Translations under genes and position numbers: made by a program
Source: Candidatus Alcyoniella australis
GTDB taxonomy: Bacteria; Lernaellota; Lernaellaia; JAVCCG01; Alcyoniellaceae
Direction of reading: 5' to 3'
Length of the DNA: 37,039 nt
NCBI GenBank assembly: GCA_030765605.1
Contig: JAVCCG010000150.1
Span: forward strand, 1 to 37,039
Notes under the pieces: model-generated
Seen by the model: the letters and a program-made list of their open reading frames with translations, nothing else
The model's database searches: none
Told to the model about the DNA's origin: nothing
Shown: piece by piece, positions 1-37,039 of the stretch
How positions within the stretch are numbered: the first letter of the stretch is position 1
How the letters are laid out: each line of letters opens with the position of its first letter

Positions 1-48
1 CTGACCCTGGTGGTCGAGCCGCATGCTAAGAATCCAGAGGAGGGATGA
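1..48 (+). CDS. 3' end of an NfeD-like membrane protease-associated gene (partial)
   Basis: Frame 1 is open from the window edge for 15 codons and ends in TGA at 46-48, four bases before the slipin start. The visible residues read LTLVVEPHAKNPEEG. The short hydrophobic beta-strand ending in V-E-P resembles the end of the OB-fold of NfeD proteins, which usually sit directly upstream of slipin genes and act with them in membrane quality control. The call rests mainly on this gene order. Only 15 residues are visible, so any other upstream partner remains possible. Confidence 0.45.
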   Translation: MTLVVEPHAKNPEEG

Positions 49-51
49 CCA

Positions 52-840
52 ATGTTCGGAAACTTGATCGGAGGATTGATCGGTGGATTGGGCGTGGTGG
101 TCGTAATCGTCGCCCTGTTCATTCTGTCCGGTATCCGAGTCCTCAACGAATACGAGCGTGGCGTGCTGTTCCGTTTCGGACGGATCACCACTACCAAGGG
201 GCCTGGGCTGAAGTGGATCATCCCGCTGGTCGACCGCATGGTGCGCATCAGCACGCGGATCGTGGCCATCGACGTGCCGCCCCAGGACGTGATCACCAAA
301 GACAACGTCTCGATGAAGGTCAACGCGGTTATCTACTTCCGCGTGATGGAGCCGGTCAAGGCGGTAATCGAGGTCGAGAACTACCTTTACGCAACCAGCC
401 AGTACAGCCAAACCACGTTGCGCTCGGTGCTTGGCACTGCGGAGCTAGACGAGGTACTCAGCGAGCGCGAGAAGCTCAACGCGCTGCTGCAGAAGATCAT
501 CGACGAGCACACCGACCCCTGGGGCATCAAGGTCACGGCGGTGGAGATCAAACACATCGACCTGCCGCAGGAGATGCAGCGTGCCATGGCGCGCCAGGCC
601 GAGGCAGAGCGTGAGCGACGCGCCAAGATCATCGCCGCGGACGGCGAATATCAGGCGGCCGAGAAACTGCACATGGCCTCGGTGGTGATAGCCAAGGAGC
701 CGATTGCGCTTCAGCTGCGCTTCCTGCAGACACTGGTCGAGATCGCCAGCGAGAAAAACTCGACCACGATCCTGCCCGTGCCGATCGATATCATCAGGCC
801 CTTTATGAAAATATTGGAGAAGCACGCCGGGGAAGATTAG
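52..840 (+). CDS. Slipin family (SPFH/Band 7) membrane protein
   Basis: This 262-residue protein has one N-terminal membrane segment at about residues 8-27. An SPFH/Band 7 domain follows, with the family signatures [13 protein letters not shown] (about 32-44) and [12 protein letters not shown] (about 50-61), and then an alanine/glutamate-rich coiled coil ([13 protein letters not shown]). Slipins are stomatin relatives that oligomerise at the inner membrane and pair with NfeD proteases. The length is normal for bacterial slipins. The ATG is preceded by a strong Shine-Dalgarno sequence, GAGGAGGG at 37-44, lying inside the end of the upstream gene, so the two genes are probably co-transcribed. 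A terminator follows at 872-898. The family call is secure; the cellular role is inferred from relatives. Confidence 0.93.
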
Positions 841-871
841 GACTAATCGCGAGTTCGACAACGTGCACCCG

Positions 872-898
872 ACCCGGCCTCAAGGGAGGCCGGGTTTT
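872..898 (+). terminator. Rho-independent terminator after the slipin gene
   Basis: A perfect 10-bp stem, ACCCGGCCTC / GAGGCCGGGT, with an AAGG loop is followed directly by a run of four T. It lies 31 bases after the slipin stop and separates that gene from the queA operon. Confidence 0.88.
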
Positions 899-943
899 CC
901 TGTTCTACCGATAATGGCCCGAACAGCAACGGTCGGCAGGTTC

Positions 944-952
944 TGGTAATAT
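944..952 (+). promoter_or_regulatory. Candidate extended -10 promoter for the queA operon
   Basis: The 195-base gap between slipin and queA holds TGG-TAATAT, an extended -10 element (TGN plus a good -10 hexamer), about 84 bases before the queA start. No convincing -35 box sits at the right distance, so this is a pattern-based suggestion. Apart from the terminator I see nothing else in this gap. Confidence 0.3.
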
Positions 953-1035
953 GCGGTTGTCGGCGAGGCACTGAACGACCACAGCTCGACCCGGCATTAC
1001 TTTAAGCACAATACGTTGCACACGATGGAGCAGCT

Positions 1036-3215
<2,180 letters not shown>

Positions 3216-3234
3216 TCGAGCGAGGGAACGGATA

Positions 3235-3690
3235 ATGCTGGCAAGCCTAATTACGTGGATATTATCTATCGGTCCTGCATTTGCAGTTCAGCCGATCGTC
3301 GACGGCCAGGCGGCAGCCCCTGCGGCGCCAGCCGCAGAGGGTGCTGCGCAGGCGGTTTCTCCTGCGACCCCGCAGGCCATGGACCTCTGTGGACAGGGCG
3401 GAAACGCATTCAGCCTGGTCTGGATCGCCGCGCTGATCGCAGTCTTCTACTTCATGATGATCAGGCCGCAGTCCAAGCGCGCCAAGGAGCATCAGGGCCT
3501 GATCGGCGGACTGAAAAAGGGCGACAACATCGTCCTCAACTCGGGGATCTACGGTTCGATCGTCGGACTATCCGAAAATGTGGCCACAGTGGAAATCGCC
3601 GAAAAGGTCCGCATCCGCGTGGCCAAGACCCAGATCGCTGGATATTCCAAGGATGCGGACAAGGCCCTGGAGCAGGCGGATAAACGATGA
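3235..3690 (+). CDS. yajC: Preprotein translocase subunit YajC
   Basis: This 151-residue inner-membrane protein belongs to the SecDF-YajC accessory complex of the Sec translocon. The core is the membrane helix followed by FYFMMIRPQSKRAKEHQ, the diagnostic YajC signature, and then LKKGDNIVLNSGIYGSIVGL. It is longer than the roughly 110-residue E. coli protein: the extra N-terminus is a hydrophobic, signal-like segment (residues 1-17) followed by an Ala/Pro-rich linker, so the N-terminal part may lie in the periplasm. The ATG has GAGGGA a few bases upstream. Its position between tgt and secD is the conserved one. The function is confident; the significance of the extension is unknown. Confidence 0.94.
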   Translation: MLASLITWILSIGPAFAVQPIVDGQAAAPAAPAAEGAAQAVSPATPQAMDLCGQGGNAFSLVWIAALIAVFYFMMIRPQSKRAKEHQGLIGGLKKGDNIVLNSGIYGSIVGLSENVATVEIAEKVRIRVAKTQIAGYSKDADKALEQADKR

Positions 3691-3730
3691 AAGCCGCCGA
3701 TTTTTATCGATCGACAGCGGAGCAGCGCCG

Positions 3731-5347
3731 ATGAGCCGCAATCTCAAGTCGCGCCTGGCCTTAATCGCCGGGTTGACGGTCCTCGCCCTGCTGCTGCTGG
3801 TTCCGACCATGCGCGGCCAGGGCGTACCGTTATTCGCCTCCTACCAGCTGGACAAGCTCTCGCTGGGATTGGACCTCGCCGGCGGCATGCACCTGAAGTA
3901 CCTGGTGCGTACCGACAAGTACATCGAGAGCAGGCTCGCGGAGATCAAATCCGAGGTCCGGCTGATCTACGAGCACGAGAAGAAGACACCGCCGGAGTTT
4001 GAACTCGACCGCAAGAACCTTATGCTGAAGCTGATCTACCCCGACGCCGAGAGCCTGCGGGCCGACGACGAGCTGCTGCGCGACCGTTTCAGCGGTTTTG
4101 ATCGCGACCGCGACGGCAACGCCATTGTGCTTACGCCCAACTCCGACTTCCGGCGTCTGCTCGAGCGCGAGGCCGTGGACCAGGCCGAGGATACGATCCG
4201 CAAGCGCACCAACGAGCTGGGAGTCAAGGGCAGCTCGATCCATTACCAGCGCACCCAAGGGGTCGATACGCTGGTGATCCAGCTTCCCGGCGTCCACGAT
4301 GTGGGCGAGGCCAAGAAATGGCTGGGCAAACCAGCGGTCCTGCAGTTCAAACTGGTTCCCGACAACCGACATGTTGCCAAGGACGTCGAGACGCTCAAGG
4401 AGCGTTTCCCGGATTACGAGCGTCAGGGAATGGAGATCTACCCGCACCGCGGGAAACCTCCCGAGGGTGAGGATCAAGGCCCGATCATCGCCTACTACAT
4501 GCTCCAAATTGCTCCCGACATCAACGGCGCGGACCTGGCCAACGCCAACGCGTCCCTCGATCAATACGGACTTCCCGCAGTCAGCTTCCGCTTCAACGAC
4601 GCGGCTGCGCGCAAGTTCGCCAATATCACCGGCGCCAACATCGGCAAGCAGTTGGCCATCGTGCTCGACGACGAAATCGTCAGTTCTCCGAACATCCAAT
4701 CGCGTATCCACGGATCCGGGATCATCAGCGGCAGCTTCTCGGACCAGGACGTGCAACAGCTCGCCGGCGTATTGCGCTCGGGCCATTTGGTGGTTCCGCT
4801 CGAGGTTCAGGAAGAGCGCACGATCTCTGCCAGCCTCGGTGCGGACTCGGTCCACAAGGGCACATTGGCGATGGTCATCGGCATGGCGCTGGTGATGATC
4901 TTCATGGTGATCTACTACAAGGGCGCGGGACTGCTGGCCGACCTGGCGCTGGTGCTCAACATCCTGTTCATTCTCGCCGGGCTATCGTTGTTCGGCGCAA
5001 CGCTGACCTTCCCGGGCATCGCGGGCATGATCCTCACCGTGGGCATGGCCGTGGACGGCAACATCATCGTTTTCGAGCGCATCCGCGAGGAGCTGCGGAT
5101 CGGCAAGAGCGCGCGAAGTTCGGTGCAATCGGGCTACGACAAAGCCACCTGGACGATTCTCGACGCCAACATCACCACGGTAGTCGCGGCGCTGATGCTG
5201 TTCCAGTTCGGCACCGGCCCGATCAAGGGCTTCGCCGTGACCCTGATCATTGGTGTGCTCAGCTCGATGTTCACCGCGATCGTGGTCACACGCAGCGTTT
5301 ACGACATCCTAATCGAGAAGACCCGCTTCGAGCGGATCAGCATCTAG
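3731..5347 (+). CDS. secD: Protein translocase subunit SecD
   Basis: This 538-residue inner-membrane protein, with SecF, uses the proton gradient to pull preproteins through SecYEG. An N-terminal helix leads to a large periplasmic region, including DQAEDTIRKRTNELGV and LQFKLVPD (P1 domain) and the segment LRSGHLVVPLEVQEERTI, followed by the RND-type membrane domain with GMAVDGNIIVFERIREEL. The motif has Gly where most SecD proteins have Ala, a mild change. The frame is open further upstream from 3578, but that stretch overlaps yajC in another frame. ATG at 3731, with GGAG at 3719-3722, gives the expected MSRNLKSRLAL start. It is followed ten bases later by secF. Confidence 0.96.
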   Translation: MSRNLKSRLALIAGLTVLALLLLVPTMRGQGVPLFASYQLDKLSLGLDLAGGMHLKYLVRTDKYIESRLAEIKSEVRLIYEHEKKTPPEFELDRKNLMLKLIYPDAESLRADDELLRDRFSGFDRDRDGNAIVLTPNSDFRRLLEREAVDQAEDTIRKRTNELGVKGSSIHYQRTQGVDTLVIQLPGVHDVGEAKKWLGKPAVLQFKLVPDNRHVAKDVETLKERFPDYERQGMEIYPHRGKPPEGEDQGPIIAYYMLQIAPDINGADLANANASLDQYGLPAVSFRFNDAAARKFANITGANIGKQLAIVLDDEIVSSPNIQSRIHGSGIISGSFSDQDVQQLAGVLRSGHLVVPLEVQEERTISASLGADSVHKGTLAMVIGMALVMIFMVIYYKGAGLLADLALVLNILFILAGLSLFGATLTFPGIAGMILTVGMAVDGNIIVFERIREELRIGKSARSSVQSGYDKATWTILDANITTVVAALMLFQFGTGPIKGFAVTLIIGVLSSMFTAIVVTRSVYDILIEKTRFERISI

Positions 5348-5356
5348 GGGCCGGCT

Positions 5357-6310
5357 ATGGAGTGGATTAAACCCGGAACCAATGTCAACTTCATGGGCTG
5401 GCGCAAACCGGCCATTGCAATTTCGCTGCTGCTGCTCACCGTATCGTTTGCATTGTTTCTGTTTCAGGGACCCAACCTGGGAATCGATTTCAAAGGCGGC
5501 ATCGAGATCCGCGTGTCGTTCTCTCAGGATCCCGGAATGGACGGCATCCGCGACGCGCTCAAACCGCTGGGCATGGGCGAGGCCCAGATCCAGAAATTTA
5601 CGAACATTCCAGGCAAGAACATCTACACGATCCAGCTCAAGGGCGAGCAGGAAGTCGACGTTAAAGCGGCCGATGAATCGACCGTGATGGGCGACCGCGC
5701 CATCGAGATTTCGGAGACCCTTACCAACAGTTTCCCCAGCATGCAGGTCGAAATCATCTCGGCCGACGTGGTCGGCGACATGGTCGGACAGGATTTAAAG
5801 TCAAAGGCGTTTTGGGCCGTGCTGCTGGCAATGGGCGGCATCCTGATCTACGTGGGCTATCGCTTCGACTTCCGTTACTCACCCGGGGCGATCGCAGCCC
5901 TGGCCCACGACGTGATTATCACCATGGGCGTGTTCGTGGCTATTCAGCACGAGTTCAACCTCACGACCATTGCCGCGCTGCTGACGATTGCCGGGTACTC
6001 GGTCAACGATACGATCATCGTCTTCGACCGTATCCGCGAGGGACGCCGTAAATACCACCGCGACAAGCTCGTGAACGTCGTCAACAAGAGCATCAACGAG
6101 ACCCTGTCGCGTACGCTGCTGTCCAGTTTCACAACGGCTATCGCCGTGCTGGCAATGTTCTTCCTCGGCGGCGAACTGCTGCGCGACTTCTCGTTGGCAA
6201 TGATCGTTGGCATCCTGGTCGGCACCTACTCGTCGATCTTCGTTGCCAGCCCGGTATTCCTCGGACTGGAGGCTACGTTCGCCAAGCGGCGCAAACGCCG
6301 GGCCAGATAG
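5357..6310 (+). CDS. secF: Protein translocase subunit SecF
   Basis: This 317-residue partner of SecD is a normal-length SecF. An N-terminal helix is followed by GPNLGIDFKGGIEIRV, the periplasmic domain signature. The membrane domain carries YRFDFRYSPGAIAALAHDVIIT and AGYSVNDTIIVFDRIRE, which are strongly conserved in SecF; the second includes the acidic residue tied to proton coupling in the family. The C-terminus ends in a basic tail (FAKRRKRRAR). It begins ten bases after secD and its stop abuts the recJ start, so all these genes are likely one transcript. There are no unusual features. Confidence 0.96.
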   Translation: MEWIKPGTNVNFMGWRKPAIAISLLLLTVSFALFLFQGPNLGIDFKGGIEIRVSFSQDPGMDGIRDALKPLGMGEAQIQKFTNIPGKNIYTIQLKGEQEVDVKAADESTVMGDRAIEISETLTNSFPSMQVEIISADVVGDMVGQDLKSKAFWAVLLAMGGILIYVGYRFDFRYSPGAIAALAHDVIITMGVFVAIQHEFNLTTIAALLTIAGYSVNDTIIVFDRIREGRRKYHRDKLVNVVNKSINETLSRTLLSSFTTAIAVLAMFFLGGELLRDFSLAMIVGILVGTYSSIFVASPVFLGLEATFAKRRKRRAR

Positions 6311-8035
6311 GTGTTGCGTAAGCCCCGCCGCTGGATTCTTCCCGAGACGGACAATCAGTCAGCAACTACACCGTTCCCCGGCAGTGAGGAGCTGCATCCG
6401 CTGGTGCGTCGTATTTTGGAGGGCCGCGGCATCTCTTCTGAGCAGGCGCCCGGATTTCTAAACCCGTCGCTGTCCGACCTGATTGAACCGCTGGGGCTCA
6501 AGGGGATGCAGGTCGCAGTCGAGCGCCTGGAGCAGGCGGTGGTCGAACGCCAACCGCTGGCGATCTACGGCGATTACGACGTGGACGGTCTGACCTCGAC
6601 GGCGATCCTCAGCGAGTTCTTCCGCGAAATCGACGTCCCGGTGCTCAACTACATCCCCAACCGGCTGCGCGAGGGTTACGGCCTCAACTCACAGGCCCTC
6701 GATACAATCGCCGCCCAGGGGCCGCGGCTGGTCGTTACTGTCGATTGCGGCACTGCGGCAGTGGCCGAGGCCGAATACGCTCATAGCCTTGGAATCGAAC
6801 TGATCATCACCGACCACCACAAGGCCGGGGATACGCCTCCACGTTGCGTGGCGATGGTCAATCCCAATCAGCCGGGTTGTACTTTTCCGGACAAAGGTCT
6901 GGCAGGCGTCGGGGTCGCGTTCTATCTGTTGATAGCCTTGCGTCGCAGATTACGCGAGACCAATGCAGTGCCCGAAGAACGCATTCCCGATCTTAAATCA
7001 CTGCTCGATCTGGTGGCGCTGGGTACGGTGGCCGACATCGCGCCGCTGAAGGGCCAAAATCGGATACTGGTCAGCAAGGGACTCAAGCTGCTCAGCGAGG
7101 AGTCGCGTCTGGGAATCAGGGCGCTGAAAAAGGTCGCCGGCATGACCGGTCAGCGGGTGAGCGCCGGATCGGTGGGGTTCCGCCTCGGGCCGCGAATCAA
7201 CGCGGCCGGCAGGTTGGGCATGGCGGAGTTCGCGCTGAAGCTTTTAACAACTCGAAACGCGCTCGAGGCCAGTGAGATGGCTGACCTGTTGGAGCGCGAG
7301 AACCGCACGCGCCAACAGATCGAACGCGAGATGTACGATCAGGCGAGCCGTATGTTGCGCGACATGGGCGACGACGTCTCAGGGCTTTACAGCTTGGTGT
7401 TGGCCTCCGACGGTTGGCACCAGGGCGTAGTTGGGATCGTGGCCAGCAAGCTCTCCGAGGAGCTGCACTTGCCGGTGGCAATGATCTCGCTCAAGGGTGC
7501 AATCGGCCGGGGCTCCGCCCGTGGGATCCAGCAGCTCGACCTGTACGACGCGCTTTCTGACAGCCGCGAGCTATTCGAGGATTTTGGAGGACACAAGTAC
7601 GCTGCCGGCTTCTCGATCAAGCTCGATAATGTCCAGCAGCTGCGCGAAAATTTCGAGCAGTCGGTGCGCTCGCGTATCCAGCCCGACGACCTGATGCCGC
7701 AGCTCAAAATCGACTCGGAAATCGATCCGCAGATTATCAACGATCAGTTGCTGAACGAACTCTCCGCCCTGGCGCCTTTTGGCGCCGGCAATCCCGAGCC
7801 GGTGTTCGCCGCGTTCAACATTAAGCTGATCAACAGCAAGGTGGTGGGAGGCGACCATCTCAAGTTATGGCTCGACTCGGGCAAGGGTACGCTCGAGGCG
7901 ATCGGCTTTAACATGGGGCGGCTTCACGATCAACTGAGCGATAGAGTCCACTTGGCGTTCTGCCCACGCTTCGACATGTTCGGGGGACGTCGCAAGATCA
8001 CGCTGCACCTGCGCGACGTCAAACTTCCTGACTGA
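6311..8035 (+). CDS. recJ: Single-stranded-DNA-specific 5'-3' exonuclease RecJ
   Basis: This 574-residue enzyme degrades single-stranded DNA 5' to 3' in recombination and mismatch and base-excision repair. The DHH-family motifs are in order: DYDVDG (residues 88-93), VDCGT (about 144-148), TDHH (167-170) and VADIAPL, followed by the DHHA1 part with GRGSARG and the late GGHKYAAGF. Length equals the usual bacterial RecJ. The start is GTG at 6311 immediately after the secF stop, with TTG as the next codon. Early residues such as LHPLVRRILEGRGI fit family N-termini, so little is missing. The gene faces the next gene tail to tail with a two-base gap. Confidence 0.96.
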   Translation: MLRKPRRWILPETDNQSATTPFPGSEELHPLVRRILEGRGISSEQAPGFLNPSLSDLIEPLGLKGMQVAVERLEQAVVERQPLAIYGDYDVDGLTSTAILSEFFREIDVPVLNYIPNRLREGYGLNSQALDTIAAQGPRLVVTVDCGTAAVAEAEYAHSLGIELIITDHHKAGDTPPRCVAMVNPNQPGCTFPDKGLAGVGVAFYLLIALRRRLRETNAVPEERIPDLKSLLDLVALGTVADIAPLKGQNRILVSKGLKLLSEESRLGIRALKKVAGMTGQRVSAGSVGFRLGPRINAAGRLGMAEFALKLLTTRNALEASEMADLLERENRTRQQIEREMYDQASRMLRDMGDDVSGLYSLVLASDGWHQGVVGIVASKLSEELHLPVAMISLKGAIGRGSARGIQQLDLYDALSDSRELFEDFGGHKYAAGFSIKLDNVQQLRENFEQSVRSRIQPDDLMPQLKIDSEIDPQIINDQLLNELSALAPFGAGNPEPVFAAFNIKLINSKVVGGDHLKLWLDSGKGTLEAIGFNMGRLHDQLSDRVHLAFCPRFDMFGGRRKITLHLRDVKLPD

Positions 8036-8037
8036 GG

Positions 8038-9996
8038 CTACTGGACCAACGCAATCCGCGAGAGTTGAATCGTCTTTGGTCGATCGTCCCCGGGAAAGCC
8101 TACGTCGGAGGGAACGAAGCTTGGACTGATCGACAAACGCAGCGCCAGATTCTGCCCCGAGGTCGTCGTATCAGCGAGCTCAATCCGACGTTCGAATAAT
8201 CCACTGTGTTCAATTTTGAAGCTTCCCAGGCTGTTGCCGTCAAGCTCGAGATCGATGGTAACGGGGCGATCGTTCAACAATGAGAGATCCGCAAATCCGC
8301 TGAGTTCCAAGGCGTTGCGCGCGCCTGATGCGCGCAGCAGCGCAAGCGATTGCGGGGCCAACCAGGCCAGACGATCTTCGCCGGAGTAGCTAAATCCACG
8401 AGCCAACTGCAACGGATCGAAGTTTTCTTGGGCAATCTCGATCAGCTCAGTGGCCTGAGTTTCCAGGGCATCGATGGCCGCCGCGGCGCTGGTGTAGAAC
8501 AGCAGGATCTCGACTCGGTAATCGATAAAGTCGATTCGCGGATCGCGGATCCAATTCGCGTCAATATACTGGCGAGCGAATCCCGCAGGATCGAAGAAGC
8601 CCTCATAGCTGGTTACCAGCCAGACGCGTTGCGGATTGTGCTTGCGCAGGTTGCGTTTGATCCAAACCTCGATCGGCTGTTGTTCGAGTTGGCCGAAGAC
8701 GAACGGGTCGCAGAGCAGGATATATTCAACCTGCGCCGGGCCGTGGTAGTAGTGCAAAAATCCGCCGGCCGCCCCGTCGTGGTAGACCAAAACCAGGTCG
8801 TCTTGCGATGCGAGCTGCGCCAGATGTTGCGCCGCCCCGCGCCAATCGTCACGCTGCAATTTGGGATCGCTACGCGCCTGTTTGATCGAAAGTAGACTCA
8901 GCGCGATGCACAACGCCAACAGGCCCCATGCGGCGTAACGCATCCAGGAGCGTAATGAAACGAATCCGGCGCCGGCTGCCAGGCAGATCAGCGGCAAGTA
9001 GCCGATTAGATAATTCGGCCGCATTATCGGAGCGGCCAGCGACAACAGAAAAACTACCAGCAACGGACCAAGCGCACAGAAAAGCAACAGGGGGCGCAGC
9101 AGCGGTGTTCTCTTGTCGCCGATCAATCCACAGCCGTAGAGCATCCAGAAGGGCAACGCGAGCAAGGCCAGCAACAGCATGAAGGCCGTCGAGTCGTGAG
9201 GAAGGGCGTCGATCCAAGGCAACAGGGCTGTAACGTCCGACTCCGGACCTCCGATCGCCAGAGAAATCCAGACCTGCCAAATTGATCGACCGACCGACGC
9301 CAGCTCACGAAATTGAAAGGAACGGTTGAACAACAGCTGCACGGCGATCGGGAAGGCCAGGGGAAGGCAAAGCAGCGCAAGTTTGGCAACAGCCTTGATC
9401 CGCCTGGACCAACTCGGCGCGTCCCGGCGCAGATAGACGATCAATGCTGCGTGACCCAGCAACAGGAACAGACTGAAGTAATGCGTCCAGATCGCAGCTC
9501 CCGCGGCCAGCACATACAGGTGCTCTGAACGTCTGTCGCGGCGATCGATCCAGCGCATAAGGGCCCAGGTGCACAGCAGGCACATCAGGGCAAACAACGT
9601 GTAGTAGCGCAGTTCCTGCGAGAAGTAGACATGGAACGGATTGACCGCCAACAGCAGTGCCGATGCGCCGGCCACGCGCGGTCCGTTCAAACGTCGCGCC
9701 AAGAGGTAGAGCACTGCCACCGCCGCAATGCCCAGCAGCGCGGGCAGCAGCCTCATCCAGGCCGCAGCGTCGCTGATGCGCGACCAGAGGTTGAACAGTG
9801 CATAGCTCAACGGCGGATTTACGTCGGCCAGCCCGACAAGCGCCAGCATGTCCGCCAGCGGTCGATTGCTGATCGTCAGCGTGCTGACCTCGTCGTGCCA
9901 CAGCGACTGATCGTCCAGACCCAGTAGGCGCAGCACTGCGGCTAGGGCGACTATCGCCAGCAAGACCAGCGGCTCATGTAAACGACGCAAGTTCAC
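8038..9996 (-). CDS. GT39-type (ArnT/PMT-like) membrane glycosyltransferase with C-terminal accessory domain
   Basis: This 652-residue GT-C fold protein has about 10-12 membrane helices. After helix 1 comes SLWHDEV with the acidic pair Asp35-Glu36, and then the loop NPPLSY (about 60-65), the classical signature of lipid-phosphate-sugar-dependent GT39/ArnT enzymes. These transfer a sugar from a polyprenyl carrier to protein or lipid outside the inner membrane. The last roughly 118 residues form a soluble, probably beta-rich domain (FSYSGEDRLAW, later FVPSDVGF) that resembles the tandem domains in the radical SAM proteins at 14738 and 16669. The start is GTG with a weak ribosome site. Donor and acceptor cannot be told from sequence. 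Confidence 0.85.
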   Translation of the reverse strand: MNLRRLHEPLVLLAIVALAAVLRLLGLDDQSLWHDEVSTLTISNRPLADMLALVGLADVNPPLSYALFNLWSRISDAAAWMRLLPALLGIAAVAVLYLLARRLNGPRVAGASALLLAVNPFHVYFSQELRYYTLFALMCLLCTWALMRWIDRRDRRSEHLYVLAAGAAIWTHYFSLFLLLGHAALIVYLRRDAPSWSRRIKAVAKLALLCLPLAFPIAVQLLFNRSFQFRELASVGRSIWQVWISLAIGGPESDVTALLPWIDALPHDSTAFMLLLALLALPFWMLYGCGLIGDKRTPLLRPLLLFCALGPLLVVFLLSLAAPIMRPNYLIGYLPLICLAAGAGFVSLRSWMRYAAWGLLALCIALSLLSIKQARSDPKLQRDDWRGAAQHLAQLASQDDLVLVYHDGAAGGFLHYYHGPAQVEYILLCDPFVFGQLEQQPIEVWIKRNLRKHNPQRVWLVTSYEGFFDPAGFARQYIDANWIRDPRIDFIDYRVEILLFYTSAAAAIDALETQATELIEIAQENFDPLQLARGFSYSGEDRLAWLAPQSLALLRASGARNALELSGFADLSLLNDRPVTIDLELDGNSLGSFKIEHSGLFERRIELADTTTSGQNLALRLSISPSFVPSDVGFPGDDRPKTIQLSRIALVQ

Positions 9997-10066
9997 GTCC
10001 AGAGTCTAAATGAATCGCGCTTTACGACAAAGAACACAAAAAAATGACGCGATGCATAAAAAAGGC

Positions 10067-10095
10067 TTGACAGTCTTGACGCGCCGCATTATATT
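10067..10095 (+). promoter_or_regulatory. Sigma70-type promoter of the phasin-like gene
   Basis: TTGACA at 10067-10072, a 17-base spacer and TATATT at 10090-10095 form a near-consensus housekeeping promoter. It is followed by an untranslated leader of roughly 80 bases and a strong Shine-Dalgarno, AGGGAG at 10171-10176. This predicts strong constitutive expression. Confidence 0.8.
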
Positions 10096-10183
10096 TGACG
10101 CACTGAGTCACAAGAACGCGCCAATGACAGCGCGCTGAGATAGATCAACTAAAACGATTGTCGAGATCAAAGGGAGTTAAACA

Positions 10184-10588
10184 ATGGCACAGATCAAGAT
10201 CAGTCAGGTACGCGAGGGCGTCAAGACCGCTCTCAAGCCGCTGGCGAACCTCGAAGAGCGCTTCAAGGAAATCGTCGAGAAGATCCAGTCCCAGAAGGTC
10301 AAGACCGACGACCTGCCAAAAGTACTCAACGAGCTTACCGGCAAACTGAAAAAGGCCCGCAGCGAGTTCGAGCGTTCCTTCAGCGACGGTCTGACCCAGA
10401 TGATGGGCGCGATCAACGTCGCCACCAAGGCCGACATCGACGCCATCGACAAGAAGATCGACAAGCTGGCCAAGCAGATGGCCAAACTGCAGGCCCCCAG
10501 CGCCAAAAAGGCCCCGGTCAAGAAAGCCGTTGCCAAGAAGGCCCAGGCCAAAAAGCCGGTTGCCAAGAAAAAAGCATCCAAGAAGTAA
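10184..10588 (+). CDS. Phasin-like protein with histone-H1-like Lys/Ala tail
   Basis: This 134-residue protein has no signal peptide and no membrane segment. Residues 1-104 are helical heptads ending in ATKADIDAIDKKIDKLAKQM, which resembles the leucine-zipper-like region of PhaF/PhaI polyhydroxyalkanoate granule proteins. Residues about 105-134 are a Lys/Ala/Pro tail (AKKAPVKKAVAKK), like the DNA-binding tails of PhaF, AlgP and bacterial H1-like proteins. I infer a structural protein bridging granules, or other partners, with the nucleoid. No PHA synthase is in the window, so a purely nucleoid-associated role is equally possible. It is monocistronic, with a near-perfect promoter, strong ribosome site and clear terminator, suggesting an abundant protein. 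Confidence 0.75.
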   Translation: MAQIKISQVREGVKTALKPLANLEERFKEIVEKIQSQKVKTDDLPKVLNELTGKLKKARSEFERSFSDGLTQMMGAINVATKADIDAIDKKIDKLAKQMAKLQAPSAKKAPVKKAVAKKAQAKKPVAKKKASKK

Positions 10589-10643
10589 CATCAAGCTACG
10601 GTGAATAGCTGAATAGTTTTCCTGGCTCCTAAATATGTATCTC

Positions 10644-10675
10644 GCCCGCTACCCCCCAGCAGCGGGCATTTTTTT
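10644..10675 (+). terminator. Rho-independent terminator of the phasin-like gene
   Basis: A 7-bp perfect stem, GCCCGCT / AGCGGGC, with a 10-base C-rich loop is followed by ATTTTTTTT. It lies 55 bases after the stop codon. Confidence 0.85.
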
Positions 10676-10702
10676 ATTTCGGCCAAGGTTCTCTGCGTTG
10701 CA

Positions 10703-10750
10703 TTGTTCAGCTGCGGTCGATGGATATAACCAATCATTGTCTGATATAAA
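10703..10750 (+). promoter_or_regulatory. Candidate promoters for queD
   Basis: Two overlapping possibilities lie just upstream of queD. One is TTGTTC (10703-10708) with a 16-base spacer to TATAAC (10725-10730). The other is the extended -10 element TGATATAAA (10742-10750). I saw no preQ1-riboswitch-like pseudoknot in the short leader. Confidence 0.45.
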
Positions 10751-10779
10751 GAAGCGCCGTTTGAAGTAATGGAGGTTCG

Positions 10780-11148
10780 ATGTATCTGCTGACGGTTAAG
10801 GCTGATTTCGCCGCAGCCCACGCCCTGCGCGGTTATAAGGGGGCGTGCGAGTCGCTCCACGGTCACAACTGGATCGTCGAGCTGACTCTCAGCGCCGCGG
10901 TTCTGGACGAAGTGGGCCTTGGCATTGATTTTAAGGAAATGAAAAATCAGCTCAATGCTGAACTAGAGCGATTTGACCACGGCTTTCTCAACGAGGTCGA
11001 GCCCTTCGAGCGGATCAATCCCAGCAGCGAAAACATCTCACGCGTGCTCTACGAACGCCTTTCAAAGCGCCTCAACAGTGACAACGTCAAGGTTGTCGAA
11101 GTGGCGCTGTGGGAAACACCCAACTCGCGGGCCGCATACCGTCCCTGA
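10780..11148 (+). CDS. queD: 6-carboxytetrahydropterin synthase QueD (PTPS family)
   Basis: This 122-residue enzyme of the 6-pyruvoyl-tetrahydropterin synthase family converts dihydroneopterin triphosphate to 6-carboxytetrahydropterin in the queuosine pathway. Zinc ligands His14, His27 and His29 (in HGHNW), the catalytic Cys23 (KGACESLHGH), the FDHGFLN motif (about 65-71) and Glu112 (WETP) are all present. Length and motifs favour QueD over eukaryote-like PTPS, and queA and tgt in the same window support that reading. The ATG has GGAGG at 10771-10775. It stands alone on the plus strand and ends one base from the oppositely oriented gene at 11150. Confidence 0.92.
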   Translation: MYLLTVKADFAAAHALRGYKGACESLHGHNWIVELTLSAAVLDEVGLGIDFKEMKNQLNAELERFDHGFLNEVEPFERINPSSENISRVLYERLSKRLNSDNVKVVEVALWETPNSRAAYRP

Positions 11149-11149
11149 G

Positions 11150-12919
11150 CTACTTGGGCGGCTGCACCTCGAGCATTTTCAGCTGCAGATCGATAAAGCG
11201 TTGCAAGCGATCGGCGTCCTCGGGCGTTGCGCCCAGCTCGCGGAAGTCGCGCTGCCAGGAGCGCTCGAAGTACGGCCCGGCTGCCGCATCGACCCAGATC
11301 TCGCCGATTGCCGCGCCGGCTTTAACCAGATCGCTGTAATCGCTTTCAACAGCATCGATCACAGCGCGGCGGGCCGTGGGCGACAGGTTGGGCACGGTGT
11401 ACAGTCCGACGCCGACGCCCAGAGCACAGTAGGGTGCGTTCGCCCGATCAAAGTGGCGGTCGCAGGCCTGCAACGCCCTGCGCGCGCTGCCATCGTTCCA
11501 CAGCCCGAACTGAATTCCCACGCCGAAGCTGAAGTATGACGCCTCAAGATCGCCCAGCTGTCCGCCGATTTCCCACAGACGATCGGGATCGCGCGCCCAC
11601 TTGCTGCCGATCTCAACGTAGATTATCCCCTCGTCCCAGGCTTTGGATCGCAGGCGCTCGACCTGCGGTTTATCAAATTGCAACAGGCTGCTCTGCCCGA
11701 TAGTTCCGGCGATCAAGGGTCCGCAAAGCAATAAGGGCAACCAGATTTTCGGTCGTGAGCCGTTCAGCAAATAGTGTGCGCTCAGTCCTATGGCAGCCGC
11801 CAGCCAGGGCAGCATCACGAAAATGTGGGCATGGCTCTCCGGATCGAGGCTCTGCCATCCGCTGAGGAATAGGCCGTAATCCGTGGCCGAGAAGATCAGC
11901 GCGTAGATCAGTAGGTAGACCCAGATCACGCAGGCAAAGGCTCCCTTGGGCCAGGCTCCGCCGCGCAACATTGCGCGTGGTCCGCCACGCGATTTAAGTG
12001 CGACGATGATTAATCCGACACATGCGGGTAAGTACCAGACATAGGCCCAAAGCTTGCGCGGCAACCCGAGGCTGTCGCGGAAGTGGAATGAGGCCGGCAG
12101 GTCGTCGATGAACAGTGCGCCAAAGCGAACGACCATTGCCTGGAGTCGCTCGCCAACGCCCACCGGCGCCCCTGAGCCCGGCGATCCGATAGCATCGCGT
12201 ATCCGTTGTAAGCCCCAGAAATCATGGGTCGCGTTGTACAAAATCCAGGGCGCAAAGCCGATCAGCGCGCCGAGTAGGAAGTACAGCAGCGCCGGACCAA
12301 AAAACCGCAATCGATCGCGCGCGAACCACATCAGGCATACGCTGAGCGGGGCGGCCAGATAACCGTAATGCATGTACGTGCCAAACCCCGCCAGCAGACC
12401 CAGAGCGAACATTCGGATTGGTGAACGGCTGCCGCGTTCGAACATCGGCATGGCGATCAGGAACGTCAGGGCGCTTAGGGCCGCGGCCTCGGCGTAGTTG
12501 CCCCAGGGGAGCAACGTCACCTGGCTTACGTAGGGCGGCGCTAGAATCAGCATTCCGCCTGCGATCAGCGCGGCCGTGCGCGATGCCAACCGTTTGACCA
12601 GCAGGTAGATGCTGACCAACAGCAGCAAAGAAAAAGCAATGGCCACGGTCTTGAGCGCCAGGTGATTCTCACCCAGCAGCTTAAATGGGATCACGGTCAA
12701 CAGACCGGCGACCAGCGTTCCGCCCTCGTAGTCACCGGGTGTCAGCTCGAGCAACGGAAGCTGCGGCCCGACGATCACCAGATGGGCGATCGATCCGGTC
12801 TTGTACTCCTCCTCGTCGTAAACATAGGGCGAGTACAGCAGCAGCACAGCGCGCCAAATCAGGAACAGCACGATCAGCAGCGCCAGCGCCCAGTCCACGC
12901 GTTGTCGGGAGTTCACCAT
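11150..12919 (-). CDS. GT-C family membrane protein with C-terminal soluble repeat domain
   Basis: This 589-residue protein has about ten membrane helices in its first 430 residues. After helix 1 comes VYDEEEY with acidic residues at 35-37, the position of the catalytic acidic pair in GT39-like GT-C enzymes. YEGGTLVAGLL and an FSLL-containing helix match the protein at 25128-27203 closely, so the two are paralogues. The last roughly 150 residues are soluble and contain two copies of a short G-V-G motif (FSFGVGIQFG and ALGVGVGLY). ATG at 12919 overlaps the end of the upstream gene by seven bases, so the pair is one operon. Likely a polyprenyl-sugar-dependent transferase; substrate unknown. Confidence 0.7.
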   Translation of the reverse strand: MVNSRQRVDWALALLIVLFLIWRAVLLLYSPYVYDEEEYKTGSIAHLVIVGPQLPLLELTPGDYEGGTLVAGLLTVIPFKLLGENHLALKTVAIAFSLLLLVSIYLLVKRLASRTAALIAGGMLILAPPYVSQVTLLPWGNYAEAAALSALTFLIAMPMFERGSRSPIRMFALGLLAGFGTYMHYGYLAAPLSVCLMWFARDRLRFFGPALLYFLLGALIGFAPWILYNATHDFWGLQRIRDAIGSPGSGAPVGVGERLQAMVVRFGALFIDDLPASFHFRDSLGLPRKLWAYVWYLPACVGLIIVALKSRGGPRAMLRGGAWPKGAFACVIWVYLLIYALIFSATDYGLFLSGWQSLDPESHAHIFVMLPWLAAAIGLSAHYLLNGSRPKIWLPLLLCGPLIAGTIGQSSLLQFDKPQVERLRSKAWDEGIIYVEIGSKWARDPDRLWEIGGQLGDLEASYFSFGVGIQFGLWNDGSARRALQACDRHFDRANAPYCALGVGVGLYTVPNLSPTARRAVIDAVESDYSDLVKAGAAIGEIWVDAAAGPYFERSWQRDFRELGATPEDADRLQRFIDLQLKMLEVQPPK

Positions 12920-14655
12920 GCCCGGTCCACCTGCCAGATCGTCAGCCGCACGGGTCCGGAGCCCTCGTTGTATTGCTCGGAGCTGTAGCGCAGCATCTGC
13001 GGTTGCAGCTCAATGCCAAGCTCCTCAACCTCGATCGCTTCGACATCGGCTAGAAGTTCCACGGGCAGCGACTTGATCATCAGGTAGTTCACATCGCGCT
13101 GAGCCAGATATGAATGCAGTTCCCCGTTGTCCATAGCGCGCTTGAAATTGAAGTCCATAATCACGCCGTCGAGGTTGATCGTGTCCAGTCCGGAAAAGAA
13201 GGCGAACACGCCGGCGTCTCGAGCTGCGGCCAGGCTGTCGTGAGGCAGCCGCGCGCGCGCCCACTGCGCCGCGTTGTAGGATTCGGATTGCCAGGTGCGG
13301 GTCGCACCGCTTTGCAGATCCTGTATGCGCTGACGATAGGAAGCGTTCTCGATCGAAGCGATCCAGGCAACCGATACGACAATCAGCAAGCCAAGCACAA
13401 TGCCGAGCATTCGAGGAGAACGTAGCGGTGCATCGAGCTTAAAGCGCGGCAGAATGCGCCCGGCGTCCAGGGCGATAATCGCAAACGCCATGGCGTACGC
13501 AACGCAGTGCCAAAAGGCGAAGTAGCGCGCGATGAACAGCAGCTCGTAGCCAAAGTGCAGCAAAACGAAACAAGCTGCTACCGATGCAAGCGTCTGCAGG
13601 TTCTCGATACTGCGACGCTCTGGACGCGACGCCACGAATAGTCGGATTAATCCCAGGCAAAGCACGAGCACGAACGCAGGGGCCAGGGCGATACGCTGGG
13701 GCGGCAGTGCCAACCACAACAGCAGCAGACCGCAAAGTCCCAGGACAACGGTATGCAGCATTATGGTCGCGACTTCGATCCAACGTCGGCGCTGGGCAAG
13801 CGGCGCGACAGCCCACAGCAACATACGCGTCAGGGCCAAGCCGACCACGCCGAAGTAGAACGGATGCATCGGCATGTCCTTGCGCCAGTTACCAAAGTCG
13901 AACGAGCTTTTTATCGCTCCGCTGATCGGCATCAGGTGCCCGAACTCGGACAGGTTCCACGCCAGGTAGGGCGTGACCATCAGCAGACCCAACGTTCCCG
14001 AGGCGACAATGCGCAGCAGGCCGCGCCGCTCATTGCGCGACTGAAACAGCGCGATCAAATACAGCGGCCCGACCAGGAAGATGAAGTCGACCCGCGAGAG
14101 CAGCAACAACCCGCTAAGCAGTCCGATCAGCGCAGCCCTTCCGGGAGTGCCAAAAGGATCGACCGGGCGCAGGTATACGGCAAGTAGTAATGCTAAGAGA
14201 ACGAAGCCTAAGTAGGGCTCGAGGCCGTTGATCATCAGCTGCTGCACATCGTCGAAAAACATCAAAGCCGCCGGCGCCAGACCCCAGGCCGCAGAAATCC
14301 CGCGACCGACGCTGAGCAGCCAGATCAGGCAGAACAGCACGGCACAGGCCGTCTGCATCACAAGTACCGCGTGCAACAGTGACGCCGGATCCCCGGCCGA
14401 GAAACGAGCGAGCAGTGAACAAACCATAAAGTGCAGCGGCTGGAAACCGTTGGTCAACGTGCTGCCATCGAAACTGACGATCGATCGACGGGCCAGGTTG
14501 TCCGCGGTCTCGAGGTAGTACATCGCATCGTCGGGCACGCGCTGCATGTTCTCCGAGACCAGCAGGCGTACGTCGAGCAGCGCATAGTGCAACAGGTGCG
14601 CGGCCAGCCCCACCAGTAGTAACAACCCCAGGGCGATAACGAGCTTTTTCGACAT
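12913..14655 (-). CDS. GT-C family polytopic membrane glycosyltransferase-like protein
   Basis: This 580-residue protein has roughly 11-12 membrane helices and a soluble C-terminus of about 130 residues. VPDDAMYYLETADNLA (about 40-55) places an acidic pair, Asp42-Asp43, in the first extracytoplasmic loop, and LTNGFQPLH follows. This arrangement is typical of GT-C transferases that use polyprenyl-phosphate sugars. The frame is open further upstream to 14820, but that part overlaps the divergent radical SAM gene and encodes a Cys/Ser/Arg-rich string unlike a protein start. ATG at 14655 begins right at helix 1 (MSKKLVIALGLLLLVG). No good Shine-Dalgarno is visible; a TATAAT ten bases upstream could give a very short leader. 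Confidence 0.72.
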   Translation of the reverse strand: MSKKLVIALGLLLLVGLAAHLLHYALLDVRLLVSENMQRVPDDAMYYLETADNLARRSIVSFDGSTLTNGFQPLHFMVCSLLARFSAGDPASLLHAVLVMQTACAVLFCLIWLLSVGRGISAAWGLAPAALMFFDDVQQLMINGLEPYLGFVLLALLLAVYLRPVDPFGTPGRAALIGLLSGLLLLSRVDFIFLVGPLYLIALFQSRNERRGLLRIVASGTLGLLMVTPYLAWNLSEFGHLMPISGAIKSSFDFGNWRKDMPMHPFYFGVVGLALTRMLLWAVAPLAQRRRWIEVATIMLHTVVLGLCGLLLLWLALPPQRIALAPAFVLVLCLGLIRLFVASRPERRSIENLQTLASVAACFVLLHFGYELLFIARYFAFWHCVAYAMAFAIIALDAGRILPRFKLDAPLRSPRMLGIVLGLLIVVSVAWIASIENASYRQRIQDLQSGATRTWQSESYNAAQWARARLPHDSLAAARDAGVFAFFSGLDTINLDGVIMDFNFKRAMDNGELHSYLAQRDVNYLMIKSLPVELLADVEAIEVEELGIELQPQMLRYSSEQYNEGSGPVRLTIWQVDRAW

Positions 14656-14664
14656 GCGGCGCAC

Positions 14665-14720
14665 ATTATAGCCGCAAACGAGCCGTTTGCGGATCATAAG
14701 CTTGACCACTGAGCGGTCAA
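14665..14720. promoter_or_regulatory. Divergent promoter/operator region with two inverted repeats
   Basis: The 82 bases between the diverging genes hold TATAAT on the minus strand (14670-14665). They also hold a perfect 9-bp inverted repeat, CCGCAAACG-AGC-CGTTTGCGG (14672-14692), and a 19-base near-palindrome with arms TTGACC / GGTCAA (14702-14720). The second also supplies a -35-like TTGACC on the plus strand. Regulator-binding sites controlling both directions are a reasonable inference. Confidence 0.5.
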
Positions 14721-14737
14721 CGCTGAAAATGACCGTC

Positions 14738-16672
14738 ATGTCACACCGCGTACAAGAGCCTGGACAAGTCCGCTTTTTCGAGGACTCGCAGCTGGTCGGC
14801 GAACACTTCCAGCGGGCCACGCCCGACTATCCAGACGTGATTCAGCTCGAGATCACATCGGTCTGCAATCTACGTTGCGTGATGTGTCCGATCCAACTCG
14901 AGAAGCGCGAGCGCACGGCGGACGAGCGAATCATCAGCCTTGAAAGTCTGCACGAACTGCGCGAGTTGTTCGAAAACGCTTACGAGATCGAGCTAACCGG
15001 ATTCGGCGAGTTCCTCTGTCACCCGCAGGTAATCCAGGCGCTGCGTCTGTTCCGCGAATGCGGTTTGAACGTGCACGCGACATCCAACGGCCAGCTGCTG
15101 ACCGAACCCATCGCCAACGCCATCATTGAGGAACGGCTGATCGACCTGCTGGCTTTCAGCCTGGACGCGGCTACCAAGCCGACCCACGACGCGATCCGGC
15201 CCGGCGGCGACTTCGAGACAATCATCGAGAATATCAGCCGACTTGCGGAGCTGAAACGTGATGCAAAGACAGTGCTGCCGATCGTGCACCTGAACTTCCT
15301 GGCAATGGAAAAAAACATCGACGAGCTGCCCACGTTTATCGAGCTTGCCTCGCGCGTGGGCGCCGAGCAGGTGATCGTCCAGGGACTGTGCGAGGATACA
15401 CAGGCCAGCGTGCTCTCCGCCCAAGGTGCAACGATGATCGAGGCCTACGAACGCGCCGCGGCACTTGCCGCCAAGCTCGGCGTCCGTCTCGAGTTCTGGT
15501 ACATGCCTATCGACGCCCAGAAGATCAGCGGACCGACTGTCCGTAAGGTGCAGGTGACCCAGCCGTTACCCGGGCCCTCGCGCCTGGACTGCCTCTACCC
15601 CTGGGAGCGGGTGTTTATAAAGTCGAACCTCGACGTCCAGGTCTGCGCCACGCTCTGGGAGGAGCTGGTGATGGGCAACCTGCGCCACAGCAGCTTCGAG
15701 CAAATCTGGCGCAGCGAGGGCTATCGCCAACTGCGACAAGCGATGTGCGGAACTTCGCCTCCGATCGAATGCGCGCGTCACTGCACGAGCAAGGCCCGGC
15801 GCTCGCCACACACGATCGAGCAGCTCTCGACGTTCGTCGATTTGGGCAAGATCGACTACGACCAGCTCGGACTAGGGTTCTATCCTCGAGAAGTTGGCGA
15901 CGACGGACGGCCGCACCGCTGGGTCAAGCGTCGCTCCACGGTCTTTCTGCGCAACGATGGCTCTCCACTCTTAACCATCGATCTCAACGTGCATCCAGCA
16001 GCGCCCGAACTTAGCGGCAGCCTTTGGATCAACAATAAAAGCGCTGCTCGTTTCCAGACCAAGGGACTATGGACAACGCCGTTGAGTTTCATTGTTCCGC
16101 CCACCGACGACGAGGTGCTCGAGATCGAGCTGCGATTTGAGCGCGATGTGAAAGGCGGCGAGATCGATCAGCGGGCTGTTCAACTCGGCGAGGCGAACCG
16201 TCCGCTGACCGCCATGGTCCACCGGGTGGAGCTTAAAGGCTCCATTGAGATGATTGGCGAGCTCATCGACTTTAACAGTGATCCGTCCGGACTATTCGAC
16301 CTGGGCTGGTATCCGCAGGAGGAACTGGGCGATAGCCGCGGACGCTGGACCACCGATCGTGCGCGTTTCGCGCTACTGAACAACGGAGCGACCCATTTGC
16401 AGCTCGACCTCTGTGTTTGTGGAAAAGTGCCGGGGCAAAAAGTAAGTGTTTCGCTCTGCGACAATTTGATCGACGAGTTCACGGTCGAGCGTCCGGGAGC
16501 ACTGCTGCGCAACATCAGCCTGCCGCAGTGCGACGATAAATATTTGGTCTTCGAATTGCGCATTGATCCGGCCTGGAACCCGCCGTTGCCAGACACCAGA
16601 CAGCTCGGAGTGTTCCTCTCCGGCGCGCGACTGGCCCGACCCACGCTGCTTCGCAGGCTGCGCTCGCGATGA
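14738..16672 (+). CDS. Radical SAM/SPASM protein with two C-terminal LGxGW-type accessory domains
   Basis: This protein has 644 residues from ATG 14738; ATG 14729 and TTG 14687 are alternatives, none with a good ribosome site. I chose 14738 because the FFED segment then aligns with the downstream paralogue. The radical SAM cluster motif is CNLRCVMC (Cys43, 47, 50 by this start), followed by a TIM-barrel region with ELTGFGE. A SPASM-like auxiliary Fe-S region follows, with Cys at about 285, 303, 337, 345 and 349. From residue about 376 there are two copies of a roughly 140-residue domain, with LGLGFYP...RW and DLGWYPQE...RW signatures. The family covers peptide and sugar modification; the substrate is unknown. 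It overlaps the next gene by ATGA. Confidence 0.78.
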   Translation: MSHRVQEPGQVRFFEDSQLVGEHFQRATPDYPDVIQLEITSVCNLRCVMCPIQLEKRERTADERIISLESLHELRELFENAYEIELTGFGEFLCHPQVIQALRLFRECGLNVHATSNGQLLTEPIANAIIEERLIDLLAFSLDAATKPTHDAIRPGGDFETIIENISRLAELKRDAKTVLPIVHLNFLAMEKNIDELPTFIELASRVGAEQVIVQGLCEDTQASVLSAQGATMIEAYERAAALAAKLGVRLEFWYMPIDAQKISGPTVRKVQVTQPLPGPSRLDCLYPWERVFIKSNLDVQVCATLWEELVMGNLRHSSFEQIWRSEGYRQLRQAMCGTSPPIECARHCTSKARRSPHTIEQLSTFVDLGKIDYDQLGLGFYPREVGDDGRPHRWVKRRSTVFLRNDGSPLLTIDLNVHPAAPELSGSLWINNKSAARFQTKGLWTTPLSFIVPPTDDEVLEIELRFERDVKGGEIDQRAVQLGEANRPLTAMVHRVELKGSIEMIGELIDFNSDPSGLFDLGWYPQEELGDSRGRWTTDRARFALLNNGATHLQLDLCVCGKVPGQKVSVSLCDNLIDEFTVERPGALLRNISLPQCDDKYLVFELRIDPAWNPPLPDTRQLGVFLSGARLARPTLLRRLRSR

Positions 16673-18552
16673 ACGACGAACGCGACGACAGGCTGTTCTT
16701 CGAGGACACTGCGCTCTACCGCGAACACATGTCCGCGGCCAGGCTGCCATACCCTGAACGGATCCAGTTCGAGGTTACCTCCGAGTGCAACCTACGCTGC
16801 ATCATGTGCCCGATCACCAGCGAGTCGGACCGCGGTCGCAGCGGCGAGAGCCTGCGCTATTCGCTCGAGGCCTGCCTTGAGCTGCGCGAGCTTTTCGAGG
16901 CGGCCAGCACCGTAGAGCTCACCGGATTCGGCGAGATCTTTACCCACCCGCAGATCATCGAAATCCTGCGTTTCCTCAAATCGTGCCGCCTGGACGTGCA
17001 CGGCTCGTCCAACGCCATTGCGCTTAAGCCCGAGATGTCACGCATCATTGTGGCCGAAAAGCTGATGGACGTGCTGTGTTTCAGCATTGACGCAGCCAGC
17101 GCGCCGACCTATCGCCGCATCAGACGCGGGGCGACCTGGAAGGAACTGCACCGCAACCTCGGGGCGCTGCGCGAGGCCAAGCAGGAGCTCTCGGCCAAGC
17201 TGCCGCTGATCTACTTCAGCTTTGTCGCCATGCGCCGCAACATCGAGGAACTGCCGGACTTCGTGCGCATGGCCTCTGACTACGGCGCGTGCAAGGTGAT
17301 TGTGCAGCACGTTGTTGAGAACCGCCTTACCGTTGGTCAATCGCTGATCAATTTCCCCGATCTTGCCAACCGCTGTCGCGAACAGGCCGCGCAGGTGGCG
17401 GACGAGCTTCGTATCGAGCTTGATATGCGCAACCTCAACCCGGTGGAGACCGGGGAGGCCAACCCGGTCAAGCTGGGCAAGCTGTGGACTCCGCAGAATT
17501 TTAAAGAGGCCAATCAGCTGATTAAGAACTGCGAGTTCCCCTGGAAGCATATCTTCCTCAAGAGCAATCAAGACGTGCAGATCTGCGCGATCCTCTGGGA
17601 ACAAATGGTGATGGGCAACCTACGCGAGACGAGCATCGACAACATCTGGAACGGTAAAAAGTATCGAGAGCTGCGCGATCAGATGGCCTGTACCGACAGC
17701 CCCGAGGCCTGCGTGTTCTGCCTGTTCCGCGGCTGGCGCAAACCCACGCCGCTGGACGAGCTGCACAGCGAAATTAAGATGGGGCCGCAGCACGAGGGCC
17801 AACTGGGTTTGGGTTGGCACGACCCGGAGCACGATAAAGCGGGACGGCCGTTTCGCTGGATGAGCGGCCCGGCCACCATGTTCCTACGCAATGCCGGCGG
17901 ACCGATGATCGAGCTCGAGCTCTATCGCTACGAGGCCGCCCCGCTATTGCGCGGCAATTTGCTGATCAACGACATCAACGTCGGACCGATCGACAGCCAT
18001 GACGTTTACGGCGACACGGTGCGCGTCCCGGTGCCGCCCGGGCTGGGTCCGGTGCTCAAGATCGAGATCGCAATTTCCAAACCTTGGCATTCCCAAGAAG
18101 CCGATGGACTCGAGGGGAACCGCTACCTTGGTTTCCTGGCATTTGGCGCAGCCAATGTCGGAGACATCGATCAGCTAAGCAGTCGACTGAAGATGGACGG
18201 GAGTGAGTCCGAACAGCTCGGAGTCGGCTGGCTGCCGCACGAGGGACACGGGCGCGATAGCTTTCGCTGGATCGGCGGACATGCCCTAGTCGTAATGCCT
18301 GAAAACGGCCGTAAGTTTGTGCTCAGCGCCAGCCTACCAAAAGGTCTGGATCGACGAATGCTGCAAATCTTCTGCGGCAGCGAAAAAATCTACAGCGGAT
18401 TGCTGGAGGACAACGGCAGACAACAGACGATCAAGGCCGACCTGCCGCAATCAGAGGGTTGGCGCATTATCAGACTTGAAGTCGCTATCCCCGACGGCAA
18501 TGGAGACAGGCCCTACGGCCTGCGCATTCACGGTATGTCAGTCGAAGGTTGA
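16669..18552 (+). CDS. Radical SAM/SPASM protein, paralogue of the preceding gene, with two LGxGW-type domains
   Basis: This 627-residue protein overlaps the upstream stop as ATGA, so translation is probably coupled. The radical SAM motif CNLRCIMC has Cys40, 44 and 47. VELTGFGEIFTHPQII and SNQDVQICAILWEQMVMGNLR match the paralogue nearly residue for residue, and SPASM-type Cys lie at 288, 306, 341, 348 and 351. Two accessory domains follow: LGLGWHDPE (379-387) with RW at 396-397, and LGVGWLPHE (517-525) with RW at 533-534. The radical SAM halves are more alike than the tails, suggesting duplication followed by divergence of binding domains. They may work as a heterodimer or act on successive positions; that is inference. 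Confidence 0.8.
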   Translation: MNDERDDRLFFEDTALYREHMSAARLPYPERIQFEVTSECNLRCIMCPITSESDRGRSGESLRYSLEACLELRELFEAASTVELTGFGEIFTHPQIIEILRFLKSCRLDVHGSSNAIALKPEMSRIIVAEKLMDVLCFSIDAASAPTYRRIRRGATWKELHRNLGALREAKQELSAKLPLIYFSFVAMRRNIEELPDFVRMASDYGACKVIVQHVVENRLTVGQSLINFPDLANRCREQAAQVADELRIELDMRNLNPVETGEANPVKLGKLWTPQNFKEANQLIKNCEFPWKHIFLKSNQDVQICAILWEQMVMGNLRETSIDNIWNGKKYRELRDQMACTDSPEACVFCLFRGWRKPTPLDELHSEIKMGPQHEGQLGLGWHDPEHDKAGRPFRWMSGPATMFLRNAGGPMIELELYRYEAAPLLRGNLLINDINVGPIDSHDVYGDTVRVPVPPGLGPVLKIEIAISKPWHSQEADGLEGNRYLGFLAFGAANVGDIDQLSSRLKMDGSESEQLGVGWLPHEGHGRDSFRWIGGHALVVMPENGRKFVLSASLPKGLDRRMLQIFCGSEKIYSGLLEDNGRQQTIKADLPQSEGWRIIRLEVAIPDGNGDRPYGLRIHGMSVEG

Positions 18553-18717
18553 TCAACCCCCGGGTACGACGAGCTTTGGACTCCTGAGGATAACGTAGAC
18601 GTACGTGGCGGCCATGCGTAGCGTGTCCATATAGAACGCCACGTTGATTCCCAGCTCTGCCTTGAGCTGCTCCCTTGAAGGCGCGGGCAACGGTTCGTTG
18701 GGACCGGGCTCGATGGA
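18553..18717 (-). pseudogene. In-frame continuation beyond the stop of the small ORF (possible broken 3' half)
   Basis: Directly after the TAA of the small gene at 18718-18852, the same frame stays open for 54 codons and closes with TGA at 18555-18553, exactly abutting the stop of the opposing radical SAM gene. The translation looks protein-like (REQLKAELGINVAFYMDT, then a hydrophobic stretch with TYVYVIL) and third positions are mostly G or C, as in real genes here. No ATG with a ribosome site opens it; TTG nine codons in is the earliest alternative start. A nonsense mutation, an assembly error or an independent small ORF are all possible. I favour the 3' half of a roughly 99-residue gene. 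Confidence 0.4.
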
Positions 18718-18852
18718 TTACGACATCGTGTCGTCGGCCGACTCGATTTCATGACCGCAACCACCATCGCAACCAGCGCCGACCGCGGCCAGGGCGCACA
18801 TTATCGTCGTAGCTAACAATATCGCGCCGACCCTGCGGTCGAAAAAGTTCAT
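18718..18852 (-). CDS. Small exported or lipoprotein-like peptide, possibly truncated
   Basis: This is a 44-codon ORF whose ATG overlaps the stop of the B12-type radical SAM gene as ATGA, which implies translational coupling. The N-terminus is basic and then hydrophobic (FFDRRVGAILLATTIMCAL), followed by AVGAGCDGGCG. That looks like a secretion signal ending at a Cys, although the lipobox is not canonical because Gly replaces Leu or Val at -3. A short acidic tail (EIESADD) follows. Because the frame continues after the TAA, this may be the first half of a broken gene. No family is recognised. A Cys/Gly-rich small partner beside a radical SAM gene could also be a modification substrate, but nothing in the sequence proves it. 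Confidence 0.5.
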   Translation of the reverse strand: MNFFDRRVGAILLATTIMCALAAVGAGCDGGCGHEIESADDTMS

Positions 18853-20276
18853 TTTGTTTTGGAGTCGGCCAGGAAGACCCGGAACCAATGCAGCCCCTCG
18901 AAGAACATCCGGATCAATCCGACCTTGGAGTGTTGCAGGTAGGAGATCGTGTAGAACAACACAAAGATGTAATGGAAGACGAAGTTCGGACGCAGCTTGG
19001 TCAGCGGCAGCAGCAAAGGCTCGAGCCACGGCCAGCGTACCAACGGATAGAAGAACTTTTGCAGGTTGAAAATCCTTCGCTGGTCAGGCTGGTCCAAAGC
19101 GTTGTCGGCAAAGGTGTTGATGCCCACCGTGTCGTCGTCCAGTTTTTGGAGGTACCCGCACTCAATGGCGTAATCGGTGATCTCCAGTCCGGCATAGGGC
19201 TGGAACACCGAGCACCAGACGTCTGGAGCCTTGATCTGTTGGTTTATCCTGACGGTCTTCAGCGCCAGATCAAAGGTCTCGCCGGGCAATCCGAGAATGT
19301 TCGATGTAAAAAAGTGGATCTTGTATTTGTGGAGCAGGGCGGCTGTCTGGCGAATCTGTTCGTCCTTCACCGCCTTGTTCAGCAGCTCGTTACGGCGTTG
19401 TTCGTCGCCGGTCTCCACTCCGAACAGCACGCAGAAGCATCCGGTCTGCGACAATCGCCGAATAACCTCCTCGGACTCACCGGCGCGGATGTAGGCCAGA
19501 TAGGGTACGCGGATCTGCTGCTCGTACAGGTCGAGGAACTCAAGCAACCATTTGCGCTGGAGGGTGAACACGTCGTCCTCAAAGCGCACCTGCTTCATCG
19601 GCCAGCGACGTTTGACCTCGGCTATCTCCTCAATCACGCGCTCCACGCTGTAGTGGCGAATATAGCTTTTGCTGTTGGGGTAGATTTCCTTGAAACGACG
19701 GTTGAAGCAAAAGCTACAGTTGAACGGGCAGCCGCGGCCGGTGAAGAAGTACTTGACCGGATTGTTGCGCAGAAAACGATACCGATAATAGCTGTCGCGG
19801 TCGTGCAGCGGCAGGCTGTCCAGATCCTCGATCAACGGACGAACGCTGTTCTGGACCAGCTCGCCCTCGCTGCTGAAGCACATGTTCTCGATCTTGCTCC
19901 AGTCGCGGTCTCCGTTATCGATCATCGCCGCCAGGTCGAGCATCGGGCCCTCGCCCTCGCCGCGGCAGACCATATCGAACTGCGGTTTAAGCGCCAGCTC
20001 CGGGTGCAGGGTCGGGTGCGGTCCGCCGATCACAACCGGCAGCTCGGGATGATTTTGTTTGACCGCGGAGGCGGCTTGCTCTACCCAACCCTGTTCGCAG
20101 TTGGTGAAACTGAAGGCAACCATCCCCGGCCGTTCGCGCTCGATCGCCTCGAGCAGGCGTGTCACACGGTGGTCCACCAGATTGACCACTTCGTGTCCAT
20201 CGCGCTTCAGCACTGCCGAGAGCATCATGAAGCCGAAGTATTCACGCCAGATATTCTGTACCAACAGGGCTTTCAT
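18849..20276 (-). CDS. B12-binding-domain radical SAM protein (BchE/HpnJ-like architecture)
   Basis: This 475-residue protein has an N-terminal cobalamin-binding-like Rossmann domain with VVIGGPHPTLHPE (about 81-93) and VCRGEGEGP. The radical SAM motif is GCPFNCSFC (Cys183, 187, 190), with later motifs FEDDVF and NILGLPGET. This is the layout of BchE, HpnJ-type and B12-dependent methyltransferase enzymes, which act on unactivated carbons of lipids, tetrapyrroles or antibiotics. No N-terminal DxHxxG motif is visible, as in many class members. A strong GGAGG precedes the ATG. The C-terminal roughly 100 residues hold a weakly hydrophobic segment and may touch the membrane. The specific reaction is unknown. 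Confidence 0.83.
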   Translation of the reverse strand: MKALLVQNIWREYFGFMMLSAVLKRDGHEVVNLVDHRVTRLLEAIERERPGMVAFSFTNCEQGWVEQAASAVKQNHPELPVVIGGPHPTLHPELALKPQFDMVCRGEGEGPMLDLAAMIDNGDRDWSKIENMCFSSEGELVQNSVRPLIEDLDSLPLHDRDSYYRYRFLRNNPVKYFFTGRGCPFNCSFCFNRRFKEIYPNSKSYIRHYSVERVIEEIAEVKRRWPMKQVRFEDDVFTLQRKWLLEFLDLYEQQIRVPYLAYIRAGESEEVIRRLSQTGCFCVLFGVETGDEQRRNELLNKAVKDEQIRQTAALLHKYKIHFFTSNILGLPGETFDLALKTVRINQQIKAPDVWCSVFQPYAGLEITDYAIECGYLQKLDDDTVGINTFADNALDQPDQRRIFNLQKFFYPLVRWPWLEPLLLPLTKLRPNFVFHYIFVLFYTISYLQHSKVGLIRMFFEGLHWFRVFLADSKTK

Positions 20277-20335
20277 CGGACCTCCAGAAGAAGTCTAATT
20301 AACACATATACCAACGGATCGGAAGTACGATGCTG

Positions 20336-20363
20336 TTGACAGCGGGGCGCTATTCACTAAAAT
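20336..20363 (+). promoter_or_regulatory. Sigma70-type promoter of the tRNA gene
   Basis: TTGACA at 20336-20341, a 16-base spacer and TAAAAT at 20358-20363 lie 14 bases before the mature tRNA 5' end. The rest of the 101-base gap holds the ribosome site of the divergent radical SAM gene. Confidence 0.8.
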
Positions 20364-20377
20364 GGCGCAGCATTTTA

Positions 20378-20454
20378 GGCGGTGTAGCTCAGGTGGTTAG
20401 AGCATGCGGCTCATATCCGCAGTGTCCGGGGTTCGAGTCCCTGCACCGCCACCA
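20378..20454 (+). tRNA. tRNA-Met(CAT), elongator type
   Basis: The cloverleaf is complete over 77 bases. It has acceptor GGCGGTG / CACCGCC, a D arm with GCTC/GAGC, anticodon stem TGCGG / CCGCA with loop CTCATAT, a five-base variable loop and T arm CGGGG-TTCGAGT-CCCTG. The discriminator is A and CCA is encoded. The anticodon CAT lies at 20412-20414. The G1-C72 pair excludes the initiator. An Ile tRNA read after lysidine modification of CAT cannot be ruled out by eye, but the overall shape fits elongator Met better. Confidence 0.9.
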
Positions 20455-20462
20455 GCCAAGCC

Positions 20463-20500
20463 ATGGGGGAGCCGGCATAGCTGGTTCCCCCATTTTATTT
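20463..20500 (+). terminator. Rho-independent terminator after the tRNA
   Basis: A 14-bp stem starting ATGGGGGA and ending TCCCCCAT, with two G-T pairs and a 3-base loop, is followed by TTTATTTT. It begins nine bases after the tRNA and ends just before the nadB ribosome site, so nadB may need readthrough or its own promoter. Confidence 0.85.
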
Positions 20501-20509
20501 TGGTAGGGC

Positions 20510-22144
20510 ATGAATTACTCAACAGACGTGATCATCGTGGGAAGCGGCGTGGCCGGACTGAGCCTGGCGCTCAAGGTCGCACAGTACGCCAAGGTAATCG
20601 TCCTGACCAAGAAGGACCGGGCCGAATCCTCAACGCGTTACGCTCAGGGCGGCATCGCCTCTGTGCAGTCTGCGGAGGACAGCTTCGAGCTGCACGTCGA
20701 GGATACGCTTAAGGCGGGGGTCGGGCTTTGTCACCAGGATGTCGTCGAGCTGGTCGTGCGCTCGGGACCGAACAAGATCGCCGAACTGATCCAACTCGGG
20801 GTGCGTTTTACCAAACGCGAGGGCGGTCATTGCCAGGACCTCGACCTGCACCGCGAGGGCGGCCACAGCAAACGGCGCATCGCTCACGTCCACGACCTGA
20901 CCGGCGAGGAAATCGAACTGTCGCTGCTACGGGCCGTGCAGGACAATCCGCGCATCGAGCTGTTGGAAGGCTATCCGGCGATCGATCTGATCACCATGGG
21001 GAAACTCACGCGCAGGCCCGGCGAGGACCGCTGTCTGGGACTCTACGCCCTGGAAGCCTCCACCGGACGGATCATCAAGCTGCTGGGCAAGGCCACGGTT
21101 CTCGCCACGGGCGGCGCGGGAAAGGCCTATCTGTATACGAGCAACCCCGACGTGGCCACCGGCGATGGAGTTTCGATGGCCTACCGCGTGGGCGCGGCAG
21201 TGGCCAACATGGAGTTCTTCCAGTTTCACCCGACCTGCCTCTATCATCCGCACGCCAAGAGCTTCCTGATCACCGAGGCGGTGCGCGGCGAGGGCGGCAT
21301 ACTGGTCAACGATCGCGGCCAACGCTTTATCGAGAAGATCCATCCGCTGGGCGAGCTGGCGCCGCGCGACGTGGTGGCCCGCGCCATTGACCATGAGCTT
21401 AAGGTCAGCGGCGCGGACTGCGTTTACCTGGACATCAGCGGCAAGCCCGCCGACGAAGTGCGGCGCAAATTCCCGCACATTTACAAGACCTGCAACAAGT
21501 TCGGCATCGACATCACCAGCCAGCCGATTCCGGTGGTGCCCGCCGCGCACTACATGTGCGGCGGAGTGTTTGTCGACCAAAGCGCCGAGACCACCCTTCA
21601 CGGACTATTGGCTATCGGCGAGGCGAGCTGCACCGGCCTGCACGGCGCTAACCGTTTGGCGAGCAACAGCCTGCTCGAGGCGTTGGTTTACGCTGACCGC
21701 GCTGCCGAACGGATCAAGAGCTACATGGATCTGGATTTGCCCGACCTCAGCGTACCGGACTGGGACAGCGTTGGCACCGTGGAGAGCGACGAGCAGATCG
21801 TGGTCAGCCACAACTGGGACGAGCTGCGACGCGCGATGAGCAACTACGTGGGAATCGTGCGCACCGACAAGCGGCTGGAACGCGCAACGCGTCGCATCGA
21901 TACCCTGCAAAACGAGGTCGAGGATTACTACTGGAAATACATGGTAACACTCGACCTGATCGAGCTGCGCAACATCTGCACAGTGGCGCGGCTGATCACC
22001 GAGTCGGCGCGCATGCGCCGCGAAAGCCGCGGGCTGCACTACAACCTGGACTACCCGCAACGCGACGATCTACGCTGGCGGCGCGACACGGTCTTGCAGC
22101 GACAGGTCGATTGGAACGACATACACAGCGTCCGCTTCAGTTAA
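20510..22144 (+). CDS. nadB: L-aspartate oxidase NadB
   Basis: This 544-residue flavoenzyme oxidises L-aspartate to iminoaspartate, the first step of de novo NAD synthesis. The FAD dinucleotide motif VGSGVAGLS (about 10-18), STRYAQGGIA (41-50), FFQFHPTCLY, EAVRGEGGILVNDRGQRF and GLHGANRLASNSLLEALV are all conserved, and length matches the family. YAQGGIA and the long C-terminal helical domain distinguish it from succinate dehydrogenase flavoproteins. ATG at 20510 sits very close to GGTAGGG (20502-20508), an unusually short spacing, but no better in-frame start exists. nadA and nadC are not in this window. Confidence 0.95.
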   Translation: MNYSTDVIIVGSGVAGLSLALKVAQYAKVIVLTKKDRAESSTRYAQGGIASVQSAEDSFELHVEDTLKAGVGLCHQDVVELVVRSGPNKIAELIQLGVRFTKREGGHCQDLDLHREGGHSKRRIAHVHDLTGEEIELSLLRAVQDNPRIELLEGYPAIDLITMGKLTRRPGEDRCLGLYALEASTGRIIKLLGKATVLATGGAGKAYLYTSNPDVATGDGVSMAYRVGAAVANMEFFQFHPTCLYHPHAKSFLITEAVRGEGGILVNDRGQRFIEKIHPLGELAPRDVVARAIDHELKVSGADCVYLDISGKPADEVRRKFPHIYKTCNKFGIDITSQPIPVVPAAHYMCGGVFVDQSAETTLHGLLAIGEASCTGLHGANRLASNSLLEALVYADRAAERIKSYMDLDLPDLSVPDWDSVGTVESDEQIVVSHNWDELRRAMSNYVGIVRTDKRLERATRRIDTLQNEVEDYYWKYMVTLDLIELRNICTVARLITESARMRRESRGLHYNLDYPQRDDLRWRRDTVLQRQVDWNDIHSVRFS

Positions 22145-22146
22145 TT

Positions 22147-22176
22147 CTGATCAATAATCCGGGTTGACCCGATCAG
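22147..22176. other. Hairpin between convergent nadB and radical SAM gene
   Basis: Outer arms CTGATC / GATCAG enclose an inner CGGG-TTGA-CCCG hairpin just after the nadB stop. The last bases overlap the end of the opposing gene. No T-run follows on either strand, so intrinsic termination is doubtful. It may be an mRNA 3'-end structure. Confidence 0.3.
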
Positions 22177-23639
22177 GAAGTGCGGCTGTTTTTAACCAGC
22201 CGTTTGGCGGCCCCGGGAATGCGCGATGGTTGTTTGATCAGATCGCGCACCTTCTCGCCGGTGGTGCGTAGGTCGGGATGGGCACGCGCGTACCAAAAAT
22301 CGTTCCACAACTCGTTGGCCTCGCAGCAGATCTGCTCGAGCTGCTCTGCACTCAACTCATCGGTGCGCACCACAGCACTGCGAAATCCGTCATAGCGCGA
22401 AAAGTCGCTCTGGACGATCTTGCCCTCGGCGCTGAGCATGCGGTGGTAGCGGCTGCCGGGAAACGGCGTGGCAATAGTGAACTGTAACGACTCCGGCGCC
22501 AGCTCCAGCGCCAGGTCGATGGTGCTGCGGGCCGTATCGATCGTCTCACCGGGCAGTCCGAACATGAACGTCAGGTGCGTGCTGATCCCCAGCTCGTGAG
22601 ACAGCCGAACCATCCGCTTGACCTTGTCCAAGTCCAGCCGCTTGTCGCAAGTTCTAATCAGGTCGGGCGATGCGCTCTCCACGCCGTATTTGAGGCTGTG
22701 CAGCCCTGACTCGCGCAGGGCGGTCAGCAGCTGCTCGTCCATCAGGTCGGCGCGGGCCATGATCGCCCAGGGCACGCCGATGCGACGGCGCTTGATTTCA
22801 TCGGCGATCATCAGCGTCCGTTTGCGGTCGATGTTAAACGTGTCGTCGTCAAAGTAGACCGACTTGAATCCGGCGCGCCGCACCAGCCATTCCATCTCGT
22901 CGACAGTGTCGACAACGCTGCGCTTGCGGTAGCGACGGCTGCCGTACATGATCTGCGGCCAAGCGCAGAAGATACAGCCAAACGGGCAGCCGCGGCTGGA
23001 CCACATCTGTACGCTGGGACGCGGGATGTACCCAGGCTCGTCGTGGTAATCGTGCATCGGCAGGAAGTGCCGCGCGGGCCAGGGCAGACTGTCCAGATCC
23101 TCGATCAACGGTCGGCGCTTCTCGACCTGTACATCGCCGTTGCGGCGATGCACCAGACCGCGGCAGCCGTCGAGCTGTGCACCGGACTCCAAGCGTTGCA
23201 CCAGTTCGAGCAGCGTTGTCTCGTACTCGCCGATCAGCACCATGTCGACCGCGTTGTGCTCTGCGAGGAATTCGGGTTCGTACATGTAGCTGTGTAGGCC
23301 GCACAGGCCGATCTTCGCTCCCGGCAAACGGTTGTGCAGCTCGGAAACGTGGCGTAGGTCAACATCAATGCTGATCGTGCTGACCTCGAGTACGATCAGC
23401 TCCGGCGCAAACTGCTCGACCCGCGCGTAAAAGGTCTGTTCGTCGAGCGCCTCGGCCACGGCGTCAATCAGCGACACGTCGTAGCCGTGACGTTCAAGAA
23501 GTGCGGTGGCATAGGCCATAAAGAACGGGAAGGGCATGTATTCGAGGTTTTCAGCCTCAAAGTGCGGCCAGCGCGATCCGGCCCTCACGCCGTAGAAACC
23601 CGGCTTGGACCATGGTGCGTTTGCCAGCAGGATCTTCAT
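22173..23639 (-). CDS. B12-binding-domain radical SAM protein
   Basis: This 488-residue protein is the last gene of the long minus-strand operon. The N-terminal cobalamin-binding-like domain includes NLEYMPFPFFMAYATALLERHGYDV and KIGLCGLHSYMYEP, where a His follows the glycines as in BchE-like proteins. The radical SAM motif is RGCPFGCIFC (Cys218, 222, 225), followed by VYFDDDTFN, KYGVESA and FMFGLPGET. The shared RRPLIEDLDSLP segment links it to the protein at 18849, where a very similar string occurs. The start is ATG, one base after the preceding gene's stop. The family often modifies lipids or cofactors; the substrate here is unknown. Confidence 0.83.
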   Translation of the reverse strand: MKILLANAPWSKPGFYGVRAGSRWPHFEAENLEYMPFPFFMAYATALLERHGYDVSLIDAVAEALDEQTFYARVEQFAPELIVLEVSTISIDVDLRHVSELHNRLPGAKIGLCGLHSYMYEPEFLAEHNAVDMVLIGEYETTLLELVQRLESGAQLDGCRGLVHRRNGDVQVEKRRPLIEDLDSLPWPARHFLPMHDYHDEPGYIPRPSVQMWSSRGCPFGCIFCAWPQIMYGSRRYRKRSVVDTVDEMEWLVRRAGFKSVYFDDDTFNIDRKRTLMIADEIKRRRIGVPWAIMARADLMDEQLLTALRESGLHSLKYGVESASPDLIRTCDKRLDLDKVKRMVRLSHELGISTHLTFMFGLPGETIDTARSTIDLALELAPESLQFTIATPFPGSRYHRMLSAEGKIVQSDFSRYDGFRSAVVRTDELSAEQLEQICCEANELWNDFWYARAHPDLRTTGEKVRDLIKQPSRIPGAAKRLVKNSRTS

Positions 23640-23640
23640 C

Positions 23641-25131
23641 TCAATACTGCTTTTTATTGAACCACATCTTCTCGAACAGCTTTTCGGCGACCATGCTCCA
23701 GGCGGTGTAGACCGAGCGCGTGAACTCCCGCCAGCTCTTGAGCCGCAGCAGCGCCTTGATGATGTATTTGGGACGGAAATAGAAGCGCAGGTAGGCTGAG
23801 CGCGTCCAGCGCTGAACCTCGTCTTCGCTCATCGCACATCCCGGACGCGGCATGTAGATTTCCATCGAGGGGTCCAGGATGTATTCGCTCCAATAGTCGC
23901 GTCCACGCTCCTGGATCAGCATCCGGTAGAGCTCGGTGGCCGGCATCGGCGTGACTTTGCTGAACTGTGCGTAGTCCAGGTTGAGTTTGATCGCGAAGCG
24001 GATCGACTGCTTGATGGTCCGTGCGGTCTCGCCCGGCGAACCGACCATGAAATAGCCGAAGGTGTCGATCCCGATTCGATTTGTCAGGTCGATGATCTGC
24101 TTGATCTTCGCCAGATCGGTTTCCTTGCGCAGGGTGCGCAACACGTCGGGGTCGCCCGACTCGATGCCGTAGTAGATCCGCTTGCAGCCCGCGCTGTGCA
24201 GCGCCTCGAGCATTTCGGCGTTGACCAGATCGACGCGCGAGCGGATCGCCCAGTAGATCTTGAGATTGCGGCGGTTAATCTCGTCGCAGATCTCGATCAC
24301 GCGGTTGCGCTGGGTGGTGAACGAGCTGTCGAACACGTCGATCTCGCGCACCTTGTACACGTGGTAGCACTGCTCGATCTCGTCGACCACGTTCGAGGCG
24401 CTACGCGGCCTGAACTTCATTCCGCCCTGCTCGCAGAAAATACAGTGGAACGGGCAGCCACGACTGGTGATCATCGGCGTGAAATTCTTGAACTGCGAGA
24501 TGAACGAGTAGTAGCGGTCGTTGGGCAGCAGCTCGCGGCAGGGGTAGGGCGAGTTGTCGACGTCCTGAAACAACGGACGCGGCGGCGTGACCATCACGCC
24601 ATCCGGAGCGTCCTCGCGGCGGAAGATCAGACCGTTGACCTCGGCCAAATCGCGGCCTGAGTTCAGCGCCGCGATCAGCTCGGGCACCGTCTCCTCGGCC
24701 TCGCCGATCACGCCCAGGTCGATCTCGCCGTGGGTCATGGTCTCGCTGGGGTAGATCCCCATGTGCACGCCGCCGAGCAGCGTGGACACGCCGGTGGCCT
24801 CGCGGATCGAGCGCACCCATTCCAGCGTCTGGTAGAAAAGGTAGGTGGTTATGGTGAAGCAGATCAGCTGCGGCCCGAAACCCCGGACCTTGTCGATGGT
24901 CTCGGAAAGGCTCAGCTGCATCGCATTGGCATCGATGAACTGGACCTTGACGCCGATGTTCTGGAACACGCCGCCGACGTAGGCCAACGACAGGCTGGGG
25001 AACACGCCGTAGTTCTCTTTGACCGCCTTGATCCCCGGCTCGTTCTTGACAGCACCATATGGCGGGTAGATCAGACTGACGCGCTCGATCGGCGTTTGGA
25101 TCTTCAGCTTTCTGGACTGGCTGTTGCTCAT
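23641..25131 (-). CDS. B12-binding-domain radical SAM protein
   Basis: This 496-residue protein has the same architecture as its downstream neighbour. The N-terminal segment RVSLIYPPYGAVKNEPG is typical of the group. The cobalamin-binding-like domain has LLGGVHMGIYPSE (about 118-130) and LGVIGEAEETVPEL. The radical SAM motif is RGCPFHCIFC (Cys226, 230, 233), and IYYGIESGDPDVLRTLRK with FMVGSPGET complete the barrel. A C-terminal region of about 90 residues is basic and aromatic. ATG at 25131 overlaps the upstream GT-C gene stop as ATGA, so the two proteins are probably made together. That coupling suggests that a lipid-linked or membrane glycan intermediate is the substrate, which is inference. 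Confidence 0.83.
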   Translation of the reverse strand: MSNSQSRKLKIQTPIERVSLIYPPYGAVKNEPGIKAVKENYGVFPSLSLAYVGGVFQNIGVKVQFIDANAMQLSLSETIDKVRGFGPQLICFTITTYLFYQTLEWVRSIREATGVSTLLGGVHMGIYPSETMTHGEIDLGVIGEAEETVPELIAALNSGRDLAEVNGLIFRREDAPDGVMVTPPRPLFQDVDNSPYPCRELLPNDRYYSFISQFKNFTPMITSRGCPFHCIFCEQGGMKFRPRSASNVVDEIEQCYHVYKVREIDVFDSSFTTQRNRVIEICDEINRRNLKIYWAIRSRVDLVNAEMLEALHSAGCKRIYYGIESGDPDVLRTLRKETDLAKIKQIIDLTNRIGIDTFGYFMVGSPGETARTIKQSIRFAIKLNLDYAQFSKVTPMPATELYRMLIQERGRDYWSEYILDPSMEIYMPRPGCAMSEDEVQRWTRSAYLRFYFRPKYIIKALLRLKSWREFTRSVYTAWSMVAEKLFEKMWFNKKQY

Positions 25132-27203
25132 GGCTCGATCCCCAGATGCTTTGATTCGTCGACCCAGCCTTTGACCGCACTGCCGCGTTGTTGCCGCGGC
25201 ACGCGGAACAACGCATCGATGGCCACGTCGTCCTGGAACAGATCCAGCAGGGCGTTGCGCCGCAGTTGCGCGCCCACTCCCTGATAGAAAAACGGTTCGT
25301 CAACCAACGGCGCTTCCCCCGGCATCACGCTGAACGCGTCCACCGACAGGCGACCCAAGCCGCGCATCAGCGCCAGCCTGCGATCCGGCGCATTCTGGCA
25401 CACGCCCAGCAGACGCACAACGGTTGCCAGCGCGCGCGATGCGGGCGGAGCGTCGCTTGGCAAGCCCAGTGTGTCGGCATCTGAAGCCAGCGCACTGTGG
25501 TTGCCAACGGTCCAGGCTCCGATCTGCATTCCGACCCCTTCCCAAAAACAGGGGTCAGTGTAGACCGACGTCGGAACTTGGTCGGTGATCTGTTCGAGCA
25601 TGACGCAGGGCTGTGCCATGGCCGCTGCTCCCTGGGAATCGAGTAGCTGCTTGGCTAGGTGTCTTCCCATTCCGCGGTCAAGATCCGCGCCGTGTTCGCC
25701 GCGCGCCTGGGCCACCATCTGTTGGGCAAGCTCCGAGGCCGGCGGGCCGATGTAGCCGAAATGCTCAAAGGCCAGCGGCAGTTGATCCGCTGGAAGCTGA
25801 TGCAAAATCTCGAGGCTGGTCGGCGTACTCATCCCGGCTCCGCCGACGATTCCGGCCAAGCGCTCGAGCACCAGCTGCTGGTCCGAGCCGCGGAACTTCA
25901 AAACAGAGAAGCGCGGGGAGTCAACCGCGGACAGATCGATGCACGGCACGAGGCACAGCGCTCCGATAGTCAGGGCTATAAACGCTGCGCTGATCCGCCG
26001 CAGCAGCCGTCGTTCGCGCAGCATTCCCAGGGCGCTGTCAGCCCCCACGCCGATCCAGGCAAAGATAAACGGCAACGCCGGACCCAGGTAGCGGTAGTTG
26101 ACGTACTCCTGCGGCCGACTGAGGCGGAAGTCCTCCACCCGGAAACCGGAGAGCACCAGCACCAGACAGAACAATGGCGGAAAGACCAAAATCGACAACC
26201 GCGGGTCCAGGGCCCGCGCACGATTGCGACGCAACGGATTGTGCAAACTATCTTTGAGGCGCAGCAGCAAGGCCAATGCGCCGCCAAGGGTCAACAGGTA
26301 GAATATGATCGAGAACGCCGCACCGGGGATCTTCCAAACGGCCGGGTAGAGCGCTGAGCGCGGCAGGGCGTAGCCGATCAGCCGTAAGGCTTTGAGGCCG
26401 ATCCACGAGGGCTGGGACTCGAGAAACATCCGCGAGCCCTCGATATAGGCCGTGGTCTCGTAGCCGGTGTAGGTGTCGATACTGAACATCGCACCGTGGC
26501 CCCAGAAGCTGTAATTGAGATACCAGGGGATCAGCCCGATCAACAACCCCGGCCAGAACGCCAGGAACGATCGTTCTAAAGGCCAGCGCCTGTCGAGCAG
26601 CGCCCACAGAATTAGCAGCATTGCCAGCGTCACCGCAAAGGTGTAACTGAACCACAGCCCGAGCCCGCACAGCACGCCCAGCGCCAGTCCACTCAAAGCG
26701 CCGGGCTGTTTGGGCCTGGAATAGCCGAGCATGGCGATCAGTCCCCACAACGCGACGATGGTCAGCAAACTCGATTCGGTGTGATTGCCCCAGGCTGTGA
26801 CTGAGAGCAGCCCGTACAGCGGCGGAGGCGCAGCGAACAGCAGTCCGCTGAACACTGCGGCGCGGCGGCTGAAGTAGCGGTCGAGAAACAGCACCCAGAG
26901 GATCATCGTCAGCAGACTGAAGATGATCGGCGCAGCGCGCAGGCAGATCAGCCGGTCGCCCCATTGAGCGAAAAACGGCCAGGCCATCAGCCCCTCGAGC
27001 ACCGTGCCGCCGGCAAAAGGCTTGAATTGGTAGGCCTGCCAAGGCATGACCAGCGAGCCTCCGGCCAGGGCGGAGGCGATATTTCCGGTGGGGGTCTCGT
27101 CGGTCAGCGGCGCCCACCAGTTGACGTCGCCGAAGAACAGGATCAGCGCCCTAATCGCCAGGTGGACCGATACGAGCAGCGCCAGCCAGCCGAATCGGCG
27201 CAC
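25128..27203 (-). CDS. GT-C family membrane protein, paralogue of the gene at 11150
   Basis: This 691-residue protein has about ten membrane helices over roughly residues 1-430. PLTDETPTGNIA places Asp35-Glu36 after helix 1, and FAGGTVLEGLMAWPFFAQWG followed by an FSLL helix aligns with the protein at 11150-12919. The soluble C-terminus of about 250 residues carries FWEGVGMQIGAW and FFYQGVGAQLRR, matching G-V-G motifs in that paralogue. The start is GTG immediately next to the kinase stop. It sits between the kinase and two B12-type radical SAM genes, so the membrane step may be controlled by phosphorylation. The sugar donor and acceptor are unknown, and transferase activity itself is predicted only from fold and acidic residues. 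Confidence 0.7.
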   Translation of the reverse strand: MRRFGWLALLVSVHLAIRALILFFGDVNWWAPLTDETPTGNIASALAGGSLVMPWQAYQFKPFAGGTVLEGLMAWPFFAQWGDRLICLRAAPIIFSLLTMILWVLFLDRYFSRRAAVFSGLLFAAPPPLYGLLSVTAWGNHTESSLLTIVALWGLIAMLGYSRPKQPGALSGLALGVLCGLGLWFSYTFAVTLAMLLILWALLDRRWPLERSFLAFWPGLLIGLIPWYLNYSFWGHGAMFSIDTYTGYETTAYIEGSRMFLESQPSWIGLKALRLIGYALPRSALYPAVWKIPGAAFSIIFYLLTLGGALALLLRLKDSLHNPLRRNRARALDPRLSILVFPPLFCLVLVLSGFRVEDFRLSRPQEYVNYRYLGPALPFIFAWIGVGADSALGMLRERRLLRRISAAFIALTIGALCLVPCIDLSAVDSPRFSVLKFRGSDQQLVLERLAGIVGGAGMSTPTSLEILHQLPADQLPLAFEHFGYIGPPASELAQQMVAQARGEHGADLDRGMGRHLAKQLLDSQGAAAMAQPCVMLEQITDQVPTSVYTDPCFWEGVGMQIGAWTVGNHSALASDADTLGLPSDAPPASRALATVVRLLGVCQNAPDRRLALMRGLGRLSVDAFSVMPGEAPLVDEPFFYQGVGAQLRRNALLDLFQDDVAIDALFRVPRQQRGSAVKGWVDESKHLGIEP

Positions 27204-29159
27204 TTATTCGAAGCTCTTGTCGATCTGGATCGCGTTGCGCGCCTGCTCCAGCCCCTGTTGCAGCTCAAGGTCGTCGGGGTCGACTCGCAGCGCGTTCTGG
27301 TAGGCGCGCAGCATCCCCTGATAGTCCTTGCGGCGCTCGGCGGCCACGGCCTCGCGGCGGAAGCTGTCCTCCATCATCTGCAACTTCTTTTCTGCGTCAA
27401 CGTTGTCGATGTCAAAGAATTTCACCAGCCGATACAACGAGGCCGAGTTGTACAGCGGAGGAGAGACCCAATGCTGCGAAGCAAAGCAGCGTTCGGCCCG
27501 CGGCATCAGCACCGCGGTGGGGTCGCGCAGGAAAAGATATCCGCCGACCGACAGCGCGATCAGGGCCAATACGGCGATGTACGGCGCGAACTTATGCAGT
27601 GTGGCGCCCCTACGCCGCTTACGCGTCTTGGCGATCAGTTTCAGACGAAATTCGGCGTCGGTTCTGTCCGGTGAAATGCTCAATACCTTTTTATAGCGTC
27701 GGCGCGCGCGCCGGATACGACCGGCCCGCTCTGCGCGTTGGGCCAGTTGAAACATTTGGTCGGCACTCTGGCGCCGCGCGCGTACCGCCTTCTTTTTTTC
27801 GATGGCCTGCGGCACCCGGTAGCACTGTAGAACCTTTTCCAGCTCCGATTCGGCCCGGGCGAGCTGTCCCTGGTCGATCAGTTTCTGGGCGCGGGACAGC
27901 AGGCCGTTAACCAGGCGATCCACGCTTTGGTAGGTATCAAGCCGATGCAACAGCGTAGCGTCGCCAGGATTGATCTTGCGCGCGCCCTCGAGCAATTTTA
28001 CCGCGCGTTTGAGCTTGCCGTCGTTGTAGAAAAGCTCGGCTCGATCCATCAGCGACGTGAGCTTCTCCATTTTTTTTAACGACGTCGGCAGTTCCATCGG
28101 CACGGTCTCGGGATCACCGTTGAGCGTAGCGGCCATCGAGGCCCGAGCCGAATGCGTGACGGAAAGCTGACCGGCTGCGGAGGGCATGTTGCGCGGCAAT
28201 GTATCGCTCAGCGCGTAGAACGCCTCCTGAGCTTCACGGGCGGTGCTGAATCGGTCTTGCGGATTCTTCTGCAGCAGGCGCATCACCGCTGCATCGAGTT
28301 TCCCGGGCAGGCCCTCGCGCTTTTTCGAGATCAACGGCGGATCTTGATCCAGGTGCGCCTTCATCAACACCGGGATCGGCTGATCGTGGAAAGGCGGACG
28401 GCCGGTGAGGCACTCGTAGAGCACCACGCCGAAGCTATAGAGGTCGGAGCGATGGTCGACGTTTCCGCTCCATTGCTCGGGGCTCATATACTCTGCGGTG
28501 CCGACGATCTCGCCGGGTCGGGTGACGCTGCTGAACTCGATCGAGCGCGCAATGCCGAAGTCCATCAGGCTGACCAGGCCGTCGTTGCCCAGCATGATGT
28601 TGCCCGGCTTGATGTCGCGATGGATCGTACCGCGCGAGTGTGCGAAGTCCAACGCACCGAGGGTTTGCACCGCCACGTTGATCACCGCGTCGGCCGGTAG
28701 CGGTCCTTTTTCGCGCACGCGTTGCGACAGAGTGCGTCCGGCAAGGAACTTCATCACAAAAAACGTCAGGCCCTCGTCCTGGCCGACGAAATAGATCGGT
28801 ACGATGTTCGGGTGATCCAGGCTCGAGGCGATGCGCACCTCGGCCTGAAAACGCTGCACCAAGTTCTCGTCCATGGCGAACTGCGGCGGGAAGACCTTGA
28901 TTGCCACGTAGCGCTCGAGGCCGATCTCCTGAGCCTGGTAGACGAAGCCCATGCCCCCGCGACCGATCTGCTTGATGATCCGGTAGCGTTCCAACAGCAG
29001 GTCGTCGCCGGTCAAAGGGGCGTTGGGATCACGCTTGGGCAAGGCCGGCTGGGGCGGGGAAAAAATCTGTTGATCCAGATCGCTGTCAACGTTCGGATCG
29101 ATGTGCGAATCGACCTTGAACGGATCTGTGCCGCGATCGTGTTGCCTACCCTCAGTCAT
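27204..29159 (-). CDS. Hanks-type Ser/Thr protein kinase with membrane anchor and TPR-like repeats
   Basis: This is a 651-residue active-looking kinase: P-loop GRGGMGFVY (67-75), Lys88 in VAIK, Glu107 in helix C, catalytic loop HRDIKPGN (180-187), DFG (200-202) and APE-like SPEQW. A 54-residue acidic leader precedes the kinase domain. After it come repeats resembling TPRs (about 350-510), one membrane helix (PYIAVLALIALSVGGYLFL, about 525-545) and a further TPR-like stretch (YQGMLRAYQNALRVDPDDLE) outside the membrane. It probably phosphorylates neighbours or itself in response to envelope state. No partner phosphatase is in the window. ATG 29159 has GAGG upstream. Confidence 0.92.
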   Translation of the reverse strand: MTEGRQHDRGTDPFKVDSHIDPNVDSDLDQQIFSPPQPALPKRDPNAPLTGDDLLLERYRIIKQIGRGGMGFVYQAQEIGLERYVAIKVFPPQFAMDENLVQRFQAEVRIASSLDHPNIVPIYFVGQDEGLTFFVMKFLAGRTLSQRVREKGPLPADAVINVAVQTLGALDFAHSRGTIHRDIKPGNIMLGNDGLVSLMDFGIARSIEFSSVTRPGEIVGTAEYMSPEQWSGNVDHRSDLYSFGVVLYECLTGRPPFHDQPIPVLMKAHLDQDPPLISKKREGLPGKLDAAVMRLLQKNPQDRFSTAREAQEAFYALSDTLPRNMPSAAGQLSVTHSARASMAATLNGDPETVPMELPTSLKKMEKLTSLMDRAELFYNDGKLKRAVKLLEGARKINPGDATLLHRLDTYQSVDRLVNGLLSRAQKLIDQGQLARAESELEKVLQCYRVPQAIEKKKAVRARRQSADQMFQLAQRAERAGRIRRARRRYKKVLSISPDRTDAEFRLKLIAKTRKRRRGATLHKFAPYIAVLALIALSVGGYLFLRDPTAVLMPRAERCFASQHWVSPPLYNSASLYRLVKFFDIDNVDAEKKLQMMEDSFRREAVAAERRKDYQGMLRAYQNALRVDPDDLELQQGLEQARNAIQIDKSFE

Positions 29160-29170
29160 CGAGCCTCATT

Positions 29171-30427
29171 CTAGCCGTCCTGCGAACGCCGCGCCAAGCG
29201 GAAGATCAAGCCCGCCAGCACCAGCACCGCCAGAATCAGCGCCGCGGTGAGCAGCGGCTTGTAATCCCGCGGCGGGGCCGGAGTCGCGGGGCAGACGTAT
29301 TCGGGGTTGGCGCTCTGCGGACTCAGGGACAACGCCTCGGGCCGGACGTCGGGCAGAAACTCGTAAACAGCCTGGATGTCGTAGACCGGAGCCTTAACGC
29401 CGGGCGCGCCGTAGAACAAATTGATCTGTGCGCCGGGCAGGGCGGGTATCAACAAGTAGCGACCCTGTCCGTAGGCGCTGATCCCCTGCACCGCCAGCGG
29501 CGGGTTGTCGCCCTGTTCGATCATGACCTTGATCTCCCGGGTCCAAGCCTCGGGAAAGGAGATGGTCAAATTCTGGGCGTGATACAGCTCGCTATCCACC
29601 GAAAAGATGTTCTGCGCAGCTACCGGCCGCCAGTCGTCGACGTTGAGCAGCGCGAACAGCCGCACCGGCCTGCTGAAATTCGTACCCTGCACATCGAACG
29701 TAACGTGGCTGATTAAGTAACTGTGTCCCAAGTCGTAACGCAATGTCGTGGTCTTGGCCTCGGGATCGTCCACTCTGCTCACCAGTACCGAGTCGCGCCT
29801 GATCAGCCGCGACTCGAATTTGATGTTGCGTTCGACCCTCACCGCGTCGGGCTTGATGATCGAGCCGGACTGACAGCGAATACGCAGCCTGATGCGGCGG
29901 GCGTCGGTCTCGGGATGTCGCAGGCGCAGATGGCGCGACTGCACCTCGTCGGTGTAATCGAAGATGCCCATCCCGTGCTGCACGCGCGACCATTGGCCGT
30001 CGACCATCGCGTCCATATCAACCCTGCAGCGGAAGTTGTGCTGGTCGGTCTGCACGAAAAGTTGGTTGTAGCTCATCAACCCCTCGGGCATCTCAAGCTC
30101 GAAGCGCACCGTGCCGTCGGCCTGCGCCGCCATGTTGGTCGGCTGCACGCTCACCGACTGGGTCACCCAGCGCGGGTTGTCGTCCAGCAGTTTGTAGGGC
30201 ACCGGGGTGCCCGAGCCGTCGTCGAGCCGCAAGTCGCCCAGATCGCGGCGCGCCGCGTCGAAGACCTCGCCGTCAAGTGCGATCAGGGCGTAATCGCCGC
30301 TGAACTGCTGGGGCAGTTGGACCTGTTTTTGATATTGAAACGGCGTGGAATCCAGTTGCGTAGCGTCGGCCGCGGCCGGTCCGGGCAACAGCAACAGCAG
30401 GGCGCTGAGCGCCAGGGCGTGTCTCAT
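29171..30427 (-). CDS. DUF3999 family exported membrane-anchored protein
   Basis: This 418-residue protein has a signal peptide (MRHALALSALLLLLPGPAAA), a long beta-rich extracytoplasmic part and a C-terminal membrane helix (about 390-410) ending in a basic tail. The N-terminal pattern YALIALDGEVFDAARRDLGDLRLDDGSGTPVPYKL is typical of DUF3999. These proteins are commonly encoded next to DUF2339 proteins, and here the ATG overlaps the DUF2339 stop by four bases. The function of the pair is not known to me. The beta-sandwich-like periplasmic part could bind glycan, which would suit a surface-polysaccharide operon, but this is inference. Confidence 0.85.
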   Translation of the reverse strand: MRHALALSALLLLLPGPAAADATQLDSTPFQYQKQVQLPQQFSGDYALIALDGEVFDAARRDLGDLRLDDGSGTPVPYKLLDDNPRWVTQSVSVQPTNMAAQADGTVRFELEMPEGLMSYNQLFVQTDQHNFRCRVDMDAMVDGQWSRVQHGMGIFDYTDEVQSRHLRLRHPETDARRIRLRIRCQSGSIIKPDAVRVERNIKFESRLIRRDSVLVSRVDDPEAKTTTLRYDLGHSYLISHVTFDVQGTNFSRPVRLFALLNVDDWRPVAAQNIFSVDSELYHAQNLTISFPEAWTREIKVMIEQGDNPPLAVQGISAYGQGRYLLIPALPGAQINLFYGAPGVKAPVYDIQAVYEFLPDVRPEALSLSPQSANPEYVCPATPAPPRDYKPLLTAALILAVLVLAGLIFRLARRSQDG

Positions 30428-32286
30428 GGACGTTCCTCCGGCGAAACCAGTTGCTCGATCTGCTTGCGAAACACGGCGTAGATTAATCCGACGGAGATCA
30501 ACACTGCGCCCAGTCCGACAAAGCTCAGTACGCGCCAGATCGTATCGAGAAAGCTCAGATCGAGCACAAAGACCTTGACGATCGTCAACCCGAGCAACGA
30601 CAGCGCCAGCCAGCGCAGCGCGGCGTTGCGCATGCTGAAGCCCAGCACCAGCAGCACCGCGCCGAACGCAATATAGAACCCGGACAGCGAGAGCATCATC
30701 GCGTGCTTGATCTGCTGCGTTGAATCAAAGGCATAGTCGGAGGTCCAATCCAGACCGGTAGTTTGCATTTCGAAAAAAGAGTCGATCTCCACCGAGCCCC
30801 ACACCAGGAACGCAATGCACGAAAAGATCATCAGCGCCAGGCGCACAATGCGCATCTCGCCCGCGGGCTTCAATCGTTCGGGATTGTAAATCCGAGCCCA
30901 GATTCCCAGGCAGACCAACGAGACCAGGAAGGCCAACGATCGATCGTTGAACAGTACGTGCATTGCGTCGGAGTGCGGGTAGAGCCAGCGCGAGCTGTCG
31001 AAGATCGCCAGACGGCCGAGCACCAGCGCGGCGATGATGTAGGCCGAGCGCCGCAGCCAGGGGCGTTGCAAACGGAAGCCGGCCCAGCTCAACGCCAGTC
31101 CCTCGAGCGCCCAGGCAATGGTTACATACTGCGCATCGAGCTGCATCGGCGCGGCAATGACCAAAAACACCACGGCCAGGCTGAGGTAGACGTTGATCAG
31201 GAAGCGGTCGTCAGCCACGCGCCTGATTGCCAGCAGAGCCGGGCCGAGGCTGACCACGGCCAGGGCCACGGTAAACAGGCCGACCCACTGACTGTGATCT
31301 ACCCACAGCAGGCCCACGGCAGTGGCGTAATACCAGACAGCGGCCAGGGCCAGGATGATCAGGCCCAGGGCGTCGGAACGGCGACGGCTGACGATGTTGT
31401 TGACGAACGAGAGCAGGGTAAACAGCACGAAGAACGCGCTGAGAAACGCCAGCGCAGGCCACAGCTTGCTAAAACCATAATGCGTGAAGAGCCAGGCCGT
31501 GAACGTGAAGATCGTGCACAGCAGGGCCAACAGGTCGAGCACGAACCAGCGCCTGAACATCGCGATCGCCAGGATCGCCAGGTCGAGCAGCAGCACGTAG
31601 CTGAACAGGCCGTAGAGGTTGTCCTTTCCGGTGTTGAGCATCAGCGGCGTGAGGAAGCCGCCGAGCAGGCCCAATATCGCCAGGGCCCGTGCGTCGTAGC
31701 GCACTGAGAGCACGATCGCCGCCACGGTGATCAGCACCATGAAAGCGTAGGCAGCGTAGACGTTGGTCAAATCGTAGAGTTGGAACGAGGCGAAGATCGA
31801 GAGGTAGAGCAGGGCGATGCCGCCGCCGCTGATCGCCTGTCCCCAATGATCGTGTTTACGCGCGCGCGCCAGTTCCGCGGCCAGCAGCATGCCCACTCCA
31901 CAACAGATGCCGATGATCACGCGCAGGGTCTCGTTGATCCAGCCGCGCTGGACGGCCAGGGCGAAAAAGAAACCTCCGGCTAGGATCACCGCCAGCACGC
32001 CGATCCAGAGGAAGAGCTTGGCGCCGATCAGCATCTCCATGCTCTGGCGAGGCTTTGGAGTGCGTAAGGCGGTCGCGGCTGCCGCTGGCGTGGACTTTGT
32101 GGACTGCGGCAGGGGAGGAAGCGGCTTTTGCCCTATGGGACGGGCGACCTGCGGCAATGCTGCGGGCGTAGCGGGCTGCTGCGGAGTCTGTTTGGCCGAC
32201 GACTGCTCGAGCTGTTGCAGGCGTCTCTCGAGCCGATCGACTTTGGCCAACAGCTCCTCGATCAGCTTTGCGTGGTCTTGCGTCAT
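30424..32286 (-). CDS. DUF2339 family polytopic membrane protein
   Basis: This 620-residue protein opens with a cytosolic coiled coil (KLIEELLAKVDRLERRLQQLEQ) and a Pro/Ala linker, then roughly 20 closely spaced membrane helices. This is the DUF2339 architecture. ISGGGIALLYLSIFASF and LGLLGGFLTPLML resemble the conserved family core. The frame is open upstream to 32382, overlapping the preceding gene, but ATG 32286 has AAGGAA at good spacing and gives a normal N-terminus (MTQDHAKLIEE). It overlaps the DUF3999 start by ATGA. Its role is unknown; a transporter or flippase-like function is only a guess from topology. Confidence 0.85.
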   Translation of the reverse strand: MTQDHAKLIEELLAKVDRLERRLQQLEQSSAKQTPQQPATPAALPQVARPIGQKPLPPLPQSTKSTPAAAATALRTPKPRQSMEMLIGAKLFLWIGVLAVILAGGFFFALAVQRGWINETLRVIIGICCGVGMLLAAELARARKHDHWGQAISGGGIALLYLSIFASFQLYDLTNVYAAYAFMVLITVAAIVLSVRYDARALAILGLLGGFLTPLMLNTGKDNLYGLFSYVLLLDLAILAIAMFRRWFVLDLLALLCTIFTFTAWLFTHYGFSKLWPALAFLSAFFVLFTLLSFVNNIVSRRRSDALGLIILALAAVWYYATAVGLLWVDHSQWVGLFTVALAVVSLGPALLAIRRVADDRFLINVYLSLAVVFLVIAAPMQLDAQYVTIAWALEGLALSWAGFRLQRPWLRRSAYIIAALVLGRLAIFDSSRWLYPHSDAMHVLFNDRSLAFLVSLVCLGIWARIYNPERLKPAGEMRIVRLALMIFSCIAFLVWGSVEIDSFFEMQTTGLDWTSDYAFDSTQQIKHAMMLSLSGFYIAFGAVLLVLGFSMRNAALRWLALSLLGLTIVKVFVLDLSFLDTIWRVLSFVGLGAVLISVGLIYAVFRKQIEQLVSPEERP

Positions 32287-32299
32287 CGATTCCTTCGAG

Positions 32300-33151
32300 T
32301 CACTGTGCCGCCAGGCACTGCATATCGTCGTTCTCCAGATCGTTGTCCAGCGTTTTGAACTGTTCCTCACTCCAGGAGACAATTGCAGGTGCTGGCCAGT
32401 TCACGCACCAACGCTCTGGCTGACGCGAGATCAGTACTGACTCACGGTACGATATGGTCAACGGACGCGGGGCAGTGCCCTTCCGCGGTTGCATCCAGGA
32501 GAGGCTCACCGGAAATACGATCCGCCAATCGCCGTCGCTCTCCGAGGTCTGCCATCGGTCCGCGGAGTCGATTACCAGCTTGAACAGCGCGTCGATCTGA
32601 ATCGAGTAGCCCACGAACTGGGACCAGAACAGAGCATAGCTCGCGGGGGAGTGGAATGCGCCCAGCAGCAAAGGTTCCAGGCGCTTTTCAGCCTCGCCCT
32701 CATCATTCTTCCAGACCTTAGACCCCTGGGGCAGCATGGCGTAGGCCGCCTCAAAGGCCTCGATATTAATCAGCCTGCAATAGCGCTGCAACGCCTGCAC
32801 AGGCGTTGTCGGCTTCACGTCAAAGCCTAGTATTATAAGTCTCTTAACTAGGTCGAAGACAAGCCTGAACAGCAGTAGATAGAGACCAATGAAGAGCTGG
32901 GCCAAGCCCAGCAGGGATTCCATAGCAAGCAACTTGCCGAAACGCACTCCCAGTCCAAAGGCCAACAGCCCGAGTACGATCCACGCCCAGTAATGGGAAT
33001 CAGCCAACACAAAAAAAACTATGATCAGCGCGGCTATTAATGTCAGGCACAGCCATATTAACCCGGCAAAACCCGATGCCAGGCTCTTTACTCCATAAAC
33101 CAAGTCGCGCCGCAGACCCCGCGCAATGGATTTTGCCGTGCCGTCGACCAT
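32300..33151 (-). CDS. Unknown membrane protein, first gene of the kinase operon
   Basis: This 283-residue protein matches no family I recognise. Residues about 20-120 contain three to four membrane helices (AGLIWLCLTLIAALIIVFFVL; ILGLLAFGLGVRFG; QLFIGLYLLLFRLVFDLV). The remaining 160 residues are soluble, with many Trp (ALFWSQFVGYSIQ, SLSWMQP, RWCVNWPAPAIVSW). ATG 33151 was chosen, with AGGA upstream; a GTG 18 codons earlier (33205) is possible, but the extra residues look unlike a start. It ends 13 bases before DUF2339. Being first in the operon and separated by an AT-rich gap from the divergent lipoprotein, it likely follows the operon promoter. Confidence 0.65.
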   Translation of the reverse strand: MVDGTAKSIARGLRRDLVYGVKSLASGFAGLIWLCLTLIAALIIVFFVLADSHYWAWIVLGLLAFGLGVRFGKLLAMESLLGLAQLFIGLYLLLFRLVFDLVKRLIILGFDVKPTTPVQALQRYCRLINIEAFEAAYAMLPQGSKVWKNDEGEAEKRLEPLLLGAFHSPASYALFWSQFVGYSIQIDALFKLVIDSADRWQTSESDGDWRIVFPVSLSWMQPRKGTAPRPLTISYRESVLISRQPERWCVNWPAPAIVSWSEEQFKTLDNDLENDDMQCLAAQ

Positions 33152-33455
33152 CAGCGGCGATCCTGGGATAGCATTGTTACTATAGACACATCGGGGATGT
33201 ATCACATGACAAGACTCTGGACAAGCAAAAGTCTTGTAGAACGCTAAATTACTTAAATTAACAACCTGTTACTGATTAATTCTCATGTTAATTATACAAT
33301 ATTGTGTGTAACATATAGTTAATCAACGTAAATTTAGATTAATGTAAATTTTCTTCCTCTGCCTGCGTTTGTTCTGCTAAGTTTATATTACTATCAGGCC
33401 TGGATTATTCACCGGGCGCATTACAATTTCGGGGCGAATTTAAGCGGGAGTGCTG
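33152..33455. promoter_or_regulatory. AT-rich divergent intergenic region
   Basis: About 300 bases separate two divergently transcribed genes, and 33240-33400 is very AT-rich compared with the GC-rich surroundings. It contains a direct repeat GTAAATTT at 33328-33335 and 33344-33351 and several TTAAT-type strings. Many -10-like hexamers occur, so no single promoter can be chosen by eye. The plus-strand gene has GGGAG at 33446-33450. No ORF or RNA gene is apparent. Confidence 0.5.
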
Positions 33456-34034
33456 ATGAAAGCCAAGTATTGCCTATGGCTGTGTTTGATCATGGCCTCG
33501 GTCCTGTTTTGCTTTGTGCTGTCCTGCGATTCAGCGGACGATGACGACAGCACATTGGACAACGACGATGACGACGCTGACGATGATTCGGCTGACGACG
33601 ACAGTACGGACGATGACGACGATGATGATGACGATCAGCCCGACGCTGAAAGCTACAGCGGCACCTGGGAAGGCCAGATCGATATCGAGTATTACAACGC
33701 CACGCCCCCCAAGACCGACGATCTGCGTCACGTGATCGTTGTCGACCCCAGTGGAGCTTTTATCGGCAGCCTATCCTACGGCGAGGGGACCAGTGGAGGC
33801 GATGCCCCGGAAAAGGAACTGACCGAGGGAGAGCTGCGCACCAGCGACAATATAATTTCCTGGGAAATGCAGTGGACCAGCTCGGGCAGCGGCAAAACCT
33901 ACGACTTCTCGTTCACCGGGGTGATCTACGAACAAGACCAGATGGGAGGAGCCTTTGACTCGATCGAGGTAGGGTCAGAACTGAGCTACTCCTACGGCAT
34001 CTGGACGCTGTCGAAGATCGAAGAATCGAACTAA
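33456..34034 (+). CDS. Lipoprotein with Asp-rich linker and C-terminal beta domain
   Basis: This 192-residue protein has a signal peptide ending in the lipobox VLSC with Cys24, so it should be a lipidated envelope protein. A spacer of about 36 residues follows that is nearly all Asp with Ser, Ala and Thr (DSADDDDSTLDNDDDDADDD and onward). The C-terminal roughly 130 residues begin SGTWEGQIDIEYY and alternate polar and aromatic residues, suggesting a small beta-barrel or lipocalin-like fold. ATG 33456 is preferred over GTG 33450 because GGGAG ends five bases before it. The acidic linker may bind Ca2+ or act as an extended surface tether. The stop overlaps the opposing iscU end by four bases. 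Confidence 0.85.
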   Translation: MKAKYCLWLCLIMASVLFCFVLSCDSADDDDSTLDNDDDDADDDSADDDSTDDDDDDDDDQPDAESYSGTWEGQIDIEYYNATPPKTDDLRHVIVVDPSGAFIGSLSYGEGTSGGDAPEKELTEGELRTSDNIISWEMQWTSSGSGKTYDFSFTGVIYEQDQMGGAFDSIEVGSELSYSYGIWTLSKIEESN

Positions 34035-34687
34035 TCGCGCGTTAACTCGGATCCGCAGGTCGCACAGTGCGTTGCACCGTACTTCGCGGTTGTGCCGCAA
34101 TGCGCGCAGAGCTTGAAGTTGTTGCCGCAGGGCCCGCAGATCGGATCGTCCGGATCGATCGGCGCGTTGCAATAGGGGCAGAGGGCGTTCTCCTGGTCTT
34201 GCTCTTGCTCTTGCTCTTGCGTGGCGACATCGCAGTTGATCCCCGACAGCCCTTGTCCGAAGCGTTCCTCCAGGCGTTGATCAAGGCTCTTCAGCGTCTC
34301 TTCCTGCGCCTCGGGACGCGCGTCGCCGCGCTTGTAATAATCCTCGATGGCGCGGTGCAGCGCGTCGGCCCCGAGGTTGGAGCAGTGCAGCTTCTGCTTG
34401 GGCAGGCCGTCGAGCGCCTCGGCCACGGAGGCGTTGGTGATCAGCATTGCATCGTCCAGAGTCTTGCCTTTGGCCATTTCGCTGACCATCGAGCTGACCG
34501 CGATCGCCGCTCCGCAGCCGAAGGTCTTGAACTTGACGTCGACCAGGCGATCGTCGCGGACCTTGATGTAGAAGGTCATCATATCGCCGCAGACCGGATT
34601 ACCTTCCTCGCCGATCCCGTCGGCGTCGGGAATATCGCCGACGTTTCGCGGGTTCGTGAAGTGGTCCAGTACTTTTTCGGAGTACAT
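34031..34687 (-). CDS. iscU: Fe-S cluster scaffold IscU/NifU-N with C-terminal double zinc ribbon
   Basis: The first roughly 125 residues are a complete IscU scaffold: PVCGDMM (Cys33, Asp35), FGCGAAIA (Cys58) and KLHCSNLGADAL (His101, Cys102) supply all cluster ligands. Instead of ending near residue 130, the protein runs to 218. A helical segment leads to a Gln/Glu repeat (EQEQEQDQE), then two zinc-ribbon knuckle pairs, Cys170/173/184/187 and Cys194/197/208/211. This differs from NifU, whose extra domains are a [2Fe-2S] domain and a CxxC domain. It starts nine bases after the Rrf2 gene. The scaffold role is secure; the ribbon may recruit a partner protein. Confidence 0.9.
   Translation of the reverse strand: MYSEKVLDHFTNPRNVGDIPDADGIGEEGNPVCGDMMTFYIKVRDDRLVDVKFKTFGCGAAIAVSSMVSEMAKGKTLDDAMLITNASVAEALDGLPKQKLHCSNLGADALHRAIEDYYKRGDARPEAQEETLKSLDQRLEERFGQGLSGINCDVATQEQEQEQDQENALCPYCNAPIDPDDPICGPCGNNFKLCAHCGTTAKYGATHCATCGSELTRD
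34197..34220. repeat. Hexanucleotide tandem repeat (TCTTGC)x4 inside iscU
   Basis: Four exact copies of TCTTGC encode the Gln-Glu run joining the IscU and zinc-ribbon parts. Copy-number changes by slippage would keep the frame, because six bases equal two codons. Confidence 0.9.
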
Positions 34688-34696
34688 TGTTTCTCC

Positions 34697-35164
34697 CTAT
34701 TTGCCCCGTTTGGAGCAGCATGAGGCCGAGCTTGCAACATGCTCGACCTTGTCCATGTGCCGTTGGAGCAGCTCGGATAGATTGTGTCGGTCAAGTTCTT
34801 TCTGAATCGCGGAGTCCAGTTCGCGCCACAGCTCGCGCGATACGCAGACTTCCGAACGCGGGCAGTGCTCCCCATCGCCCAGACAGCCCACCGAGACCAT
34901 CGGCCCCTCGAGAACCTTGAGCACGTTGCTAAGCCTGATGCGATCGGCCGGCATTGCCAGGGTGTATCCTCCGCCTGTACCGCGAATCCCCCTGACGATC
35001 CCCGCACGCCGCAGTTGGCCGAAAATCCGGTCGAGATAGCGTCGGCTCAGGCCCAGATGATTGGCGATCACCGCCAGGTCCACCGGCCCGCCTTCGAGGC
35101 GCTCGCGCATTGCCAGATCGATCAACGCCATCACGCCGTATTGGCCGCGGGTGGTGATCAGCAT
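34697..35164 (-). CDS. Rrf2 family transcriptional regulator (IscR-like)
   Basis: This 155-residue regulator has the Rrf2 winged-helix domain (LITTRGQYGVMALIDLA, LGLSRRYLDRIFGQLRRAGIVRGIRGTGGGY). Cys94, Cys101 and Cys107 lie in the usual cluster-binding loop, spaced C-x6-C-x5-C, so it probably binds an Fe-S cluster and senses cluster status. A further Cys pair sits at the C-terminus (ASCCSK). It is placed inside the Fe-S assembly operon, between the E1-like gene and iscU, with gaps of four and nine bases. By analogy to IscR it would autoregulate this operon. The operator would lie beyond the window's right edge. Confidence 0.92.
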   Translation of the reverse strand: MLITTRGQYGVMALIDLAMRERLEGGPVDLAVIANHLGLSRRYLDRIFGQLRRAGIVRGIRGTGGGYTLAMPADRIRLSNVLKVLEGPMVSVGCLGDGEHCPRSEVCVSRELWRELDSAIQKELDRHNLSELLQRHMDKVEHVASSASCCSKRGK

Positions 35165-35168
35165 CGGC

Positions 35169-35936
35169 TCAGCTCTCGGACCCGATCGTGCCGCAATCCG
35201 GGCAATCCGGGTCGGGCCGCACCGCCACCCTGTCGAACGCTCCGTTCCACAGATCCACGCTGTAGAGCCAAGACGTGCCTGCGACAGATTGCTCCGGGGC
35301 GTCGACCAGCAGCCGGAGCGCCGCTGTAACCTGCATTGAGGCGATCAACGAGGGAATGGTGTTGATAATCCCCGCCGTATCGGCCGTGGGCAGCTCGCCT
35401 TGGTCAGGGGGCGCGGGAAACAGACAACGCAGGCACGGTCCGCGCCCCGGCTGTACGGTCATGGTCATGCCGTTGGCGCCCACCACTCCGCCGTAGACCC
35501 AGGGGACGACGAGCTGCAGGCAAGCGTGGTTGATCGCGTAACGGCCCTGCATATTGTCCAGGCCATCGAGCACCACATCCGCTCCACGGAGCAGCTCAAG
35601 CGCGTTATCCGAAGTCAGCTTCTGGAACAGCGCCTCGATCTCTACCGTGGAGTTGATCTGTCGCAGCCTTTCCGCGGCAGCCTGCGCCTTGGGCAGACTC
35701 TGCTCCACGTCGCGCTCATCGAATAACGTCTGGCGTTGGAGGTTGCTCAGCTCGAGCCGATCGCAATCGATTATCCGGACGTTGCCCACACCGGCGCGCA
35801 CCAGCTTATCGCAAAGGTTGCTGCCCAGCGCGCCGCAGCCGACCACCACGACGCGGGCGCGACCTAGCTTGCGTTGTCCCTTCACGCCGATGGGCTTGAA
35901 CAGCTCCTGCCGCGAGTAGCGTCCGTCGGGGTCCAT
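35169..35936 (-). CDS. ThiF/MoeB/HesA family E1-like adenylyltransferase
   Basis: This 255-residue protein has an adenylation fold: RYSRQELF at the start, GCGALGSN nucleotide loop (33-40), NLQRQTLF (65-72) and Lys83 in LPKAQAA. The zinc site is CLRC (168/171) with CPDC (245/248). The family activates the C-terminal Gly-Gly of ubiquitin-like sulfur carriers such as ThiS, MoaD and CysO. The crossover-loop Cys often found in a P-x-C-x-x-x-G context is Ala185 here (PTADTAG), so it probably adenylates without forming a covalent thioester. No carrier gene is in the window. It lies three bases after the cysteine desulfurase, a likely sulfur source. Confidence 0.9.
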   Translation of the reverse strand: MDPDGRYSRQELFKPIGVKGQRKLGRARVVVVGCGALGSNLCDKLVRAGVGNVRIIDCDRLELSNLQRQTLFDERDVEQSLPKAQAAAERLRQINSTVEIEALFQKLTSDNALELLRGADVVLDGLDNMQGRYAINHACLQLVVPWVYGGVVGANGMTMTVQPGRGPCLRCLFPAPPDQGELPTADTAGIINTIPSLIASMQVTAALRLLVDAPEQSVAGTSWLYSVDLWNGAFDRVAVRPDPDCPDCGTIGSES

Positions 35937-35939
35937 TGC

Positions 35940-37039
35940 TCAGTCCGCGTCCTCGCCCTCATCGGAGCAGAAGTAACAGCTCAGCTTGTCGAACTCGGCT
36001 GGATCGTAGGTTCCCTTTTGCAGCTTATCCCACAGCGGGCTCATCTCGCGCAGCCGACCGACGATCTCCACCAGAGCCTCGACTGTGGCGTCGAGCTGCT
36101 CGTCGGTGTTGTGGCGTCCCAGGCTGAAGCGCACCGCTCCGTTGGCAAACTCGGGAGGCAGTCCCATGGCGGCCAATACGTGGCTCGCGCCCAGTGTCTC
36201 GGAAGTGCAGGCCGAGCCGGTGCTGATGGCTATGCCGCGCATATCCAGATGCAAGAGCATTGCCTCGCCCTCGACAAAGGCGAAGGTGACGTTGCTGGTG
36301 TTGCTCAAGCGCAGCTGCGGGTGGCCGTTGAAAACCAAGTAGCCGATCTTTTGCTTAAGTTGCGCCTCGAAGCGGTCGCGCATGGCCGCAAGCCGCGCGT
36401 TCTCCTGATCCAGGTCGCTGCCCGCCAGCTCGATCGCCCGGCCCATGCCCACGATGCTCGCGACGTTTTCCGTGCCCGCACGTCGGCCGCGTTCGTGGTG
36501 CCCGCCGCGGATCAGCGGCACGATCTTGGTGCGCGGACGGACGTAGAGCAGGCCGATCCCCTTGGGCCCGTAAAATTTGTGCGCGGACAGCGAGAGCAGA
36601 TCGACGCCCAGCTCGTCCACATCGATCCGCAGCTTGCCGCCGGCCTGTACCGCGTCGCAATGAAAGATCACGCCGCGTTCGCGGCAGATCCGGCCGATCT
36701 CGGCGATCGGCTGGATCGTGCCCACCTCGTTGTTGGCGGCCATGATCGAGACCAAAACCGTGTCGTCGCGGATCAGCTCGGCCACGCGCTCGGGGTTGAC
36801 CCGGCCTTGGGCGTCGACCTCCACGAACGAGACCTCGGCCAGTCCGCGGCGAGCCAGATGCTTGGCCACGTTGAACACAGCGTGATGTTCGATCTGGGAG
36901 ACGATCAGATGGCGTCCCTTGCGCTGGTTGGCCTCGAGCACGCCGCCCAGCGCCCAGTTGTCCGCCTCGGTCCCGCCGGAGGTGAACACGATATCTTTGG
37001 GATCGCAGCCCAGGTACGCGGACAGCTGTTGACGCGAGC
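35940..37039 (-). CDS. Cysteine desulfurase (NifS/IscS family), 5' end beyond the window
   Basis: A PLP enzyme that takes sulfur from cysteine and passes it as persulfide to the IscU scaffold. The frame runs to the window edge: before the in-frame GTG at 36989 the residues SRQQLSAYLGCDPKDI continue the family sequence into FTSGGTEADNW, so about the first 60-70 residues are missing. LSLSAHKFYGPKGIGLLY holds the PLP lysine, and STGSACTSETLGASHVL holds the catalytic Cys on its loop. The C-terminus ends with CYFCSDEGEDAD, an extra Cys pair that may help sulfur transfer. The short loop suits the group I (IscS/NifS) class. It heads the visible Fe-S operon. Confidence 0.95.
   Translation of the reverse strand, partial: SRQQLSAYLGCDPKDIVFTSGGTEADNWALGGVLEANQRKGRHLIVSQIEHHAVFNVAKHLARRGLAEVSFVEVDAQGRVNPERVAELIRDDTVLVSIMAANNEVGTIQPIAEIGRICRERGVIFHCDAVQAGGKLRIDVDELGVDLLSLSAHKFYGPKGIGLLYVRPRTKIVPLIRGGHHERGRRAGTENVASIVGMGRAIELAGSDLDQENARLAAMRDRFEAQLKQKIGYLVFNGHPQLRLSNTSNVTFAFVEGEAMLLHLDMRGIAISTGSACTSETLGASHVLAAMGLPPEFANGAVRFSLGRHNTDEQLDATVEALVEIVGRLREMSPLWDKLQKGTYDPAEFDKLSCYFCSDEGEDAD

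Follow-up and report, generated by a model that had tools for sequence, protein, structure and literature searches.

We analysed a window of 37,039 nucleotides (the whole of the stretch taken from contig JAVCCG010000150.1 of Candidatus Alcyoniella australis), in which three proteins end in tails of related sequence. One of them, encoded at 8038–9996 on the minus strand, is a GT39-type membrane glycosyltransferase with a match to Pfam PMT_2 (45.2 bits against a cut-off of 26.1) and about 11 transmembrane segments. Its assignment comes from the PMT_2 match, the acidic first loop (WHDE) and the transmembrane helices, which leave GT39 proper and GT83-like GT-C families undistinguished. A tail of ~280 residues follows the last transmembrane segment and is probably periplasmic, judging from hydropathy and the alternation of lysine and arginine. 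The C-terminus of this protein (residues ~513–652; 8044–8457, minus strand) is a domain predicted to be a CBM-like jelly roll, and it matches the family model described below at E 5e-33.

The other two proteins, SPASM-A and SPASM-B, are radical SAM/SPASM proteins on the plus strand. SPASM-A (14687–16672) exceeds the Pfam cut-offs for both Radical_SAM (55.8 bits) and SPASM (40.1 bits); its TTG start at 14687 is doubtful, with ATG codons at 14729 and 14738 as alternatives. SPASM-B (16669–18552) likewise exceeds both cut-offs (44.1 and 43.2 bits), and its start overlaps the end of SPASM-A by 4 bases, the layout of translational coupling. The three reading frames lie where the sequence-only reading had placed them. 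Both SPASM proteins contain a CxxxCxxC motif (CNLRCVMC and CNLRCIMC) and no transmembrane segment, and they should be cytoplasmic. Each ends in two copies of the jelly-roll domain: A1 (15818–16243, residues ~378–519, family model E 4e-31) and A2 (16247–16642, residues ~521–652, E 3e-29) in SPASM-A, and B1 (17755–18165, residues ~363–499, E 4e-34) and B2 (18169–18549, residues ~501–627, E 4e-23), the most divergent of the copies, in SPASM-B.

Around these genes, the window encodes three B12-binding radical SAM proteins (18849–20276, 22173–23639 and 23641–25131, all on the minus strand), and among them lies an FAD_binding_2, fumarate-reductase-type flavoprotein of NadB-like appearance (20510–22144). 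For the protein at 18849–20276, the nearest models are those of the HpnJ, ApyD and PhpK type, none of them matched above its cut-off. Two large proteins (25128–27203 and 12913–14820) have the look of membrane glycosyltransferases without a Pfam match, the latter with a weak match only, to the LA_3751/LA_3752 putative glycosyltransferase model, and adjacent DUF3999 and DUF2339 proteins occupy 29171–32382. No obvious nucleotide-sugar or polymerase gene was found in the window. In all three genomes of the taxonomic class that carry the domain, GT39 genes bearing it stand in tandem runs, beside or between B12-binding-type radical SAM genes (L146, G000:C35:4000-20000; L147, G004:C113; L148, G006:C236), so that the GT39 runs and the cobalamin-type radical enzymes form a conserved cluster.

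The tails of the two enzyme classes are homologous

The sequence-only reading had proposed that one domain occurs in five copies on the three proteins (one on the GT39-type protein and two each on SPASM-A and SPASM-B). Among the SPASM copies, BLASTP relates A1 to B1 at 7e-20, A1 to A2 at 7e-8 and B1 to B2 at 4e-6; A1 and B1 are mutually closer than they are to A2 and B2, suggesting that the tail was doubled before SPASM-A and SPASM-B diverged. The proposed search of the GT39 tail with an HMM of the four SPASM copies gave a marginal result (5.4 bits, domain E 0.0025 against three sequences). Among 470 open reading frames the domain E was 0.4, with an alignment that was nearly full-length and colinear.

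We gathered relatives by searching with the whole GT39 and SPASM proteins, and profiles of the families replaced the comparisons with the single GT39 tail. The four-copy SPASM model matches five other GT39 tails (L044, L046, L038, L040 and L015) at 5e-9 to 8e-5, and after iteration it reaches every GT39 tail gathered, that of the window included. Sixteen of the 17 GT39 tails were collected by whole-protein similarity, L015 having been found first by the tail model, and the boundaries of the GT39 tails were set with the iterated model. Within the same taxonomic class, a SPASM-only model finds GT39 tails at E 3e-13 to 1e-3. Conversely, a GT39-only model built without the window matches SPASM-B at 7e-7 and SPASM-A at 2e-4, and a profile of the other GT39 tails recovers the window GT39 tail at 2e-21. 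Profile–profile comparison of 12 SPASM-tail copies with 17 GT39 tails aligned them over the whole length (probability 98.6%, E 5.3e-16; E 1.6e-15 with the window GT39 tail left out), while the control profiles, one set reversed and ten column-shuffled, gave E-values of 0.03–0.8. At the level of sequence, these comparisons establish the GT39 and SPASM tails as homologous, and the family profiles bear out the single domain in five copies.

The family is ~135 residues long, with a signature of approximately G-[WF]-[YH]-x-x-E ... [FW]-R-W-x5-A ... [FW]-x-P ... D-x-R-x-L-G. Over 93 copies, the conservation of its main positions is 0.89 (G), 0.85 (W/F/Y), 0.72 (E), 0.81 (R), 0.96 (W) and 0.72 (A), followed by 0.87 (P), 0.81 (D) and 0.81 (R). 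The motif first read from five sequences had thus caught a real and widespread pattern, but two of its elements were wrong for the GT39 tail: the alignment pairs R-W with A544-W545 rather than with R-L, and R-x-L-G is absent, R-P-K-T standing in its place. GT39 tails of the same class mostly have K-S where the others have L-G. The difference between the enzyme classes extends to the conserved polar residues. The E of GWYxxE (or D), the R of RW and the R of DxR are each present in 100% of the SPASM copies, versus 35%, 47% and 18% of the GT39 tails, respectively. Having lost several of these residues, the GT39 copies may not bind the same thing as the other copies.

Both versions are predicted to form a CBM-like jelly roll

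AlphaFold models computed from two separate alignments reached a pLDDT of 95.7 for the GT39 domain and 92.2 for the second copy of SPASM-A. Both are beta-sandwiches whose strands lie at closely corresponding positions, and when each was compared with solved structures, the same best neighbours were returned, as expected from the matching folds that had been proposed for the two enzyme classes. The Foldseek neighbours common to both models are CBM6 (1gmm), CBM36 (7ay3, 1w0n and 1ux7), CBM35, MiXBM (7ehg) and BcsB, and other top neighbours are jelly rolls attached to glycoside hydrolases. These matches of predicted models have E-values of 1e-4 to 1e-3, a probability of 1.00 and TM-scores of 0.4–0.6; the scores are moderate, so that the fold class, a CBM-like jelly roll, is clear and the specific CBM family is left unassigned. 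The best sequence-profile match in the PDB is a CBM35 chain, 2w3j, whose E-value of 0.073 is not significant alone; the structure search recovers this chain too, at E 1.8e-4.

None of the window tails matched a model in Pfam or NCBIfam, and relatives of the tails gave a few weak matches, by single sequences only, to unrelated models of these libraries. By this measure the domain is uncurated in the Pfam and NCBIfam libraries searched. The literature searched, which lay mostly outside the subscription journals, contained no account of the domain, nor of SPASM proteins ending in tails of this type. In summary, homology and predicted fold are well supported for the five tails, and their function is inferred.

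The domain recurs on enzymes of surface-glycan assembly

The window genome contains 10 copies on 8 proteins, every one of them a SPASM or GT39-type protein. Of its relatives from the class, two contain 10 and 10–11 copies and four contain none; each of the three domain-bearing genomes carries the domain on SPASM as well as GT39 proteins, and the other four have it on neither. The tandem SPASM pair also occurs in both other domain-bearing genomes of the class, and in a distant genome another domain-bearing tandem SPASM pair adjoins a GT1 gene. When ten candidates per genome were scored, the domain was present at E ≤1e-5 in at least 28 of 386 sampled genomes, and the highest number of copies per genome outside the class, on the same scoring, was at least 8.

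Pfam searches with 62 domain proteins matched PMT_2 (11 proteins), GT1/GT4-type transferases (6), the O-antigen ligase Wzy_C (6), GT2 (5), radical SAM (4), SPASM (4), Wzt-type ABC proteins (3), sulfatases (3) and a GDSL hydrolase (1), and many of the remaining proteins had no Pfam match. A search of named contigs with the consensus domain returned two only, from Sumerlaeaceae and Actinomycetota MAGs; with a SPASM protein as the query, no named relative was found. Plasmid and phage records gave no match to the consensus domain by tblastn, a weak test at such divergence.

One of the collected loci encodes a 1550-residue open reading frame without a Pfam match, in which the domain is repeated four to six times in tandem (L105, 1–4650; G092:C280). 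At another (L092, 394–2334), a SPASM protein with the jelly roll does not match Radical_SAM, and its CxxxCxxC motif is broken; it is possibly a degenerate, non-radical member. Beyond its jelly roll, at residues ~500–640, lies a beta-rich-looking stretch (LLGYDVSPEAWEIDGDVVFRTFW...), which may resemble a tail common on membrane glycosyltransferases.

A tree of single domains places the GT39 and SPASM versions apart from each other; the tree is poorly resolved, with 39 of 90 inner branches open, and we used it for the coarse separation of classes only. The SPASM first copies of the three genomes group together, and they join a SPASM protein from a distant genome (L079; support 88) rather than the GT39 tails. 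The separate subfamilies and the differing site residues look like those of a module that is old, in wide use and present in class-specific versions, and a recent exchange inside one pathway is not supported as the origin of the sharing. The suggestion that the domain marks a common ligand within the cluster does not hold up either, given the separate parts of the tree, the different putative site residues and the probably opposite sides of the membrane. Nor did we find support for a lipid carrier as the ligand, the solved neighbours being mostly carbohydrate-binding domains. What survives of the suggestion is a glycan-related role, which agrees with the CBM-like fold and with partners that are mostly enzymes of surface-glycan assembly.

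Interpretation and alternatives

From the fold and the partner enzymes together, glycan binding appears likely. We consider it probable, though well short of assured, that the five tails are one uncurated CBM6/35/36-like module of surface-glycan assembly, which implies a glycan substrate for the SPASM enzymes. The domain would bind a glycan, either the growing lipid-linked chain or the finished surface polymer, and hold the catalytic domain on its substrate. The GT39 copy would lie on the periplasmic side, next to the active site, and place the acceptor there in the way proposed for the CBM of EmbB/EmbC. On the SPASM proteins, the paired copies would offer the radical active site a lipid-linked glycan of the cytoplasm, or the sugar residues of that glycan. 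SPASM-A and SPASM-B would then be glycan-modifying rather than peptide-modifying radical enzymes. If the domain works on either side of the membrane, this would agree with a lipid-linked glycan, which is encountered on both sides. Against the glycan-binding explanation stand the moderate TM-scores, the loss of several conserved polar residues from the GT39 copies and the lack of obvious nucleotide-sugar or polymerase genes in the window.

The resemblance itself could be due to chance or to convergence of short beta-rich tails, and the marginal score obtained when the SPASM copies of the window were set directly against its GT39 tail would agree with this. We reject it on the negative shuffled and reversed controls, and given the reciprocal profile matches, the profile–profile E of 5e-16 and the shared predicted fold, it can hardly be credited. 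Granted homology, the domain might bind no sugar and instead, through protein–protein contacts, bring glycan enzymes together in a single membrane-associated complex. Jelly rolls of CBM-like fold also bind proteins or merely scaffold; many enzymes of a single process bear the domain; the structural neighbours include BcsB, in which jelly rolls build a multimeric crown; and conserved polar positions have been lost in the GT39 subfamily. However, the closest folds belong mostly to glycan binders, and copies on both sides of the membrane, with the GT39 side predicted, cannot all meet in one complex; we regard this explanation as rather unlikely.

A further alternative concerns the SPASM proteins, which might be maturases of peptides or metalloenzymes from the neighbourhood of TIGR04317 and TIGR04311, with tails that recognise a protein substrate. 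Many SPASM enzymes are peptide maturases, and for the catalytic part of SPASM-A and SPASM-B the best NCBIfam neighbours are a tungsten-cofactor oxidoreductase maturase model (TIGR04317) and a metalloenzyme maturase model. Against this, the tail family is otherwise found mostly on glycan enzymes, and we think the maturase explanation improbable. Membership of TIGR04317 was rejected, the scores being 115 and 114.1 bits versus an equivalog cut-off of 380.

Returning to a glycan-binding module, we suggest more speculatively that SPASM-A and SPASM-B might represent a class of radical enzymes modifying polymer-level or lipid-linked glycans, and not peptides or free nucleotide sugars, with tandem CBM-like modules holding them to the chain, and that the module might mark glycan-directed enzymes across bacteria; this extension is doubtful. 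If it is true, the module could pick glycan-directed orphans out of the radical SAM superfamily. Many kinds of surface-glycan enzymes are connected by this widespread domain, which lacks a model in Pfam and NCBIfam and offers a searchable marker for other genomes, and its presence on radical SAM/SPASM proteins is a sequence-based reason to try glycan rather than peptide substrates.

Comparison with known systems

In its predicted beta-jelly-roll fold and its size of ~135 residues, the domain is like CBM6, CBM35 and CBM36, with which it has no significant sequence similarity (no Pfam CBM match, and no better PDB profile match than the CBM35 chain above). Unlike these modules, it is attached to biosynthetic enzymes and not to glycan hydrolases. 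Both models have the jelly rolls of BcsB, from bacterial cellulose synthase, among their best structural matches, whereas BcsB is a dedicated cellulose subunit and no sequence similarity to it was found. SPASM-A and SPASM-B align with the TIGR04317/TIGR04311 maturases over the catalytic domain and the SPASM region, but they fall far below the cut-offs of these models, which have no such tail.

The C-terminal CBM of Wzt (Pfam Wzt_C), which recognises the finished end of the O-antigen, offers a precedent, being an accessory domain that reads a glycan and is borne by a protein of surface-glycan assembly (PMC11231755). We rejected identity of the two domains: the jelly-roll domain has no match to Wzt_C (PF14524), and both stand side by side in two proteins, L086 and L085, where Wzt_C is followed by the jelly-roll domain (307–438 and 469–607 in L086). 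The predicted layout of the GT39-type protein resembles that of the mycobacterial arabinosyltransferases EmbB and EmbC, in which a periplasmic beta-sandwich CBM lies past the last transmembrane helix of a GT-C enzyme, and this C-terminal CBM has been proposed to guide the acceptor into the GT-C active site (PMC7341804). The GT39-type protein differs from them in belonging to another transferase family, and no sequence relation between them was found.
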